Source of the DNA: Alphaproteobacteria bacterium
GTDB taxonomy: Bacteria > Pseudomonadota > Alphaproteobacteria > SMXQ01
Reading direction: 5' to 3'
Assembly (NCBI GenBank): GCA_009380075.1
Contig: WHSO01000014.1
Span: 1-61,594, forward strand
DNA: 61,594 nt
The position numbers and the translations under genes are program-made. Position 1 is the first letter of the stretch. The number at the start of each line of letters is the position of its first letter. This document shows positions 1-61,594 of this stretch, one piece after another. The notes beneath the pieces are model-generated. The model was not told the origin of the DNA, made no database searches, and worked only from the letters and a program-made list of their open reading frames with translations.

Positions 1-976
1 CCACGTCGCGCTCGTCGGGACGAAGACAGATGGTGTACTGGGCCCAGACCGACTTCCGCCCCGGCTTGACGCGCGGGACCGTCACGAGATCCTCGAGCAG
101 GTCGTTGTAGCGCTGGGCGATGCAGTCGCGGGCCGCCATCTCGTCATCGAGGATGGCCAGCTTCTCCAGCAGGATCGCAGCCTGAAGCGTATCCAGGCGC
201 CCGTTCATGCCGATACGCACATGGGTCATGCGATCTTCGCCCTGGCCGTGCTGGCGCCGGGAGACCATTTCCGCCGCGAGCACGTCCGAGTCGGTAAAGA
301 TCGCGCCGCCATCCCCATAACAGCCGAGCGGCTTTGACGGGAAGAAGCTGGTCGCGGTGATGCGCGCGAGCTGGCCCACGTGCGCCCCCTTGTACTGGCC
401 GCCGAAGCTCTGGGCGGCATCGGCCATGATCCACAGATCATTGCCGGTGGCGATGTCGGTCAGGGTATCGTAATCGGCGGGCTGGCCGAACAGGTCGATG
501 ACGATGATGCCGCGCGGGGTAAGGCCGTGCTCGCGGGCCATTTCGATGGCGCGCACGAGGCTGGCAGGCGAGATATTGAACGTGTCGCGGTCGACGTCGA
601 CGAACACCGGAATGCAGCCAAGCCGCGCGACGACCTCGGCGGGCGACACGAAGGTGAAGGCGGGCACGAAGATGGCGTCGCGGTACTTTGCGCCGAGTGC
701 CGTCAGCCCGAGGGACAGCGCGGTGGTTCCCGAGGCGCAAGCAATGGCGTGCTTGGCGCCGCACCAGTCGCTCAGCCGGCGCTCCAGTTCCTCGATCTCC
801 GGGCCATTGATGAAGCGGCCGTGATCGAGCACCCGTGCCATCGCATCCTCGATGCGGGTGCCGAGCCGACGGCGCTGCGCCTGCAGGTCGATGAACGGAA
901 CGTGCTGGGAGTCCGCGGGGGCTGTGGATGGAAGAAGGGGATGAAGACGGGTAACGTTGCTCGGCTTTCGCGCCAT
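1..976 (-). CDS. DegT/DnrJ/EryC1/StrS-family sugar aminotransferase (3' end cut by window)
   Basis: PLP-dependent aminotransferase of the nucleotide-sugar class, expected to transfer an amino group from glutamate to a keto-sugar nucleotide in the cytoplasm. The reading frame opens with MARKPSNVTRL at 976 and reaches the family start PFIDLQAQ near residue 27. The PLP-binding lysine is in SFFPSKPLGCYGDGG (Lys about 215), and an aspartate that would contact the cofactor lies in ADAAQSFGG. About 325 residues are present; the family is usually 360-400, so the C-terminus lies beyond base 1. The dehydrogenase just upstream on the same strand resembles WlbA/WbpB, so this may be a WbpE-type enzyme making a 2,3-diamino sugar acid for O-antigen. 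The exact substrate is inferred. Confidence 0.9.
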   Translation of the reverse strand, partial: MARKPSNVTRLHPLLPSTAPADSQHVPFIDLQAQRRRLGTRIEDAMARVLDHGRFINGPEIEELERRLSDWCGAKHAIACASGTTALSLGLTALGAKYRDAIFVPAFTFVSPAEVVARLGCIPVFVDVDRDTFNISPASLVRAIEMAREHGLTPRGIIVIDLFGQPADYDTLTDIATGNDLWIMADAAQSFGGQYKGAHVGQLARITATSFFPSKPLGCYGDGGAIFTDSDVLAAEMVSRRQHGQGEDRMTHVRIGMNGRLDTLQAAILLEKLAILDDEMAARDCIAQRYNDLLEDLVTVPRVKPGRKSVWAQYTICLRPDERDV

Positions 977-1160
977 GAATGACGGCCTTATGACAAGGGC
1001 CGGGGCATGGGGCCCGGCAAATCGACGGTCGAAACGGGCGCGACAAGAATCTGTTATGAATCTCAAGGCGTTCCGCTGGACACACTGGTACGGCGGCGGA
1101 GTCACCGTGTCAAGGCCCTGTTACATGAAGGGGTATGAGTTTCGGCGGTAACGGCCGGTT

Positions 1161-2135
1161 TCAGGGCGTTTCCGCCCCTCCGCTCGCGATCGCCCGGGCG
1201 GCCGCGGCGAGGACCCGGACGACGCCGAGGGCCTCCACCGCGCCACTTTCGGGTTCCGCCCCCCCGGTCATGGCGGCAAGGAAGGCGCGCGCTTCCTCGG
1301 CCAGCGGCTCGCCCGGCGTCAGGGGCACAGCATCGCGCAACACCGGTGACCGCCGGACGTCGAGACCGGGGCGATATAGCGCCAGTTTTTCGGGCCACGG
1401 CCGGGAATCCTCGAACACCGCTTGGGCGTTGGTGCCCGACACCGTTAGTTGATGCAGCTTGACCGGGCTGATGGCCGAGAACGAAATCCCGGCGTCGAGG
1501 CCGTCGCCGAAGTCGAGGTGGACGGTGCCCGCCTGGGGGATCGTCCCCGCGCTTGCCGTGACGATACTCCGCACCGCAACCGGCAGCCGTTCCGCGAGCG
1601 CAAGCAACATCGACAGGTCGTGGGGGCAGAGGTCCCACAGCGCGTGCCGCGGCGCGCCGGGAGCCCAGTGCAGCCGCCGCGCCGCTATGTGCAAAGGCCG
1701 GCCCAGTGTTCCCCGGGCGACGGTCTCGCGCAAGCGCCGGAATCCGGCGTGATAGAGCAGGATGTGGCCGGTCATCAGCACGAGCCCGCTGTCGCGGGCC
1801 CGCGCCGCGAGGTCGTTCGCATCGGCGACGCTCATGGCCATCGGTTTTTCCACCAGCACATGCTTGCCTGCATCGAGGACCTGCCGCGCCATGTCCGCGT
1901 GCAGCGCATCAGGCGCCGCGATGACCACGCCGGCGATGGCGGGATCGCTGAGGATGTCGCCGAAGCCGCGGGCCGGCACGCCGGCGGAGGCGACCGCCGC
2001 CTCGGCCGCCGCGGGCGAGGCATCCGCCACGGCGCCGAGGGCGCCGAGCGCCTTGAACGTGCGGACGTGGTTGCGGCCCCACGCACCGCAGCCGACGACC
2101 GCGACACTGGGCGGTTCGCCCGCGGATGGAGGCAT
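1161..2135 (-). CDS. Gfo/Idh/MocA-family oxidoreductase, WlbA/WbpB-like
   Basis: NAD(P)-dependent sugar dehydrogenase of 324 residues. The N-terminal Rossmann fold shows VAVVGCGAWGRNH (about residues 11-23). The family signature VEKPMAMSV and the following GHILLYHAGF supply the catalytic lysine and the substrate-site histidines, and a WDLCPHDLSMLL stretch follows. This pattern matches dehydrogenases that oxidise UDP-N-acetylglucosaminuronate at C3. The gene lies 184 bp upstream of the DegT aminotransferase on the same strand, the pairing seen in WbpB-WbpE type pathways, so the two probably act in sequence in surface-polysaccharide synthesis. The assignment to a specific sugar is inferred; the family call is firm. 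Confidence 0.88.
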   Translation of the reverse strand: MPPSAGEPPSVAVVGCGAWGRNHVRTFKALGALGAVADASPAAAEAAVASAGVPARGFGDILSDPAIAGVVIAAPDALHADMARQVLDAGKHVLVEKPMAMSVADANDLAARARDSGLVLMTGHILLYHAGFRRLRETVARGTLGRPLHIAARRLHWAPGAPRHALWDLCPHDLSMLLALAERLPVAVRSIVTASAGTIPQAGTVHLDFGDGLDAGISFSAISPVKLHQLTVSGTNAQAVFEDSRPWPEKLALYRPGLDVRRSPVLRDAVPLTPGEPLAEEARAFLAAMTGGAEPESGAVEALGVVRVLAAAARAIASGGAETP

Positions 2136-2152
2136 GGAAACCGGACTCGCGA

Positions 2153-2956
2153 TTACTTGCCGAACAGGCCCTTCAACTGGTCACCGGTGCCCTTGAGCGC
2201 GTCGCCGCCACCCTTGGTGGCGTCGTCCAGCATCTTGCCGCCCTCCTTGGTGACGCCTTCCAGCGCCTTGCCGGCGCCTTCGGCGAGTCCCTTGAGGTCA
2301 AGCTTTTTGACAGCGTCGGTTGCCGACGCCGTGATGGCATCGAGAACCTGCTTCGATGCCTCGCTCATCGTCGCGCCGTTGCTCTTCTTGCCGATGTCGG
2401 TGAGATGAATGTCCGGAAGGGGCAGCGGCACGACCTTGCCGCCGAGCATGCTCGCCGACAGCGCCGCCTTGCTGTTGCGGACATAGAGGTTGTCGATCAC
2501 CACCTTCTTGCCGGGGCCGCTGGACTCGGGGGACGTGGATTTTGACGTACCGGCGCCCGCGGCCTTGTTGACGTTGGCCTGGATCGCCTGGAGGTTGGAG
2601 CTGCCGCTCCCCATCTCATAGATGATGTCGGGCGCGTTGATGACGATTTCCTTGATCTTCACCACGTCCGACGTAAGGGACCCCATGTCGACCGCGACCG
2701 TGACCTGATCGACCTTGAACGCGTGGGCGGTCTTGAACCCCTTGGGATTACCGAGGAACAGTCCCTCGACCGCTACCTCACCGCCCAGCAGTGACGACGA
2801 TACGTTGGCGACCCGGACTTCGCTTCCGGTGAAGCGGGGACCGTAGGTTTCGACACCCGCCTTGACGATGCCATCGATGTTCGAGCCGATGTACACAACG
2901 ACGCCGACGATGACGGCGACGATGGCGATGACGGCGATGGCGATGAATTTCTTCAT
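2153..2956 (-). CDS. AsmA/DUF748-like membrane-anchored periplasmic protein
   Basis: Protein of 267 residues with one N-terminal membrane segment (MKKFIAIAVIAIVAVIVGVV) and a periplasmic body. The ATG at 2956 is preferred over an upstream in-frame ATG because GGGAGATCC lies just before it. After the anchor comes a pattern typical of AsmA/DUF748-like chains: a segment around GPRFTGSEVRV, then GLFLGNPKGFKT, then repeated beta-rich segments ending in PLPLPDIHLTDIGKK. The C-terminal 80 residues are rich in Gly, Lys and Ala (repeated GAGKAL, GGGKML, GGGDAL) and may be amphipathic or disordered. AsmA-like proteins are linked to outer-membrane lipid handling, but nothing here shows the actual role. 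Confidence 0.75.
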   Translation of the reverse strand: MKKFIAIAVIAIVAVIVGVVVYIGSNIDGIVKAGVETYGPRFTGSEVRVANVSSSLLGGEVAVEGLFLGNPKGFKTAHAFKVDQVTVAVDMGSLTSDVVKIKEIVINAPDIIYEMGSGSSNLQAIQANVNKAAGAGTSKSTSPESSGPGKKVVIDNLYVRNSKAALSASMLGGKVVPLPLPDIHLTDIGKKSNGATMSEASKQVLDAITASATDAVKKLDLKGLAEGAGKALEGVTKEGGKMLDDATKGGGDALKGTGDQLKGLFGK

Positions 2957-3174
2957 GATGGATCTCCCGACAAAGGACGCGGCCATGGCCTCGCGACCAG
3001 CCGTCTTTCGGCCCAAGTTAGCCCGCACGATGCCTCCAGGCAAGGCGGCCGATCGGGATTCTCAGAATTGCTGGCGTCGTGCCGGCGTGAACGGGCGGCA
3101 ATGGCTCAGCATTGGCGAACGAGACTTTAGACAGGGCCTATGGGCCTCGACGTGTTGATATGGCCCGTCCAGCG

Positions 3175-3690
3175 TCAGGAATCGTAGCGGATCAGGGATT
3201 CGACCGGGATGTCGAGGCGTTCGCGCCCCTTGAGGAACGTCAATTCGATGATACAGGCGGCGGCCGCCACGGTGCCGCCCTGGCGACGCAACAACTCGGT
3301 GCTGGCCGCGAGGGTGCCACCGGTCGCCAGAAGGTCGTCGATCACGACGATGCGTTCGCCCGGCGTGACGGCGTCGGCCTGGACCTCGATCGAATCGGTG
3401 CCGTACTCCAGCGTGTATTCGAACGAAACCGTCTTCCCCGGCAGCTTGCCGCGCTTGCGCATCATGATGAAGCCGATGCCGAGCCGCAGCGCGAGCGGCG
3501 CGGCCACGAGGAAGCCACGCGATTCGATCCCCGCCAGCTTGGCCGGCTTGTAGGGCAGGACCGCGTTGGCCAGGCGTTCGACCGTTTCCGTCCATGCCGC
3601 GGGGTGGGCCAGCAGGGTCGCGATGTCGTAGAACAGAATCCCGGGCTTGGGAAAATCCGGGATGTGGCGAATGTGGTCCTTCAGATTCAT
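3175..3690 (-). CDS. apt: Adenine phosphoribosyltransferase
   Basis: Purine salvage enzyme that makes AMP from adenine and PRPP in the cytoplasm. The 171-residue length from ATG 3690 is normal for Apt. The start [18 protein letters not shown] matches the conserved N-terminus, so the longer in-frame extension was rejected. The PRPP-binding motif is [12 protein letters not shown] (about residues 118-129), and the ESRGF segment of the adenine site is present. It is transcribed divergently from the TAXI-TRAP operon, with a 152-bp shared intergenic region, and lies upstream of the AsmA-like gene on the same strand. Confidence 0.96.
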
Positions 3691-3842
3691 GGCCGCGGGC
3701 CTTCGCAGTCGTGCCGTGGCGGGGACTTTATCCTTCGGGGCGAGCCCACGCAAACCCGGGTCACGGCGGTTTTTACCTGCGGCGATTTCCTGTTAGACTG
3801 ATTTTCAAACCGACGACGCCAGAACAACCGAGGGAGCCACAC

Positions 3843-4841
3843 ATGAAACGGAAATTCCTGTTTGCCGCTCTGGCCTGTGCCGGCCTCGCCGCCACGTCGC
3901 TATCTGCCTGCGATGGCGGAAGCGGTACCGGCACGTCGGGAGCGAAGCAGAAATTCGTGACCATCGGCACCGGAGGCGTGACCGGGGTCTACTACCCGAC
4001 GGGCGGCGCAATCTGCCGCCTCGTCAACAAGGCCCGCGACAAGCATGGCGTGCGCTGCACTGTCGAAAGCACCGGTGGGTCCGTCTACAACATCAATGCC
4101 ATCCGTTCGGGCGAACTCGACATGGGCATCGTCCAGTCCGACTGGCAGTTCCACGCCTACAAGGGCACGTCGAAGTTCTCCGGGGCCGGACCCTACAACG
4201 ACCTGCGCGCGGTGTTCTCGGTTCACCCGGAAGCCTTCACCGTCGTCGCGCGCCGCGACGCCAACATCGCGACTTTCGCGGACCTCAAGGGCAAGCGCGT
4301 CAATATCGGCGATCCGGGATCGGGCCAGCGCGCGACCATGGGCGAATTGATGAAGGTCATGGGCTGGACCAACAAGGAGTTTTCGCTGGCGTCCGAGCTC
4401 AAGCCGGCGGAGCAGGCCCAGGCGCTGTGCGATAACAAGGTAGATGCCATCGTCTACGTGGTCGGCCATCCCAACGGCTCGATCCAGGAAGCGACGACCG
4501 CGTGCGACACGGTGGTCGTCGCGGTGGCCGGCGATGCGGTCGACAAGCTCGTCCAGGCCAACCCCTATTACGCCAAGGCCGTAATCCCCGGCGGCATGTA
4601 CAAGGGCAGTCCCAAGGACGTGCCGACGTTCGGTGTCAAGGCGACGTTCGTGGCTTCGAATCGTACCGACGCGGAAACGATCTACCAGGTGGTCAAGGCG
4701 GTGTTCGACAACTTCGCGGACTTCAAGGCACTGCATCCGGCGTTCGCGCACCTGACCCCGAAGAGCCTGGTTCAGGAAGGCAATTCGGCGCCGCTGCACG
4801 AGGGTGCCCAGCGCTACTTCAAGGAAAAGGGGCTGATGTAG
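3843..4841 (+). CDS. TAXI-family TRAP transporter solute-binding lipoprotein
   Basis: Periplasmic binding component of a TRAP transporter. The 332-residue protein starts at ATG 3843 after a GGGAGCC ribosome site. It has a lipoprotein signal: hydrophobic run, then LSAC with the modified Cys near residue 22. The TAXI signature follows ([20 protein letters not shown]), as do [20 protein letters not shown] and [15 protein letters not shown]. The permease gene begins 25 bp downstream and a universal stress protein follows, so the three form one operon. TAXI systems import organic acids or amino acids; the ligand here is unknown. The lipid anchor is a little unusual, because many TAXI proteins are soluble. 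Confidence 0.93.
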
Positions 4842-4865
4842 CCGAACGCTCCGGCGGCGCGGCCG

Positions 4866-7487
4866 ATGCTCCTTCCCGGCACCCGGTCGTCCGCACCCCG
4901 GACGTCGCCTGATCCCTTGGCGGCCGAGGACCTGGCCGAAAGCGCCGACAGCGGCGCGCGGGCGCCGCACGGGCTTGCCGCACGAATCCTTTTCGCGGTG
5001 GCCTTGGCATGGTCGTTGTTCCAGCTCTGGTACGCCTCGCCGCTGCCGTTCGCTTTCAACGTATTCAATCTCAATTTCAGCGAAAGCCGGTCGCTGCATC
5101 TTGCTTTTGCCGTGGCCCTCGCCTTCGTCGCCTTTCCGGCTGGGCGGCGCAGTCCGCACCAGCACGTGCCGGCGCTCGACTGGCTGCTGGCGGCGCTTGC
5201 CACCGCTGCCGCGGCGTATATCTGCGTCTTCGCGTCGGAGCTTCAGACCCGGCCGGGCGCGCCGATCGCCGTGGATATCGTCGTCGGCGTCGTCGGCATC
5301 GTCCTCCTCCTCGAAGCGACGCGGCGCACGCTTGGGTTTCCCCTGGTCATCGTCGCGGCGGTCTTCCTCGGCTACAGCTTTGCCGGACCCTGGCTGCCCG
5401 GCGTGATCTCCCACAGGGGCGCGTCCGTGGCCAAGGTGGTTTCGCACCAATGGCTGACGAGCGAGGGCGTGTTCGGCGTCGCGCTCGGCGTTTCGGCGAG
5501 CTTCGTGTTCCTGTTCGTGCTGTTCGGCACGCTGCTCGAGAAGGCGGGGGCGGGAGGCTGGTTCATCCGCGTCTCCTATGCCGCGCTCGGCCATTTGCGC
5601 GGCGGCCCGGCCAAGGCGGCGGTGGTGTCCTCGGCGCTCACCGGCGTGATCTCGGGATCGTCGATCGCCAATGTGGTGACCACCGGCACCTTCACCATCC
5701 CGCTGATGAAGCGTGTCGGGTTTCCCGCCGAAAAGGCCGGCGCCGTCGAGGTCGCGTCCTCGGTCAACGGCCAGATCATGCCGCCGGTCATGGGGGCGGC
5801 GGCGTTTCTGATGGTGGAATACGTCGGCATTCCCTATATCGACGTGGTCAAGCACGCGTTCCTGCCGGCGGTGATCTCCTATGCGGCGCTCCTGTACATC
5901 GTGCATCTCGAAGCAATGAAGATGGGCCTCCGGGGCCTGCCCCGTCCGCGTGGCGCCGATGCGCGCTCGCGCCTCATCGGCTATGGGCTCACCGCTTCGG
6001 GCCTGCTTTCCTTCGCCGGCGCGGTGCACTTCGGCCTCGACTTGGTGAAGGGCGCGCTCGGCGGCCTGGCGCTGTGGGCGGCGCTGGCGGTGCTGCTGGC
6101 GCTCTACATCAGTTTGCTCGCGCTGGCGGCGCGGACGCCGCCTGAGGCCGCCACCCTCGTCGCCGACCGCCTGCCGCCGCTGGGTGCCGCGGTGAAGGCC
6201 GGCCTTCATCACCTGCTGCCGGTGGTAGTGCTGGTCTGGTGCCTGATGATCGAGCGGCTGTCGCCGACGCTGTCGGCCTTCTGGGCGACGATCGCGATGA
6301 TCGTCATCATCCTGACCCAGGGGCCGATCGTGGCCGTGCTGCGCGCGGGCAGGGACGGGCCGACCGGCGCCGCGGTGGAAACCTCCGTCGACGGCGTGGG
6401 CACGGCGGCGCTGGACGGCGTGCGCGCCCTGATCGGCGGGCTGGTATCGGGGGCGCGCCACATGGTCGGCATCGCCATCGCCACGGCGACCGCGGGGATC
6501 GTCGTCGGCACGGTGACGCTGACCGGTCTCGGTCTCGTCATGACCGACCTGATCGAACTGATCTCCGGCGGCAATCTCATGCTGATGCTGGTGTTCACCG
6601 CGATCATCAGTCTCGTCCTCGGCATGGGCCTGCCGACGACGGCCAACTACATCGTCGTCGCCACGCTCATGGCGCCCGTGGTCGTGGCGCTGGCAGGCCA
6701 GGGCGGCCTGGTCGTGCCGCTGATCGCCGTCCATCTCTTCGTCTTCTATTTCGGCCTGATGGCCGACGTCACCCCGCCGGTAGGGCTCGCGACCTTCGCC
6801 GCGGCCGCGATCTCGCGCGGCGATCCGATCCGCACCGGGGTGCAGGCGTTCCTCTACAGCGCCCGCACGGTGGCGCTGCCGTTCATCTTCATCTTCAATA
6901 CGCAGTTGCTGCTCATCGGCATCACCGACGCGTTCCACCTCGTCCTCACCATCGCCAGCGCGCTCCTGGCCATGCTGGTGTTCGCGGCGGGCACGATGAA
7001 CTGGTTCGTGGTCCGCAGCCGCTGGTATGAGAGCGTGGCGCTCCTGCTCGTCGCGTTCACCCTGTTTCGCCCCGGATACTTCTGGGACTTTGCCTTCCCG
7101 CCCTATTCGGAACGGCCGGCGCGGGAGATCGAAGCCGTGGTGGGGCAGGTGCCCGATGGCGGCTTCCTGCACCTCGGTGTCGCCGGCGAGACGATCCTCG
7201 GCGATCGCGTGAACCGGGTCGTGGCGCTGCGCGCGGGCGAGGCATCAAAAAGCCCGGGCGAGCGCCTCGCGGGCGCCGGACTGCAGTTGCGCGAAACCGC
7301 GGGCGAGGTTCAGGTGCTCGCCGTCGCCTTCGGCAGTTCCGCGGCGAAGGCCGGCATCCGCGCCGGCTGGACGATACGGAACGTACTTGTCGCCGCCGAC
7401 CGGCCGGCGAAGGAATGGATGTTCATCCCGGCCCTTGTCGTGCTCGGCGCCGTCGTCGCGATCCAGCGCCGCCGCCGTACGAGGTGA
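4866..7487 (+). CDS. TRAP transporter permease, 4TM/12TM fusion with C-terminal DUF3394 domain
   Basis: Fused DctQ-DctM permease of 873 residues in the inner membrane, the usual partner of TAXI binding proteins. A hydrophilic N-terminus of about 38 residues precedes four helices of the Q part, then the large M part. Family landmarks include the GVISGSSIANVVTTGTFTIP stretch and a second LGMGLPTTANYIVVATL stretch, a pseudo-symmetric pair typical of DctM. After residue 740 comes a soluble stretch (VGQVPDGGFLHLGVAGETI onward) and one last helix (FIPALVVLGAVVAI), matching DUF3394. The start is uncertain because no strong ribosome site precedes ATG 4866. Confidence 0.93.
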   Translation: MLLPGTRSSAPRTSPDPLAAEDLAESADSGARAPHGLAARILFAVALAWSLFQLWYASPLPFAFNVFNLNFSESRSLHLAFAVALAFVAFPAGRRSPHQHVPALDWLLAALATAAAAYICVFASELQTRPGAPIAVDIVVGVVGIVLLLEATRRTLGFPLVIVAAVFLGYSFAGPWLPGVISHRGASVAKVVSHQWLTSEGVFGVALGVSASFVFLFVLFGTLLEKAGAGGWFIRVSYAALGHLRGGPAKAAVVSSALTGVISGSSIANVVTTGTFTIPLMKRVGFPAEKAGAVEVASSVNGQIMPPVMGAAAFLMVEYVGIPYIDVVKHAFLPAVISYAALLYIVHLEAMKMGLRGLPRPRGADARSRLIGYGLTASGLLSFAGAVHFGLDLVKGALGGLALWAALAVLLALYISLLALAARTPPEAATLVADRLPPLGAAVKAGLHHLLPVVVLVWCLMIERLSPTLSAFWATIAMIVIILTQGPIVAVLRAGRDGPTGAAVETSVDGVGTAALDGVRALIGGLVSGARHMVGIAIATATAGIVVGTVTLTGLGLVMTDLIELISGGNLMLMLVFTAIISLVLGMGLPTTANYIVVATLMAPVVVALAGQGGLVVPLIAVHLFVFYFGLMADVTPPVGLATFAAAAISRGDPIRTGVQAFLYSARTVALPFIFIFNTQLLLIGITDAFHLVLTIASALLAMLVFAAGTMNWFVVRSRWYESVALLLVAFTLFRPGYFWDFAFPPYSERPAREIEAVVGQVPDGGFLHLGVAGETILGDRVNRVVALRAGEASKSPGERLAGAGLQLRETAGEVQVLAVAFGSSAAKAGIRAGWTIRNVLVAADRPAKEWMFIPALVVLGAVVAIQRRRRTR

Positions 7488-7500
7488 GCGAGGAGGGGCC

Positions 7501-7929
7501 GTGTACAAGAAGATACTGCTGCCCATCGACCTCGACCAGGAAAGCTCCTGGATCCGGGCCCTGCCGGTGGCGGCGGAATACTGCCAGATCTTCGGCGCTC
7601 GGCTTCACCTGCTGACGGTAGTGCCGGAGTTCGGCACCGGCCTGATCGGCAGCTTCTTTCCGCCCGATTTCGAGGAGAAGGCGGTGGCCGAGGCGCGCGA
7701 CCGCATCGAGGCGCTGGCCCGCGACAAGATCTCGCCCAACATCCGGGCCGCCTGCTACGTCGCCCAGGGGACGGTGTACGAGGAAATCCTGGCCACGGCC
7801 CGCGACCTCAAGGCCGACCTCATCGTCATGGCGTCGCACCGCCCCGAACTCAAGGACTACCTGCTCGGCCCCAATGCCGCGCGGGTGGTGCGCCACTCCG
7901 ACGTTTCGGTCCTTGTGGTGCGGAACTGA
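7501..7929 (+). CDS. Universal stress protein, TRAP-associated
   Basis: UspA-type nucleotide-binding protein of 142 residues, cytoplasmic. The GTG at 7501 is chosen because GAGGAGGGG directly precedes it and the protein then begins with the usual YKKILLPIDL. The C-terminal nucleotide-binding segment is seen as MASHRPELKDYLLGPNAARV followed by SVLVV. It begins 13 bp after the TRAP permease. Usp genes downstream of TRAP permeases are known (TeaD with TeaABC in Halomonas), where they tune transport. Such a role is inferred here from position. Confidence 0.92.
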   Translation: MYKKILLPIDLDQESSWIRALPVAAEYCQIFGARLHLLTVVPEFGTGLIGSFFPPDFEEKAVAEARDRIEALARDKISPNIRAACYVAQGTVYEEILATARDLKADLIVMASHRPELKDYLLGPNAARVVRHSDVSVLVVRN

Positions 7930-7940
7930 CGTGCAAACGA

Positions 7941-7968
7941 GAAGGGCCGGTCACCCGACCGGCCCTTC
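7941..7968. terminator. Bidirectional hairpin terminator between convergent genes
   Basis: A perfect 12-bp stem (GAAGGGCCGGTC and its complement) closes a 4-base ACCC loop. It lies just after the universal stress gene and before the 3' end of the convergent cytochrome gene. No clear T-run follows on either strand, so termination strength is uncertain. Confidence 0.75.
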
Positions 7969-8008
7969 CGGGAATCATGCCGAGGGTGCGTCCTCGGGAT
8001 ACGCGACG

Positions 8009-8383
8009 CTACTTCAGCGTCTTCAGATACGCGATGACGTCGTCGCGTTCCTTCTTGGAACGCAGGCCGGCGAAGGCCATGCGCGAACCCTTGATGAGGC
8101 TGTTCGGCTTCTCGAGATACTTGTCGAGGGTTTCGTCGGTCCAGGTCACGCCCGATTTCATGGTCGCGGGCGAATACTTGTAACCTTTGGCGGCCCCCGC
8201 CTTTTGTCCGGCGACGCCGTGCAGGCTCGGTCCGATCTTGTGCTTGCCCTCCCGCGTGTCATGACACACGGCGCACTTCTTGAAGACTTTTTCACCCGCC
8301 TTGGCGTCTCCGGCCGCTTGGGCGGTGCCCGCGGACAGGGCGATGACGGCTACGGACGCTACTGTTACGAATGTCTTGAGCAT
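8009..8383 (-). CDS. Class I c-type cytochrome (cytochrome c2/c550-like)
   Basis: Small periplasmic electron carrier of 124 residues. The ATG at 8383 is selected over an upstream in-frame ATG because a GCGAGGAG ribosome site precedes it and a signal peptide follows (cleavage likely after AQA). The haem motif CAVCH is at residues 37-41. The distal methionine is in SRMAFAGL near residue 99. The order GPSLHGVAG, then YSPATMKSGVTWTDETLDKYL, is standard for the cytochrome c2 family. It is a single-gene unit with a hairpin terminator behind it. The redox partner cannot be told from the sequence. Confidence 0.94.
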   Translation of the reverse strand: MLKTFVTVASVAVIALSAGTAQAAGDAKAGEKVFKKCAVCHDTREGKHKIGPSLHGVAGQKAGAAKGYKYSPATMKSGVTWTDETLDKYLEKPNSLIKGSRMAFAGLRSKKERDDVIAYLKTLK

Positions 8384-8575
8384 GTTCGTAAACTCCTCGC
8401 GCCGGGGTTTCCGGACGGCACCGAAACCGGCCCGTCGCGCGGTTGGAATAGCATCTTGCCCCGATCTTGGCAACCGAGCGGGGACATGCCGGATCGGGCC
8501 GATCCCGCGCCTTTCCGCCGCCGCCGCGGGCCGTTGCGCGGGCCTGCGTCACGGTATATAAGGGCGGGCCTTCTC

Positions 8576-8652
8576 CGGGGAGTAGCTCAGCCTGGTAGAG
8601 CACCACGTTCGGGACGTGGGGGCCGGAGGTTCGAATCCTCTCTCCCCGACCA
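8576..8652 (+). tRNA. tRNA-Pro (anticodon CGG)
   Basis: A 77-base cloverleaf: acceptor CGGGGAG pairs with CTCCCCG, the D arm is GCTC/GAGC, and the anticodon stem CCACG/CGTGG encloses loop TTCGGGA with anticodon CGG. The T loop is TTCGAAT, and CCA is encoded. A TATATA box lies at 8555-8560. A hairpin terminator follows. Confidence 0.97.
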
Positions 8653-8680
8653 ATCCGGATTGGCGGATGGACGAATACAG

Positions 8681-8709
8681 GGCCCGGCGGGCAGGCGCCG
8701 GGCCTTTCT
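8681..8709 (+). terminator. Rho-independent terminator after tRNA-Pro
   Basis: A 9-bp stem (GGCCCGGCG with CGCCGGGCC) and 6-base loop are followed by TTTCT. It lies 28 bp past the tRNA CCA end and before the 3' end of the convergent polyprenyl synthase gene. Confidence 0.75.
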
Positions 8710-8730
8710 GCGTCGCTTCGCCTAATTCGC

Positions 8731-9798
8731 CTAATACGTACGCGCCGCGCAGAACGCGACGACGTCCAGGAGCGCCCGCTTGACGGGATTGTCGGGGAAG
8801 ATATCGAGTGCGTCATGGGCGAGCTGGGTGTAGTGGCGCGCCCGATCGAGGGCATCATTGAGCGTGGCGTGCCGGCGCATCAGCCCGATCGCGTGCCCGA
8901 GGTCGCCGTCGCGCTGCTCCAGCTCCTCGATGGTGCGGCGCCAGAAGGCGCGTTCCTCGTCGTCACCGCGCCGGAACGCGAGGATGACCGGCAGCGTCAC
9001 CTTGCCTTCGCGGAAGTCGTCGCCGTTCTCCTTGCCCATGGTATCGGCGCCGGAGGCGTAATCCATCACGTCGTCGGTGAGCTGGAAGGCGATGCCGAGG
9101 TTGAGGCCGAAGGCGTGCAGCGCTTCTTCCTCGACCTTGGGGCGGCCGCCCACCACCGCGCCGAGGCGTGTCGCCGCCGCGAACAGGGTCGCGGTCTTGG
9201 CGGTGATGACGTCGAGGTAGGACGACTCGGACGTTTCCGTGTCGTTGGCGGTGGTGAGCTGCAACACCTCGCCCTCGGCGATGACCGCGGCGGCGTTGGA
9301 CAGGATCGCCAGCACGTCGAGCGAGCCGTCCGCCACCATCAGTTGGAACGCGCGCGAGAACAGGAAATCGCCCACCAGCACGCTGGGCTTGTTGCCCCAG
9401 ACCGTGTTGGCGGTCGCCATGCCGCGGCGCAGGTCCGACGCGTCGACCACGTCGTCGTGCAGGAGCGTCGCGGTGTGAATGAACTCGACCGCCGCCGCGA
9501 GGCCCGTATGCCGCTGCCCGCGGTAGCCGCACAGCCGGGCCGAACCGAGCACCAGCATCGGCCGCAGCCGCTTGCCGCCGGCGGCGATGATGTGGCCCGC
9601 GAGCTGCGGGATCAGCGCCACCGGGCTTTCCATGTGCTTCAGGATGGTTTCGTTGACGCGCGCGAGATCGTCGGCGACGAGCTGGTGCAATGCGTCGACC
9701 GACGGCCGGGAGTCGCGTTCGCGTGTGTCACCAAAGGGGACGACGATGGCCAAGGGGCTCTCCGCAAGCCGGCGCCGCGGCCCGGTCCCGCCGCGCAC
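8731..9798 (-). CDS. ispB: Polyprenyl (octaprenyl/decaprenyl) diphosphate synthase
   Basis: Trans-prenyltransferase that makes the long isoprenoid tail of ubiquinone from FPP and IPP. The ORF gives 355 residues, 20-30 more than usual, so the true start may be internal. The first aspartate-rich motif is LLHDDVVDASDLRRG and the second is QLTDDVMDYASGADTMGKEN. The GGKRLRP motif that binds IPP is present near residue 74. dxs, which feeds the same precursor pool, lies elsewhere in the window. Chain length (C40 or C50) cannot be judged from motifs alone; ubiquinone-10 would be usual for Alphaproteobacteria. Confidence 0.93.
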   Translation of the reverse strand: MRGGTGPRRRLAESPLAIVVPFGDTRERDSRPSVDALHQLVADDLARVNETILKHMESPVALIPQLAGHIIAAGGKRLRPMLVLGSARLCGYRGQRHTGLAAAVEFIHTATLLHDDVVDASDLRRGMATANTVWGNKPSVLVGDFLFSRAFQLMVADGSLDVLAILSNAAAVIAEGEVLQLTTANDTETSESSYLDVITAKTATLFAAATRLGAVVGGRPKVEEEALHAFGLNLGIAFQLTDDVMDYASGADTMGKENGDDFREGKVTLPVILAFRRGDDEERAFWRRTIEELEQRDGDLGHAIGLMRRHATLNDALDRARHYTQLAHDALDIFPDNPVKRALLDVVAFCAARTY

Positions 9799-9902
9799 GC
9801 CCGAATGATGAATGACCGGCCGCGCTTGACGCGCGGTTCCTTGTCAACGAGCATAAAAGGGCGTCCCGCCGACTGCAACCCCGCCGGGACCGAAGGATAT
9901 CC

Positions 9903-11015
9903 GTGAAGGAACTGCTCAAGAGTAACGATCCCGTGCTGCTGTCCTGGGCCGAGGCCCTGCTGGCGGGGGAGGGGATCGAGACCTATGTCCTCGACCGCCA
10001 CATGTCGGTGCTGGAGGGCAGCGCCGCGGCGATTCCCCGGCGCCTCATGGTCGATGACGAGTATTTCGACCGCGCCCGCGCCGTCATCGACCGCGCCCGC
10101 GAGGAACTTTCGAGGGGCGACAGCGGATCCGATTCCGGCGCACAGGCGCCGCGAGGCAGGGCGCCGGCGACGGTGCCGACGATCCCGCGCGACCTCGTGC
10201 CCGAAGTGACCGAGGACGGATTTCTCGGCGGGCAGGTGCGCCTGCGCCAGCCGGCGAAGGGCTACCGCGCCGCCATCGATCCGGTGTTCCTCGCCGCCGC
10301 TGTGCCCGCCGTAGCGGGGGAGCGCGCCCTCGACATGGGCGCCGGCGTCGGCACGGCGGCGCTGCTGCTGGCCTGGCGCGTCGCCGGCCTGCGCGTCACC
10401 GGCGTCGAGATCGAACCGGCACTCCTGAAACTCGCCTCCGAGAACGCGCGCCTCAACCACCTGGCGGACCGGGTCGAGTTCATGATCGGCGACCTGTCGC
10501 GCCCGCCGTCGCGTCTCGTGCCCGGCAGCTTCAACCACGTGCTGGCCAATCCGCCATACCTTGAACCGGGCCGGGCCGACGCCTCCCCCGATGCCGGTCG
10601 CGCCGGGGCGCGCGTCGAGGGAATTGCCGGGGCGCGCGTCGAGGGAATCGCCGGGGCGCGCAAGGACGCCGGGCGTCCCGGTACGGGGCTCGAGGCTTGG
10701 GTGCGGTTCGGCTGCATCATGGCGCGGGACGGCGGTACCATCACCATGATCCACCGGGCGGACCGCCTCGACGACCTGCTCTCGGTCCTGCGTGGCCGGG
10801 CCGGGGGTATCACGGTCTTTCCCCTGTGGCCCGACCGGACGGACAGGCCCGCCGTGCGGGTGCTGGTGCAGGCGGTCAAGGGATCCAGGGCGCCGATGCG
10901 GCTGGCCCAGGGCCTCGTCCTGCACGAGGACGGCGGCGGCTACACGGTCGAGGCGGACGCCGTTTTGCGCCACGGTGCGCCCGTCCCCATCCAGGGCCGC
11001 GGTGCCGCATCCTGA
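9903..11015 (+). CDS. DUF2007 domain fused to TrmN6-like tRNA/small-molecule methyltransferase
   Basis: A 370-residue protein starting at GTG 9903 behind GAAGGAT. Residues 1-65 form a DUF2007-like domain (MKELLKSNDPVLLSWAEALL and PRRLMVDDEYFDRA). The rest is a class I SAM methyltransferase: RLRQPAKGYRAAIDPVFLAA, the SAM loop DMGAGVGTAALLLA, and NPPY, which binds the target base in N6-adenine methyltransferases. TrmN6 enzymes modify A37 of tRNA-Val. In related genomes the two parts are often separate neighbouring genes, so this looks like a fusion. A 24-bp tandem repeat lies just after NPPY and adds a low-complexity insert. Confidence 0.85.
   Translation: MKELLKSNDPVLLSWAEALLAGEGIETYVLDRHMSVLEGSAAAIPRRLMVDDEYFDRARAVIDRAREELSRGDSGSDSGAQAPRGRAPATVPTIPRDLVPEVTEDGFLGGQVRLRQPAKGYRAAIDPVFLAAAVPAVAGERALDMGAGVGTAALLLAWRVAGLRVTGVEIEPALLKLASENARLNHLADRVEFMIGDLSRPPSRLVPGSFNHVLANPPYLEPGRADASPDAGRAGARVEGIAGARVEGIAGARKDAGRPGTGLEAWVRFGCIMARDGGTITMIHRADRLDDLLSVLRGRAGGITVFPLWPDRTDRPAVRVLVQAVKGSRAPMRLAQGLVLHEDGGGYTVEADAVLRHGAPVPIQGRGAAS
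10602..10661 (+). repeat. In-frame 24-bp tandem repeat inside the methyltransferase gene
   Basis: Two full units (10602-10625 and 10626-10649, one mismatch) and a half unit (10650-10661). They encode GARVEGIA repeated, directly after the NPPY catalytic motif. Because the unit is a multiple of three, copy-number change would keep the frame. Confidence 0.9.
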
Positions 11016-11075
11016 CGGCGGGTCCGGCCGCGCGCCCACCTTGCCCTTTGCCCCCACGCCCACTAAAACTGCGCG

Positions 11076-11312
11076 ATGTTCGGAATGAGCCTTTCCAAGC
11101 TCCTCGTCCTGGCGCTGATCATCGCGGCCGTGTGGTACGGCTACAAGTGGCTGACCCGCGCCGGATCGGCGACGCGGGGCGGCGGGCGGAAACGTTCGGA
11201 CGCGCCGCGGGCGGACGATCTCATCGCCTGTCCGGCTTGCGGCACCTATGTGGCGGCGAGGTTGAAGGAATGTCCGAGCGATCGGACCGATTGCCCGGCA
11301 ATCTCGGGCTAG
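11076..11312 (+). CDS. Small membrane protein with one zinc-ribbon-like CxxC
   Basis: Protein of 78 residues. An N-terminal helix (LVLALIIAAVWYGYKWL) is followed by a basic linker and a cysteine-bearing tail (CPACGTYV, later CPSDRTDCPA). It resembles small hypothetical proteins conserved upstream of glyQ in Rhodospirillales, which carry a membrane segment and four cysteines. The gene ends 15 bp before glyQ on the same strand and probably shares its transcript. No function is known. Confidence 0.8.
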   Translation: MFGMSLSKLLVLALIIAAVWYGYKWLTRAGSATRGGGRKRSDAPRADDLIACPACGTYVAARLKECPSDRTDCPAISG

Positions 11313-11327
11313 GGCAGGAAGCGAAGC

Positions 11328-12212
11328 ATGGCCGCTCGATCCGCGCGCACCAACCCCGACGCGCCCTCGTTCCAGGACCTGATCCTGCGCCTGCAGGCCT
11401 ATTGGGCAGCGCAGGGCTGCCTGATCCTGCAACCCTACGACATGGAGATGGGCGCCGGCACGTTTCATCCGGCGACGACCCTGCGCGCGCTCGGCCCCGA
11501 TCCGTGGCGCGCCGCCTATGTGCAGCCGTGCCGCCGGCCGAGCGACGGGCGCTACGGCGAAAACCCCAACCGCCTGCAGCACTATTACCAGTACCAGGTG
11601 GTGTTGAAGCCGTCGCCTTCGGACGTTCAGCAGCTCTACCTCGACAGCCTTGCCGCGCTCGGCATCACGCCCGCGCGGCACGACATCCGTTTCGTCGAGG
11701 ACGACTGGGAAAGCCCGACGCTGGGCGCCTGGGGGCTCGGCTGGGAAGTGTGGTGCGACGGCATGGAGGTGACCCAGTTCACCTATTTCCAGCAGGTCGG
11801 CGGCATCGAATGCGCGCCGGTGACGGCGGAGCTGACCTATGGGCTCGAACGGCTCGCCATGTACGTGCAGGGGGTGGAGAACGTCTACGACCTCGACTTC
11901 AACGGAAAAGGCGTGACCTACGGCGACGTGTTCCTGCAGAACGAGCGGGAATTCTCGGCCTACAACTTCGAACATGCCGACACGGCGCAATTGTCGGAAG
12001 GGTTCGAGAAGGCCCAGGCGGAGTGCAGCAATCTGCTGGCGGCGAAGCTTGTGCTGCCGGCCTACGACCAGTGCATCAAGGCAAGCCACATGTTCAACCT
12101 GCTCGACGCGCGCGGCGTCATCGCCGTGACCGAGCGCGCCGCCTATATCGGCCGCGTGCGCGACCTCGCCAAGTCCTGCTGCGAGGCCTGGCTCGCGACG
12201 AGGAGCAAGTAG
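11328..12212 (+). CDS. glyQ: Glycine--tRNA ligase alpha subunit
   Basis: Catalytic subunit of the bacterial alpha2-beta2 glycyl-tRNA synthetase, which charges tRNA-Gly. The 294 residues match the family length. Class II landmarks are clear: [55 protein letters not shown], and [22 protein letters not shown] 11328 follows GCAGGAAGCG. The beta-subunit gene starts one base after this stop, so the two are co-translated in near-equal amounts. Confidence 0.97.
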
Positions 12213-12213
12213 C

Positions 12214-14289
12214 GTGGCCGAACTTCTCCTGGAAATCCTGTCGGAGGAAATCCCCGCGCGCATGCAGGCGCGCGCGGCGGACGACCTGAAGCGCCTCGTG
12301 GCCGGCGCGCTGAAGGACGCGGGGCTCGCGTTTTCGGTCGCGAAGGCCTTTGCGACGCCGCGCCGCCTCGCCCTCGTCGTCGACGGCATCCCCGAACGCC
12401 AGCCCGACGTGACTGACGAACGCAAGGGCCCGGCCGTCGGTGCGCCCGACAAGGCGATCGAGGGGTTCCTCGGTTCCGTCGGCCTCGCCCTCGACCAGTG
12501 CGAGAAGCGCGACGTGAAGGGAAAGGAATTCTGGTTCGCGGTGATTTCGCGCAAGGGCCTCGCGACGAAGGACGTGCTGGCGGAGATTCTGCCGGACGTG
12601 CTGGCGAAGCTGCCGTGGCCCAAGTCCATGCGCTGGGGCGCCATCGAGGCGCGCTGGGTGCGCCCGATCCATTCGATCCTGGTGCTGTTCGCCGGCGATG
12701 TGGTGAATTTCACCTTCGCCGGCATGGCGGCGGGGAACACGACAGCAGGCCATCGCTTCCTCGCGCCGCAGGCGTTCACTGTCAGGGATGCCGCCGACTA
12801 CAAAGCGAAGCTGCGCGCGGCCAAAGTCATCCTCGATTCCGAGGAGCGGCGCGAGAGGCTGCTGGAGGACGCCGACCGGCTGGCCGAGGCCGAAGGCCTG
12901 CGCCTGCGCAACGATCCCGCCCTGTTCGAGGAGGTGACGGGTCTCGTCGAATGGCCGGTGGCGCTGATGGGGCGCATCGACGACGCCTTCATGGACCTGC
13001 CGGCCGAGGTGCTGACCGAATCCATGCGCGCGCACCAGAAATATTTCGCGCTGGAGATGAGGGACCATAAGCTCGCACCGCGTTTCGTCACCATCGCCAA
13101 CATGTTGACCGACGACGGCGGCGCGGCGGTCGTCGCCGGCAACGAGCGGGTCCTGCGGGCGCGCCTGTCCGACGCACGCTTCTTCTGGGACCAGGACCGC
13201 AAGGCGAAGCTCGAAAGCCGCGTGGCGAAGCTCGCCGGCATCACCTTCCATGCGAAGCTCGGGACCGTCGCGGAAAAGGTCGACCGTATGGAAAGCCTCG
13301 CCGCCGAACTGTGCGAGTTCATTCCCGGTTCTGATCGCGACAAGGCACGGAGCGCGGCACACCTCGCCAAGGCCGACCTTACCAGCGGCATGGTCGGCGA
13401 GTTCCCGGAATTGCAGGGCATCATGGGCCGCTACTATGCGCTCAACGATGGTGAGGATGCCGACGTCGCTGAGGCCATCGCCCAGCACTATGCGCCGAGG
13501 GGACCGAACGACTCTTGTCCGACGGCGCCCACCGCCATCGCCGTCGCGCTCGCCGACAAGATCGACAGCCTAGTGGGCTTCTTCGCGGTGGGCGAGAAGC
13601 CGACTGGGTCGCGCGATCCCTTCGCGCTTCGGCGCGCGGCTCTGGGTGTGATCCGAATCATCACCGAGAACGGATTGCGGTTGCCCCTCTACGAAGTAAT
13701 TCGAGCTGCCATCACCCCATTTCGGTCGCAGATTCGTGAAACATTCGATTCAGTGGCTGTCCGACACGATCTCATCGATTTTTTTGAGGACCGACTGAAG
13801 GTGCAAATGCGCGAGAAGGGCGTGCGCCACGACCTGATCGACGCTGTCTTCGCGCTGGGAGGCGAGGACGATCTGGTGCGCCTGCTGACACGGGTGGACG
13901 CGCTGACGGCGCTGCTCGGCACCGACGACGGAGCCAACCTGCTGACCGCCTACCGCCGCGCCGCCAACATCGTCGCCATCGAGGAGAAGAAGGACAAGAT
14001 CGCCTACGACGGCGCGGTGGACGAAAAGCTCCTGACCGAGCCCCAGGAAAAGCACCTGAACGAGGTCCTGGCGCGGGAGGAAAAGGCGCTGGCGCAGACC
14101 CTGAAGGCGGAGAAATACGGCGACGCCATGGCGGCGCTCGCCCATCTGCGCGCGCCGGTGGATGCGTTCTTCGACCACGTCACCGTCAATTGCGACGATA
14201 GGGCGCTGCGCGCCAACCGCCTGCGCCTGCTGTCGCGCATCCGCGCGGCGCTCAACCGTGTCGCCGATTTCTCGAAGATCGAAGGTTAG
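12214..14289 (+). CDS. glyS: Glycine--tRNA ligase beta subunit
   Basis: tRNA-binding subunit of glycyl-tRNA synthetase, 691 residues. It starts at GTG 12214 with [17 protein letters not shown], the invariant opening of GlyS. Other landmarks are [26 protein letters not shown] and the C-terminal anticodon-binding part. Its stop codon overlaps that of the convergent ygfZ gene by 4 bases. A stretch at about 13675-13800 is visibly lower in G+C than the rest, and the protein contains VRHDLID twice, 24 residues apart, around it. The reading frame is intact. Confidence 0.97.
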
Positions 14290-15218
14290 TTCGGGCGTTC
14301 AGTCTGTGCGCCGCCGTCCGCGGCGAGCCAAGGCGGACGCATCGGCGTGAGGCGCGTGGCGCCCGCCGTCAGCGGTGTGCCATCCTGTTGGAGGGCATTG
14401 AGCGCGTCGACGCGCAGGAGCGCGAGGCCGATGCCGTCGCGCGCCGAACGCATCTCCCCCGCGTCCTTGCCGCCCTGCAGAATCGGCGTGCCCGGTGGCG
14501 GCGCCGCGCCTGCGATCTCCACCGGCAGCAGGGTGCGCCTGGCCGTGCCACGGTAGCGCATGCGCGCGGTCAGTTCCTGGCCGACGTAGCAGCCCTTGTC
14601 CCAGGCGATGGCGTGGAGCGGATCGAACCCGTTCTCCATCGGCAGGGATTTCTCGACGATGAGGTCGCGGCTGCCGTCGGGCAGGCCGCAGACGAGGCGG
14701 TGGATGTCGTAGTCGGCTGCGTCGCCGCGTTCGAATCCGAAGGCGTCGAGCTGCGCCACCGCGCTGCGCGGCATGATGGCGCGCGCGCCGGCGCCGCCGT
14801 AGCGCGGATCGACGTAGCAGACGCCGCCGGCGAATTCCCCGGCGCGGCCCTCGGAGCCGACGAGGGCGCGGGAATCCGCCTCGGTGCCGACCAGCGCCAC
14901 CACCACCCAGTCGGTGCTGTCGTCCGCGATATCGACGCGCGAGCGCAGCTTGTAGCGGTTGACCCGCTGGATCAGGTCGGGAATGCGCGCGCGCTCGCAG
15001 TCGAGCACCAGCGCGCCCATCAGCTCGACGACGAAGAAATCGAACAGGTACTTGCCCTGGGGCGTCAGCAGCGCGGTCCAGATGGCGCGATCGGGCGCGA
15101 CCCCGTCGACGTCGTTGGTGACGAGTCCTTGCAGGAACGGGCGCACGTCCTCACCCCGGAGGCTGACGACGCCCCGGTCTTCGAGAATAGCGAAGGTTTT
15201 CTGTCCGTCGGAAATCAT
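14286..15218 (-). CDS. ygfZ: YgfZ/GcvT-domain folate-binding protein
   Basis: Tetrahydrofolate-binding protein needed for repair or assembly of certain iron-sulphur enzymes in the cytoplasm. The 310-residue chain carries the family signature [17 protein letters not shown] with its conserved cysteine, and the N-terminal pattern [10 protein letters not shown] followed by [14 protein letters not shown]. It is convergent with glyS (4-base overlap of stops) and divergent from the LPS operon across about 166 bp. The gene is often called an aminomethyltransferase homologue, but YgfZ proteins lack that activity. Confidence 0.93.
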
Positions 15219-15384
15219 GTACCGGTTGCCGCCGCGCTCCTGCGCGGCTCACCAAACGAAAGGCGGCTACGCCGCCATGGACCGCATTATGCGCGCAAAC
15301 AGCACCGCTGTCAGGGGGCGGATGGCGGGGCGCCGGCGGCGAAAGCCTTTGGCAAGGGCGGGGCGCCGCCGTATAACCCGGGCG

Positions 15385-16353
15385 ATGCGAATCCTGTTCG
15401 TGACCTCTACCCGGATCGGCGACGCGGTCCTGACCTCGGGACTCCTGCACCACCTCGTCACCGCGCATCCGGGGGCCGCCGTGACCGTGGCCTGCGGCCC
15501 GCCCGCGGCACCCCTGTTCGAGGCGGTCCCCGGCCTCGAACGCCTCATCGTGATGGACAAGAAACCTTGCGCCAGCCACTGGTTCCGGCTGTGGGCTCAG
15601 GCGGCGGGGCGGTACTGGGACAAGATCGTCGACCTGCGCGGCTCGCCCGTCACGGCGCTCGTCCCCCACGGCTGGCGGCGGTCGTGGCAGTCGGTCAGGA
15701 CGCCGGAGCATCGCGTCGTGCAACTCTCGCGCCTGGTCGGGCTCGATACTCCGGCGGCGCCGTTCCTCTATCTCCACCCGCGCCATACGGAAGCGTCGGC
15801 GAAGCTGGTCCCCGGCGGGAGCCCGGTGCTGGCCCTCGGCCCCACCGCCAACTGGCGCGGCAAGGAATGGCCGATCGACCGTTTCATCGAACTGTGCCGG
15901 CGCCTGACCGGGCCGGAGGGCGCCCTTGCCGGTGCGCGCATCGCCGTCATCGGCGCAGCCAATGAACGCGCGGCGGCGGCGGCGCTGCTCGACGCTTTTC
16001 GGGGACCGGGACTTATCGACCTGATGGATACCGAACTGATGACGGCCTATGCCTGCCTCCGCCGGGCCCGCGTCTACATCGGCAACGATTCGGGCCTCAT
16101 GCACATGGCGGCGGCGAGCGGCACGCCGACCCTCGGCCTGTTCGGGCCGAGCCCGGATATCCATTACGCGCCCTACGGCCCCGCCTGCGCCGTCGTGCGT
16201 ACGTTGGAAAGCTACGCCGAACTGATGCCGCCGGGCTTCGACGTCAACATCACCCACACCCTGATGGGCAACCTCACCATCGATACGGTGGAGGGCGCGG
16301 CGCGCGCGCTCATCGCCCGCACCGCCACCCGGGCGGGGCCGGTGGCGTCGTGA
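15385..16353 (+). CDS. Glycosyltransferase family 9 (heptosyltransferase-like)
   Basis: GT9 enzyme of 322 residues that would add heptose or a similar sugar to the LPS core on the inner face of the inner membrane. ATG 15385 gives the family start MRILFVTSTRIGDAVLTSGL; the longer in-frame ORF upstream has no such features. The C-terminal nucleotide-sugar site is seen as RVYIGNDSGLMHMAAASGTPT followed by GLFGPS. The GT2 gene overlaps its stop by 4 bases, so this is the first gene of a five-gene surface-polysaccharide operon. Acceptor and donor are not evident. Confidence 0.9.
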   Translation: MRILFVTSTRIGDAVLTSGLLHHLVTAHPGAAVTVACGPPAAPLFEAVPGLERLIVMDKKPCASHWFRLWAQAAGRYWDKIVDLRGSPVTALVPHGWRRSWQSVRTPEHRVVQLSRLVGLDTPAAPFLYLHPRHTEASAKLVPGGSPVLALGPTANWRGKEWPIDRFIELCRRLTGPEGALAGARIAVIGAANERAAAAALLDAFRGPGLIDLMDTELMTAYACLRRARVYIGNDSGLMHMAAASGTPTLGLFGPSPDIHYAPYGPACAVVRTLESYAELMPPGFDVNITHTLMGNLTIDTVEGAARALIARTATRAGPVAS

Positions 16354-17297
16354 CCGCCGCGCCGGACATCAGCGTCGTCGTTCCGGTCTTCGACAAGGCC
16401 GATATCCTGCCCCATGTCGTCGCCGCCTTCGCCGCCCAGGACCCGATGCCCGACGCCGAATATGTCTTCATCGACGACGGCTCGCGCGACGGTTCCGCCG
16501 CCCTTTTGCGGGGCCTGGCCTCGAAGCTGCCGGGGCTGCGGGTCATCGGCAACGCGGACAATGCGGGGCCGGCACTCCGGACCAACCAGGGCGCGGCGGC
16601 GGCGCGCGGGCGGCTCCTCTGCCTGCTCGACGCCGACGAGATCATTGCGCCGGACGCCATCGCGGCGATGGTCCGCATCCTTGGCGAGATCGGCGCCGAC
16701 TGCCTGCACGGCAAGGTCGAGCGCAGCGACCTTGCGCCCGCCGCCATCGTGCCCCAGCCGGTGGGCCCGTCGCCGGTCTATCGGGTCAGCGACGCACCGC
16801 TCGCCACCATCGCCGCGGGCCGCGGCTTCGTCCGCATGGCGTGGCTGGTCACGGCGGAACTGTTCCGCGCCGCCGGCGGCTGCGATCCGCGCATCTATAT
16901 CCAGGATGAATCGCTGCCGTTGCGCCTCGGCCTCCGGGGGCGCCGTTTCGTCGACCTGCGCGCAAGGGTCACCACTGCGTCCGCCGCGGGCGGGCATTTG
17001 TCCCGCGCCCGCGCCCAGCAGCACCACGACCGCTTTTTTGCGAGCTACAACCTGCTCGGCGATCATCCCGACCTGCCCGCGGCGGTGTCCCGCGCGCTGA
17101 CGCGCAAGTGTTTTTCCGCGGCGTGGAAGGCCGTCGGCGCTGGCCTCGACGGTCACAGGGGGAGGCTGTTGCTCGATTACATTGCCTCGCGCCTGCCTTG
17201 GGGCGGGCCTCGGCGGGACGAGCTCGATCACATCGCCCAACTGTTTCGCGCAGTCGAGGGCATTCGCCGTCCGTCCGCGGGAACCCCGCCGGCATGA
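16350..17297 (+). CDS. Glycosyltransferase family 2
   Basis: GT-A fold inverting glycosyltransferase of 315 residues, started by a GTG that overlaps the previous stop. Landmarks are the N-terminal SVVVPVFDKADILPHVV, FIDDGSRDGSAALL, and the metal-binding LCLLDADEII (a DxD-type site). A second acidic motif, YIQDESLPLR, may hold the catalytic base. No membrane helices are evident. Its stop overlaps the next start (ATGA), so it is tightly coupled to the O-antigen ligases. Donor sugar unknown. Confidence 0.9.
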   Translation: MTAAPDISVVVPVFDKADILPHVVAAFAAQDPMPDAEYVFIDDGSRDGSAALLRGLASKLPGLRVIGNADNAGPALRTNQGAAAARGRLLCLLDADEIIAPDAIAAMVRILGEIGADCLHGKVERSDLAPAAIVPQPVGPSPVYRVSDAPLATIAAGRGFVRMAWLVTAELFRAAGGCDPRIYIQDESLPLRLGLRGRRFVDLRARVTTASAAGGHLSRARAQQHHDRFFASYNLLGDHPDLPAAVSRALTRKCFSAAWKAVGAGLDGHRGRLLLDYIASRLPWGGPRRDELDHIAQLFRAVEGIRRPSAGTPPA

Positions 17298-18595
17298 CCG
17301 CGACGAGGACGCCTCCGGTGACGGTGCACGCCGGCGACCTGGCGAGGGAGGGCGGCTGGGCCGCGCGCCTGCGTGTTCCCTGTCTCTACCTCTTCGCGGT
17401 CCTGCCGCTGATGCTGCTGGTTACCCGCGTCGGCGCCGAGATCATCGTCGCCGTGATCGGCCTGTCGTTCCTTGCGGTGATCTTCGCCCGGCGGCGCTGG
17501 GACGTCTTCGCGACGCCGCTGGTGGCGGTGCCGATCGCCATCTGGATCTTCCTGATGGCGGTCAATACGCCGCTGGCATGGTGGGACGCGCCGTCGGTCC
17601 TTGGGCGGACGGCGCCGTGGCTTCGATTCTTCTGCCTGTTCGGTGCGGTGGTGTTCTGGCTGTTCGCCGACGAGCGGGATTTCCGCCGGATCGCCATCGC
17701 CTGGGGAGCGACGGTCGGATTCGTCATCGTCGATGGCTTCGTCCAGGGCGTCTTCGGCACCTCGCTGTCGGGCCACACGCTGTTCAAGGTCGAGCGCCTG
17801 ACCGGGCCCCTCGACCGGCCCAACATCGGCCGGTTCGTGACCTTCCTGTTCTATCCGGGTCTGGCGGCGTTCCTTCTTTTCGGTGAGCGCCGGCTCGACC
17901 GGGGCCGAATCGCATTGCTGGCCGTCGCGACGGCCGCCGCGGTTGCCTACACCGTCTTTACCGGAGAGCGGGCGGCGATGGTGCTGAACCTCGCCACCTT
18001 CACCGTCGCGACTGTCGTCCTCATCCTCGTCGTGCCGCGGTTCCGGCTGGCGGGCATGCTCGGCATTCTCCTTGTCCTGGCGATCGCCGCCACGACGGTA
18101 ATCCTGAGCGCGCGGCTGCAGATGCGGGTCGAACCGACTCTCGCCGTTTTCCGCGATTTCTGGGACTCCGAATACGGCGAGCTGATGCGCGCTGCGATCA
18201 CCGTGTGGCAGGTGCAGCCCTGGGCAGGCGTCGGCCTCGGCAATTTCGACATGGTGTGCGAGGCCTGGGAGCCGGAGCTCCTCTACGGCTGCCTGCGTCA
18301 TCCTCACAACATCTATCTCGAATGGCTGGCGGAGGGCGGGATCGTCGGGCTCGGAGGATTCGTCGCGTTCATCGGCGTTGTGCTGGCGCTGGTTTTCGGA
18401 ATGCTGCGCCTGCGCCGGGAACGGCCGGCGCTAACGGCCCTCGTGGTCGCCTGTCCGGTCCTGACCTTCCTGCCCTTCGTGCCGAGCCAGAGCTTCTTCA
18501 GCAACTGGCCGGCGATCCTGTGGTGGGCGTCACTGGCGATGACCTGCGCCGTCGCTTTCCATGCGCGCTATCGTGTGCCGGAGGAGGTTCGCTAG
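17294..18595 (+). CDS. O-antigen ligase/polymerase-type membrane protein, copy 1
   Basis: Polytopic inner-membrane protein of 433 residues with about ten hydrophobic helices and a long periplasmic loop. It matches the WaaL/Wzy_C superfamily, which joins O-antigen to lipid A-core or polymerises repeat units. Typical features are GVGLGNFDMVCEAWEP and RHPHNIYLEWLAEGG, which contains the conserved His of the large loop. The last helices carry FVPSQSFFSNWP. The next gene is a paralogue alike along its whole length. Ligase versus polymerase cannot be separated by sequence alone. Confidence 0.88.
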   Translation: MTATRTPPVTVHAGDLAREGGWAARLRVPCLYLFAVLPLMLLVTRVGAEIIVAVIGLSFLAVIFARRRWDVFATPLVAVPIAIWIFLMAVNTPLAWWDAPSVLGRTAPWLRFFCLFGAVVFWLFADERDFRRIAIAWGATVGFVIVDGFVQGVFGTSLSGHTLFKVERLTGPLDRPNIGRFVTFLFYPGLAAFLLFGERRLDRGRIALLAVATAAAVAYTVFTGERAAMVLNLATFTVATVVLILVVPRFRLAGMLGILLVLAIAATTVILSARLQMRVEPTLAVFRDFWDSEYGELMRAAITVWQVQPWAGVGLGNFDMVCEAWEPELLYGCLRHPHNIYLEWLAEGGIVGLGGFVAFIGVVLALVFGMLRLRRERPALTALVVACPVLTFLPFVPSQSFFSNWPAILWWASLAMTCAVAFHARYRVPEEVR

Positions 18596-18596
18596 C

Positions 18597-19883
18597 ATGA
18601 CCGGAACGCTCTCGTCTGCACGGCACGCGGGCGACCTTGCCACGGAAGCCGGCTGGCCGGAGCGCCTGCGGCGCATCTGCCTCTACCTGTTCGCGGTCTT
18701 GCCGCTGATGCTCCTGTTCTCGCGCGAAGGGTCCGAAGGCATCGTCGTCATCATCGGCCTGTCGTTCCTCGCGGTGATCTTCGCCCGGCGGCGCTGGGAC
18801 GTCCTCGCGCAGCCCCTGGTGGCGATACCGATCGCGATCTGGATCTTCCTCATGGCGGTGAACACGCCCTTTGCGTGGTGGGACCCGCCGGCGGTGCTGG
18901 GCCGCGCGGTACCGTGGCTGCGCTTCTTCTGCCTGTTCGGCGCCGTGGTCTTCTGGCTGTTCGCCGACGAGCGGGATTTCCGCAAGGTCGCCATCGCCTG
19001 GGGCGCGACCTTCGTTTTCGTCGTTATCGACGGTACGGTGCAGGGAATCACCGGTACGTCCCTGACCGGCAGGGAGATCTTTCTGGAGCAAAGGCTCACC
19101 GGGCCGCTGCGGCGTCCCAATATCGGCCGGTATCTGGCGGTCCTCGTCTATCCGGGACTGGCGGCGTTTCTGGTCTTCGGCGAGAGGAACCTCGACGCAC
19201 GCCGGATCGCCGCGCTGTTCGTGACGCTGGCGGTTGTCGCCTTCTTCATCACCTACACAGGCGAGCGCGCTGCGGTGGTCATGAGCTTCGGCACCGTCAC
19301 CCTCGCGGCGCTGATCCTGATGGTTCAGGGCCGGCGCTTTATCGTGCCGGGCGTCATCGTCACCCTGTTGGCCGGGGGCGTTACCGTGGTGACGGTGATA
19401 CTTACGGCGCGACTTCGGATGCGCATCGACCCGACGGCGGAGATCGCGGGTGATTTCTGGAATTCCCCCTATGGCGAGTTGATCCGCGCCGGGGTGACGG
19501 TCTGGAAGGTACAGCCAGCGGTGGGCGTCGGCCTCGGCAATTTCGACATGGTATGCGAGGCGTGGGAGCCGGAGCTGGTCTATGGCTGTCTGCGCCATCC
19601 CCACAACATCTACCTCGAATGGCTGGCCGAAGGGGGCGCCATCGGGCTCGCGGGGTTCCTCGCCTTCTTCGGCGTGTTGGCCGCGACCGTCCTCGGCACG
19701 CTCCGCCTGCGCACGCGGCGGCCGCTGCTGACGGCGCTCGTCATCGCCTGTCCGGTCCTGACGTTCATTCCCTTCGTGCCGAGCCAGAGCTTCTTCAGCA
19801 ACTGGCCGGCGATGGTATGGTGGACGTCGCTGGCGATGACCTGCGCCGTCGCCTTTCACGTGCGCCATCGGGCAGAGGGGTAG
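18597..19883 (+). CDS. O-antigen ligase/polymerase-type membrane protein, copy 2 (tandem paralogue)
   Basis: Second Wzy_C-superfamily membrane protein, 428 residues, starting one base after copy 1 ends. The two align end to end without large gaps. By eye about two-thirds of positions are identical, including DERDFR, RRPNIGR/DRPNIGR, GVGLGNFDMVCEAWEPEL and HPHNIYLEWLAEGG. Differences cluster in the periplasmic loop before the RHPHN motif and in the helices around VTLAALILM. It is clearly a tandem duplication, perhaps with one copy acting as ligase and the other as polymerase, or each on a different acceptor. Confidence 0.88.
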   Translation: MTGTLSSARHAGDLATEAGWPERLRRICLYLFAVLPLMLLFSREGSEGIVVIIGLSFLAVIFARRRWDVLAQPLVAIPIAIWIFLMAVNTPFAWWDPPAVLGRAVPWLRFFCLFGAVVFWLFADERDFRKVAIAWGATFVFVVIDGTVQGITGTSLTGREIFLEQRLTGPLRRPNIGRYLAVLVYPGLAAFLVFGERNLDARRIAALFVTLAVVAFFITYTGERAAVVMSFGTVTLAALILMVQGRRFIVPGVIVTLLAGGVTVVTVILTARLRMRIDPTAEIAGDFWNSPYGELIRAGVTVWKVQPAVGVGLGNFDMVCEAWEPELVYGCLRHPHNIYLEWLAEGGAIGLAGFLAFFGVLAATVLGTLRLRTRRPLLTALVIACPVLTFIPFVPSQSFFSNWPAMVWWTSLAMTCAVAFHVRHRAEG

Positions 19884-19889
19884 GCGGCG

Positions 19890-20888
19890 GTGGCCATCCT
19901 CGTCATCAAGCTCGGCGCGCTCGGCGATTTCATCCAGGCCTACCGCGCCATGACCGCGATCGCGGCCTACCACAGGGGCGACCGGCTGACGCTGCTGACC
20001 ATCCCGTCGCAGCGCGAGCTTGCCGAAGCTTTCGGCCTGTTCGACGACATCTGGACCGACACCCGCCCGCGGCTGACGCAGCCGTGGGGCTGGCTCGCGC
20101 TGGCGCGGCGGATCAACGGCGCGCGCTTCTCGCGCATCTACGACCTGCAGGCGTCGAGCCGCACCGGGTTCTATTTCCGCCTGACGCGGCCGCCGTTCTC
20201 GTTCCGCCGGGTCGAATGGTCGGGTATCGCGCCGGGGTGCTCCCATCCCCACGCCAACCCGGCGCGCACCGCCCTGCACAACCTGGAACGCCAGGCGGAC
20301 CAGCTTCTCCACGCCGGGATCGATGCGTCCTGGTATCCGCCGCTGGACACCTCCTGGGTGCGGGCCGATGTGGCGCACCTCGGGCTTGAGGGCGGGCCGC
20401 CCTATGTCCTGATGGTGCCGGGCAGCGCGCCGGCCCATCCAACGAAGCGCTGGCCCGCCGGCCATTACGCCGAACTGGCGCGGGGACTCGCGGGCGAAGG
20501 TTATCGGACGGTCGTTCTCGGTACCGCGTCGGAGGCCGAAACCTGCGCCGAGATCGCGGCCACTTCGCCCGACGTGGTCAACCTCTGCGACCGGTCCCCG
20601 GTGCTCGCTATCATGGCGCTGGCCCGCGGCGCCGCCGGGGCGGTGGGCAACGACACCGGACCGATGCACCTGATCGCGGCCATGGGCTGCCCGACCCTGA
20701 CCCTGTTCTCGGGCGCCACCAACCCGCGCAACACCCGCCCGCGCGGCCCCTACGAGGGCCCCGGCGCCGCCGTGCCGCCGCCCGGCGTCGATCCGGTGAC
20801 CACCGCCGTGCTGCGGGCCGACGATCTCGCCGACCTGTCCGTGGCCGAGGTCCGCGCCGCGCTCCTCCTGCGCCCCGCGCCGGGTTGA
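19890..20888 (+). CDS. Glycosyltransferase family 9 (ADP-heptose:LPS-like), second
   Basis: GT9 protein of 332 residues starting at GTG 19890, seven bases after the second ligase. N-terminus [16 protein letters not shown] is the classical acceptor-side signature. The donor site appears as [20 protein letters not shown] with [16 protein letters not shown] after it, as in heptosyltransferases. It shares only family-level similarity with the first GT9 of the operon, so the two probably transfer to different positions. Confidence 0.9.
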
Positions 20889-21016
20889 ATCCGGCCCCGT
20901 TGGAGCCCCGGCCGCCTCGACCCTTCGTCCGCAAGAGGTTGAGGTGGCGCCGGATTTGCATGTTGGCGGCTTCTGTTCTACCCATTGGGGCTGCGCCCGC
21001 CGGCGATGGTCCGCCG

Positions 21017-22102
21017 ATGTCACCCGTCACCAACGTTCAAGCGCCGATGCCCGAAACCCGCCTGACCCTGCGCCGCCCCGACGACTGGCATGTTCACCTG
21101 CGCGACGGCGACCGGCTGGCGCAGGTGCTGGGCGAAACCGCCCGGGTCTTCGCCCGCGCCATCGTCATGCCCAACCTGGAAGCCCCGGTGACCACCGTGA
21201 AGGACGCCGCCGCCTACCGCAACCGCATCAACCGTTCGGTCAAGGGCGCGCGGTTCACGCCGCTGATGACGCTCTACCTGACCGACACCAGCGACCCCGA
21301 TGAGGTGGAGAAAGGCTACCGTTCGGGCGTCGTCATCGCCTGCAAACTGTACCCCGCCCATGCGACGACCAACGCCGAACACGGCGTTACCGATGTCGCC
21401 AACATCCGTTCGGTGCTCGCGCGCATGGAGAAGGTCGGCCTGCCACTGCTCGTTCATGGCGAGGTGACGGACCCCGATGTCGACGTTTTCGACCGCGAGG
21501 TTGTGTTCATCGAGCGTGTTCTCGCGCCATTGGTGAAGGATTTCCCGGGCCTTCGCGTGGTGTTCGAGCACGTCACCACGGCCGAGGCGGTGGCGTTCGT
21601 GCGCGAATCACGGGAGGGAATCGCCGCAACGATCACGCCGCACCACCTGATGATCAACCGCAACGCGATGTTCCGTGGCGGATTCCGGCCCCATGCCTAT
21701 TGCCTTCCGGTCGCCAAGCGCGAGGTGCATCGCCTCGCCCTGCGCCAGGCGGCGGTGTCGGGGGAGCCCCGGTTCTTCCTCGGCACCGATTCGGCGCCCC
21801 ACGCGGCGGCGGCGAAGGAATCGGCCTGCGGCTGCGCCGGCATCTACAACGCGCCCGTCGCCATGGCCGCCTATGCCACCGTGTTCGAGGAGGAGGGCGC
21901 GCTCGACCGGCTGGAGAACTTCTCCTCCCATTCCGGGGCGGCGTTCTACGGCCTGCCGGTGAACGAGGACACGCTGGTGCTGGAGCGGGCGCCGTTCGCG
22001 GTGCCCGAGCGCCTGGGCGACATGGTGCCCTTCCTCGCCGGTGAGACGCTGCCCTGGCGCGTCGCCGGGCTGGGCGGACCGACCAGGGGGCCGGTGCTGT
22101 GA
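21017..22102 (+). CDS. pyrC: Dihydroorotase
   Basis: Zinc enzyme of pyrimidine synthesis that cyclises carbamoyl-aspartate to dihydroorotate. It is the E. coli PyrC type. [13 protein letters not shown] holds two metal-binding histidines. The carbamylated lysine is in [14 protein letters not shown]. Further metal ligands lie in LVHGEV and VFEHVTT, and the active-site Asp in [16 protein letters not shown]. Start is uncertain between ATG 21017 and ATG 21047; a longer in-frame extension to 20885 overlaps the GT9 gene and looks non-coding. The downstream reductase overlaps its stop by 4 bases. Confidence 0.95.
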
Positions 22103-23109
22103 GCTTGCCCGCGAGCTTCCGCGCCTTCTACCTCGACCGGCCGGAGAGCGAGGGCGGCAAGCCGGTAGGGCGGCTCGGCGAGGTGCCCGCCGGCGTCCTG
22201 CCCGCCGGCGACGTCACCATCCGCGTCGCCCATACCACCGTGAACTACAAGGACGCGATGATGGTGAAGGGGATCGGCTACCGGCTGAAGGATTTCCCCT
22301 TCGTGCCGGGCATCGACCTCGCCGGCATGGTGGAGGACTCGGCGAACCCGGATTTTCGGCCGGGCGACGCGGTGGTGCTCAACGGCTACGGCGCCGGCGA
22401 GCACTTCGCCGGCGGCTTCGCGCAATTCGCCCGGGCGCGCGGCGACCGGCTGATCCCCATCCCCGCCGGCTGGGACAGTGCCGACTGCATGGCCGTCGGC
22501 ACCGCCGGGATGAGCGCCATGATCGGCGCGCTGGAGCTCGAGAAGAACGGCGTCGCACCGGGCAGGGGGCCGGTCCTCGTCACCGGCGCGTCGGGCGGCG
22601 TCGGCTCGATGTCCGTCGCCATCCTCAGAGCCATGGGCCATCACGTCATCGCTTCCACCGGGCGGATGGCGGAGGAGGCCTACCTGCGCGGCCTCGGCGC
22701 GGCGGAGGTGGTGCCGCGTGCGGAGTTCGAGAACGGCCCCGCCCGCCCGATGCTGCCCAAGCGCTTCGCCGGCTGCATCGACGCGGTCGGCGGCAAGACC
22801 CTCGCCACCATCATTTCGTCGCTGGACGAGCGCGGTGTCATCGCCTGCTGCGGCCTCGCCGGGGGCAATAGCTTCACCGCCTCCCTGATCCCGTTCTTCC
22901 TGCGCGGCGTGCGCCTGATCGGCATCGAGGGCGGCCACGGCCCGATCGCCGAGCGGCGGGAGGCCTGGGCGCGGCTGCCGAAATTGCTCGACCGCGGGAC
23001 GCTGCGGGCCATGACCAGCCGCCATGGCCTCGCCGACATCCCGCTTCTCGCCGAGGACATCCTGGCCGGGCGGTTGCGCGGCCGGGCGGTGGTGGACGTC
23101 CATGACTGA
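22099..23109 (+). CDS. AcuI/YhdH-type acrylyl-CoA reductase (MDR family)
   Basis: Zinc-free NADPH-dependent medium-chain reductase of 336 residues, starting at GTG 22099 inside the pyrC stop. The family pattern is plain: [29 protein letters not shown], the nucleotide loop [18 protein letters not shown], and [20 protein letters not shown]. AcuI enzymes reduce the toxic intermediate acryloyl-CoA to propionyl-CoA, for example in DMSP or 3-hydroxypropionate metabolism. The gene is widespread, and nothing nearby suggests a dedicated DMSP pathway. Confidence 0.92.
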
Positions 23110-23206
23110 CCGGCCGGTCGAGCGGCGAGGCCGGGTGAAAAGCGCCGGGAGTTGGGCTATGTTCGGCCCAGGTGACCGCGACGCCGGGCGCTACAGGGAA
23201 CATTCC

Positions 23207-23890
23207 GTGTTGAAATCACTGGTGGGAACGATGGTTCTGGCCGTGGCGGCGGTGATGGCCGCCACCCCGGCGCGTGCCGCCGATCCCGTGCCCCCGCCAG
23301 CGAACTACCTCGACACCATGCAGTGGTACGCCAACGCAGCCAAGGCGGGAGATCCGCAGGCCCAGTACCTCTACGGCGAAATTCTCGCCCGCGGCCTGCG
23401 CGGCAACGCCGACCGCAACGCCGCCGCCGAATGGTTCGAGAAGGCGGCCCGGCAGGGCCATGCGCTCGCGGCCTATGCCCTGGGCACCGCCTATGAATCG
23501 GGCCGTGGCCGCGGCCGCGACCCGGCCAAGGCGGCGGAGTGGTACACGGCCGCGGCCAAGGCCGGTATCCTGCCCGCGTTCCACAACCTCGCGCGGCTGT
23601 ACGAGACCGGCACCGGCGTCAAGCGCGACCAGGGCGAGGCGGTGAAATACTACACCGCCGCGGCCGAGGCCGGGCTGGCGGCATCCCAGCACAACCTCGG
23701 CCTCCTGTACCTGGAGGGCCGGGGCGTGCCCAAGGACCCGCTGCGCGCCTGGGCCTGGCTCAAGCGCGCCATGGACGGCGGGTATACCGCGGCGGCACGG
23801 CCCCTCGGGACGCTCGAGAAATCCATGAGCGAGCCCGACAAGGCGAAGGCGTACCAGATTCTCAAAGACATCCGGGTGAAGAAGCCCTGA
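23207..23890 (+). CDS. Secreted Sel1-repeat (SLR) protein
   Basis: Protein of 227 residues with a signal peptide (cleavage near ATPARA). GTG 23207 is taken as start because AGGGAA precedes it and the signal sequence follows directly; the longer ORF runs back into the reductase gene. Four Sel1-like helix pairs follow, each about 36 residues with the AEWFEKAARQGHALAAYALG pattern, including YLYGEILARG, AYESGRG, LARLYETGTG and LGLLYLEGRG. Such repeats bind proteins, often around peptidoglycan or envelope regulation. The partner is unknown. Confidence 0.9.
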   Translation: MLKSLVGTMVLAVAAVMAATPARAADPVPPPANYLDTMQWYANAAKAGDPQAQYLYGEILARGLRGNADRNAAAEWFEKAARQGHALAAYALGTAYESGRGRGRDPAKAAEWYTAAAKAGILPAFHNLARLYETGTGVKRDQGEAVKYYTAAAEAGLAASQHNLGLLYLEGRGVPKDPLRAWAWLKRAMDGGYTAAARPLGTLEKSMSEPDKAKAYQILKDIRVKKP

Positions 23891-23896
23891 AACACC

Positions 23897-24877
23897 TCAG
23901 ATATTGAGCTCGCCGGAACGGTCGCGGTCGAAGCGCGCGCCCTTGACTTTGTCGCGCGCGAAAATCCGGTCGATCTTCGCCATCTCGGGCGCCGAGAGGG
24001 TCACGTCAGCGGCGGCGCAGTTCTCCTCCAGGTGGGCGATGGAATTGGTACCGGGGATGGGCACGATAAACTCCCCCTTGTGCAGCAGCCACGCGAGCGC
24101 GAGCTGGCCCACGCTGCAGCCCCGGACTTCAGCCATCATGCGCAGGCGCGTGAGCAGAACGAGATTCCCGGGCAGGTTCTCCGCCGAGAAGCGCGGCACG
24201 GCCTTGCGTCCGTCCGCGGGCGGCCGGGTGATGGCGCCCGCGAAGAAGCCGCGCGCGAGCGGATAGTAGGCGACGAAACCGATCCCGATCTCCTTTACCT
24301 CAGGGATGGTCGCGTCTTCGTAATCCCGCGTCATGAGGTTGTATTCGCTCTGGATCGCCGCGATGGGATGGACCCTGGCCGCGCGCCGGATGGTTTCCGC
24401 GCCCGCCTCGCAGATGCCGATGTGGCGGATCTTGCCTTCCTCCTTGAGCCGCACCATGGCGCCGATGCTTTCCTCGATGGGAACGGCTGGATCGACGCGA
24501 TGCAGGTAGTAGAGATCGAGATAGTCGGTCTTGAGCCGCTTGAGCGATCCTTCCAGCGCCTTGCGAGCATACGCGGGGCTGCCGTCCACCGTGCGTCCCG
24601 AATCCTTCGACCACGACCAGCCGCGCAGGTTGCCGAACTTGGAACAGAGCACCACCTTGTCGCGCTTGCCCGCGAGGGCGAGGGCGAGCACGTCCTCGTT
24701 GTTGCCGTCGCCGTGATCGGCGGTGTCGATCAGGGTCACGCCGAGGTCGATGGCGCGGGCGACGACGGCGCAGGCATTGGCGATGCCCCCCGGCGGGACG
24801 CGGCCGCTGAAGGTCGGCGCGCCGTAGCCGATGGCCGAAACGGCGAGGCCTTCGGGCCCCAGTGTGCGGGTTTTCAT
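23897..24877 (-). CDS. Aldo/keto reductase
   Basis: NADPH-dependent TIM-barrel reductase of 326 residues. It begins MKTRTLGPEGLAVSAIGYGA. The catalytic tetrad can be followed: Asp in LIDTADHGDGNNE, Lys in LCSKFG, and His in YYLHRVDP. The usual catalytic Tyr position after the Asp reads as HGDGNN rather than the common YGxGxNE, so the Tyr is replaced by His. C-terminal cofactor motif: IVPIPGTNSIAHLEEN. It is convergent with the Sel1 gene. Substrate is unknown; a Tyr-to-His change could alter activity. Confidence 0.9.
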   Translation of the reverse strand: MKTRTLGPEGLAVSAIGYGAPTFSGRVPPGGIANACAVVARAIDLGVTLIDTADHGDGNNEDVLALALAGKRDKVVLCSKFGNLRGWSWSKDSGRTVDGSPAYARKALEGSLKRLKTDYLDLYYLHRVDPAVPIEESIGAMVRLKEEGKIRHIGICEAGAETIRRAARVHPIAAIQSEYNLMTRDYEDATIPEVKEIGIGFVAYYPLARGFFAGAITRPPADGRKAVPRFSAENLPGNLVLLTRLRMMAEVRGCSVGQLALAWLLHKGEFIVPIPGTNSIAHLEENCAAADVTLSAPEMAKIDRIFARDKVKGARFDRDRSGELNI

Positions 24878-25200
24878 GCTCGGTCGTTCTCCTCGGGAGC
24901 AACCTAGCAGAGGCCGCCGGGCCGCGCGATAATCGCCCCGGCGGGCACGAGGTGGCCGACGGCACGCGGAGCGGATGGCGATGGCGGCAGGGCGCGGTGC
25001 CTCGACCCCGCGCGGCGGCCCGGCCTTTGCCGGTCCGGCGGTCGAAAATGAAGAAAAAAACGCTGGAAATTGATGAAACGGGGCCGGGTTCCGTGCTACT
25101 GAACCCCGGCAAATTCCCGCCTTAACCTTGTTTTATCGGGCAAAAAGGCAAAAGTTATCGGTGTGGACCGGTTCCGTGCGTCCACGGCGGCAGGAAAGAG
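24878..25200. other. 323-bp intergenic region upstream of dxs
   Basis: Lies between the divergent aldo/keto reductase and dxs genes. The first half is G+C-rich with no convincing gene. The second half (about 25045-25165) is A-rich and contains repeated AAAAAGGCAAAAG-type sequence, a likely promoter zone for dxs, but no well-spaced -35/-10 pair stands out. AGGAAAGAG just before 25201 is the dxs ribosome site. Confidence 0.5.
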
Positions 25201-27123
25201 ATGACCGAAAACAGCACAACCCCGCTTCTCGACACCGTCCGGGTGCCGGCCGACCTGCGCAAGCTGCCCGAGCGGCAGCTCGCCCAGTTCGCCTCGGAGC
25301 TGCGGCAGGAAACCATCGACGCGGTGTCCATCACCGGCGGCCACCTCGGCGCCGGCCTAGGCGTGGTCGAGCTGACGGTGGCGCTGCACTACGTCTTCGA
25401 CACGCCCGATGACCGCCTGCTGTGGGACGTCGGCCACCAGGCTTATCCCCACAAGATCCTGACCGGGCGGCGCGACCGCATCCGCACCCTGCGCCAGGCG
25501 GGCGGGCTCTCGGGATTCACCCGCCGGACCGAAAGCGAATACGACCCCTTCGGCGCGGCCCATTCCTCGACCTCCATTTCCGCCGGCCTCGGCATGGCGG
25601 TGGCGCGCGACCTCAAGGACGCATCGAACAACGTGATTTGCGTCATCGGCGACGGCGCCATGAGCGCCGGCATGGCCTACGAGGCGATGAACAACGCCGG
25701 GTCCATGGACGCGCGCCTGATCGTCATCCTCAACGACAACGACATGTCGATCGCGCCGCCGGTGGGGGCCATGAGTGCCTATCTGTCGCGGCTGATCTCG
25801 TCGCGCGCCTACCGGTCCATGCGCCATTTCGGCAAGCTGATGACCGACAAGTTCCCACGGCCGTTGAAGAAGGCCGCCCGTCGCGCCGAGGAATTCGCCC
25901 GCGGCATGGTGACCGGCGGCACGCTGTTCGAGGAGCTGGGCTTCTACTACGTCGGGCCCATCGACGGGCACAACCTCGACCATCTCCTGCCGGTGCTGAA
26001 GAACGTGCGGGATTCCGACATTCCCGGTCCGGTGCTGATCCATGTCGTCACCCAGAAGGGCCACGGCTTCCCGCCGGCCGAACAGGCGGAGGACAAGTAT
26101 CACGGGGTCGGCAAGTTCGACGTGGTGACCGGCGAGCAGGTCAAGGCCGGCGGCAACGCGCCGAGCTATACCCGCGTCTTTGCCGAGGCGCTGATCGACG
26201 AGGCCGGGCGCGACGACCGCATCGTCGCCATCACCGCGGCGATGCCGTCGGGAACCGGGCTCGACCTGTTCGCCCAGCGCTTCCCCGAGCGGTGCTTCGA
26301 CGTCGGCATCGCCGAGCAGCATGGCGTGACCTTCGCCGCGGGCCTCGCGACCGAAGGCTTCAAGCCCTTCTGCGCCATTTATTCCACGTTCCTGCAGCGC
26401 GCCTACGACCAGGTCGTGCACGACGTCGCCATCCAGCGGCTGCCGGTGCGGTTCGCGCTGGACCGCGCCGGGCTGGTCGGCGCCGACGGGCCGACCCATG
26501 CCGGCGCCTTCGACGTCGCCTATCTCGGCTGCCTGCCGGGCTTCGTCGTCATGGCCGCGGCGGACGAGGCGGAACTGGTGCACATGGTCGCGACCGCCGC
26601 TGCGATCGACGACGGGCCGTCGGTGGTGCGCTATCCGCGCGGCGAAGGCACCGGCGTCGAACGGCCGGAGCGGGGCTGCCCCCTCCCCATCGGCAAGGGC
26701 CGCATCCTGCGCGAGGGAACCAAGATCGCGCTCCTGTCCTTCGGCGCGCGCCTCGGCGAATGCCTCAAGGCGGCGGAAGACCTTGCCGCGCGCGGCCTGC
26801 CGACGACCGTGGCCGACGCCCGCTTCGCCAAGCCGCTCGACACCGATCTCGTCTCCCGCCTCGCGCGCGAGCACGAGGTCCTGGTCACCATCGAGGAAGG
26901 CGCCATCGGCGGCTTCGCCAGTCACGTGCTGCAGTTCCTCGCGACCAGCGGCCAGCTCGACCGGGGCCTGCGCGTGCGCCCAATGATCCTGCCCGACCGC
27001 TTCATCGACCACGCCGGCCCCGCCGTCCAGTACGCCGAGGCCGGGCTCGATGCCGCCCATATCGTCGCCACGGCGCTTGCGGCGCTCGGGGAAGGCACGC
27101 GTTCGACCTCCTCAAGTGCCTGA
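25201..27123 (+). CDS. dxs: 1-deoxy-D-xylulose-5-phosphate synthase
   Basis: First enzyme of the MEP isoprenoid pathway; it condenses pyruvate and glyceraldehyde-3-phosphate using thiamine diphosphate. The 640 residues are the normal length. The early histidine region is [37 protein letters not shown] follows. The ThDP motif runs from [16 protein letters not shown] to ILNDNDMS. The second half has [15 protein letters not shown] and the C-terminal transketolase domain. The gene for a presqualene diphosphate synthase-like enzyme overlaps its end by 8 bases, so precursor supply and hopanoid synthesis appear coupled. Confidence 0.97.
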
Positions 27124-27991
27124 CGACCCGAAGGCATCCCTTCCGCTGTCGCGCGCGCGCGATGCGGTGCGGGCCATCGTCACCGGCGCGGGGTCGTCGT
27201 TCTACTGGGCGCTCCGGCTCCTGCCGCGCGACCGGCGCGAAGCGATGTACGCGGTCTATGCCTTCTGCCGCACCGTCGACGACATTGCCGACGGCGATGC
27301 CGGGGTCGACCGCAAGCTCGAGGCGCTGGCCGAATGGCGCGACGAAATCCGGCGCCTCTATGCCGGCGCGCCCCGCCACGTGGTCGCCCGCGCGCTGGTG
27401 GAACCGATCCGCCGCTTCACGCTGCATGAATCCGACTTCCTCGCCCTCATCGACGGCTTGACCATGGACGCCTCGGGCCGCATGTGCGCGCCGCTGCTGC
27501 TCGACCTCGAGCTCTACTGCCGGCGCGGCGCCGGCGCGGTGGGCATGCTCTCGGCCTCGATCTTCGGCGTGCGCCGGCCGGAGGGACGGTCGCTGGCGCT
27601 GTCCCTGGGCCAGGCCCTGCAGTTCGTCAACTTCCTGCGCGATTTCGCCGAGGACGCCGACCAGGGCCGCCTGTACGTCCCGCGCGAACTGCTCGCCAAG
27701 GCGGGCATCGACACGCGCGACCCCCATGCGTTCCTCCGCCACCCCAACCTGCCGGTGGTGGCCGAGGCCATGGCGGTGATGGCGGAGGAGCGGTTCCGCG
27801 CCGCCCGGCGGGTGCTCAAGGCGGTGCCGCGCGGCCCGGCGCAGCCGGCCTGGATCATGCTGGAGACTTACCGTTATCTCCTTGACCGCCTGCGGCGGCG
27901 GGGCTTCGCCCCGACAGATGTGAACCGGCCGGTCCGCATCGGCCGGCGGAGGCTCCTCGGCATCGCGATCGCGGCGGTGCTGCGGCATTGA
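27116..27991 (+). CDS. hpnD: Squalene/phytoene synthase family, HpnD-like presqualene diphosphate synthase
   Basis: Prenyl-coupling enzyme of 291 residues that would join two farnesyl diphosphates on the way to squalene and hopanoids. GTG 27116 overlaps dxs by 8 bases; a longer ORF start at 27050 would overlap by 74. [20 protein letters not shown] and the first aspartate motif [11 protein letters not shown] match HpnD. The second aspartate motif is [20 protein letters not shown], and [13 protein letters not shown] lies between. HpnC and HpnE, the usual partners, are not in the window. HpnD versus general phytoene synthase is judged by motif resemblance only. Confidence 0.88.
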
Positions 27992-27997
27992 GAAAAA

Positions 27998-28021
27998 TGT
28001 ACGCGTACAATACACGTACAA
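27998..28021. promoter_or_regulatory. Candidate operator upstream of the alpha/beta hydrolase gene
   Basis: A perfect 12-bp palindrome TGTACGCGTACA (27998-28009) overlaps the first of two CGTACAA direct repeats (28004-28010 and 28015-28021), spaced 11 bp or one helical turn. The site lies between hpnD and the hydrolase, an A+T-richer spot, so a transcription factor may bind here. The factor is not identifiable. Confidence 0.4.
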
Positions 28022-28054
28022 CGACATACAGGTTGGCGGCGGGAAAAAACGGCC

Positions 28055-28855
28055 ATGCGCATCAGGGCGGGGGACATCGACATCGGCTACGACGTGGCGG
28101 GACCCGAGGGCGCACCCTGGGTGACCTTCGCCAATTCCATCGCCAGCGACCGCGGCATGTGGCGGGCGCAGGCGGCGGCGCTCGCCGGACGTCACCGGGT
28201 GCTGACCTTCGATGCGCGCGGCCACGGCGACACCACGGCGACGACGCCGCCCTACAGCTTCGATGTTCTGGTGGGCGACGTCATGGCGTTATGGGCTGCA
28301 CTCGGCATCGAGCGCAGCCACGTTGTCGGCCTGTCGCTCGGCGGCATGGTGGCGGTGGGACTCGCGCTCGCGCACCGCGAACGGCTCGCCAGCCTCGTCG
28401 TTGCCAATTCGATGATGGAAGCAACGCCCCAATTCGTCAAAAGCTGGGACGAGCGTATCGCGCTCGCGCGCGCCAAGGGCCTGGACGCGGTGGTGGAGCC
28501 AACGCTCGCGCGCTGGCTGACGCCGGCGTTCGTCGCCGCCGAACCGGATTCCGCCGACGATGTGCGCGCAATGATCCGGCGCACGTCACGGGACGGGTTC
28601 ATCGGCGCGGCGGAGGCGCTCAAGACCCTCGACTTCCGGCGCCGCTTGGCGGCGATCCGCGTGCCGACCCTGTTCATCGCCGGGTCGGAGGATATCGCCT
28701 GCCCGGCCGCGGGCGTTCGGGCGGAAGCGGTGCTGGTGCCCGGCGCCGAATTCGCGGTGATCGAGGGCGCGGCGCATATCTCGAACATCGAGCGGCCCGA
28801 CGCCGTCAGCCGCACCGTCGGCGATTTCATCGCCCGTCATGACGCGCCAGCCTGA
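28055..28855 (+). CDS. Alpha/beta hydrolase, 3-oxoadipate enol-lactonase-like
   Basis: Serine hydrolase of 266 residues. The catalytic triad can be placed: Ser in VVGLSLGGMVA (about residue 93), Asp in FIAGSEDIACP, His in EGAAHISNIE. The N-terminal MRIRAGDIDIGYDVAGPEG and the oxyanion region NSIASDRGMW resemble PcaD, which opens 3-oxoadipate enol-lactone in the beta-ketoadipate pathway. No other pca genes are in the window, so a different ester or lactone is possible. It is 63 bp downstream of hpnD across a palindromic site and is probably a separate unit. Confidence 0.8.
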   Translation: MRIRAGDIDIGYDVAGPEGAPWVTFANSIASDRGMWRAQAAALAGRHRVLTFDARGHGDTTATTPPYSFDVLVGDVMALWAALGIERSHVVGLSLGGMVAVGLALAHRERLASLVVANSMMEATPQFVKSWDERIALARAKGLDAVVEPTLARWLTPAFVAAEPDSADDVRAMIRRTSRDGFIGAAEALKTLDFRRRLAAIRVPTLFIAGSEDIACPAAGVRAEAVLVPGAEFAVIEGAAHISNIERPDAVSRTVGDFIARHDAPA

Positions 28856-28906
28856 CGTACGGGGGCGGCGCGGCAACTTTCGAGAAGTGCCGTCGATCGC
28901 CTGCGC

Positions 28907-29212
28907 TCAGTCGGTGGCCGGGGTTCCGTCGGATGCGTTGCCCGTGGTGGGGGAGGCATCGCTCGCGGCCGCTCCCTGCGACAGGCCGTCCGGCGGCGGG
29001 CTTTTCGCCGCCGGGTCCCGCGGCAAGTGCGCCCGGCCTGCCGCCTGTGCGTCGCGCTCCGCACGGTCGAGCAGCGCCCGCGCCCTCGGCGTGTGCGGAG
29101 GTTTCCACAACAGATCCACGCGTTTCTCCGTCGCTGTTCGCGATGTCGGGAAACGCATGGGCGTCTCCCCGGCGGTCCCGCCTTTCGGCGGACTCGTCCC
29201 GTCGTTGGTCAT
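28907..29212 (-). CDS. Small Pro/Ala-rich hypothetical protein
   Basis: Unrecognised protein of 101 residues. ATG 29212 is favoured because GGGAGGGAGA lies just upstream; an in-frame ATG 48 bp earlier lacks this. The middle is the only ordered-looking part (TEKRVDLLWKPPHTPRARAL, then a charged helix LDRAERDAQAAGRAHL). Both ends are rich in Pro, Ser, Gly and Ala and probably disordered. No signal peptide or membrane segment. It is convergent with the hydrolase and divergent from the SUMF gene. Coding status rests on the ribosome site and the plausible central segment. Confidence 0.5.
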   Translation of the reverse strand: MTNDGTSPPKGGTAGETPMRFPTSRTATEKRVDLLWKPPHTPRARALLDRAERDAQAAGRAHLPRDPAAKSPPPDGLSQGAAASDASPTTGNASDGTPATD

Positions 29213-29449
29213 GATGGGTCTCCCTCCCGGGGCGGCCCGCGGGCCGATCCCCCCTTCCACGAAACCGCCATGATGCCCACGGCCGACGCCGAGCGCACGA
29301 ACAAACGGATCGAGTTATAAAAATACTTGTGGAAGTTGCCGTTAAAATTGAAGGTAAATCGCGCGACCCGGATCAGGCGGCACGTCGGGCCGTACCGCGA
29401 CCGCAATTGCGTCCTGTTGTTGCGTTGCATCATTGATCGTGAGGTTCCC

Positions 29450-30319
29450 GTGGGGCCGACACGTCCTCCGTCGTCATCGGCAGAAAAACCGGGGAAGCGC
29501 CGAAGGTTGTGCGCTGCGCTTGCCCTTGCGGCGCTGGCGGTGGTGCCATATGCCGCCCGTCTCTCGGCGGCTCCGATCGACGGCAAAGGCGGCGACATGG
29601 TCGCGATCCCGGGCGCGAGTTTCGTCATGGGCAGCGACGCGGGGCCCGAGGACGAACGCCCCGCCCATCGCGTCGCGGTTGCGCCGTTCCGCCTCGACCG
29701 GCGCGAGGTCAGCAACGCCGACTTCGCGCGGTTCCTCAACGCGCTTGGCGGCTTCCACAATGCCGCGGGCCGGAGGCTCTACGACGCCGACGACGGCGAT
29801 GCCCGCATCCATCGCGTGGCCGGGCAATGGCGCGCCGACGCGGGGTTCGAGGCCCATCCGGTGAACGAGGCAAGCTGGTTCGGTGCGCGCGACTACTGCG
29901 CCTGGCGCGGCGCACGCCTGCCGAGCGAGGCGGAATGGGAGCGCGCCGCGCGGGGGCCCGAAGGCCGCCGCTACCCGTGGGGCGCCGCGCCGCCGGATGC
30001 GACCCGGGCGCGCTACGGCATGGGCTGGATGCGGACCCTTCCGGTGGGCGCGCTTCCCGCCGGCGCGACGCCCGAGGGCGTGCTGAACCTGGCGGGCAAC
30101 GTGCACGAATGGACGTCGAGCTTGTACCGGCCCTATCCCTACAACACCAGCGACGGGCGCGAGGATGCCGACAGCGACGCCGCGCGCGTGACCCGTGGCG
30201 GCGCGGCCGATACCGGCGCCGCCACCCTCACCGGAACGTGGCGCGGGCGCACGGTGTCGCGCGGGCCGCGCGCCGGTCATCACAACATCGGCTTCCGCTG
30301 CGCAAAAGCGGCGCGGTAA
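29450..30319 (+). CDS. SUMF/formylglycine-generating-enzyme-domain protein, probably exported
   Basis: Protein of 289 residues with an N-terminal membrane or signal segment (LCAALALAALAVVPYAA) and a SUMF/PvdO fold. GTG 29450 is chosen since GTGAGG precedes it. Fold landmarks are MVAIPGASFVMGS, PAHRVAVAPFRLDRREVSNA, NEASWFGARDYCAWRGARLP, SEAEWERAARG, NLAGNVHEWTSSLY and the final HHNIGFRCA. True formylglycine-generating enzymes use a cysteine pair before the end; that pair is absent here, where the stretch reads TGTWRGRTVSRGPRA. So sulfatase activation is unlikely. Role unknown. Confidence 0.85.
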   Translation: MGPTRPPSSSAEKPGKRRRLCAALALAALAVVPYAARLSAAPIDGKGGDMVAIPGASFVMGSDAGPEDERPAHRVAVAPFRLDRREVSNADFARFLNALGGFHNAAGRRLYDADDGDARIHRVAGQWRADAGFEAHPVNEASWFGARDYCAWRGARLPSEAEWERAARGPEGRRYPWGAAPPDATRARYGMGWMRTLPVGALPAGATPEGVLNLAGNVHEWTSSLYRPYPYNTSDGREDADSDAARVTRGGAADTGAATLTGTWRGRTVSRGPRAGHHNIGFRCAKAAR

Positions 30320-30387
30320 GGGTGCCTGCGTCGCGGCCATTCGCCGTGCGCGAATGCGTGAAACGCCTGGATTTTCTAAGAGGAAAA

Positions 30388-30462
30388 TGGTGCCGCACGA
30401 AAGATTCGAACTTTCGGCCTCTCCCTTACCAAGGGAGTGCTCTACCCCTGAGCTAGTGCGGC
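30388..30462 (-). tRNA. tRNA-Thr (anticodon GGT)
   Basis: Cloverleaf on the minus strand, 75 bases including encoded CCA. Acceptor GCCGCAC pairs with GTGCGGC. Anticodon stem CTCCC/GGGAG holds loop TTGGTAA with anticodon GGT. The T loop is TTCGAAT. It lies 68 bp past the convergent SUMF gene. Confidence 0.97.
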
Positions 30463-30572
30463 CCCGGAAGGCGGGCGGAACATGCCACAGCGCTGTCCGG
30501 GGTGCAACACGGTTGGCCCCGGCCGAGACTGCGCCTTGTTGGCGTCCGCGCGGGCGACTAAAATCCGTGGCC

Positions 30573-30761
30573 ATGAACGATTCCCGTGACCGTCCATCGC
30601 CGAGCGCGCCCATGGCTGGGGCTGCTGCCGCCGAGGAGCGCCGCAAGCGCCAGGCCGAGGCGCTGCGCGCCAACCTGCGTCGCCGCAAGGCGGTGCGGCA
30701 GGACGAGGCCGCCACCCCCGAGGGGCGCGGCGACCGACGGAACCAGATACCCGAATCTTGA
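30573..30761 (+). CDS. Small conserved basic protein upstream of murA
   Basis: Protein of 62 residues from ATG 30573. Its centre (EERRKRQAEALRANLRRRKA) is a highly charged helix that recurs in short hypothetical proteins next to murA or its neighbours in many Alphaproteobacteria. No membrane or metal motif is visible; the ends are Pro/Ser- and Glu/Arg-rich. It is 111 bp before murA on the same strand and probably in the same operon. Function unknown. Confidence 0.75.
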   Translation: MNDSRDRPSPSAPMAGAAAAEERRKRQAEALRANLRRRKAVRQDEAATPEGRGDRRNQIPES

Positions 30762-30872
30762 GCCCATGACCCGCATGGAGTAACAAGAAGGCTGGCGCCA
30801 TGGCCCCATGGCGTGCGGGGCCGCACCGACAGGACCACGCCGGCCCCGGCATTCCCACGGCAGACGAGACCC

Positions 30873-32162
30873 ATGGACAGGATCAGGATTCGCGGCGGCA
30901 GGCGGCTCAAGGGCGCCATCCCCATTTCGGGTGCGAAGAACGCGGCGCTGCCGCTGATGGTGGCGAGCCTGCTGACCTCGGGCACGCTGCGGCTCGGCAA
31001 CCTGCCGCATCTCGCCGATATCTCGACGCTGGCGACCCTGCTGGCCGAGCTCGGCGTCGACATCTCCATGGACGGCGACGCCCCGGGCGGCGGGCATTTC
31101 GGCCGCGTGCTGGCGCTCACCGCGCGAAAGATCGCGTCGACCACCGCGCCCTACGACCTGGTGCGGCGGATGCGCGCCTCCGTCCTCGTGCTGGGGCCGC
31201 TGGTGGCGCGCGAGGGCGTCGCCCGCGTGTCGCTGCCGGGCGGCTGTGCCATCGGCAACCGGCCGGTGGACCTGCACCTCAAGGGGCTCGAGCAGCTCGG
31301 CGCCGCCATCGACGTGCAGGCGGGCTATATCGAGGCCCGCGCGCCCAAGGCGGGCCTGCGCGGCGGCCATATCGTGTTTCCCATGGTGTCGGTCGGCGCC
31401 ACCGAAAACCTTTTGATGGCGGCGTCACTGGCCCGCGGCGTGAGCGTGCTGTCCAACGCCGCGCGCGAGCCCGAGGTGATGGACCTCGCCCGCTGCCTGA
31501 TCGCCATGGGTGCGCAGATCGACGGGGTCGGCACCGACACGCTGACCGTCCAGGGCTCGGAGACCCTGTCCGGTGCCACCCACAACGTCATCCCCGACCG
31601 CATCGAGACCGGCACTTACGCCATGGCGGCGGCGATGACCGGCGGCGACGTCGAGCTGGTCGGCGCCGAGGAAAGCCATATCGAATCGCTGATCGAGAAG
31701 CTGCGCGAGGCGCGGGTGCGGGTAACGCCGACCGCGCGTGGCCTGCGCATCGCCCACGGCCGCGGGCGGCTCAAGGGCATCGACGTGATGACCGAGCCCT
31801 ATCCCGGCTTCCCCACCGACCTGCAGGCCCAGATGATGGCGATGATGTCGGTGGCGGGCGGCGCCGCGATGATCACCGAGAGCATCTTCGAGAACCGCTT
31901 CATGCACGTTCCCGAGCTCGGCCGCATGGGCGCCAACATCAACGTCCACGGGGCCTCGGCCATGGTGCGGGGCGTGCCGTCGCTCACCGGGGCCGAGGTC
32001 ATGGCGACGGACCTGCGCGCCTCCGTCAGCCTGGTGCTGGCGGGGCTTGTCGCCGAAGGTGAAACCATCGTCAACCGCGTCTATCATCTCGACCGCGGCT
32101 ATGAGCGGCTGGAGGAAAAGCTCGCCGCCTGCGGTGCCGACATCGAGCGCATCAAGGGCTGA
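30873..32162 (+). CDS. murA: UDP-N-acetylglucosamine 1-carboxyvinyltransferase
   Basis: First committed enzyme of peptidoglycan synthesis; it transfers enolpyruvate from PEP to UDP-GlcNAc in the cytoplasm. The 429 residues from ATG 30873 are the normal length. [20 protein letters not shown] and [10 protein letters not shown] are the usual N-terminus. The catalytic, fosfomycin-reactive cysteine is in [16 protein letters not shown]. Later landmarks: [34 protein letters not shown] and [16 protein letters not shown]. Because the Cys is present, the enzyme should be fosfomycin-sensitive. It heads the murA-DUF2948-hisGD group. Confidence 0.97.
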
Positions 32163-32168
32163 GGGTCG

Positions 32169-32702
32169 ATGGCCGACGAACAAGGTCAGGCAGGGAAGAC
32201 AGCGAAAGGCATGTCGTCGGGTCCCCTCAAGCTTCGCGCCGTCGATGCCGAGGACGTGGCCGTCCTCGCCGCCTGCCTGCAGGACGCGCTGGTGCCGGCG
32301 AGCGACATGCGCTACCTGACGGCCGAGAACCGCTTCGTCCTCGTCGCCAACCGCTTCTGCTGGGAAAGGCTGCCGGCGACCGCGCTCGACCCGGACGCGG
32401 GCGCCGAGCCCAAGGGCCCGTTCGAGCGCGTCCACTGCGGCCTCGCCTTCGAGCATGTCACGCGCGTGCAGACCCGTGGATTCGATCCCGCGGCGGACGA
32501 TGCCGCCGAACGGCTGTTCGAGGTCCTGACCATCCTCGCCGAGACGAACCCCGACGGCAGCGCCGCGCTGACGCTGCTGTTCGCCGGGCGCGTCGCCATC
32601 CGCCTCGATGCCGCGCGCATCGAGATCCTCGCGCAGGACGTGGGCGAACCCTGGCCGACGCTGTGGCGCCCGGCCCATCCGCTGGATACCGGCGAAGGGT
32701 AG
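32169..32702 (+). CDS. DUF2948 family protein
   Basis: Conserved alphaproteobacterial protein of 177 residues, six bases after murA. The DUF2948 pattern is visible: LKLRAVDAEDVAVLAACLQD, ENRFVLVANRFCWER, FERVHCGLAFEHV, and a final IEILAQDVGEPWPTLWRPAH. It is soluble, with no signal. The family is almost always found between murA and hisG/hisD in this group of bacteria, which supports the organism assignment, but no function has been shown. Confidence 0.92.
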   Translation: MADEQGQAGKTAKGMSSGPLKLRAVDAEDVAVLAACLQDALVPASDMRYLTAENRFVLVANRFCWERLPATALDPDAGAEPKGPFERVHCGLAFEHVTRVQTRGFDPAADDAAERLFEVLTILAETNPDGSAALTLLFAGRVAIRLDAARIEILAQDVGEPWPTLWRPAHPLDTGEG

Positions 32703-32838
32703 GAAGGGCGCGGGTTCCCCACGGTCGAACCGGCGCAAACCCGCGAGGCTGGCGCCGCCGGGCGGAACGCGCTAAAACACCCCGCTTTTGGCCCCCGGGG
32801 CCTCCATCACGCCCCCATGACGTCCAAGGTAGAGACAC

Positions 32839-33540
32839 GTGCGCGACAACGAGCCGCTGGTGATGGCATTGCCGAAGGGCCGCATCTTCGAGGAGGCGCG
32901 GCCGCTGCTGGCGCGCGCCGGCGTCGAGCCGGAGGCCGCCCTCGACGATCCCGACAGCCGCCAGCTCAAGTTCCGCACCTCCGACCCCGGGCTCGACATC
33001 ATCTCGGTGCGGTCCTTCGACGTCGCCACCATCGTCGCCTTCGGCGGCGCGCATCTCGGCATCGTCGGCTCCGACGTGCTGATGGAATTCGGCTACACGG
33101 AGATATATGCGCCGCTCGACTTGCGCATCGGCCGCTGCCGCCTCGCCGTGGCCGAGCCGAAGGAGATGGTCGCCGGCGACGATCCGCGGCGCTGGTCCAG
33201 CGTGCGCGTCGCCACCAAGTACCCCGAGATCACCCGCCGCCACTTCGCCGCGCGGGGGGTGCAGGCCGAATGCATCAAGCTCAACGGGTCCATGGAAATT
33301 GCGCCGTCGCTGGGTCTGTGCCAGCGCATCGTCGACCTCGTCTCCACCGGATCGACGCTGCGCGCCAACGGGCTGGTCGAGGTCGAGCACATCGCCGACG
33401 TGTCGTCGCGCCTCGTGGTCAACCGCGCCGCCCTCAAGACCCGGCCGGAGGAAGTGGGCGGCTGGATCGACCGCTTCGCGCACGCGCTGAACGGGGCCGG
33501 CGGCGCGGGCTCCGGCGGGATCGCGGCCGATGGCGGCTAG
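32839..33540 (+). CDS. hisG: ATP phosphoribosyltransferase, short form
   Basis: First enzyme of histidine synthesis; it joins ATP and PRPP. At 233 residues it is the short HisG-S form, which needs the regulatory partner HisZ; no hisZ is in this window. GTG 32839 follows AAGGTAGAG. Landmarks are [42 protein letters not shown] and the PRPP site [14 protein letters not shown]. The histidinol dehydrogenase gene begins 11 bases before its stop. The tail after residue 220 is Gly/Ala-rich and overlaps hisD. Confidence 0.95.
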
Positions 33541-34843
33541 GCTTTCCTCCCGCGATCCGGGTTTCGAGGACGCCTTCGCGCGGCTGGTCACGGCGCGGCG
33601 CGAGCCGCAGGCCGATGTCGCCGCCGATGTCGCCCGCATCATCGCCGAGGTGCGCGCCCGCGGCGACGCGGCGCTGGTCGAATTTTCCCGCAAGTTCGAC
33701 CGGCTCGACCTGACGGCCGACCGCCTCGCCATCGGCGCCGACGAGATGGCGGCGGCGGAGAAGGCCTGCCCGAATGACGCGCTGGCGGCACTGGACTTCG
33801 CGGCGCAGCGCATCGAGGTGTTTCACCGCCGCCAGGTGCCGCGGGACGAGGAGTTCACCGACGCGGAAGGAATCCGCCTCGGTTGGCGCTGGCGCGCTAT
33901 CGCCGCCGTCGGCGTCTACGTGCCCGGCGGCCGGGCGGCCTATCCGTCCTCGGTGCTGATGAACGTCATCCCCGCCCGCATCGCCGGGGTGCCGCGCATC
34001 GTCATGACCGTGCCGACGCCGGGCGGCGAGGTCAATCCGCTGGTGCTGGCGGCAGCGCGCCGTGCCGGGGTGACCGAGGCGTATCGAGTCGGCGGCGCCC
34101 AGGCCGTCGCCGCGCTCGCCTTCGGCACCGCGACCATCCCCGCCGTGGACAAGATCACCGGTCCGGGCAACGCGTATGTGGCCGAGGCCAAGCGCCAGGT
34201 CTTCGGCGCCGTCGGCATCGACATGGTGGCGGGGCCGTCGGAGATCCTGGTCGTCGCCGATGCCGCCAACGATCCCGACTGGATCGCCATCGACCTCCTG
34301 TCCCAGGCCGAGCACGACGCCGCCGCGCAGTCGATCCTGATCACCGACGACGCGCGCTTCGCCGACGACGTGGTGGAAGCGGTCGCCGCGCGCCTCAGGA
34401 CCCTGCCGCGCGCCGCCATCGCTGGGGAGAGCTGGGAGAAATTCGGCGCCGTCATCGTCGTGAAGGACCTCGCGGGCGAAGCGCCGGCGCTGGTCGACCG
34501 GCTGGCGCCGGAGCATCTCGAGCTCGCCGTCGCCGATCCGGCGCCCATCGCCGAGGCCGTGCGCAACGCCGGCGCCATCTTCATGGGGCGCTTCACGCCG
34601 GAGGCGGTGGGCGATTACGTCGCCGGCCCCAACCACGTGCTGCCGACCAACCGCTCGGCACGGTTCTCTTCCGGCCTCGGCGTCTGGGATTTTCTCAAGC
34701 GCACGTCACTTGTCACGGCGGACGCCGACGGGCTCGGCGCGATCGGCCCGGCGGCGGTGGCGCTGGCCGAGGCGGAAGGCCTCGACGCCCACGCCCTGTC
34801 CATCGCCATCCGCCTCAACCTGCCCGCCGGCGGCGGGCGGTAG
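33530..34843 (+). CDS. hisD: Histidinol dehydrogenase
   Basis: Zinc enzyme that performs the last two oxidations in histidine synthesis, 437 residues. Characteristic segments are [68 protein letters not shown], the metal region [15 protein letters not shown], and the catalytic Glu/His pair in [11 protein letters not shown]. The last part, [18 protein letters not shown], is also invariant. The gene overlaps hisG and is followed by a repeat-rich gap, so hisGD end the operon here. Confidence 0.97.
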
Positions 34844-34870
34844 GCGCTACATCACGACGTCGAAACCACG

Positions 34871-35130
34871 GTCATGCCCCGGCGATCCCCCGACTTGATC
34901 GGGGGACGGCGCATCCATGCCTCCGCGATGGTCACACGGCGCCATGGATCGCCCGGACAAGCCGGGCGATGACGATAAGTGGAGAGAAGCGGCGAAAAGG
35001 GGTCCCCCTTTCCGTCATGCCCCGGCGAAGGCGGGGCGGGGCATCCACGTCCCAACGCTCATGGATCGCCCGGATGATCCCCCGATCCAGTCGGGGGAGG
35101 GCGATGGCGGCAGGGGGAGGGCGATGACGA
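34871..35130. repeat. Cluster of palindromic repeat units (dispersed family, locus A)
   Basis: The 391-bp hisD-infA gap contains no gene. It holds several hairpin units: CCCCCGA-TCGGGGG (near 34888 and again near 35079), ATCGCCCGG-CCGGGCGAT (34949-34970), and GTCATGCCCCGG-CGGGGCAT (from 35013). The same units, in other orders, occur at 37331, 48170 and 56180. They resemble REP/BIME or MITE-type intergenic repeats. Confidence 0.8.
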
Positions 35131-35234
35131 GGATGGTGGGCGGCGGCGGGCGGTAAGGGCGGAATCCGTGGGACTTGACGGGCCGGGCCGGCGCGCCCAT
35201 TGTCCCTGCAACCTGGACCACATTTGGAGATCGG

Positions 35235-35456
35235 ATGAGTACCAAGGAAGATGCCATTGAATTTGCGGGCGAAGTCAGCGAACTTCTGCCTAACGCCATG
35301 TTCCGCGTGAAGCTGGAGAATGGCCATGAGGTCCTTGCCTATGCCTCGGGCAAGATGCGCAAGCACCGCATCCGCGTCCTCGTCGGCGACAAGGTCAACG
35401 TCGAAATGACCCCCTACGACCTGACGAAGGGTCGCATCACCTTCCGCTTCAAATAG
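35235..35456 (+). CDS. infA: Translation initiation factor IF-1
   Basis: S1-type OB-fold protein of 73 residues that occupies the ribosomal A site during initiation. ATG 35235 has GGAG upstream, and [20 protein letters not shown] is the expected start, so the longer in-frame ORF was trimmed. The core [20 protein letters not shown], then [20 protein letters not shown] to the end, is nearly invariant across Alphaproteobacteria. It is followed 18 bp later by maf. Confidence 0.97.
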
Positions 35457-35473
35457 GCGGATCCAACGGCGGC

Positions 35474-36073
35474 ATGCCCGGGCAGGTCCGATTCGTGCTG
35501 GCGTCGGCATCGCCGCGCCGCCGCGACCTGCTGGCCCAGATCGGCCGCGTCCCCGACGCCGTGATCGAACCGGACATCGACGAAAGCGCCCGCCCCGGCG
35601 AGCTGCCGGCGGCCCATGCGGCGCGCCTCGCGCGCGAAAAGTGCGAGTCGGTGGCGGGGAAGGAGAACGCGGAAGCCTTCGTGCTGGCCGCCGATACGGT
35701 GGTCGCCTGCGGCCGGCGCATCCTGCCCAAGGCCGAGGACGAGGCGACGGCGCGGCACTGCCTGGCGCTGCTGTCGGGCCGCCGCCACCGGGTCGTCGGC
35801 GGCATCTGCCTGCGCGCGCCCGACGGGACCCGGCATGAGCGCCTGGTCACCACCACCGTGAGCTTCGCCCGTCTCGGCGCGGCCGATATCGACTCCTACC
35901 TCGCCTCGGGCGAATGGCAGGGCAAGGCCGGCGGCTACGCCATCCAGGGCCGCGCCGCCGTCTTCGTGCGCGCCATCAGCGGCTCGTACTCCAACGTCGT
36001 CGGCCTGTCGCTCCACGAGACCGAGAAGCTGTTGCGCGGCTGCGGCCTCGCTGCGGGCGTGGGCGCCCCGTGA
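35474..36073 (+). CDS. maf: Maf-family nucleotide pyrophosphatase
   Basis: House-cleaning enzyme of 199 residues that hydrolyses modified or canonical nucleoside triphosphates (dTTP/UTP or m7GTP class). N-terminal FVLASASPRRRDLLAQIG is the Maf signature. The catalytic Asp lies in FVLAADTVVACGRRILPKAE, and the active-site lysine in GKAGGYAIQG; SYSNVVGLSLHET closes the fold. The RNase gene starts within its stop codon. The infA-maf-rng-yacG order is typical of Alphaproteobacteria. Confidence 0.95.
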   Translation: MPGQVRFVLASASPRRRDLLAQIGRVPDAVIEPDIDESARPGELPAAHAARLAREKCESVAGKENAEAFVLAADTVVACGRRILPKAEDEATARHCLALLSGRRHRVVGGICLRAPDGTRHERLVTTTVSFARLGAADIDSYLASGEWQGKAGGYAIQGRAAVFVRAISGSYSNVVGLSLHETEKLLRGCGLAAGVGAP

Positions 36074-37272
36074 TCGACGAGATCATCGCCACCCGCGCCT
36101 TCGGGCCCATGCGCGTCGCGCTGCGCGAGGACGGCCAGTTGATGGAACTGCTGGTCGAGGACGCGGGCGAGCCCGGCGCCGTCGGCGACATCATCCGCGG
36201 CCGCGTCACCGCCGTCATGCGGGGGATGGAGGCCTGCTTCGTCGACATCGGCGCCGACAAGGCCGGATTCCTGTCCTTCGCCGCACGCGGCGGTGACGAC
36301 GACGACGCGGCGCCGGACGACATCCCGACCGAGGGCGCCGTGGTGCTGGTGCAGGTCGCCCGCGTGGCGCAGGGCGGCAAGGGCGCCGGGTTGACCCGCA
36401 GCCTGTCGCTGCCCGGCCGTTTCCTGGTGCTGACTCCGGGGCGGCGGCGCATCGCGGTGTCGCGCCGCATCGAGGACGAGGCGGCCCGCGCGCGGCTGGA
36501 GGACATCGTCGCCGGCTTCCTCGGCGACGACGAAGGCTTCATCGTGCGCACCGCCGCCGCCGCGGCGACGGCCGAGGCCTTGGAAGCCGACGCCCATGCC
36601 TTGCGCGCCCGCTGGCGCGAGATCACCGAGGGCATCGGCAACGGCGCCGTTCCCGCCCGCCTGCACGGGGAGGGGGGCGGCCTCACCCGCGTGCTGCGCG
36701 ACCGCGCGCATGGGGAGATCCGCCGGGTCATCGTCGACGACGCGCGCGCGACCGACGAGGCGCGCGCCTTCTTCGCCGAATACCTGCCCGGCCTGGAGCG
36801 CCGGGTCGAGCTGTGGGACGGAACCGAGCCGGTGTTCGAGGCTTTTGGGGTCGAGGACGAGATCGCCGACGCGCTGGAGCCGGAGGTGTCGCTGCCCTGC
36901 GGCGGCACCGTCGTCATCGAGCACACCCATGCGCTCACCGCCATCGACGTCAACACCGGGCGCAACACCGGCCGCTCGAACCACGCGACGACGGTGCGCG
37001 AGACCAACATCGAGGCGGCGCGCGAGATCGCGCGGCAATTGCGCCTGCGCGGCATCGGCGGGCTGACGGTGATCGACTTCGTCCACATGGACCACGCCGA
37101 CGACGAGGACGAGGTGCTGGACGAGCTGCTCGACGCGCTCGCCGACGATCCCGCCTTCATCCGCACCAGCGGCTTTTCCGACCTCGGCCTGGTCGAGCTC
37201 GCGCGCCGGCGCGGGGCGGGGTCTCTCGCCGAACGCCTCGCCGCGACGCCGGACGACGACGCGGAGTCCTGA
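36070..37272 (+). CDS. Ribonuclease E/G family protein, short form without zinc link
   Basis: Endoribonuclease of the RNase G type for RNA processing, 400 residues from GTG 36070. An S1 domain occupies roughly residues 35-110 (GDIIRGRVTAVMRGMEACFVD). The catalytic metal aspartates are in LTAIDVNTGRN and LTVIDFVHMDH. The chain ends soon after LVELARRRGAGSLAERL, so it lacks the CPxCxG zinc-link and the C-terminal region of E. coli RNase G/E. Since that link holds dimers together, this enzyme may assemble differently. Short homologues at this locus are usual in the group, so it is probably functional. Confidence 0.9.
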   Translation: MIDEIIATRAFGPMRVALREDGQLMELLVEDAGEPGAVGDIIRGRVTAVMRGMEACFVDIGADKAGFLSFAARGGDDDDAAPDDIPTEGAVVLVQVARVAQGGKGAGLTRSLSLPGRFLVLTPGRRRIAVSRRIEDEAARARLEDIVAGFLGDDEGFIVRTAAAAATAEALEADAHALRARWREITEGIGNGAVPARLHGEGGGLTRVLRDRAHGEIRRVIVDDARATDEARAFFAEYLPGLERRVELWDGTEPVFEAFGVEDEIADALEPEVSLPCGGTVVIEHTHALTAIDVNTGRNTGRSNHATTVRETNIEAAREIARQLRLRGIGGLTVIDFVHMDHADDEDEVLDELLDALADDPAFIRTSGFSDLGLVELARRRGAGSLAERLAATPDDDAES

Positions 37273-37275
37273 AGC

Positions 37276-37420
37276 CCGTTCCCACGGGCTGATTCAATAT
37301 CCGAAATCGTCATCGCCCTCCCACTTCCAACGTCATGCCCCGCGCATGCGGGGCATCCAAGTGGTGGATCGCCCGGATAAACCGGGCGATGACGAATCAA
37401 CACATTGGCGGGCCGCGCGG
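37276..37420. repeat. Dispersed palindromic repeat, locus B
   Basis: Lies in the 188-bp gap between the RNase gene and yacG. It starts with CCGTTCCCACGGGCTGATTC, continues with TCGTCATCGCCC, then two hairpins: GTCATGCCCCG-CGGGGCAT (from 37332) and ATCGCCCGG-CCGGGCGAT (to 37390). The end carries an inverted copy of the TGATTCGTCATCGCCC-like start. Related copies are at 34.9, 48.2 and 56.2 kb. Confidence 0.75.
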
Positions 37421-37460
37421 TGCTCTTGGCCGCCGGGCCGGGGCGCGCTAAATTCGCGCC

Positions 37461-37709
37461 ATGAACGGCGACGGGAAACCCCGGGCGAAGGCGCGGCGCC
37501 GGCGCGCCTGCCCGATCTGCGGCAAGGCGGCGGTGGAGCCGCATGTTCCGTTCTGCTCGCGCGACTGCGCCGATCTCGACCTCGGCCTGTGGTTCCGGGG
37601 CGCCTACCGCATCCCGGCGGTGGAGCCGCCCGACGAGGCCGTCGACGCGATGACGGAAGATGAGGGCGCGGGCGGCGCCGAACCCGGCGAGGACGAGGGC
37701 GGCGAATAG
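37461..37709 (+). CDS. yacG: DNA gyrase inhibitor YacG
   Basis: Small zinc protein of 82 residues. Four zinc cysteines are seen in CPICGK (residues 17-22) and FCSRDCADLDLGLWF, followed by the invariant AYRIP. The last 25 residues are acidic. YacG homologues bind GyrB and inhibit gyrase in E. coli. Position after the RNase gene and before tRNA-Phe is common in related genomes. Confidence 0.93.
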   Translation: MNGDGKPRAKARRRRACPICGKAAVEPHVPFCSRDCADLDLGLWFRGAYRIPAVEPPDEAVDAMTEDEGAGGAEPGEDEGGE

Positions 37710-37756
37710 CCTGTTTTCCGCGCCTCCCGGCGGCGCCGCGGACGGACGGCGGCGTC

Positions 37757-37785
37757 TTTACAGGGACCCGGAATGCCCCTATAAC
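37757..37785 (+). promoter_or_regulatory. Promoter of tRNA-Phe
   Basis: TTTACA at 37757-37762 and TATAAC at 37780-37785 are separated by exactly 17 bp, a good sigma-70-like match. The tRNA begins 36 bp after the -10 box. Confidence 0.6.
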
Positions 37786-37820
37786 CGCCCGGCGCGTCGT
37801 TCCGGCGCGGCCACCCCGGC

Positions 37821-37899
<79 letters not shown>

Positions 37900-38332
37900 A
37901 ACTCAATTATAACAATAAGTTACTTTCTATCGCGGTTGCGTGTCTAAGGGGAAGACCGTAGCAGGAAGCACATAGGAAGCAACGGGCACAAATTCCCTAT
38001 TTGACAAAGAAATTGAAGAATGGTGCTCCAGCCGCATGGGCGCTAATTGCACCGTCTTGGGGTACTCCCCCATGCCCCCCAGAGGGGCTGCCTCTCCCGT
38101 GTCTAATCGCGCTCGGGACGGTCGAGTAAAAAATAAACCCGATGGTTACCCGAAAACGTTGAGCTGGCTTCGGAGCCTCATGGACGAGGTAATGTCCGGG
38201 TTCCGAAACTCCGGCCCTCCGGTGATGCCTGCATATCCTCTTATTCTTAAGCCAATGGGTATGCCGCTCACGCACCCTCGAATGTCGCGTCGGGATTGCG
38301 CATTCAGTCAAATTCGCCACAATTCGACCCGT
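37900..38332. other. Gene-poor left arm of the island
   Basis: 433 bp between tRNA-Phe and the IS element. The first 120 bp are A+T-rich. Two overlapping ORFs of about 100 codons exist on opposite strands (37997-38320 minus, 38036-38335 plus), but neither has a good ribosome site or a recognisable domain. This is where an integrase gene would be expected; I see no supportable remnant of one. Confidence 0.6.
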
Positions 38333-38361
38333 TGACCTGCCCCCAGCAAGTGGTCCAACCC

Positions 38362-39183
38362 CTATGAGAGAGTTTGGTGCGGGTTGTAGCCCTGCTGTTC
38401 AGGCTGGAGCGTAGCGTAAGCCTGCACAGCAGGGCGTGGCAAGATCGCTTGCGGGGCCGGTGGTTGGTAACCCAGCGAGCTGTGCGGTCGGATGGTGTTG
38501 TAGTGCTGTCGCCAGCGTTCGATGAGCACCTTAGCCTCCTTCAACGTGTGGAAGATCTCTCCGTTGAGCAGCTCATCGCGGAGCTTGCCGTTGAAGGACT
38601 CGTTGTAGCCGTTCTCCCAAGGGCTGCCTGGCTCGATGAACAGGGTCTTTACGCCGAGCCGGCCGAGCCAGTCCCTGACCACCTGGGCGGTGAACTCCGC
38701 CCCGTTGTCGGACCGGATGTGTTCCGGGGGCCCATGCTTGATGAAGAGATCGGATATGCAATCGAGAACGCTCTCCGAAGTCAGCTTGCGGTCAACGTGG
38801 ATCGCCAGGCTCTGGCGGGTGAACTCGTCGATCACGGTGAGCATACGGAACGCCCTGCCGCCATGGGTCCGGTCCATGACGAAGTCGTAGGACCAGACAT
38901 GCCCGGGCCGTTCGGCCCGAAGCCGCACACAGGATCCGTCGTTCAGCCACAGACGGCCTCTCTTCGGTTGTTTCCGGGGGACCTTGAGCCCCTCCCGCCG
39001 CCAGATGCGCTGAACCCGCTTGGCATTCACATGCCAGCCATCGGCTCTCAGCAGCGCCGTGATCCGGCGATAGCCGTAGCGGCCATAACGGCTGGCCAGC
39101 CGGACGATATCCCTGGTCAGGGCATCCTCGTCAGGCCTGCCATACGGCGGCTTGCGCTGGGTCGAACGGTGCTGGCCGATCAC
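38362..39183 (-). CDS. IS3-family transposase OrfB (integrase catalytic domain)
   Basis: Catalytic half of the IS3 transposase. 273 residues are counted from the first ATG, but the frame stays open upstream into the end of orfA ([20 protein letters not shown]), so it is normally made as an OrfAB fusion by -1 frameshifting. The HTH_21-like region is [17 protein letters not shown] residues: Asp in [10 protein letters not shown], Asp in [10 protein letters not shown], Glu in [14 protein letters not shown]. The end, [13 protein letters not shown], is typical. The frame is intact. Confidence 0.94.
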
Positions 39184-39257
39184 CGAACAGGCACGCCGCT
39201 CAGAGACCTTCAGCTTGCCCCGCAGGTGATCGACACAGCGCCGGCGGCGGGCGGGGC

Positions 39258-39536
39258 TCAGTAGTTTCCCGAGAGCGCCTCTTTGAGGATCAGCTTGTCC
39301 AGCGTCAGATCGGCCACGGCCGTCTTCAGCCGGGTGTTCTCTCGCTCCAGATCCTTCAGGCGGCGCGCCTGATCGACCTTCATCCCGCCGTACTCACGGC
39401 GCCAGCGGTAGTAGCTCTGTTCGGAAACACCCAGACGACGGCAGATCACCCCCGTCTTCTCGCCCTGCGCCAGGGCCACTTCGGCCTCGCGCAGCAGGCC
39501 GATGATCTGCTCCGGGGTATAGCGTTTGCGGCTCAT
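39258..39536 (-). CDS. IS3-family transposase OrfA (HTH protein)
   Basis: DNA-binding half of the transposase, 92 residues from ATG 39536 behind AAAGGAGGAACGA. The helix-turn-helix of the transposase_8 type is visible ([16 protein letters not shown], then [20 protein letters not shown]), followed by a leucine-zipper-like coil ([20 protein letters not shown]). It ends [11 protein letters not shown], overlapping the orfB frame where programmed frameshifting would occur. Confidence 0.94.
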
Positions 39537-39626
39537 TCGTTCCTCCTTTTCAAAGGTCAGAATGCACCACACTCTCTCATTCAGCCCGGACCACTTTCAG
39601 GGGGGAAGGTCACGAGCCCTTTACCT

Positions 39627-40034
39627 TTAGATGGAATAGATATTCTCCAAGGGTCCGACTCCCATTTCGAGTGCTTGCACTGATCGGGAATTGTATTTGT
39701 ATTTAAGGACGTAATTTAGAACCATAATCTGTGTTTGTAACTGAACTACATACGCTTGAGTTTTTGCGTCCAGCTCAAATAGGCCTCCTGCCTTATCAAC
39801 AACAGGCTTAAAATTTTGTTCGAAAAATTGTGAAAGTTCACCCACCTTTTTGTCTAAGCTTGTTTCGTTTGGGCACGCACTTAATGTCTTCAAAACGAGA
39901 GATCGTCCAGCATTAACGTAGGTCTCAACATTTCGCCTATAGATATAGCGAAAATGCTCAAAGTCCCTTCCATGCCGTAAAATCCATTCGATGAAGAGCT
40001 CAATGTGATCGACTGGTGGCGCACTATCAACCAC
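39627..40034 (-). CDS. Unrecognised 135-residue island protein
   Basis: Low-G+C gene with GTG start 40034; a GGAGG lies 13 bases upstream, a slightly long spacing, so the start is uncertain. The product is soluble, mixed charge and probably all-helical (IELFIEWILRHGRDFEHFRY, VGELSQFFEQNFKPVVDK, YVVQLQTQIMVLNYVLKYKY). No family is recognised. It is divergent from the XRE regulator over a 130-bp gap that holds the regulator's palindrome, so the two may be co-regulated. Base composition unlike the chromosome marks it as acquired DNA. Confidence 0.55.
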   Translation of the reverse strand: MVDSAPPVDHIELFIEWILRHGRDFEHFRYIYRRNVETYVNAGRSLVLKTLSACPNETSLDKKVGELSQFFEQNFKPVVDKAGGLFELDAKTQAYVVQLQTQIMVLNYVLKYKYNSRSVQALEMGVGPLENIYSI

Positions 40035-40129
40035 ATTTCCATCATAACCTCCTCAGCGTAGGTTTTTCGTCTTTACCGTCCTGCTTGCTACCGGTGGTAA
40101 GAGCTATTGTTGGAGCAAAAACAAAACGG

Positions 40130-40164
40130 TTGTATGTTTTAATAGTGTGTAGTAAATACTACAC
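40130..40164 (+). promoter_or_regulatory. Promoter/operator of the XRE operon, apparently leaderless
   Basis: An 18-bp perfect palindrome, GTGTAGTA-AA-TACTACAC, occupies 40147-40164 and touches the ATG at 40165. TTGTAT (40130-40135) and TAAATA (40153-40158) are 17 bp apart, which would start the transcript at or near the A of the ATG. No Shine-Dalgarno is present. The palindrome covers the -10 box, as expected for autorepression by the encoded HTH protein. Confidence 0.65.
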
Positions 40165-40518
40165 ATGTTTAGCTTTGGCAACCATATTCGCGAGCTACGC
40201 GAGAAACGCCGTAAGGCCGACCGTGCCTTCTCTTTACGCCAGGTAGCCGGCCGCGTTGGAATCGAGCCAACGTACCTTAGCAAGATTGAACGGGGAGAGT
40301 TGGCGCCGCCTTCGGAAGCAACGACGCGGCGTCTCGCAGTGGAACTCGGGGATGATCCTGACGTATTGCTCGCAATGGCGGGCAAGGTTTCCAGTGAACT
40401 TCTGGACATTATCCGTAAGCGCCCGCAAATGTTCTCAGAACTTATTCGGCAACTGAAAGACGCGCCCGACCACGCGATCCTCAGGATTGTGAGAGAGGTC
40501 AGGGACGGCGACTGGTGA
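40165..40518 (+). CDS. XRE-family HTH transcriptional regulator
   Basis: DNA-binding protein of 117 residues. The HTH_XRE/Cro-type domain covers residues 5-70 (FGNHIRELREKRRKADRAFS, LRQVAGRVGIEPTYLSKIER, GELAPPSEATTRRLAVELGD). The rest (LLDIIRKRPQMFSELIRQLK, then HAILRIVREVRDGDW) is a helical tail that I recall as well conserved in a group of phage/island-borne XRE proteins. It abuts an 18-bp palindrome that is its likely operator. The next gene starts 11 bp after its stop, so the two form an operon. Confidence 0.88.
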   Translation: MFSFGNHIRELREKRRKADRAFSLRQVAGRVGIEPTYLSKIERGELAPPSEATTRRLAVELGDDPDVLLAMAGKVSSELLDIIRKRPQMFSELIRQLKDAPDHAILRIVREVRDGDW

Positions 40519-40529
40519 AAGGAAAAGCG

Positions 40530-41507
40530 ATGCTTACACTTGAGCAGAATCAGCTGGTATTCCGATTTCCGGAGGTCCACCCGGACGCGGTTTGCTCCAT
40601 TGAATTTCAACGCACACTCCGCGTTCCTGACGACGGGAAGAAGTATCCACTGCCTCCAGGCTTGGGGCGTTTCCCGCTACGTCATATTGACGACTACGCC
40701 ACAAATGTCCCCGACGATTGGCTAAAGCGCGGTGGGGTCATCATGCCCATGCATCAGGCAGAAGCTATGTGGATTCGATTCCACAGCGACTATCCCTGCG
40801 CTGTCAAAGTAGCTACGGGTAAAGTCTGCGCTGTGAGCGGCGATACATGGAGGGGGCATCTAAATCGCGATCCTCAGGATTACGTCGTCACGCCGACGCA
40901 ACCCTGGCTTGATGGCTATTGTGTGGAAAAGGGGATAATTCGCCAGTTTGTCGCGATGCCGTTGGGACAAGGCTATTCGGTTGAAGAGCAACTCACCGGT
41001 ATGGGCGATGTCGGAGGCGTTCAGCTTCTTGTGTATCCGATGAAACGAAAAGCCTATGAGACACAACGGGCACGGCAAGAGGCTTTAGTTCAACCGCTTG
41101 CGTCGAAGGGAATGGAAATGGGAATAGCTCCAGGTGGTCAAATGCGGCAGGAAATCTATGACGACCCCTACGGCCTTGAAGCATGGGAGCAACGCCGGGG
41201 TATTCGCTGCTTCGTAGCTGTTTGCAACTCGCCACAATGGATCGGAATTACAGGCGAGTGCCCTCCTACAGAGCCGCCGACTGCCAGAAAATACACGGAT
41301 ATGGGGCTGCCTTGGTTCGACTATTACGATGGCGATTCGAAAGCGATTGAAGGTGCAGTCAAACTCGGAAAAATCTCATCCGTGGTGGCAACCGCTAAGA
41401 AAAAAGAGGCGAAGGCGTTGCCTGAAAATGACAGTTGCGAGCCCGCTGATGTAAGAGTGATCCGACGCCGTCGTTCTGACGAAGTTCGAGAATTTGGGAT
41501 CTGGTAG
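40530..41507 (+). CDS. Uncharacterised 325-residue protein paired with XRE regulator
   Basis: ATG 40530 is preferred because AAAGGAAAAG precedes it; a GTG at 40515 overlaps the regulator's stop. No signal peptide, membrane helix or nucleotide-binding loop is visible. Distinct blocks are RTLRVPDDGKKYPLPPGLG, PLRHIDDYATNVPDDW, MPMHQAEAMWIRF, PCAVKVATGKVCAVSG, DYVVTPTQPWLDGYCVEKG, IIRQFVAMPLGQGYSVEEQL and VGGVQLLVYPMKR. From memory, such blocks occur in hypothetical proteins of other bacteria, but I cannot name a family. A basic tail (RVIRRRRSDEV) ends it. The lower G+C marks acquired DNA. Carriage with a dedicated repressor on an island suggests a defence, stress or mobile-element role; this is inference only. 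Confidence 0.8.
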   Translation: MLTLEQNQLVFRFPEVHPDAVCSIEFQRTLRVPDDGKKYPLPPGLGRFPLRHIDDYATNVPDDWLKRGGVIMPMHQAEAMWIRFHSDYPCAVKVATGKVCAVSGDTWRGHLNRDPQDYVVTPTQPWLDGYCVEKGIIRQFVAMPLGQGYSVEEQLTGMGDVGGVQLLVYPMKRKAYETQRARQEALVQPLASKGMEMGIAPGGQMRQEIYDDPYGLEAWEQRRGIRCFVAVCNSPQWIGITGECPPTEPPTARKYTDMGLPWFDYYDGDSKAIEGAVKLGKISSVVATAKKKEAKALPENDSCEPADVRVIRRRRSDEVREFGIW

Positions 41508-41537
41508 CGATAGCAGGTTTGAAGGGACATACATGAA

Positions 41538-41572
41538 AACCCCCGTTTTGATACATTGTCAAAACGGGGGTT
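41538..41572. terminator. Strong hairpin after the XRE operon
   Basis: A perfect 13-bp stem (AACCCCCGTTTTG with its complement) closes a 9-base loop, 31 bp after the operon. No T-run follows on the plus strand; a short GTTTTC follows on the minus strand. Confidence 0.75.
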
Positions 41573-41728
41573 AAAGATTTGCTCCCGCATGGAGACGCAC
41601 CGAAGAACCCCGGGGGCGTTTCATGAAGCATGCCGGGGTTCAAAATTCTCTTCACAAAGAAGTTGCGCCGCATGTAAGAAGGGACATCGGAAACGCATGA
41701 AACCGCGCGAAACCGAACGTAAACCAAT

Positions 41729-41772
<44 letters not shown>

Positions 41773-41811
41773 CCCCGTTGAGAAGTGACGAATGTTCCGG
41801 CCGCCTGCCAC

Positions 41812-42168
41812 TTAGACGTAAGCCGCCAACGGCTCAATCTCGTCGTAGCCGCCGTCTCCGGATTCCGCCTTGGCGACGTCGTAGGCCCCCTGCAAGTTGA
41901 GCCAGTAGCGGTCCGACTGCCCGAACACGCGGCCGAGCCGGATCGACGTGTCGGCGGTGATCGCGCGCGTGCCGGCGATAATGCCGGCAATGCGGTTCTG
42001 CGGCACCCGGGCCGACCTGGCGAGGCGGTAGGGCGTGATGTTCAGTTCGCTCAGAATGTCGCGCAGGATTTCGCCGGGCGCGGTGGGAGCAATGCGCTTG
42101 CCGGTGACGATGTCCGAAAGGTCGATCCTCCCGGCATCGAGATCGCGCCGATTGATCGCGGTGGCCAT
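41812..42168 (-). CDS. higA: HigA-family addiction-module antitoxin
   Basis: Antitoxin of 118 residues from ATG 42168 (AAGGAGGAACATGAA upstream). The HigA pattern is PTAPGEILRDILSELNITPYRLAR, then an XRE helix-turn-helix (VPQNRIAGIIAGTRAITADT) and SIRLGRVFGQSDRYWLNLQ. It should neutralise the HigB toxin encoded 41 bp upstream and repress their common promoter. Toxin-first order is typical of higBA. It lies 39 bp outside the island's right repeat. Confidence 0.92.
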   Translation of the reverse strand: MATAINRRDLDAGRIDLSDIVTGKRIAPTAPGEILRDILSELNITPYRLARSARVPQNRIAGIIAGTRAITADTSIRLGRVFGQSDRYWLNLQGAYDVAKAESGDGGYDEIEPLAAYV

Positions 42169-42209
42169 TTCATGTTCCTCCTTTTCCGCGGACGCCGTAA
42201 CAGAACGCC

Positions 42210-42497
42210 CTAATGATAATCCTCGATCGCAACGTTCGAGGCATTGCCGTCCTTCCAGGTAAAGGTGATGCGCCACTGCCGGTTGATGCGGATGGACCAG
42301 CGGGCCGATCCTCCCAGCTTTTCGAGCCGGTTGGACGGCGGCAGGCGCAGGTCATCGATCCTCTCCGCGGCATCGATCTGGGCCAGCCTGGCATGGGCGC
42401 GGACCTGCATATCCTGTTGCAGTCCCTTGACCATGAAGCCCTTGAAGACGGCGGCCGTCGCCTTGTCCCTGAACGACGTGATCACGAACCGGACCAT
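42210..42497 (-). CDS. higB: HigB/RelE-type toxin
   Basis: Ribosome-dependent mRNA endonuclease family, 95 residues from ATG 42497; the start is placed so the protein opens with the familiar FVITSFRDKATAAVFKG. The middle has HARLAQIDAAERIDDLRLPP and NRLEKLGG. The RelE-fold end WSIRINRQWRITFTWKDGNA followed by VAIEDYH holds the conserved Arg/Trp and the C-terminal Tyr-His. It is upstream of and co-oriented with higA, and both appear intact. Confidence 0.92.
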   Translation of the reverse strand: MVRFVITSFRDKATAAVFKGFMVKGLQQDMQVRAHARLAQIDAAERIDDLRLPPSNRLEKLGGSARWSIRINRQWRITFTWKDGNASNVAIEDYH

Positions 42498-42610
42498 ACC
42501 ACGTCCGCATAGGTACGCCAAGCGTAATTAGTGATGTGAAGCGTCACTATGCCTTGCGGTCCGCGACGAGGGCGGACAATGCGGTCCGCAGCGCCTGCGT
42601 CCTGACCCCG

Positions 42611-42672
42611 TCTGGCCGCGTCCGCCGTCGCCCTGTATAATTCGCTGCAACAAGAGGCCCGGGCGGGGCGGG
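42611..42672 (+). repeat. Direct repeat R1, orphan copy of the glutathione S-transferase promoter region
   Basis: About 62 bp closely matching 47339-47402: TCTGGCCGCGTCCGCC, TCGCCC, TATAAT, CAAGAGGC and CGGGCGGG are shared in the same order. Here the TATAAT (42636-42641) points toward no plus-strand gene, whereas the 47.3-kb copy sits 75 bp before the GST start. The pair brackets the LysR-TctC-TctA module. Confidence 0.8.
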
Positions 42673-42751
42673 CGTCCCCGGTCGAACGCAAACCGAAGCA
42701 TGAGAGTACAGCTAGAACGAATCCAACGAGACTCGTCTCCCGGCCAGTCGG

Positions 42752-43627
42752 TCAGGACTGCCGCATGCGGCGCATGATCCGGATAAAGCCGGCCTTCTCG
42801 GGCGACATCGGCGCACGACGGTTGTGGATGATGAACGACTTCCGCTTGAGCGGCTCCAGTTCCGGCACGGTGACGACCGCAAACTCGCCGGAGGCAATCT
42901 CGTCGACAAGCCGCGCCCTGTAAAGAATTCCGACGCCGAATCCGCGTTTGACGGCGAGCTTCACGGCCTCGGGCGTCCCGCACTGAAGCGCGAGCTTGGG
43001 GTTGAATCCGCGCGGCCTCAGTTCGATGAGGCACGTGGAGTCCTCTTTTGCCACGAGCGGATAGCGCGCCAGCTCGTCGAGCGACAGGGAGACCCCTGCG
43101 AGCTCGTGCCCGGCCGGCACGAAGGCGACGGCATCGTGTTCGTCATAGGGCTCGTAGACACATTCGGGCAGGAACGTGGGCCTCGAAATCAGGGCGATGT
43201 CGAGTTCCGACCTCACCACGCAGCGTTCGATGACGGCGCTGTCTTCCGTCTTCATGACGAGTTCGACCGTCGGGTAATCGGCAACGAAGTCCCGGAGGAT
43301 GTCCGGCATGACCGTGACGGAATGGAGGTGATTGGTACCGACGGCGAACGACTTCACCGCATTTCCAGGTTCGGGATTCTTGAAGGTCAATTCGATCTTC
43401 TCGATCTGGTCCAGGACCGGCCGGACGGCATCGAGAAAAATCCTTCCCCTGGGCGTCAGCGCCACACCCTGTTTGGTCCGTTCGCAGAATCGGGCGCCGA
43501 ACTCCTGCTCGAGCAGCTTGAGCTGCAGCGACACGGAGGGCTGGCTCATGTTCAGGTCGTTGGCAGCGTAGGTCATGTTGAGACGGCGCGCTACCGCATC
43601 GAATACGCGTAGCTGATGCAACTTCAC
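42752..43627 (-). CDS. LysR-family transcriptional regulator
   Basis: Regulator of 291 residues, divergent from the TctC gene and its likely controller. N-terminal winged HTH: MKLHQLRVFDAVARRLNMTY, then NDLNMSQPSVSLQLKLLEQE and LTPRG. The effector domain runs from about residue 92, with FAVGTNHLHSVTVMPDILRD and KLAVKRGFGVGILYRARL. LysR proteins usually respond to a substrate or intermediate of the divergent pathway, here presumably the organic acid taken up by the tripartite transporter. Confidence 0.93.
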   Translation of the reverse strand: MKLHQLRVFDAVARRLNMTYAANDLNMSQPSVSLQLKLLEQEFGARFCERTKQGVALTPRGRIFLDAVRPVLDQIEKIELTFKNPEPGNAVKSFAVGTNHLHSVTVMPDILRDFVADYPTVELVMKTEDSAVIERCVVRSELDIALISRPTFLPECVYEPYDEHDAVAFVPAGHELAGVSLSLDELARYPLVAKEDSTCLIELRPRGFNPKLALQCGTPEAVKLAVKRGFGVGILYRARLVDEIASGEFAVVTVPELEPLKRKSFIIHNRRAPMSPEKAGFIRIMRRMRQS

Positions 43628-43709
43628 CGTTTGTCCACCCTGTGAATTCGGTGCGCCGTCGAGGGCGCATTCCGTTCCAAAAATAATGCCCCTTCGTCAT
43701 AGGAAAAGC

Positions 43710-43739
43710 CAATGATAAGTATATTAAGCCATTATTGGC
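43710..43739. promoter_or_regulatory. Candidate LysR operator in the divergent promoter region
   Basis: CCAATGAT and ATTATTGG form an imperfect 30-bp dyad (seven of eight positions symmetric) in the A+T-rich 221-bp gap between lysR and tctC. Size and location suit a LysR-type recognition site, with room for an activation site nearer tctC. Confidence 0.5.
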
Positions 43740-43848
43740 CGTTGAAAATCCACAATGATATATAGGACTCTAGGGCGAACGTTCTTTGTCAGACACTGGC
43801 GTTGCGCCAAAACACGACAGGGAAGACAGGACGGGGGAGCGAAGGCCC

Positions 43849-44880
43849 ATGAGGTTTCTCAACATTATTGGTATTGCGGCTGCAATGACGCTGTCGATGG
43901 CCCTGAACGGGGCGTCGGCGGAGGATTTCTACGCGGGCAAGACGATCAAGATCGTGACGGGCGGTTCGCCTGGAGGCGGCTACGACACTCATACGCGCAC
44001 CCTGGCGCGGCAGCTTGGCAAGCATGTTCCGGGAAAGCCGAGCATCATCGTGCAGAACATGCCGGGCGGCAGCGGAATCAAGAGCATCAACCACACTTTC
44101 ACAAAGGCCGGAAAGGACGGTACCGAGATCGGCCAGTTCAACCGCAATGCGCTGTTCGCGCGGCTGTTGGGCCACAAAACGGCGCTGTTCAATCTCGACG
44201 AGTTCAACTGGATCGGCTCGACCGCCAGCTATAGCGACAACGCCTGGGTCGTGATCATCAGGAGCGAACTGCCCTACAAGTCCATCGAGGATCTTCGCAA
44301 GGCGCCCAAGCCCGTGGTCTTCGGCAATGTGCGCTCCGTCCTGATCCCGATCACCAAGGAGGCCCTTGGCGCCAATATCAGGATCATCGAGGGCTACGAA
44401 GGCAGCCAGCTCAACCTCGCCTTCGAACGGGGAGAGATCGACGGCATGGGGACCGGCTACTCCAATCTCTTCCGCGAGCATCCGAACTGGCTGAAGGACA
44501 AAAAGGTCCGCATCATGGTACAGTTCGGCAGCGGCGAGCGCATCAAGGCCCTCAAGGACGTGCCGACGGCGCGCGAGGTAGCCGTCTCGCAGGACGACAA
44601 GGATCTGGTCGAATTCAGCGAGCTCGCCCTCACTCTCGGCTATCCTTTCGCGATGCCGCCGGGCGTGCCGAAGGAGCGCGTCGAGATCGTACGCAAGGCA
44701 TTCATCGCGGCGGTCAGCGATTCGGCCTACCTGGCCGAAGCGAAGAAGGCAAAGCTCGAGGTTACGCCGCGTTTCGGCGACAAGCTCGAAGCCGCCGTCA
44801 TCAAGGCCGCGAAGGCGCCGCAGAGCCTGATTGCGCGCTACAAGCGGCTCGCCGGGGAAAGCGGCGACAAAACCAGATAA
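43849..44880 (+). CDS. tctC: Tripartite tricarboxylate transporter substrate-binding protein (TctC/Bug)
   Basis: Periplasmic binding protein of 343 residues. ATG 43849 gives a standard signal peptide (cleavage near ASAEDF); an in-frame ATG 63 bp earlier does not. The Bug family pattern is TIKIVTGGSPGGGYDTHTRT, HVPGKPSIIVQNMPGGSGIK and the later GYPFAMPPGVPKERVEIVRK. The ligand loop has GGGYD rather than the more usual GGxxD. The fused permease gene follows after a hairpin. The ligand is likely a di- or tricarboxylate or aromatic acid but is not determinable. Confidence 0.92.
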   Translation: MRFLNIIGIAAAMTLSMALNGASAEDFYAGKTIKIVTGGSPGGGYDTHTRTLARQLGKHVPGKPSIIVQNMPGGSGIKSINHTFTKAGKDGTEIGQFNRNALFARLLGHKTALFNLDEFNWIGSTASYSDNAWVVIIRSELPYKSIEDLRKAPKPVVFGNVRSVLIPITKEALGANIRIIEGYEGSQLNLAFERGEIDGMGTGYSNLFREHPNWLKDKKVRIMVQFGSGERIKALKDVPTAREVAVSQDDKDLVEFSELALTLGYPFAMPPGVPKERVEIVRKAFIAAVSDSAYLAEAKKAKLEVTPRFGDKLEAAVIKAAKAPQSLIARYKRLAGESGDKTR

Positions 44881-44906
44881 AAAAATCTCTCCTGTCGGAC
44901 AACCTT

Positions 44907-44945
44907 CCCGCCCGCCACCGACAGGTGGCGGGCGGGGCCCCTTTG
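44907..44945 (+). terminator. Hairpin between tctC and the permease gene
   Basis: A perfect 13-bp G+C stem (CCCGCCCGCCACC and its complement) closes a 4-base GACA loop, followed by GCCCCTTT. Placed between tctC and tctA, it could attenuate transcription so that binding protein is made in excess of permease. Confidence 0.75.
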
Positions 44946-45113
44946 CAGGGGTGATTCCAGTGACGGAGGGCGTCGCTTCGGCGATAAGATCGAGGCACCG
45001 GTCGTTAAGGCTTCAAAGAGGTCGCCAGGCCACCAACGCAATAATCATCTGAACGGCCTCTAGTCTCCCTATAATCGACTTTCAAGAATTGTCCGCTGAG
45101 GTGCTTCGTCGTC

Positions 45114-47186
45114 GTGGATAGCGGTATGCTGGTTTCATTCTTCGAAGCGCTGGTGATCATTTCCGATCCCACGCGCCTCCTGTTTCTCGGGGGAGGCGTG
45201 TTGATCGGCCTGGTGCTGGGCGTGATCCCGGGCCTGGGCGGCATCGTCGGTCTGGCGCTGCTTCTGCCTTTCACTTTCGACATGGATCCTTATGCCGCCT
45301 TCGCCATGTTGCTCGGCATGGGAGCGGTGACGTCGACGTCGGACACCATCCCGGCGGTTCTTTTCGGCGTGCCGGGAACGGCCGGGACCGCGGCGACGAT
45401 TCTCGACGGCTATCCACTTGCCAAGCAGGGGCAGGCTGGCCGGGCGCTTGGCGCGAGCTATACCGCGAACCTGATGGGCGGCCTGTTCGGCGCCATGCTG
45501 CTGGCGGTCTGTATCCCGATCCTGCGACCGGTGATGCTCTATCTCGGCTCGCCGGAACTGCTGTCGTTCTCGATCTTCGGGCTCACCATGGTGGCGGTGC
45601 TGAGCGGCGGTTCGCCGCTGCGCGGCCTGCTCGCGGCCTCCTTCGGCCTGATGATCGCGATGGTCGGCTCCGATCCCCAGACCGGCACGCTGCGCTGGAC
45701 GCTCGGTTCGCTCTATCTGTGGGACGGCCTGCCGATCGTTCCGGTGACGCTCGGCCTGTTCGCGTTGCCGGAACTCGCCGACCTCGCCATCGCGCGCCGG
45801 TCGATCGCGGCCGATGCCAAGTTCGACGCGCGGACCGGCCAGTTCCAGGGCATGAAGGACGCCATCCACCATTGGTGGCTGGTGGTCCGGGTTTCCTGGA
45901 TCGGCGCCGCCCTGGGCGCGATTCCGGGCATCGGCTCGTCGGTCGTCGACTGGATCGCCTACGGACACGCGGCGCGCACCGAGAAGGGCGCGGAATTGAC
46001 GTTCGGCAAGGGCGACATCCGCGGCGTCATCGCGTCGGAAGGCTCGAACAACGCCAAGGACGGTGGCGCCCTGGTGCCGACCGTGGCCTTCGGCGTGCCG
46101 GGCAGCGCCGGCATGGCGATCCTCTTGGGCGTGTTCCTGATCCACGGCCTGCAGCCGGGACCGGACATGCTGACCAAGAACCTGACCATCACCTACAGCA
46201 TGGTCTGGAGCATCGCCATCGCCAATATCCTCGGCACGGCAATCTGCTTCGCCTTCGCCGGCCAGTTCGCCAAGCTCGCGCTCCTGCGCTATTCCATCAT
46301 CATGCCGCTGATCCTGACGGTCGTCTTCGTCGGCGCCTTCCAGGGCACGCGAAGCTGGGGCGATCTCAACGCCTTGCTGCTGTTCGGCTGCATCGGCTGG
46401 ATCATGAAGCGGCTGCAGTGGCCGCGCCCGCCGGTGATTCTGGGCTTCGTCCTGGGCGGCATCGTCGAACGCTACATGTACATCTCGGTCGCCCGCTACG
46501 GCGCCGACTGGCTGCTCAACCCGGTCGTGGTGGTGATGCTGGCCCTCGCGGCATGGGGCCTCTACCGCCCCTTCGCGCGCGAGATCAAGCGGGCCGGCGG
46601 CGTGCGGGGTATGATCAGCGGCTTCGGCCGGCCCCAATTCGGGCCGAATTCATTCTTCTACCTCTCCTTCATGGCCGTCATCGCCTGGATGTTGTCTCAG
46701 GCCTATGGCTGGCCGCTGGGCGCCCGGCTGGCGCCGCTGATCGTCGGCTACTTCGCGTTGATCGTCGCGGCCATCAGCCTCTTCAACTACACTTTCCGGC
46801 CGCCCAAGCCGGCCGTGGTGGAGGATGCCGAGGACGACTTCAGCGCCCAGGCCAAGGTGCTGCAATCGCTTCACATGGACCTGGTCAGCGACGACTTCGG
46901 CATCGACAAGAAGACCATCGCCGTCCGGGCCGCGAGCTATCTGGGCTGGATCCTGTTGTTTTTCGGCCTGACCGGCCTGATCGGCATGCTGCCGGCGGTC
47001 TTCATCTTCGTGATCGCCTATATGCGGACCGAAGGCAACGAGCGCTGGACCCTGGTACTGCCCTGTGCGATCGGGATGTACCTCTTCGGCTACATCGTCT
47101 TCGACTACCTGCTGGCCCTGCCCTGGCCTCAGTCCTACATGGGCGACTGGTTCCCGATCCTCCGGCGTACCGTGCCGTCGATGTAG
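45114..47186 (+). CDS. tctA: Tripartite tricarboxylate transporter permease, TctA-TctB fusion
   Basis: Inner-membrane permease of 690 residues. Residues 1-500 are TctA: LGVIPGLGGIVGLALLLPFT, TSTSDTIPAVLFGVPGTAGT and the mirrored GAIPGIGSSVVDWIAYGHA, then EGSNNAKDGGALVPTVAFG. After about residue 505 come four more helices (FFYLSFMAVIAWMLSQ, LIVGYFALIVAAISLF, GWILLFFGLTGLIGML, IGMYLFGYIVFDYLLAL) that fit the small subunit TctB. No separate tctB is present, so fusion is the natural reading. Start may be GTG 45114 or ATG 45126. Confidence 0.92.
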   Translation: MDSGMLVSFFEALVIISDPTRLLFLGGGVLIGLVLGVIPGLGGIVGLALLLPFTFDMDPYAAFAMLLGMGAVTSTSDTIPAVLFGVPGTAGTAATILDGYPLAKQGQAGRALGASYTANLMGGLFGAMLLAVCIPILRPVMLYLGSPELLSFSIFGLTMVAVLSGGSPLRGLLAASFGLMIAMVGSDPQTGTLRWTLGSLYLWDGLPIVPVTLGLFALPELADLAIARRSIAADAKFDARTGQFQGMKDAIHHWWLVVRVSWIGAALGAIPGIGSSVVDWIAYGHAARTEKGAELTFGKGDIRGVIASEGSNNAKDGGALVPTVAFGVPGSAGMAILLGVFLIHGLQPGPDMLTKNLTITYSMVWSIAIANILGTAICFAFAGQFAKLALLRYSIIMPLILTVVFVGAFQGTRSWGDLNALLLFGCIGWIMKRLQWPRPPVILGFVLGGIVERYMYISVARYGADWLLNPVVVVMLALAAWGLYRPFAREIKRAGGVRGMISGFGRPQFGPNSFFYLSFMAVIAWMLSQAYGWPLGARLAPLIVGYFALIVAAISLFNYTFRPPKPAVVEDAEDDFSAQAKVLQSLHMDLVSDDFGIDKKTIAVRAASYLGWILLFFGLTGLIGMLPAVFIFVIAYMRTEGNERWTLVLPCAIGMYLFGYIVFDYLLALPWPQSYMGDWFPILRRTVPSM

Positions 47187-47225
47187 GGTTCGAAGCGGAT
47201 AGAGACGGCGGGCTGCACCCTGTTA

Positions 47226-47259
47226 TCGGTAGAATTTGATGCCGTCCCTGGCACCATTT
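47226..47259 (+). repeat. Decayed third copy of the tRNA-Phe 3' end
   Basis: TCGGTAG, TTTGAT, GTCCCTGG, CACCATTT occur in the order and near-spacing of the tRNA-Phe T arm and acceptor end (TCGGCAG, TTCGAT, GTCCCTGGG, CACCATTT), with several substitutions and small indels. It lies 40 bp after the permease gene and looks like an older integration scar. Confidence 0.6.
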
Positions 47260-47338
47260 TTTTCCCAAATATCTATGGGCACACTTAATTGGCGTTTTCG
47301 GCTAAACGCCAGGGGTGCTCGCATCGCCTTCCCCACTC

Positions 47339-47402
47339 TCTGGCCGCGTCCGCCTTCGCCCCCTATAATCCCCCTCAACCAAGAGGCTCCGGGCGGGACG
47401 GC
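47339..47402 (+). repeat. Direct repeat R2 with TATAAT box, upstream of GST
   Basis: Partner of R1 at 42611. It contains TATAAT at 47364-47369 and lies 50-110 bp before the GST start, so it is probably the genuine promoter region; no good -35 box is visible. Confidence 0.75.
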
Positions 47403-47450
47403 CGTTCCGTACGCCCGCCGCCCCAAGACGCACCCGCCCGGGAGACGCTT

Positions 47451-48095
47451 ATGAAAATGCAGCTCTACTACGCCCCCGTGACCTGTTCGCTCGCGCCCTT
47501 CATCACGCTGACCGAGGCGAACGCCGAGTTCGAGGTCATGCCGGTCAACATGCGCAAGGGGCAGAACAAGTCGCCCGACTACATGAAGCTCAACCCCAAG
47601 CACAAGGTGCCGCTGCTGGTGGTGGACGGCAAGCCGCTGACCGAGAACGTCGCCATCCAGTTGTGGATCGCGCGCACCTACCCGTGGGCGAGGCTGCTGC
47701 CCGTCGATCCCTGGCAGGAGATGCAGGCGGTTTCCATCCTGTCGTGGTGCGCGTCGGGTATCCACCCGTACCTGAGCCGCATCAACAACCCGGCGAAGGT
47801 CTGCGACGCGCCCGGCGCGGCCGAGAGCGTGCACCGCTTCGCCGCTGAAATCGTGTATGAATGCTTCGATATGGCGGAGGATCTTCTCGCCGGACGCGAG
47901 TACTTCTTCGACCACTTCACCGCGCCCGACGCGCATTTCTTCTGGTGCTTCCGCCGCGCCGGCCAGTTCAAGCTCGAGCTCGCGCGGTTCAAGAACTGCG
48001 CCGCCCATTTCGAGCGCATGCACACGCGCCCGAGCGTGCAGAAGCTGCTGGCGCTGGAGAAGGATGTGCAGGCGCAGTTCGCCGCGGCGGCGTGA
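47451..48095 (+). CDS. Glutathione S-transferase family protein
   Basis: Thioredoxin-fold GST of 214 residues from ATG 47451 behind GGGAGACGCTT. N-terminal domain: MKMQLYYAPVTCSLAPFITL with the possible catalytic Ser/Cys pair (CS) near residue 12-13, NMRKGQNKSPDYMKLNPKHK, then KVPLLVVDGKPLTENVAIQ, where ENVAI binds the glutathione gamma-glutamyl part. The C-terminal helical domain follows (FDMAEDLLAGREYFF onward). Beta-like or fungal Ure2-like activity is possible; substrate unknown. Confidence 0.92.
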   Translation: MKMQLYYAPVTCSLAPFITLTEANAEFEVMPVNMRKGQNKSPDYMKLNPKHKVPLLVVDGKPLTENVAIQLWIARTYPWARLLPVDPWQEMQAVSILSWCASGIHPYLSRINNPAKVCDAPGAAESVHRFAAEIVYECFDMAEDLLAGREYFFDHFTAPDAHFFWCFRRAGQFKLELARFKNCAAHFERMHTRPSVQKLLALEKDVQAQFAAAA

Positions 48096-48105
48096 CGCGC
48101 GGGCC

Positions 48106-48328
48106 AGAGCGTGTTTCCCATGCGTTGAATCACTCTACTGATCCATCATCGCCCATCACGCCCTCCAGCGTCATGCCCCGCTTTATGCGGGGCATCCATG
48201 GAGCGGCATGAGCGGATGGATGGCCCGGATGATCCCCCGACCAAGTCGGGGGATGGCCATGACGGAATTGGGGGGGAGGGGCACGACGAGTTGGTAGGGT
48301 GATTCAACGCGCGGGAGGCGTGCTCCCG
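48106..48328. repeat. MITE-like element with terminal inverted repeats (dispersed family, locus C)
   Basis: Non-coding 220-bp segment between the convergent GST and TctC-type genes. The left end GCGTTGAATCACTCTAC (48122-48138) is matched by the inverted right end GCGTTGAATCACCCTAC (48294-48310, reverse strand), 16 of 17 identical. Inside are GTCATGCCCCG-CGGGGCAT and CCCCCGA-TCGGGGG hairpins shared with the loci at 34.9, 37.3 and 56.2 kb. Confidence 0.75.
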
Positions 48329-48333
48329 TCGGC

Positions 48334-49443
48334 CTACTCCGCCTCTTTCTTCTTCTTTTTCTTCTTTTTCTTCGCGCAGGCGGTCTTGTCCGAGCGTGCC
48401 TGGCAGCTTTCGTAGTTGGAGCCGTATTCCATCGCCTTCTCGGCGTCGGCCAGAAGCTCCTTCGGCGTCGCCATCATCTCCGCCGTCAGCCGGTCAAGCT
48501 CGACCCCGCTGGTCGGCTGGACCTCGTGGTTGAGCTTCTTCGCCTCGGCCAGGAACGCCTTGTCCTTCATGGTCGTGTCGAAGGCGGCGCGCAGGAGGTT
48601 CACGCGATCTCTGGGTACGCCGGGGGCGACGTACATGGGCCGGCCGGTGTCGATCTGGGCGGCGAAGAGGTTGAGGATCTGGCGCGAGCGCGGGTCCTTG
48701 GCGAGATCGCTCATCAGCGGCACGGCGGGCAGTTCCGGGTCGCGCTTGAGGGCGAGTTGGGCGAGGATGCGGATTTTCCTGTCGCGGATCCAGTCGGGCC
48801 GGACGCTCTTCCACCCCGCCCAGGACTGGCCGGCGCGGCCGTGGACCTCGCCGCGTTCCATGGCGAGGTCGATGTGGTTGCCGTTGTAGCCCAGCGCGAG
48901 CTTGAACTTCGTGCCGATCAGGTTGTTGGCGAGCGCGATGACGATGGCGGCCGAGGCGCGGCTGGTGGTCGCACCGAAGACGTAAACGTCCTTCTTGCCG
49001 TCTTCCATGGTCTTGATCGGGGCGGCGTGCCAGACCGCGACCAGGGCGACGGAGCTCTGCGGACTGCCGATCCATTGCAGCCTGGCCGCGTCGTACTTGA
49101 CGCTCTTGTCGCCGAACAACTGGCGCATGGGCAGCGACTGGTGCGCCGCCGACAGCACCGAGCCGTCCTTCGGCGCGATGTTGTAGACGTAGTTGGCGGC
49201 GATCAGGCCGGTGGCGCCGGGCATGTTCTGGGTGACGACGCGCGGGTTCCCGGGGATGTGCCGCGCGATATGCCCGCCGACAAGACGCGCAGTGATGTCG
49301 TAGCTGGTGCCGACGTTGTTGCCGATGATCAGCTTGATCTGCCTGTTCTTGTAGAAATCATCGGCACCGGCGGGCCCGCCCGCGGCCAGTGCGGCCAGCG
49401 CCGTGGCCGCGGCGATGGTTGCGTTGCGAATGCTGGATGTCAT
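48334..49443 (-). CDS. Orphan TctC/Bug-type binding protein with polylysine tail
   Basis: Protein of 369 residues; ATG 49443 gives a signal peptide ending near GPAGADDF, while the longer ORF upstream has no such feature. Bug-family segments are RQIKLIIGNNVGTSYDITAR, HIPGNPRVVTQNMPGATGLI and MYVAPGVPRDRVNLLRAAFD. The C-terminus carries two cysteines (ESCQARSDKTACA) and then nine consecutive lysines followed by EAE. No tctA/tctB gene adjoins it, so it may serve a remote permease or be a sensor. The lysine tail is unusual for a periplasmic protein. Confidence 0.9.
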   Translation of the reverse strand: MTSSIRNATIAAATALAALAAGGPAGADDFYKNRQIKLIIGNNVGTSYDITARLVGGHIARHIPGNPRVVTQNMPGATGLIAANYVYNIAPKDGSVLSAAHQSLPMRQLFGDKSVKYDAARLQWIGSPQSSVALVAVWHAAPIKTMEDGKKDVYVFGATTSRASAAIVIALANNLIGTKFKLALGYNGNHIDLAMERGEVHGRAGQSWAGWKSVRPDWIRDRKIRILAQLALKRDPELPAVPLMSDLAKDPRSRQILNLFAAQIDTGRPMYVAPGVPRDRVNLLRAAFDTTMKDKAFLAEAKKLNHEVQPTSGVELDRLTAEMMATPKELLADAEKAMEYGSNYESCQARSDKTACAKKKKKKKKKEAE

Positions 49444-49692
49444 GTGCCGTCCCCCTGTATAGCGTGAGCCGGTGTAATCCCGGCATTGGGAGAAGGATAG
49501 GCCGTGCGTCCGCCCGCTGCAACCCGGGCGCGGACGGCGTAAGGAACCGTTCGCCCGTTGAAACGTATATCTAGCGTCGTGGCGGGACGGATCGGCGCCC
49601 GCCATGCGATTTCCTGCGAGCCGTCTTTTCGCCACATGTGTCGTCTATTGTTCTTAACGCATTTCTCAACCAATCAAATACCGGAGGACATT

Positions 49693-50115
49693 ATGCATTC
49701 GCATCGAACCGGAATTTTCAGCGCCCTGGCGGCGGTCACCCTTCTTGCTGCCGTGCCCCATCCGGCGGTGGCCGACCAGCATGAAAAGACCACGCTGGAG
49801 CAGGTCAGGGACTACGGCATCGAGAAGAAGGACGACTTCGTCGCCTGGCACAAGCGGCAGATGCGGGCGCTCGAGACGAAGTACGAGAAAGCGGAGATGA
49901 AAATGAAACAGACCGGCGACAAGGCCGGCAAGGAATGGGAAGAGGCAAAGAAGGACCTCGCCAAGGCACGCGACGCCGCCTCCAGAAAGCTCGATGCGGC
50001 GAGCAAGGCCACCAAGGAAAGCTGGGCCAAAGCCAAGAAAGAGGCGGCGGAGTCCTACGCGGACGCGAAGAAGGCCTACAATCGCGCCCTCGAAAAGGCA
50101 AAAGCCGATAAATGA
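49693..50115 (+). CDS. Secreted Lys/Ala-rich coiled-coil protein
   Basis: Protein of 140 residues from ATG 49693, with CCGGAGGA upstream and a signal peptide (cleavage near AVADQH). The mature part is an almost unbroken amphipathic helix: EKKDDFVAWHKRQMRALETK, then repeats of 11 residues such as WEEAKKDLAKARDAASRKLD, reminiscent of apolipoprotein or LEA-type repeats. No catalytic motif. It is followed 30 bp later by a DUF1328 gene and then Fe-superoxide dismutase, so an envelope-stress role is plausible but unproven. Confidence 0.82.
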   Translation: MHSHRTGIFSALAAVTLLAAVPHPAVADQHEKTTLEQVRDYGIEKKDDFVAWHKRQMRALETKYEKAEMKMKQTGDKAGKEWEEAKKDLAKARDAASRKLDAASKATKESWAKAKKEAAESYADAKKAYNRALEKAKADK

Positions 50116-50145
50116 TCTGACTAGCCGACCGGGCGGGAGGACAGC

Positions 50146-50319
50146 ATGCTTTACTGGGCCTTGATGTTCCTGGTCGTCGCACTGATCGCGGCGGCGTTCG
50201 GGTTCGGCGGGATCGCGGATGTGTCCGTCGGGATCGCACAGATCCTGTTCCTCATATTCATCGTCCTGTTCGTCGTTGCCCTCATCGCCGGCGGCGTCGA
50301 CCGGATGCGACGGCGTTGA
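50146..50319 (+). CDS. DUF1328 family small membrane protein
   Basis: A 57-residue protein with start [20 protein letters not shown] and two hydrophobic helices (the second [20 protein letters not shown]), ending GGVDRMRRR. This matches DUF1328 (YtjA-like). GGGAGGACAGC precedes ATG 50146. Members are often induced in osmotic or general stress regulons. It is co-oriented with the coiled-coil gene before and sodB 58 bp after. Confidence 0.9.
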
Positions 50320-50377
50320 CCGCTGAACACGCGTAACCGTTCAAACCAGCGTATAACCAGCGTATAAGGAGTTCATC

Positions 50378-51010
50378 ATGACCATACGAGTTGCCGATCT
50401 CCCCTATGAAAAGAACGCCCTCGAACCCCATATGTCCGAACGGACCGTGGAGTTCCATTACGAAAAGCATCACAAGGGCTACGCCAGGAAGGTCAACGAC
50501 GCGATCGAAGGCACGAAGCTGCAGAACAAGTCGCTTGAGGACCTGATCGAGGAAACCGCCAACGACGGCCAACGGCGTTCGCTCTTCAACAATGCCGCCC
50601 AGGTCTGGAACCATGATTTCTTCTGGGCCGGTATGGCGCCAAAGGCGACGGCAAAGCCGTCCGGCGACCTTGAAGCGCTGATCAAGGATGCCTTCGGCGA
50701 CCTCGACGGCTTCAAAAAGGCCTTCGTCGAGGCGGCGACGGGCCGCTTCGGCTCCGGCTATGCCTGGCTCGTGCTCGCGGATGGGCACGTGAAAATCATC
50801 AGCACGCCCAACGCCGACACGCCGCTGGTGGGCGACGCCGCGCCGCTGCTCTGCTGCGACGTCTGGGAACACGCCTATTACCTCGATTACCAGAACGCCC
50901 GCGGCAAATTCGTGAGGGCCTTCGTCAACGAACTGATCGACTGGGCGAGGGTGGCGGAGCGCCTGAAGGCGGCCGCCTCGCCCTCCCGCACCCACGCCGG
51001 CGCCAGGTAA
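50378..51010 (+). CDS. sodB: Superoxide dismutase, iron type
   Basis: Cytoplasmic enzyme of 210 residues that dismutates superoxide. Metal ligands can be placed: His27 in VEFHYEKHHKGY, His in QVWNHDFFW, and Asp/His in LLCCDVWEHAYYLDYQN. The early FNNAAQVWNHDFFW and the GRFGSGYAWLV segment (Gly/Ser rather than the Mn-type pattern) favour iron as cofactor. The C-terminal 12 residues (SPSRTHAGAR) extend slightly past the usual end. A hairpin terminator overlaps the stop. Confidence 0.95.
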   Translation: MTIRVADLPYEKNALEPHMSERTVEFHYEKHHKGYARKVNDAIEGTKLQNKSLEDLIEETANDGQRRSLFNNAAQVWNHDFFWAGMAPKATAKPSGDLEALIKDAFGDLDGFKKAFVEAATGRFGSGYAWLVLADGHVKIISTPNADTPLVGDAAPLLCCDVWEHAYYLDYQNARGKFVRAFVNELIDWARVAERLKAAASPSRTHAGAR

Positions 51011-51030
51011 GCGGGGCAATTCCCCCGCTT
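51009..51030 (+). terminator. Hairpin terminator of sodB
   Basis: An 8-bp stem (AAGCGGGG/CCCCGCTT) with a 6-base loop begins inside the stop codon. It is short and has no T-run, so termination may be partial. Confidence 0.55.
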
Positions 51031-51064
51031 CGACCGGCGCCCGCTGCCGTCCTATACTGGCGGC

Positions 51065-51625
51065 ATGGCTCCGGTTTCCGCCACCCATGCCATGCTGTCC
51101 AAGCCCTCCGCCTGGGTGAAGGACGCCATCGCGCGCTACGAGCCGCTCGGGCCGGAGGGCCTGCGCGTGCTTGACCTCGCCGCCGGCGGTGGACGCCACG
51201 CGCGGCACCTGCTCGACCTCGAATATGCGGTGCTGGCGGTCGACCGCGACATCGGCGGACTCGCGTATCTCGACGGGCGCGACGGATTCGAGGCTCTGGC
51301 CTGGGACCTCGAGGACGGCTCGCCCTGGTCCTTCGCCGACGAGCACTTCCGCGCCATCGTCGTCACCAATTACCTTCACCGGCCGACGCTGGCGCGCGTC
51401 CTCGGCCTGGTGGCGCCGGGCGGATTCCTGGTCTATGAGACCTTCGGCACCGGCAACGAACGTTTCGGCAAGCCGTCCAACCCGGATTTCCTCGCATGCC
51501 CGCACGAGATCGCGGACGCCGCCCGCGCCGCCGGGATGGACGTGCTGGTGGACGAGCACCGCGAGATCGAAGACCCGCGTCCGGCGGTGGTGCATCGCTG
51601 CGTCGCGCGCCGGCCCGGGGTCTGA
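51065..51625 (+). CDS. Class I SAM-dependent methyltransferase (TehB-like)
   Basis: Methyltransferase of 186 residues. Motif I is VLDLAAGGGRHARHLLD, the acidic end of strand two is AVDRD, and the later IVVTNYLHRP plus LVAPGGFLVYETFGTGNERF match motifs IV-V. The FGKPSNPDFL insertion is common in a group annotated as tellurite-resistance TehB homologues or small-molecule methyltransferases. It ends one base before the AMP-ligase fusion gene, so the two are translationally linked. The substrate is not clear. Confidence 0.88.
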   Translation: MAPVSATHAMLSKPSAWVKDAIARYEPLGPEGLRVLDLAAGGGRHARHLLDLEYAVLAVDRDIGGLAYLDGRDGFEALAWDLEDGSPWSFADEHFRAIVVTNYLHRPTLARVLGLVAPGGFLVYETFGTGNERFGKPSNPDFLACPHEIADAARAAGMDVLVDEHREIEDPRPAVVHRCVARRPGV

Positions 51626-51626
51626 C

Positions 51627-54248
51627 GTGGCCTGGTCCTTCGACGACTTCTTCGCAACGCTCGCCCGGACGCCCGAAAGGCCGGCGGTGCTGTCCGTCGG
51701 CGAGGGCGGCGCTACGACCCTGAAAGCGGGCGATCTCGACGCGATATCGGCGCGCATCGCCGGATCCCTTTCCGCCACGGGTGTTGCCGCCGGCGACCCG
51801 GTCGCCCTGCTCGGGCCGAACACCGCCGAATGGGTCACCTGTTGGCTGGCGCTCACGCGCCTCGGCGCGGTGGTGGTGGCCCTCGACGACCTGTCATCGG
51901 CCGAGGAGGCCGCGGTCGCCATCGCCGATGCCGGGGCCCGGCACGTACTCGCGAGCGACGCCCATATCGCGGCGCTCAGGGGCGATTCGCGCCTTGATGG
52001 CGTGACGATGACGGCAATCGCGGACACGCTCGCCCCGGCGAAGGCGGGCTCGCCGCGAGGGAACGGCGTGCCCGTACACAGGCCGGCGGATGCTGCCGCC
52101 GTCATGGTCTATACCTCCGGCACCACGGGCGTACCCAAGAGCTTCGTCCTGACCTGCGCCAATATCACCGCGAATATCACGGCGCTCATCGACGAAGGAA
52201 TCCTGAAGTCCCACGACAAGGTGCTGCTGCCGCTGCCGCTGCATCACGTCTATCCGCTGGTGGTCGGGCTGCTGACGCCGCTCGCGACAGGGGCGACGGT
52301 GGTCCTGCCCCAGGCGGCAACGGGGCCGGAGATCGTCCGCGCACTCGCCGCCACCGGCACGACGGCGATGGTCGGCGTGCCGCGCCTCTACAGCGCGTTG
52401 GTCGACGGGCTCGACGCTCGGGTGCGCGCCGGCGGGCGGCTTGCGGTCGCCGCCTCCGCCATGCTTCTGGCAGTGTCGGGATGGTTGCGCCGGAACCTCG
52501 GCATCAACGCGGGTCGGGTGCTGTTCGCGCCGCTCCACCGCCGCCTCGGCGGGGCGCTCCGGATCATGGTCTCCGGAGGCGCCCGGCTCGAGCCGCAGAT
52601 CGTCGCGCGGCTCGACGCGCTGGGGTTCGAGACGCTGACCGGCTACGGCCTGGCCGAGACCGCGTCGCTGTTCACCGGCAACCGGCCGGGTCGCAAGCGG
52701 ATTGGCTCGGAGGGGCTGCCGCTCGCGGGCGGTCAGGTGCGCATCGGCACGCCGGACGCGGAGGGCGCCGGAGAGATCGAGCTCAAGGGGCCGAGCGTCT
52801 TTTCCGGCTACCGCAACGCGAGCACGGCGGGCGCTTCCCCTTTCAGCGACGACGGCTGGTTCCGCACCGGCGATGTCGGCACCCTCGACGCCGACGGCTA
52901 TCTCTACGTCACCGGCCGGGTCAAGGAGATGATCGTGCTCGGCGGCGGCAAGAACGTCTTCCCCGAAGAGCTCGAAAAACGCTACGGCGCCGATCCGGCG
53001 ATCGCCGAGATCGCGGTGCTGGAGCACGGCGGCAAGCTGGTGGCCCTGGTGCGGCCAGATATTCCGGCCCTCAAGGCCGCGGCGCGGGCGCGCCTGCGCG
53101 ACGCGGTGCGCGTCGCCATCGAACAGGCGCGGGGCACCTTGCCGTCGTACCAGCGCCTCGCCGGTTTCGCGCTGGTGAGCGCGCCCCTGCCGCGCACGCG
53201 GCTCGGCAAGTACCGTCGTTTCCAGTTGCCGGAACTCTATGAGCAGGCGACATCCTCCGCGGAACGTCCGGCGGCGGCTCCGATGGACGAGGCCGACCGG
53301 CGTCTCGTCGCCGATCCAGTGGGCCGGGAAGTGTGGGCACTCTTGCAGGCGCGCTACGGCACGCGGGGGCTTGCGATGGATGCGAGCCCGGAGCTCGACC
53401 TCGGCATCGATTCTCTCGAGTGGGTGACGCTGGCCCTTGAGTTCGAAAGCCGCCTCGGCCTGAACATCTCCTCCGACGACGTCGCGCGGATCGTGACCGT
53501 GCGCGACCTCGTCCGGCTGGCGGTCGATGCCGCTCAGTCGGGAACTGCGCCCAAGACCGAAAGCGCTGCGCCGGATGAGCGCTTCATCGCGCCGCCCGGG
53601 CCGTTCGCGCATCTGTGCGGCATCCTGATTGGCGGGCTCAATCGGCTGATCGCGCGCGGCGTCTTCCGGCTGCGGGTCGAGGCCGAGGGCCCCTGGCCTG
53701 GCCCTGACCGGCCCTTCGTGATCGTCGCCAATCACACGAGCGACCTCGACGCGCTGTTCCTGTCGGCTGCCCTGCCGCCGCGGTTGTCCCGCCGGGTATG
53801 GTGGGGCGGGGAAGTGACCCGCCTGTTCGGCAGCGCGGCGGCGCGGGCCCTGAGCCGGACCGTGCAGATTTTCCCGGTCGACGAGCGCCATCCCCGGGCG
53901 GCGATCGACCTTGCCCGCAAGGTGCTGGCGCGCGGCGACGGGCTCGGCTGGTTCCCCGAATCGTGGCGATCGGCGACGGGCGAACTGCAGGAATTCCTGC
54001 CCGGCATCGGTATGGTCATGGAGGGAAGCGAGGACGCGGCGGTGATCCCGGCCGGAATCCTTGGTGCGTTCGAAATTATGCCGCGGACCGCGCGCTGGCC
54101 GCGGCTGGGCAAGGTCCGCATCCGGTTCGGCCCGCAGGTTCGCGTGGCGGAGCTCCTGGCGGAAGGGACGGGTGGGACCGATGCCGAGCGGGTCGCCGAC
54201 GCCTTGCGGCGCCGGGTCGCCACCCTGATCGCCGACGCGTCGCGCTGA
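51627..54248 (+). CDS. AMP-dependent acyl ligase - ACP - PlsC acyltransferase fusion
   Basis: Three-domain lipid enzyme of 873 residues from GTG 51627. Residues 1-540: AMP-binding ligase, with VYTSGTTGVPKS near 165, TGYGLAETASLF, and WFRTGDVGTLDADGYLYVTG. Residues 560-640: acyl-carrier domain with LGIDSLEWVTLA, where the serine takes phosphopantetheine. Residues 660-873: PlsC-type acyltransferase with ANHTSDLDALF (HX4D box, near 702) and GLGWFPESWRS in place of the usual EGTRS. The order suggests a fatty acid is activated, loaded on the built-in carrier and passed to a lysophospholipid-like acceptor. Six stretches of weak hydrophobicity suggest membrane association. Confidence 0.9.
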   Translation: MAWSFDDFFATLARTPERPAVLSVGEGGATTLKAGDLDAISARIAGSLSATGVAAGDPVALLGPNTAEWVTCWLALTRLGAVVVALDDLSSAEEAAVAIADAGARHVLASDAHIAALRGDSRLDGVTMTAIADTLAPAKAGSPRGNGVPVHRPADAAAVMVYTSGTTGVPKSFVLTCANITANITALIDEGILKSHDKVLLPLPLHHVYPLVVGLLTPLATGATVVLPQAATGPEIVRALAATGTTAMVGVPRLYSALVDGLDARVRAGGRLAVAASAMLLAVSGWLRRNLGINAGRVLFAPLHRRLGGALRIMVSGGARLEPQIVARLDALGFETLTGYGLAETASLFTGNRPGRKRIGSEGLPLAGGQVRIGTPDAEGAGEIELKGPSVFSGYRNASTAGASPFSDDGWFRTGDVGTLDADGYLYVTGRVKEMIVLGGGKNVFPEELEKRYGADPAIAEIAVLEHGGKLVALVRPDIPALKAAARARLRDAVRVAIEQARGTLPSYQRLAGFALVSAPLPRTRLGKYRRFQLPELYEQATSSAERPAAAPMDEADRRLVADPVGREVWALLQARYGTRGLAMDASPELDLGIDSLEWVTLALEFESRLGLNISSDDVARIVTVRDLVRLAVDAAQSGTAPKTESAAPDERFIAPPGPFAHLCGILIGGLNRLIARGVFRLRVEAEGPWPGPDRPFVIVANHTSDLDALFLSAALPPRLSRRVWWGGEVTRLFGSAAARALSRTVQIFPVDERHPRAAIDLARKVLARGDGLGWFPESWRSATGELQEFLPGIGMVMEGSEDAAVIPAGILGAFEIMPRTARWPRLGKVRIRFGPQVRVAELLAEGTGGTDAERVADALRRRVATLIADASR

Positions 54249-54341
54249 TCGCTCCCCGGCGGCATGTGATCCCGTATTGGCCGATTCACCCCCGTGGACT
54301 ATCCTGAACAAAACCGGCAAATGATATTGGGGAGAGGCAAC

Positions 54342-55622
54342 ATGCGGGGAATGACGTCAGGTCGCGCACTCGCGGCGGCGCTTTGCGCAGTTCTGTTGGG
54401 CGGTACGGCGCAGGCCCAGTCGGTCGAGGATTTCTACAAGGGCAAGCGGCTCCGGCTGATCGTCGGCGGTTCGGCCGGCGGCGGCTACGACACCTACGCC
54501 CGTGCCTTCGTCCGCTACTACGTGCGCTATATCCCCGGCAAGCCATCGGTGATCGTGCAGAATATGCAGGGGGCGGGCGGCGTGCTTGCCACCAATTTCA
54601 TTGCCAGCGGCGCGGTGCCCAGGGACGGCAGCGTTTTCGCCACAAGCCTGCGCACGGTGGCGACGGCGCCGCTGCTCGATCCCAGGGGCACCAAATACGA
54701 TGCCAACAAGCTCAACTGGATCGGCAGCCTCGCCAACGAGGTATCGCTGTGCGTCTCGTGGCATACCTCGCCGGTCAAGACGTTCGCCGATGCGCAGAAG
54801 CAGGAACTGATCGTCGGTGCTTCCAACGGCAACGACACGGAAATCATTCCCGCCGTGTTCAACAACCTGCTCGGCACGAAGTTCAAGATCGTCGTCGGCT
54901 ATGTCGCCGTCGGTATCAACGTCGCCATGGAGCGCGGCGAGGTGGCGGGGCGCTGTTCGTGGTCGTGGTCGTCGCTGCTCAGCCAGCGACCCGACTGGAT
55001 CCGCGACAAGAAGATCAACCTTCTGGTGCTGACGTCGAACAAGCGCCATCCGGATATCCCGGCGGAGGTGCCGCTGATCATGGACTTCGCGCGCAATGAC
55101 GCCGACCGGACGCTGCTCGAGATTTTCCTCCTGCCCCAGGTGATGGGGCGGCCCTATTTCCTGCCCGACGGCGTGCCGGCGGAACGGGTCGCGGCGCTGC
55201 GTAAGGCCTTCGACGAAACCGCGAAGGACCCCGGCATGGCCGCGGATTTCAAGCGCCTCAAGCTCGAACTGTCGCCGGTGTCGGGCGAGGAAATCCAGGC
55301 CATGCTGACCCGCGTCTATGCCACGCCACCGGAGGTCATCGCGAGGGCCCGTGACGCCATGCGCTACAAGGGTGAAAAGATGGTGGCGCAGATCAAGACC
55401 GTGAAGACCAGCGGCACCGTGCTTCTGTCGATCCGCGAAGGCCGTCAGATCGAGTTCAAGCTCGCGGACGGCAAGACGGCGAAGACCAGCGTGTCGGGCA
55501 GCAAGACCAAGGTGACGATCTCGGGTAAAAAGGCGACGCGCGCCGAGATCAAGGCGGGCATGACCTGCGCCATCGAATGGCCGGGACCGGGCCAACAGGC
55601 CAGGAGCCTCGACTGCAAGTAG
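54342..55622 (+). CDS. Orphan TctC/Bug-type binding protein with extra C-terminal domain
   Basis: Exported protein of 426 residues from ATG 54342 (GGGGAGAGG upstream; signal cleavage near AQAQSV). Bug features are RLRLIVGGSAGGGYDTYARA, YIPGKPSVIVQNMQGAGGVL and YFLPDGVPAERVAALRKAFD. It is about 85 residues longer than the family; the additional tail (TVLLSIREGRQIEFKLADGK through IKAGMTCAIEWPGPG) looks like a small all-beta domain with two cysteines. No permease gene is next to it. It follows the ligase fusion by 93 bp. Confidence 0.9.
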   Translation: MRGMTSGRALAAALCAVLLGGTAQAQSVEDFYKGKRLRLIVGGSAGGGYDTYARAFVRYYVRYIPGKPSVIVQNMQGAGGVLATNFIASGAVPRDGSVFATSLRTVATAPLLDPRGTKYDANKLNWIGSLANEVSLCVSWHTSPVKTFADAQKQELIVGASNGNDTEIIPAVFNNLLGTKFKIVVGYVAVGINVAMERGEVAGRCSWSWSSLLSQRPDWIRDKKINLLVLTSNKRHPDIPAEVPLIMDFARNDADRTLLEIFLLPQVMGRPYFLPDGVPAERVAALRKAFDETAKDPGMAADFKRLKLELSPVSGEEIQAMLTRVYATPPEVIARARDAMRYKGEKMVAQIKTVKTSGTVLLSIREGRQIEFKLADGKTAKTSVSGSKTKVTISGKKATRAEIKAGMTCAIEWPGPGQQARSLDCK

Positions 55623-55813
55623 GACGGGGTTTCGGCCACGCCCGAGCATCGCGGCGCGCCCGTGCCCGCCGGACTTGCGGTGCGTCGCTGTCATTATCGT
55701 GTTTGACTCGTCAAATGAACAAGGATGTCAACGCGTTAGCTGTTCATCCCCGGTTCAGCTTGCCCCCGGTACGATAGCGCCTGACTCGAACCTTTCAGCC
55801 TTGGGAGGTCGTC

Positions 55814-56110
55814 ATGAGACTCAGGACCTTCGCCTTCGCCCTCGCCGCCGCCGCCATGATCGGGTTTGCCGATGCGCCGGCCCGTGCGGACGGCATCTCC
55901 TTCAGCTTCGGGTATCACGGTGGTCACTTCGGCCAGAAGCACGCTTTCCATGGCCACAAGCGCGTCTTTCGGCATCATGGGCGCCACCATTTTCACCGGC
56001 GCGTCTATCCGCACCCCCGGCGGTTTCTCTTCTTTCACGGCCACCCGTACTGGCATGGGAGACCGCCGTTTCCTCCGCGACGGCATGTCTACATCTACCG
56101 CCGCTACTGA
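55814..56110 (+). CDS. Secreted histidine-rich protein
   Basis: Protein of 98 residues from ATG 55814 behind GGGAGG, with a clear signal peptide (cleavage near PARADG). The mature 70 residues are packed with His, Arg, Phe and Tyr: SFGYHGGHFGQKHAFHGHKR, VFRHHGRHHFHRRVYPHPRR. Such composition binds transition metals, and similar short His/Arg/Tyr-rich exports in Alphaproteobacteria are uncharacterised. A TTTGAC-TC-GTCAAA inverted repeat at 55702-55715 may be its operator. Confidence 0.8.
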   Translation: MRLRTFAFALAAAAMIGFADAPARADGISFSFGYHGGHFGQKHAFHGHKRVFRHHGRHHFHRRVYPHPRRFLFFHGHPYWHGRPPFPPRRHVYIYRRY

Positions 56111-56142
56111 GCGCGCTTCGTGCCGTTCGTGAGCGGGCGTTA

Positions 56143-56280
56143 GGGCCCGCTTTCCACGGACTAAATCAATTTGTGGACTCGTCATCGCCCTCCCCCGACG
56201 TGTTCGGGGGATCATCCGGGCGATCCATCTCATGGATGCCCCGCATGCGCGGGGCATGACGTGTCAACGTTAGGGCAACA
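56143..56280. repeat. Dispersed palindromic repeat, locus D
   Basis: Fills the gap between two convergent genes. It begins GGGCCCGCTTTCCACGGACT, contains TCGTCATCGCCC, a CCCCCGA-TCGGGGG hairpin (56191-56211), GATGCCCCGC-GCGGGGCAT (56234-56258), and ends near CAACGTTAGGGC, which echoes the TTAGGGC at the left end. Same family as 34.9, 37.3 and 48.2 kb. Confidence 0.75.
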
Positions 56281-56284
56281 TGCT

Positions 56285-57196
56285 CTACGCCGACAGCTTG
56301 GCGTCGACGATCTTGTCGTAGGTGCTGTCCGCCGACAGCAGGCCCCAGCTGACCATCCAGTTGTAGATGTGGTCGTATTCGTCCGGTGTGTAGGGACGGG
56401 GATAGATGTAGCGGAAACGGCCGAGGTAGAAATCGTCCCACGTCAGCTTGCAGACATCGGTGGGCACTTCCTTGATCAGGTACTTGAGGTAGGGACGGAT
56501 ATCCTTGTGGATCTCGTCCACCGCCCGGCGCACCGAGCGATCGATGGCGGCATAGGTGTCGGGCGCCAGCGAGGGCACCGTCACCTCGGCACCGTCGTAG
56601 AACGCCTCGCAGATGATCTTGTGGCCACGCTTCAGCGCCACGGTGATCCACGGTTCCATCAGCGCCGCGGCACCGATCTTGCCTTCCTCGAGGAACTTGA
56701 GGCGCTGCTTGGGTCCACCAACGTGGCCGACGCGGACCTGGTCCTTGTTCATGTAGCCGCCCAGGAGGCCCAGCGTGATGTAGTGCGAGCCCGCGTGCAT
56801 GTTGACGCCGACCAGCACGTTGCGCAGGTCCGGGGGGATGTTGTAGGGGCTGTCGCCCTTGACCACGATCGCCTGGGTCGCCACGGCGGCGCGCTTGGTG
56901 ATCACGCGGGCGTCCTGGCAGCTGTCCTGGGTGCGGCGGATCTGCCCCCACTCGCAGGCGCGGTACATGGAGAACTCGCCCTTTTCGATACCCTCGTGCC
57001 AGCCGTAGGACTTGACGGCAGTGTGGTCCTCGATCGGTTTGTCGGGGACTTCCTTGTCGCGGTCGCGTCCGGAACCGGCGGGCACCAGGGTCACGTCGAG
57101 GCCTTCCTGTTCGAAGATGCCCTTCTCCTTCGCCACGTGATAGGGCAGTGAGAAGACGGCGTTGTTGACTTCAATCCTTGCCGGGGTAAGCGCCAT
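56285..57196 (-). CDS. NMT1/SsuA-like substrate-binding-fold protein without signal peptide
   Basis: Protein of 303 residues from ATG 57196. It begins MALTPARIEVNNAVFSLPYH, so it has no export signal, although the fold (VAKEKGIFEQEGLDVTLVPA, RCWxx-type absent, EEGKIGAAALMEPWITVALK) is that of ABC-transporter binding proteins of the NMT1/THI5 type. Cytoplasmic members include pyrimidine-synthesis enzymes and 4,5-dihydroxyphthalate decarboxylase. Because a C-C hydrolase-like gene and an isomerase-like gene lie nearby on the same strand, a catabolic enzyme is as likely as a transporter part. No ABC permease is present. Confidence 0.8.
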   Translation of the reverse strand: MALTPARIEVNNAVFSLPYHVAKEKGIFEQEGLDVTLVPAGSGRDRDKEVPDKPIEDHTAVKSYGWHEGIEKGEFSMYRACEWGQIRRTQDSCQDARVITKRAAVATQAIVVKGDSPYNIPPDLRNVLVGVNMHAGSHYITLGLLGGYMNKDQVRVGHVGGPKQRLKFLEEGKIGAAALMEPWITVALKRGHKIICEAFYDGAEVTVPSLAPDTYAAIDRSVRRAVDEIHKDIRPYLKYLIKEVPTDVCKLTWDDFYLGRFRYIYPRPYTPDEYDHIYNWMVSWGLLSADSTYDKIVDAKLSA

Positions 57197-57252
57197 GAGG
57201 ATGTCTCCTTCTTCGTCGTGCGCCCTTGGTGTGGGCGGCTCGTCACGTGTGG

Positions 57253-58128
57253 TCAGGACTTGAGGAACGGCACCGCCAGACGGTGGAACATATCCGCCGC
57301 GTCCCACGGCACGAGATGCTTGCAGCCTTCGGCCATGTGCATGTCGAGGTCCGGATGCATCTGTTTCAGCAGCGCGAAGCGTTCGGCCGCGCGGGCGCGG
57401 TCCTCGCGCCCATAGATCATCAGCAGCGGCTGCTTCACTTCGATCAGCCGCTCCCACAGCGGGCGGGACGGCTTCTTGTCGTCCCTGGGCTTGGCCTTGG
57501 CGGCCTCTGCCATTTCCTGGCGGGCGCAGAAGGCCTTGAAGTTCTCGCCGATCGAACGCGAGTGGCGCAGGTTGAGTTCCGCGTCGGTGATCAGCTCGTG
57601 GTGGAACAGGTTCGCTTCCAGCAGCTTGCGCGTATCCTCGATCGTCGGTTCGGCCTTCGCCATGCGGCTTTCAAGACGGGCTTGGGCGGCGCCTTCCTTC
57701 TTGCCGACGCCGGAATCGAGCGGCGGGAGCAGGCTGCCGGTGCCGAGGATGACCACATGGGTGACGCGCGCCGGCATCTCCAGCGCCAGGGCGACGCAGA
57801 TGTTGCCGGCCTGGGAATGGCCGACCAGCGCCGCCTTGTCGATGCCCATGGCGTCCATGAAGGCGACCGTCACCTTCTTCTTGAGGGCGACCGAGCCGTC
57901 CTCGGTGTAGGACGATAGGCCGAAGCCGGGGAAGTCGAAGGCGATGACGCGGCGACCGGCGGCGGCGAGCGGCGCCAGGTTGCGGCGGAACACGTCGGCC
58001 GAGGAGCCGAGAGAGGCGCCGTGGAACAGCAGGACGACGGGACCTTCGCCTTCCTCGAGGTAGCGGATGCGGAACTCCCCGGCCTCAACGAACTTGTCCT
58101 CGAAGCGGGTGTCGGTGGCGGCGTCCAT
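57253..58128 (-). CDS. Alpha/beta hydrolase, meta-cleavage-product hydrolase-like
   Basis: Hydrolase of 291 residues. ATG 58128 has GGGAGATGATC upstream with good spacing; an ATG six bases earlier is too close. Triad: Ser in ALVGHSQAGNICVALALEMP, Asp in LMIYGREDRARAAER, His in GCKHLVPWDAA. The oxyanion HGASLGSSADVF and VVILGTGSLLPP resemble C-C bond hydrolases of aromatic degradation (BphD/MhpC class). It lies 56 bp upstream of the NMT1-like gene, same strand. Substrate unknown. Confidence 0.85.
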   Translation of the reverse strand: MDAATDTRFEDKFVEAGEFRIRYLEEGEGPVVLLFHGASLGSSADVFRRNLAPLAAAGRRVIAFDFPGFGLSSYTEDGSVALKKKVTVAFMDAMGIDKAALVGHSQAGNICVALALEMPARVTHVVILGTGSLLPPLDSGVGKKEGAAQARLESRMAKAEPTIEDTRKLLEANLFHHELITDAELNLRHSRSIGENFKAFCARQEMAEAAKAKPRDDKKPSRPLWERLIEVKQPLLMIYGREDRARAAERFALLKQMHPDLDMHMAEGCKHLVPWDAADMFHRLAVPFLKS

Positions 58129-58400
58129 GATCATCTCCCTCTCTTGCACAGCAAGGCACGCGTGCCCGGACGGGCGCTTGTTTTGACATAAGTCTAACAC
58201 GGCGAGCGCAACAGGCAAAAGCGGGTGCGGGACGGTGCAAAATGGTGGTCCGAGCCTGCGGACCCCGACCGCGAACCCTCGACATTTCGCGCGTCTTGGA
58301 GGATTGTCCCGATCGGTACGTCGAAGACGGGATAACGCCTGATGATTGTAAAATCGGGGCCGGGGAACGCCGTGCCGCGGCCCGGTCAGGAGGGATTTCG

Positions 58401-59315
58401 GTGACACCGTCGCCGGGTTACCAAGCCGTTACACGGTTCGCGCCGTCGCCGACGGGCTACATGCACATGGGGCATGCCTATGCGGCACTGTGCGTCTACA
58501 ACTGGGCACGCCTGACGGGGGGCCGGTTCCTGCTCCGCATCGAGGACATCGACCGCACCCGCTGCCGCCGCGAATACGAGGACGCCATTCTCGATGACCT
58601 GGAATGGCTCGGTCTCCACTGGGACGGGCCGGTGCTGCGCCAGTCCGAGCGCCTGGACCACTACACCGACGCACTGGCCCGCCTCAAGGCGCTGGGCGTG
58701 ACCTATCCGTGCTTCTGCACGCGCAAGGAGATCGCGGCGGAAATCGCCGCTGCCGGTAACGCGCCGCACGGCCCCGACGGGCCGCTCTACCCGGGCACCT
58801 GCCGCGACCTCGGACCGGGCGCCGAGGGGCGGGAGGGCGCGGCCATCCGCTTCGACTGCGCCCGTGCCGCGCGCATCGTCGGCCGGTTGACCTTCAAGGA
58901 CTGGCGCCTCGGCGACTTCGACGTCGATCCCTGCCTGTTCGGCGACGCCGTCGTCGCCCGCCGCGACATCGGCACCAGCTATCACCTGGCCTGCGTGGTG
59001 GACGACGCGGCCCAGGGCGTGACGATGGTGACGCGGGGAGAAGACCTGCTGCCGTCGACGCACCTGCAGCGCGTGCTGCAGGCGCTGCTCGGCCTGCCGC
59101 GCCTCGAATACCGGCACCACGGGCTGGTGAAGGACGAGAATGGACGGCGTCTGGCCAAGCGCAACGGCGTCGCCACCATCCGCGACCTGCGTGCGCAGGG
59201 GATGCACCCGGAGGACGTCCTCGCCCTCGCCCGGGCACGCGCCGAGGGCGCCGGAAGCGGGCTCTCCATGGAAGGATTCAGCCCATGGGCCCGTCATCGC
59301 CCGCCCCAGACCTGA
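58401..59315 (+). CDS. gluQ: Glutamyl-Q tRNA(Asp) synthetase
   Basis: Class I synthetase-like enzyme of 304 residues that attaches glutamate to the queuosine base of tRNA-Asp. GTG 58401 follows a strong CAGGAGGG site; the longer ORF was rejected. FAPSPTGYMHMGHAYAAL carries the HIGH-like motif, and RLAKRNG is the degenerate KMSKS loop. Zinc site cysteines are in YPCFCTRKE and GTCRD. There is no anticodon-binding domain, which separates it from GltX. It stands alone among minus-strand genes. Confidence 0.95.
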   Translation: MTPSPGYQAVTRFAPSPTGYMHMGHAYAALCVYNWARLTGGRFLLRIEDIDRTRCRREYEDAILDDLEWLGLHWDGPVLRQSERLDHYTDALARLKALGVTYPCFCTRKEIAAEIAAAGNAPHGPDGPLYPGTCRDLGPGAEGREGAAIRFDCARAARIVGRLTFKDWRLGDFDVDPCLFGDAVVARRDIGTSYHLACVVDDAAQGVTMVTRGEDLLPSTHLQRVLQALLGLPRLEYRHHGLVKDENGRRLAKRNGVATIRDLRAQGMHPEDVLALARARAEGAGSGLSMEGFSPWARHRPPQT

Positions 59316-59409
59316 TCGGCGGCCAGGTCGCGCGCCTCGGGCGCCTCCCTGTGGCGCAGCGCCTCCACATCCAGCGGTTTCTTCGGTCGGTGGGCCACCG
59401 GCGGCGCGG

Positions 59410-59625
59410 TCAGGCGACGTGGGTCGAATGCAGCGGCAGGGCGATGGTTTCCAGCGTCGTCAGGTCGAGGTGGCGCGAGGCGTTGTCGATGTCGAAGCCT
59501 ACCACCTCGCCCGCGGCGTCAAGGTCGACGTTAAGGCCCGCCGCGACTTCCCGTGTCTCGGCTCCCGGGCCGGGCTTGAGCTCGATGTAGAGGCTGTCCG
59601 TTTCCGGGTAGTAATGCAGCTTCAT
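59410..59625 (-). CDS. DUF2283 family protein
   Basis: Small soluble protein of 71 residues: KLHYYPETDSLYIELKPGPG, then VAAGLNVDLDAAGEVVGFDI and DNASRHLDL. This is the DUF2283 pattern, a short beta-rich fold. Its start overlaps the stop of the upstream 83-residue gene by 4 bases. Paired small genes like this behave as predicted toxin-antitoxin modules, with DUF2283 in the antitoxin position, but activity is not established. Confidence 0.88.
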   Translation of the reverse strand: MKLHYYPETDSLYIELKPGPGAETREVAAGLNVDLDAAGEVVGFDIDNASRHLDLTTLETIALPLHSTHVA

Positions 59626-59873
59626 GGCGCCACCCTCCTGAAATTACGGTCGAAAAAGGCGTTATGGACGGTCTCGCCGTCCGCCAGCGTGACGACGCGC
59701 AGTATACGCGGTTCGGTCTCTCCGGGCCGCAGTATCTCGCCCCAGTGGCGGACACGGCCGTCGGGCTGGGCCTCCCGCCGACGCGGCGCGGCGAGGACTG
59801 CTTCGCACCAGCGTCGGTCGATATAGGGGCGCTTGCGCAGGACCTGCTCCTCGAAGTAGCGGGTGGTCTTCAT
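59622..59873 (-). CDS. Small basic protein paired with DUF2283 (DUF4258/RelE-like candidate)
   Basis: Protein of 83 residues: MKTTRYFEEQVLRKRPYIDR, then RWCEAVLAAPRRREAQPDGR, RHWGEI, and a closing LRVVTLADGETVHNAFFDRN. The pattern recurs widely next to DUF2283 genes. The basic character and the terminal VVTLADGETVHNAF beta hairpin resemble a RelE/BECR-type toxin, but this is a guess. It overlaps the DUF2283 gene by 4 bases, so both are made from one message. Confidence 0.78.
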   Translation of the reverse strand: MKTTRYFEEQVLRKRPYIDRRWCEAVLAAPRRREAQPDGRVRHWGEILRPGETEPRILRVVTLADGETVHNAFFDRNFRRVAP

Positions 59874-59898
59874 GCGGCCGGGGCCCGGGCTACATGCT

Positions 59899-60549
59899 CT
59901 AGCGCCGCCGTGTCGGGCGCGGCGGACGGCGCGAGGGACGGCGCGCCGCGGCCTTGGGCCGCGCGGTCGTCTTCAGCACAGGTTTCCTGACGGGCTTCTT
60001 CGAAGGTTTCTTTGCCGCCGCCTTGCCCACGCGGCGTTTCTTCGCTGCGCCGGGCTTTGCCGCCGTGCCCTTCGTCGTGGAACTGGCCGCGGATTTTCCC
60101 GACGCTTTCTTCGCCTGGCGGCGCTGGCGACCCTGGAAATCGGGCCGGGAAAAGTCGCCGATGCCGTGGAAGTCGATGATTTCGATGGCGTTGCCGAAGG
60201 GGTCGTGGATATAGGCGTGGCGCCCGGTGAAGGTGCGGTGGCCCTCTTCCTCATAGACGATGACCGGGTAGCCCTGTTCCGCGACCGTGCGCATGGCCGC
60301 GTCGAAGTCCTCCCCGGCGACGATGAAGGCGTGGTGAAATTCGTATTCGCCGGGCGGATTGGGACTGCGGTGATGCTTCGTATTGGTAAGGACGAAGTAC
60401 TGGCTGCCCACCTGCATGAACACCGTGGTGTCGTTCCGGCGCAGGTAGGTGCAGCCGAGCACGTCTTCGTAAAACTTCCGCCCGGCCTCGAGATCCGTGA
60501 CCCCGATGGCGAAATGCAGGATGCCGATGGGCCTGAGCCGTTCGGCCAT
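59899..60549 (-). CDS. VOC/glyoxalase-fold protein with histone-H1-like tail
   Basis: Protein of 216 residues. Residues 1-138 are a VOC-superfamily domain: ILHFAIGVTDLEAGRKFYED, VLGCTYLRRNDTTVFMQVG, HHAFIVAGEDFDAAMRTVAE, and AYIHDPFGNAIEIIDFHG with likely metal ligands His13 and Glu in the last block. From about residue 140 to the end the chain is almost only Lys, Arg, Ala, Pro, Ser and Thr (for example GKAAAKKPSKKPVRKPVLK), as in bacterial histone-H1-like proteins. The tail is in frame with the domain and ends at a normal stop. Confidence 0.88.
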   Translation of the reverse strand: MAERLRPIGILHFAIGVTDLEAGRKFYEDVLGCTYLRRNDTTVFMQVGSQYFVLTNTKHHRSPNPPGEYEFHHAFIVAGEDFDAAMRTVAEQGYPVIVYEEEGHRTFTGRHAYIHDPFGNAIEIIDFHGIGDFSRPDFQGRQRRQAKKASGKSAASSTTKGTAAKPGAAKKRRVGKAAAKKPSKKPVRKPVLKTTARPKAAARRPSRRPPRPTRRR

Positions 60550-60558
60550 GGGCGGGTC

Positions 60559-61284
60559 CTACAGCATCTCGCGCAGCAGGACGCCGTAGCCGGCCACCGG
60601 CTGGTCGACATGGAGGCGCTTCTGGATCTCCCAGCAGCGCGCCGGCACCGGATGCACGACCGGCAGGCCGAGGTCCTGTTCCAGCACGTCGATCACCGGC
60701 AGCACCCGCCAGCCCGAGCCGAGCAGGTAGACCGCGTCCGCCTTGGGGTGCTTCAGCGCCACCTTCTTGACGTGGGCGTAGACCTGTTCCGACGACAGGT
60801 GGCCGACCTGGTCGAACGGCACGTCGATGCCGTCCATGGCCAGCACGTCGAATCCCGCCTGGGTGAAGTAGTCGGCGAACAGGCCGTTGATGTTTCCGGT
60901 GAAATAGGTGGCGCCGACGATCTTCTTGGCCTTGAGGGCCTTGAGGGCGGCGACGTGATTAGTGCCGGAGGTGAAGACCGGAGTCTTGTATTTCTTCTCC
61001 CACTTGCGCAGGAGGTCGGCCTCGCCCTTGTGGCCGAGTAGCATGAACGGCGGCGCGCCCTCGGCGTGGATCAGGTCGACCTCGTCGACGACCAGTTGTT
61101 CGATCAGCGGCACGAAGGGTTCGACCGAGCGCTTGAATTCGTCGGTGGTGCCGGCGCGGATATCGAGGAAAAGCGGAATCACGCCGATGCCTTCGGGCAG
61201 CATGCGGATCAGTTCCTCGAGCGAGCCCGGACGGTGCGTCGGCTTGATGCAACCGACGACGCCTCTCCAACTGGTGTACGACAT
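60559..61284 (-). CDS. Maleate isomerase/Asp-Glu racemase superfamily protein
   Basis: Protein of 241 residues from ATG 61284 with AAAGGAACAGG upstream. It starts MSYTSWRGVVGCIKPTHRPG. The two-domain racemase fold is indicated by LIHAEGAPPFMLLGHKGEAD, the VFTSGTNHVAALKALKAKKI block, and DAVYLLGSGWRVLPVIDVLE. Usual enzymes have a catalytic cysteine in each half. The first position here is GAPPF, without a cysteine, and the second is GSGWR, also without one, so a racemase or isomerase mechanism is doubtful. It lies 9 bp upstream of the VOC gene, same strand. Confidence 0.8.
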   Translation of the reverse strand: MSYTSWRGVVGCIKPTHRPGSLEELIRMLPEGIGVIPLFLDIRAGTTDEFKRSVEPFVPLIEQLVVDEVDLIHAEGAPPFMLLGHKGEADLLRKWEKKYKTPVFTSGTNHVAALKALKAKKIVGATYFTGNINGLFADYFTQAGFDVLAMDGIDVPFDQVGHLSSEQVYAHVKKVALKHPKADAVYLLGSGWRVLPVIDVLEQDLGLPVVHPVPARCWEIQKRLHVDQPVAGYGVLLREML

Positions 61285-61401
61285 CTCCCTGTTCCTTTCT
61301 TGTTTCAACTCATCCGTTCCGACACGGAACGGACCCCGCCGGCTTGGGCGAACCCGCCGTTACGGGCTGGGACGCCGTGCCGGGCTTCGGCGCGGGGCCG
61401 C

Positions 61402-61594
61402 CTAGGCCAAGTTGTAGAGCCGGGCCGCGTTGGGGCCAAGAATTTTGTCCACCACCGCCGCCGGAATCTTGCCGTCGTCGCGCAGGAGGCGCAGCGCCTC
61501 GATCTCGGCCGAGGTGTCGGTGTGGCCGTAGTCCGTGCCGACGACAAGGTGGTCCTCGTCGGCGTAGCGGCCGACGATGTAGTCGAGATCGTCC
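61402..61594 (-). CDS. Amidohydrolase-family protein, C-terminal fragment (window edge)
   Basis: The last 63 residues of a gene entering from beyond the window: DDLDYIVGRYADEDHLVVGT, DYGHTDTSAEIEALRLLRDD, then KILGPNAARLYNLA and a stop at 61402. The VVGTDYGHTD segment carries the metal-binding Asp of Amidohydro_2 (PF04909) metal-dependent hydrolases and decarboxylases, and ILGPNAARLYNL is their usual end. Being upstream of the isomerase-like, VOC and hydrolase genes on the same strand, it supports a catabolic cluster. Confidence 0.85.
   Translation of the reverse strand, partial: DDLDYIVGRYADEDHLVVGTDYGHTDTSAEIEALRLLRDDGKIPAAVVDKILGPNAARLYNLA

Follow-up and report, generated by a model that had tools for sequence, protein, structure and literature searches.

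The window, a stretch of 61,594 nucleotides from an alphaproteobacterial genome assembly (contig WHSO01000014.1), carries two adjacent genes on its + strand that form the subject of this analysis. The first (40165–40518) encodes a putative repressor of 117 residues, here called XRE, with a clear Pfam HTH domain (HTH_31, E = 7e-11) and a score of 8e-10 against the PADLOC CapH model. The second (40530–41507) encodes P325, a candidate effector of 325 residues with an ATG start and no known family; an alternative GTG start at 40515 would give 330 residues. The two genes are separated by 11 bp, and a hairpin with perfect 14 bp arms 3′ of P325 (41538–41572, + strand, z = −5.0) is the likely terminator of the operon.

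The pair lies in an element of 3.87 kb bounded by a perfect 44 bp direct repeat, which is the duplicated 3′ end of a tRNA-Phe gene. The tRNA gene itself (GAA; 37821–37896, + strand; ARAGORN), the integration target, ends within the left repeat (37856–37899), and the right, attachment-site-like copy (41729–41772, no strand assigned) is 100% identical. The DNA within the element is of low GC content (44–57%, against about 65–75% upstream) and comprises an IS3-type insertion sequence, a divergent 135-residue reading frame and the XRE–P325 pair. The insertion sequence (38340–39604, − strand; transposase reading frames 39258–39572 and 38362–39183) has imperfect 41 bp terminal inverted repeats. No recognisable integrase, methyltransferase or restriction endonuclease was found between the 44 bp repeats. 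Since the attachment repeats enclose no such integrase and the IS3 element shows no clear target-site duplication, the integrase may have been lost through IS-mediated deletion. The host genome has a single copy of P325, whereas 59 of the 60 relatives searched have none, and in a genome of the same genus different DNA adjoins the tRNA-Phe gene. The tRNA island described in an earlier note on this DNA is real, as judged by the perfect repeat, the drop in GC content and this absence from relatives. Just beyond the right repeat, a gene for a HigB-like toxin (Pfam HigB-like_toxin, 5e-15) and an HTH antitoxin gene were found at 41812–42521 (− strand), so that a classical toxin–antitoxin pair stands beside the island in the tRNA-Phe region.

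The divergent reading frame (39627–40034, − strand) had been taken in the earlier note to share the control region of the pair. The reading frame exists, and it matched no family in Pfam, NCBIfam, PADLOC or PHROGs and no plasmid relative. As a third component it was rejected, being not conserved near P325 in homologous loci, and it is treated here as a neighbour outside the module. What stands of the earlier interpretation is a portable, apparently autoregulated cassette of an XRE regulator and a single effector.

Conservation of the pair and of its predicted operator

Relatives of P325 were found at no fewer than 576 places in bacterial genomes, on six plasmids, in two phage records and on at least 25 viral contigs; on the viral contigs a scan with a single sequence found none, whereas alignment-based searches did. 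At least 15 named phyla are represented among the 80 closest genome loci, and P325 identity across phyla is about 50–60%. In a tree of these 80 loci, phyla cluster locally, yet 23 label changes are needed where the minimum possible is 14, and P325 has therefore likely spread by both inheritance and transfer (or, for some metagenome-assembled genomes, through bin contamination). Occurrence is patchy, with carriers making up 8/385 genomes of the class of the window and 10/294 and 22/400 genomes in two other phyla. Of 30 carriers searched, 29 gave one P325 match and the remaining one gave two pieces of one gene. Two P325 genes look broken: a frame break lies near the N-terminus in one bacterial contig (G017 C414; L003, L154), and the P325 gene of phage Rctr197k (L011, 5950–7058) is split into two overlapping reading frames.

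The same XRE gene lies directly upstream of P325 in 114 of 139 distinct loci. The two genes are adjacent and co-oriented with a typical gap of 10–35 nt, an arrangement shared with type II toxin–antitoxin pairs, and their conservation as a pair across phyla indicates that both genes are real. XRE and P325 distances are correlated (Mantel r = 0.75; best of 999 permutations 0.25), which shows that they form a unit but not that they are in contact, as co-inheritance alone would yield such a correlation. Close relatives aside, no other neighbouring gene recurs across P325 loci. The operon of an XRE regulator and a 325-residue protein proposed in the earlier note is borne out by the reading frames, the HTH_31 match and the conserved pair. 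That note had named homologues scattered without an XRE partner among housekeeping loci as a finding that would speak against its reading; the partner is instead conserved at the 114 loci.

A near-perfect palindrome, TGTGTAGTAAATACTACACA, occupies 40146–40165 (+ strand) and is the predicted operator; its final base, an A, doubles as the first base of the XRE start codon. Searched with up to two mismatches, it is the sole such site in the 3.54 Mb host genome. The operator consensus was matched at 15 or more of its 20 positions in 80 of 91 XRE upstream regions, compared with 0.24% of shuffled sequences, and the palindrome abuts the XRE ATG exactly in 54 loci and abuts or overlaps it in most. A promoter-like site is present in the window sequence at 40130–40158 (+ strand; TTGTAT, 17 nt, TAAATA), and its −10 hexamer TAAATA forms the centre of the palindrome. 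The −35 hexamer TTGTAT is weaker than the TTGACA of the family, and the position of the site agrees with the TTGACA conserved in homologous loci: a TTGACA-like −35 hexamer (at least 5/6) was found 15–19 nt from the palindrome core in 36 of 80 loci, where 1.9 would be expected. A Shine–Dalgarno-like AAGGA precedes P325 at 40519–40523 (+ strand). Sequences of this kind stand before 82 of 89 P325 genes and before none of 80 XRE genes, and by this pattern the XRE message looks leaderless and P325 translation appears to use a Shine–Dalgarno site. The simplest reading of these sequence features is that XRE is a repressor of itself only, with a leaderless message. A conserved palindrome covering the predicted −10 box and the start codon would, if XRE binds it, allow autoregulation of the kind known from type II toxin–antitoxin pairs.

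The shared C-terminal tail

XRE proteins end in a short conserved motif, V/I-R-D-G-x-W, which is present in 92 of 94 of them; in the window it reads VRDGDW and is encoded at 40498–40515. Many relatives of P325, including distant ones that have no XRE partner, end in V-R-[D/E/N]-G-x-[W/F]. The full motif was found within the last 25 residues of 53 of 139 P325 proteins and of none of 1813 other reading frames, and the shorter VR[DEN] in 94 of 139 compared with 2% of other reading frames. P325 of the window carries a degenerate version of this tail, VREFGIW, and degenerate forms (VREFGIW and VREM or VREY variants) are found throughout its own clade.

The tail occurs almost exclusively on the pair. 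In 26 carrier genomes its codon pattern marks XRE or P325, apart from three other in-frame matches in reading frames of 9, 24 and 39 residues, which are very short or unlikely. A longer tail pattern was matched in three of the 385 genomes of the class, all three of them P325 carriers (p = 6e-6). Among the 25 loci without XRE, 21 have no tailed partner upstream, and in the other four a different small protein just upstream of P325 carries the tail (VRDGNW, VRDGKW or VRTGKW); in the background, 12 of 20,230 reading frames bear the tail, a count that includes these four partner genes and duplicates. The four partners are probably DNA-binding proteins, as judged from their sequences: two are ribbon–helix–helix-like (one on a weak NikA-like score in Pfam, the other on visual inspection) and two, homologous to each other, are Cox/HTH-like on weak evidence. 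The partner can thus be exchanged with the tail kept. If the weak ribbon–helix–helix-like and Cox/HTH-like assignments hold, the sharing of one tail by these proteins and XRE would be comparable to the exchangeable DNA-binding domains of type II antitoxins. Such a pattern would be expected if the tail were the element by which the DNA-binding partner recognises P325.

A match between two flexible tails may also have another use. The main rival is that the shared VR[DE]GxW tail is a turnover signal common to both proteins, read by one host protease or adaptor, so that the two are degraded in step and the tail is not a binding element. HipB offers a precedent, since its tail, likewise with a Trp at the end, serves as a Lon degron and has no effect on HipA binding (PMC3376134), and both AlphaFold models show a flexible P325 tail. 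We nevertheless consider this explanation unlikely. A general host degron would be expected elsewhere in the proteome, but in the 26 genomes hardly anything other than XRE and P325 carries the tail, a restriction that weakens the proposal; in unrelated upstream partners the tail is retained only where P325 is the neighbour, and its conservation extends across some 15 phyla.

The P325 fold and its genomic neighbourhood

P325 gave nothing significant in Pfam, NCBIfam, PADLOC, PHROGs or the PDB sequences, in agreement with the earlier note, which could place it in no family; the patterned blocks remarked on there are conserved motifs of the whole family. Against PADLOC v2.0.0 no family was matched at E values up to 10, and the family libraries searched gave no toxin, enzyme or defence signature. 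Neither a HipA kinase domain nor a protease family was matched in Pfam or NCBIfam, and the sequence has no HExxH zinc-protease motif. Fused domains were tried as a clue to function and rejected, as the long reading frames of three relatives (L101, L102 and L059) contain no Pfam domain; the extension in L102 looks like a spurious read-through, and the relative in L059 (1066–2601) has, in place of the usual tail, about 150 extra C-terminal residues without a Pfam domain.

Two AlphaFold models were confident, with pLDDT values of 89.6 for P325 of the window and 88.3 for a relative from a viral contig with the canonical tail. Both have a β-rich core; a loop near residue 190 is disordered, and the C-terminus is flexible. 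For the tail the two models give pLDDT values of 54–61, and docking of the tail in cis was therefore rejected as unsupported by AlphaFold. Neither Foldseek nor VIA gave a confident PDB match for the two models: the best Foldseek hit had an E value of 0.07, and VIA gave Z = 4.4 (r.m.s.d. 4.4 over 130 residues) for the window model and Z = 3.9 (r.m.s.d. 3.2 over 84 residues) for the second. Ig-like β-sandwich proteins (p53, TEAD, RhoGDI and VAP; Z of 4.4 or less) were rejected as kin, the similarity being weak and the arrangement a common one. A match to a metabolic enzyme, raised in the earlier note as another outcome that would speak against its reading, did not appear in these structural searches.

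Closer structural matches were found among uncharacterised proteins of large eukaryotic DNA viruses. Harvfovirus proteins A0A3G5A5W8 and A0A3G5A0P2 match most of P325 (Foldseek E about 1e-20 to 1e-21, TM 0.63–0.72, 21–24% identity) and Hyperionvirus A0A3G5A6D8, named for a ubiquitin-like domain, matches with E values of 6e-9 to 2e-8; Pithovirus, iridovirus and nudivirus proteins match more weakly. The Harvfovirus and Hyperionvirus proteins differ from P325 in being about 600 residues long or in being named for the ubiquitin-like domain. In BFVD, the giant-virus relatives A0A3G5A6D8 and A0A3G4ZU36 are named ubiquitin-like and RING-type, hinting at a link between the P325 fold and the ubiquitin system in eukaryotic viruses.

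A β-rich, Ig-like model without an evident catalytic set could belong to a ligand-binding or sensing co-factor, with P325 acting as co-repressor or anti-repressor of XRE in a genetic switch that controls the element or a process elsewhere, and with no toxic or defensive effector. The self-only operator suits such a switch, and for a two-gene switch of the Bro-Xre type control over a third component has been suggested (PMC2701414). Here, however, no third regulated gene is conserved and the genome contains a single operator, and phages and plasmids include P325 copies that have no XRE; we think this explanation unlikely.

The viral records bear on a further alternative, in which the pair is a phage or plasmid accessory for superinfection exclusion or control of competing elements, with DNA or particles that enter the cell as the target of P325, in the manner of a defence rather than a toxin–antitoxin system. 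P325 is present in the huge-phage records LR756511 (L012) and KX853510 (L011) and on viral contigs of 300–600 kb, some of them with XRE, and P325-like folds recur in the large eukaryotic DNA viruses. Most copies found, in contrast, lie on bacterial contigs with no recurring phage genes nearby, and on balance this explanation is unlikely. The contigs of 300–600 kb, several in number, are IMG/VR records (among L097–L128 and L226–L248), and other tailed partners are present in some of the viral records.

Defence genes were counted around P325 in 28 genomes at an E value of 1e-30, with generic mad2 and mad3 matches excluded on both sides and with families rather than proteins tallied, models of the same name being taken as one protein. 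Among 139 genes near P325 at least 7 were defence genes, compared with none among 133 genes taken from remote parts of those genomes (Fisher p = 0.008), and the clustering of homologues with defence genes that the earlier note had proposed to look for is to this extent present. The proteins concerned are two type I methyltransferases, DpdF, PsyrT, a type IV restriction enzyme, AbiEi and AbiEii. The nearest neighbours of P325 and genes 3–6 kb away did not differ clearly in defence content; as whole islands carry defence genes, the 3–6 kb genes make an imperfect control and distant regions were used. The likeness of the two zones implies that the cassette sits on defence-bearing islands and is not tied to one system. 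A few homologous loci have restriction–modification genes nearby, never as a constant partner. On the Bradyrhizobium barranii plasmid NZ_CP096257.1 (L010, 5971–12792), the genes that come after a P325 relative without XRE encode an M12 metallopeptidase and two further proteins, one of the caspase family and one trypsin-like; the setting recalls the conflict systems of bacteria that are based on proteases.

Defence genes are a minority among the immediate neighbours. Many flanks are metabolic (solute-binding proteins and methyltransferases), as would suit a housekeeping or metabolic pair that lies on the island by chance, but this is very improbable and already contradicted by the distribution, namely the patchy occurrence, the mobile-element context and the same pair in unrelated contexts, together with the lack of an enzyme match in the searches above.

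Proposed mechanism and comparison with known systems

There is good support for the module and for its layout. Our preferred reading, to which we give about an even chance, is that XRE–P325 is an autoregulated, toxin–antitoxin-like repressor–effector module borne by mobile elements, in which the XRE tail mimics the C-terminus of P325 and so binds it. XRE would bind the palindrome over the −10 box up to its own start codon and switch off the bicistronic transcript, from which XRE would be translated at a leaderless mRNA end and P325 at its Shine–Dalgarno site. The V-R-D-G-x-W tail of XRE, imitating the C-terminus of the P325 family, would contact P325 by inserting into a site otherwise taken by a P325 tail, either its own or that of another subunit. 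The insertion would keep P325 inactive and couple repression to the ratio of P325 to XRE. Were XRE lost or outcompeted, on entry or loss of an element, under phage attack or in stress, P325 would be both released and made. We infer from the anatomy, mobility and neighbourhood of the module that free P325 would most likely arrest growth or otherwise act against an invader. Several results weigh against this reading: the searches gave P325 neither a functional signature nor a confident PDB match, its tail has low pLDDT values in both models and is degenerate in the clade of the window, 21 of the 25 loci without XRE lack a tailed upstream partner, and defence genes are a minority among the immediate neighbours.

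A wider reading is offered more tentatively. The pair may represent a new family of toxin–antitoxin-like conflict modules in which interchangeable repressors (XRE, ribbon–helix–helix and Cox-like) capture an effector by copying its C-terminal tail, the effector having a β-rich fold that is without a recognised PDB relative and common to large eukaryotic DNA viruses, and the modules serving against invaders or in element control across at least 15 phyla and huge phages. A structural link of this kind would join a bacterial conflict module with the biology of eukaryotic viruses. A widespread cassette with an effector that no searched library recognises is in any case a clear gap in annotation, and the shared tail, six residues of a protein of 117, is a direct and simple handle on mechanism. 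If it is a recognition element, it would show how regulators of unrelated origin come to be recruited to a single effector; it also provides a sequence flag by which new partners could be found.

As far as the libraries and papers show, there is no earlier description of the effector family, of a tail that is shared and can be swapped, or of the structural link to viruses; the literature searched, which took in few subscription journals and preprints, yielded no description of the P325 family. The layout is of a known kind, that of repressor–effector pairs. In restriction–modification systems, the C protein regulator comes first, with a palindrome at its own promoter and a leaderless mRNA, and the effector follows on the same transcript (PMC4824078). 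XRE–P325 resembles these systems in gene order, palindrome and predicted leaderless layout of the regulator, and differs in having neither methyltransferase nor restriction enzyme and in the sequence of the palindrome, which is not that of the C-boxes. We know of no VRDGxW tail among C proteins. With the XRE–ImmA/IrrE (COG2856) and CBASS CapH–CapP pairs the module has in common an XRE protein, here one that scores against the CapH model, followed by its putative functional partner; unlike those partners, P325 has no HExxH motif, and no CBASS genes were seen beside it in the window.

HipBA is by analogy the nearest precedent in anatomy, and the paper that describes it is also the main caution. 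HipB is an XRE antitoxin encoded upstream of a large effector, and it has a disordered tail with a universally conserved final Trp that touches a surface pocket of HipA in the crystal; when measured, the tail made no contribution to HipA binding and acted as a Lon degron (PMC3376134). P325 differs from HipA in having no HipA kinase domain, the HipB tail as printed there has only the final Trp in common with XRE and no VRDGx motif, and a matching tail on the effector is not described in PMC3376134. The likeness lies in a small XRE protein encoded upstream of a large effector, an operator at the promoter and a flexible XRE tail that ends in Trp.

Follow-up and report, generated by a model that had tools for sequence, protein, structure and literature searches.

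Here we describe a predicted enzyme in which an acyl-AMP ligase, an acyl carrier protein (ACP), and a PlsC-type acyltransferase are joined in one chain, and we show that it is a member of a conserved three-domain family and not a one-off. The gene occupies positions 51627 to 54248 (plus strand) of the window, by which we mean the whole 61,594-nucleotide stretch of alphaproteobacterial DNA that was analyzed. We propose, at a probability of about one in two, that the protein is an Aas-like lipid re-acylation enzyme equipped with its own carrier, with a presumed acceptor of the lysophospholipid type.

Domain architecture and predicted folds

The open reading frame begins at a GTG codon and encodes 873 residues followed by a stop. 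The initial annotation held that activation, carrier, and transfer steps are fused in this one protein, and both the Pfam domain order (AMP-binding, phosphopantetheine carrier, and PlsC-type acyltransferase, from the N to the C terminus) and the retention of active-site residues bear this out. The AMP-binding (adenylating) domain (residues 9 to 395; positions 51651 to 52811, on the plus strand like all features of this gene) matches PF00501 at 222.9 bits, above the curated cut-off, and contains the motifs YTSGTTGxPK and GYGLAE, which are seen in relatives as well. The C-terminal subdomain of the ligase (residues 448 to 528; 52968 to 53210) matches PF13193 (AMP-binding_C) at 20.7 bits, below the cut-off of 24.5, and ends at a conserved lysine, Lys528, within the sequence PRTRLGK, which we take to be the A10 motif. 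It is followed by the ACP domain, delimited by the helices of the predicted model at residues 555 to 637 (53289 to 53537) and matching PF00550 over residues 590 to 631 (29.1 bits; cut-off, 20.8), with a presumed phosphopantetheine attachment site at Ser596 in GIDSLEW (codon 53412 to 53414). The PlsC-type glycerolipid acyltransferase domain (residues 656 to 873; 53592 to 54245) matches PF01553 over residues 693 to 811 (44.9 bits; curated cut-off, 23) and carries the HX4D motif as HTSDLD (residues 703 to 708; 53733 to 53750) and motif III as FPESWRS (residues 776 to 782; 53952 to 53972). A longer in-frame reading of 1,025 residues, starting at TTG 51171, was rejected; its extra part lies, out of frame, inside an upstream methyltransferase open reading frame, and the relatives are similar from about residue 3 of the 873-residue form onward.

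Structure prediction for the full-length chain gave a mean pLDDT of 86.8 and a pTM of 0.57, because of which the placement of the ligase relative to the rest is unsure. The ACP-PlsC half modeled by itself reached a pLDDT of 93.6 and a pTM of 0.83 and is confidently predicted to fold as a carrier protein plus a PlsC-type acyltransferase. In VIA-align comparisons of the predicted model, the PlsC part was closest to Thermotoga PlsC (5kym; Z 21.8, rmsd 2.5, 199 aligned), followed by glycerol-3-phosphate acyltransferases (Z of ∼17), PatA (best Z 11.0), and LpxM (Z 10.0), and the carrier part matched many solved ACPs at a Z of ∼9. The ligase matched acyl-CoA synthetases, and the EntE-EntB fusion 3rg2 was among the structural matches.

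A conserved family with a variant motif III

A search for the domain architecture across genomes, which the initial annotation had suggested as a check, showed that the fusion recurs. In its own order, 6 of 11 genomes (own genome included) match the family profile at an E value of ≤1e-100; full-length relatives are present in 4 of the 10 others, and a fifth (G009) is cut by the end of its contig. Sampling of the class gave matches at ≤1e-120 in 20 of 385 genomes (own included), two of them with genes cut by contig ends (residues 4 to 669 in G133 and 58 to 870 in G314), and G157, G193, and G214 hold two copies each. The copies of G193 (contig C13, locus L133) are nearly in tandem, at 6864 to 9539 and 11271 to 13925, yet fall on different branches of the tree and have different motif III sequences (FPEAWRS and FPEEWRS). 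The sample of the phylum yielded matches at ≤1e-110 in 10 of 398 genomes, eight of which cover the ligase only; the full-length protein was found in 2 of the 398 (G000 and G168), both belonging to the same class as the window. A scan of named genomes recovered at least 80 loci, and the matches listed include relatives in Kiloniellaceae, Ferruginivarius sediminum, Roseomonas sp. HF4, and Nitrospira and Nitrospirota bins, with more remote members in Geobacter argillaceus and Planctomycetota. In public databases its members are presumably filed as AMP-binding proteins without a name, and we found no description of a ligase-ACP-PlsC protein in the titles and abstract beginnings of the openly licensed PMC papers listed by our searches.

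Relatives are colinear with the window protein at 45 to 54% identity. In all 31 aligned rows (window included), Lys528, Ser596, His703, Asp708, Glu778, and Ser782 are invariant, as are Thr163, Ser164, Gly165, and Lys171 of the adenylation loop, and conservation among these 31 proteins reaches 90% or more at Trp775, Pro777, and Arg781. Purifying selection acts on each domain in close pairs: across three such pairs, dN/dS was 0.15 to 0.19 over the whole gene, 0.06 to 0.28 for the domains taken separately, and 0.09 to 0.28 for the PlsC part. Between the window gene and its nearest relative (L106) dN/dS was 0.40 at a dS of ∼1, and 0.34 for the PlsC part.

The initial annotation had also singled out motif III, which reads FPESWRS instead of EGTRS. 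This is a real variant but no oddity of one protein, as the tryptophan, in the form F(P/A)E-x-WRS, occurs together with Glu, Arg, and Ser in 20 of 38 aligned rows (FPESWRS in 11, FPEEWRS in 4, FPEAWRS in 3, and FPEGWRS and FAEGWRS in 1 each); being so common, it was ruled out as a sign of inactivity. The Glu, Arg, and Ser of motif III are important in the PlsC family, and the variant retains all three. Fourteen of the other 18 rows read FPEG-x-RS, the form that most outer rows have, and four depart further (FPEGVLS in L142, FPEGERT in L036, SPEGRLS in L034, and APEGHID in L044). On a tree built without the motif III columns, in which some joins involve long branches (L033 and L037), the tryptophan needs a single change, although the SH-aLRT value of 85 for the corresponding clade is not high. 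Six rows of five loci that are fragments or have broken frames (L109, L147, two of L035, L032, and L041) were left out before the tree was built, and L022, on the same contig as L136, was left out before alignment; among the rows set aside, L109 has FPESWRS and one of the L035 rows has FPEGRRS.

Gene neighborhoods in the window and in relatives

Directly upstream of the fusion gene is a small methyltransferase open reading frame (51065 to 51625, plus strand; PF13649 at 26.8 bits versus a cut-off of 27), and the initial annotation proposed that this coupling could build a modified lipid. The spacing is indeed one base, from the end at 51625 to the GTG at 51627, but a functional link is not conserved in genomes of the order. 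The methyltransferase is matched in seven other genomes of the order, of which four (G001, G002, G005, and G008) have no fusion match at ≤1e-100 and three (G006, G009, and G010) carry the two genes on separate contigs (linkage in G009 being undecidable because the fusion contig ends inside the gene); two further genomes, G003 and G007, carry the fusion but give no match to the methyltransferase. Nor was a fusion match found around the methyltransferase orthologues in G001, G002, G005, G008, and G010 (stretches L173 to L177), and we rejected the methyltransferase as a functional partner.

The genome of G001, from the same genus, adds local detail. There the methyltransferase gene and a hydrolase gene converge, their stop codons seven bases apart and no fusion between them, and after the hydrolase come the GluQ-like, VOC, and decarboxylase-like genes also seen in the window (names assigned by eye). 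Genome comparison thus places a 5.6-kb segment (51626 to 57252) between the methyltransferase and hydrolase genes of the window that is missing at the same place in G001; besides the fusion, it contains a TctC-like receptor (26.9 bits versus a Pfam cut-off of 27), a small open reading frame, and what is by eye an NMT1-like binding protein. Since G001 does without this segment, the tight coupling seems to be a chance product of local gain or loss, and nothing favors a modified lipid derived from it over the re-acylation of ordinary lysophospholipids.

A 12-kb part of the window contains three genes for TctC-like receptors (43786 to 44880, 48334 to 49635, and 54294 to 55622), all of which hit the same genes in relatives; the third is the one inside the segment missing from G001. 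The second, on the minus strand, ends in nine consecutive lysines, AKKKKKKKKKEAE, which may reflect slippage in an A-rich tract.

Across 38 places in 37 stretches, no operon common to the whole family was seen among the neighbors listed. The sole recurring neighbor that is sensible for lipid work is an ATG22-type major facilitator superfamily (MFS) gene, which is not found at the window gene. At 5 of the 38 places (L023, L024, L136, L140, and L142), it lies within two genes of the fusion and shares its orientation; PF11700 confirms the assignment for L023, L136, L140, and L142, and the L024 gene clusters with these by BLAST. The adjacency requires three changes on the tree, in three lineages. 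Against ∼0.06 independent cases expected by chance (a value set by hand), the probability of three or more is 3e-5, a rough, post hoc figure that is uncorrected for the many families looked at.

At the remaining 33 places, window included, no ATG22 gene was found within flanks of 0.1 to 10 kb. Of the 23 genomes that match the fusion, 22 contain at least one ATG22 match somewhere, and the only one in the window genome is on another contig. The two genes are adjacent in G157 and G334 only, short contigs in G006, G009, G133, and G314 being not judgeable; in G168, an ATG22 match on the fusion contig lies ∼14 kb off and was left out of the count. Of the three ATG22 matches in G157, one adjoins each of the two fusion copies (L136 and L142). 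The same genome also encodes a separate LplT-Aas-type protein. The two ATG22-type neighbors that were scanned against NCBIfam did not match any LplT model, and no report of bacterial ATG22 proteins with lysophospholipids was found in titles and abstract beginnings of the openly licensed PMC papers listed by our searches. MFS_1 genes near L106 and L034, and by eye near L044, carry no weight because that family is too common.

Other surroundings are restricted to parts of the family. Five loci (L132, L133, L137, L139, and L141) have a gene of the protein-L-isoaspartate methyltransferase (PCMT) type upstream (an assignment made by Pfam on the L132 gene alone) and, by eye, a helicase-like gene downstream, both at up to 5 kb; with a small S4-like open reading frame, also downstream and by eye, the distances extend to 7 kb. 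At L134 (5415 to 11937), the relative has as neighbors a RimK-like ATP-grasp gene and a ligase of the PaaK type that scores below its family cut-offs, in what is perhaps a small biosynthetic cluster. At L034, an AcpS-like open reading frame (5678 to 5992; 25.2 bits versus a cut-off of 25) overlaps the start of the distant relative by four bases, which fits with a carrier that needs loading.

Proposed role and comparison with known systems

The domain anatomy suggests a chemistry that runs from acyl-AMP through acyl-ACP to an acceptor. The N-terminal ligase would convert a free fatty acid and ATP to acyl-AMP, the acyl group would then be taken up by a phosphopantetheine arm that the internal ACP would carry on Ser596, and the C-terminal PlsC domain would transfer it from there to a free hydroxyl group on an acceptor of the lysophospholipid type, which would be acylated at the inner face of the membrane. 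The outcome would be fatty-acid salvage and phospholipid repair or remodeling apart from the housekeeping PlsX/PlsC route. Of these elements, we infer the phosphopantetheinylation, the order of transfer, the fatty-acid substrate, and the lysophospholipid acceptor.

Salvage or repair of a lysophospholipid is favored, indirectly, by this Aas-like chemistry, by Aas-type NCBIfam matches, and by an accessory status of the gene. When the PlsC domain alone was compared to NCBIfam, the best matches were of the Aas type (PRK08633, 44.0 bits; PRK08043, the bifunctional Aas model, 34.2 bits; PRK06814, 32.8 bits), and the general AGP_acyltrn model scored below them at 31.4 bits. These values are far below the cut-offs (886 for PRK08043 and 1349 for PRK06814), as is that of the whole protein against PRK08633 (135.7 bits; cut-off, 1221), and PRK08043 and PRK06814 are absent from the best 25 of 112 whole-protein matches. 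The accessory status follows from the own genome keeping one PlsX match and two further PF01553 matches, one of which (L158) carries FPQGTRT as read by eye. The genome also has a single PF01648 match, a phosphopantetheinyl transferase gene whose product could load the ACP of the fusion.

A mutual avoidance of Aas and the fusion was considered and is not significant. Aas matches at ≤1e-150 occur in 2 of 20 genomes with the fusion versus 93 of 365 others (one-sided Fisher P = 0.09; two samples of 385 were taken as the same genomes), and two genomes, G157 and G105, have both proteins. By hand count, 76 of these 95 matches span both Aas domains, 2 of them in fusion genomes (P = 0.21); some of the 95 are ligase-only or transporter-only.

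A different acceptor is the main, though rather unlikely, alternative, in which the PlsC domain acylates something other than a glycerophospholipid (an amino-lipid, a glycolipid, a hopanoid, or a secondary metabolite) and the built-in ACP channels a chosen acyl chain into this special product. The tryptophan in motif III and variable gene contexts such as that of L134 are consistent with it, as is the service of dedicated AasR/AcpR channels to sphingolipid synthesis, as outlined in PMC9386255. The PlsC fold does extend to PatA and LpxM, though at about half the Z score reached with PlsC, and the domain is nearer to PlsC and Aas than to either of them; moreover, no biosynthetic neighbor is common to the family among the neighbors listed in the cross-locus comparison, and the methyltransferase of the window is unlinked elsewhere.

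Decidedly unlikely is a bypass of PlsX/PlsC that would make phosphatidic acid by acylating lysophosphatidic acid at sn-2 with activated exogenous or recycled fatty acids. The lysophosphatidic acid acyltransferase PlsC is the best fold match and the Glu, Arg, and Ser of motif III are kept, but PlsX and two other PF01553 matches are already present in the genome, the Aas models outscore the AGP model by a small margin, and the tryptophan variant may mean a different acceptor pocket. That the ligase and ACP act alone, with the PlsC domain inactive or a mere membrane anchor, is very improbable, because the departure of motif III from EGTRS and its degradation in the distant L034 and L044 stand against the invariance of HX4D and of the motif III Glu and Ser in all 31 rows and against the low dN/dS of the PlsC part, in the three close pairs and between the window and L106.

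Re-acylation by an enzyme with its own carrier, if true, would mean that certain bacteria, among them a minority of the alphaproteobacteria, can salvage free fatty acids into lipids without CoA or the housekeeping ACP, by means of a single enzyme on which the acyl group stays until it is transferred. Such a protein would be a clean model of substrate channeling from adenylation to a membrane acyltransferase, and it would suggest what the ATG22-type transporters adjoining the fusion in some bacteria may do.

Several known systems share parts of this arrangement. With PlsC, the fusion has in common the fold, HX4D, and FPExxRS; it differs in the attached ligase and ACP and in the tryptophan of motif III. 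FAAL-ACP and NRPS adenylation-carrier proteins such as EntE-EntB likewise place a carrier domain after adenylation, but there a synthase or condensation module receives the acyl group, whereas the fusion has a PlsC domain. In alphaproteobacteria, AasR and AcpR provide dedicated acyl-ACP channels for free fatty acids, and in Caulobacter sphingolipid synthesis a dedicated synthetase and a dedicated ACP similarly feed one lipid pathway; as outlined in the same source, these are separate proteins and the user of the acyl-ACP is serine palmitoyltransferase, not PlsC (PMC9386255).

By chemistry, the closest parallel is with Escherichia coli Aas (2-acylglycerophosphoethanolamine acyltransferase/acyl-ACP synthetase) and the LplT-Aas pair, which share fatty-acid activation, an ACP thioester, and PlsC-type transfer. 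As outlined in PMC11416262, Aas makes acyl-ACP with a borrowed ACP and then passes the acyl group to lysophospholipid delivered by the MFS protein LplT, and its transferase domain comes first. The fusion differs from both in having the ligase first, a built-in ACP, and no LplT part, and by order and score it is not a member of Aas; we infer by analogy that it would work like Aas. The ATG22-type MFS genes adjoining some relatives recall the pairing of the MFS protein LplT with Aas (PMC11416262). An extended version of the proposal, which we consider unlikely, would make the fusions a widespread family of one-chain lysophospholipid re-acylation enzymes independent of CoA and AcpP, with ATG22-type flippases as partners in several lineages and the motif III tryptophan setting the choice of acceptor, and hence an independent counterpart of LplT-Aas.
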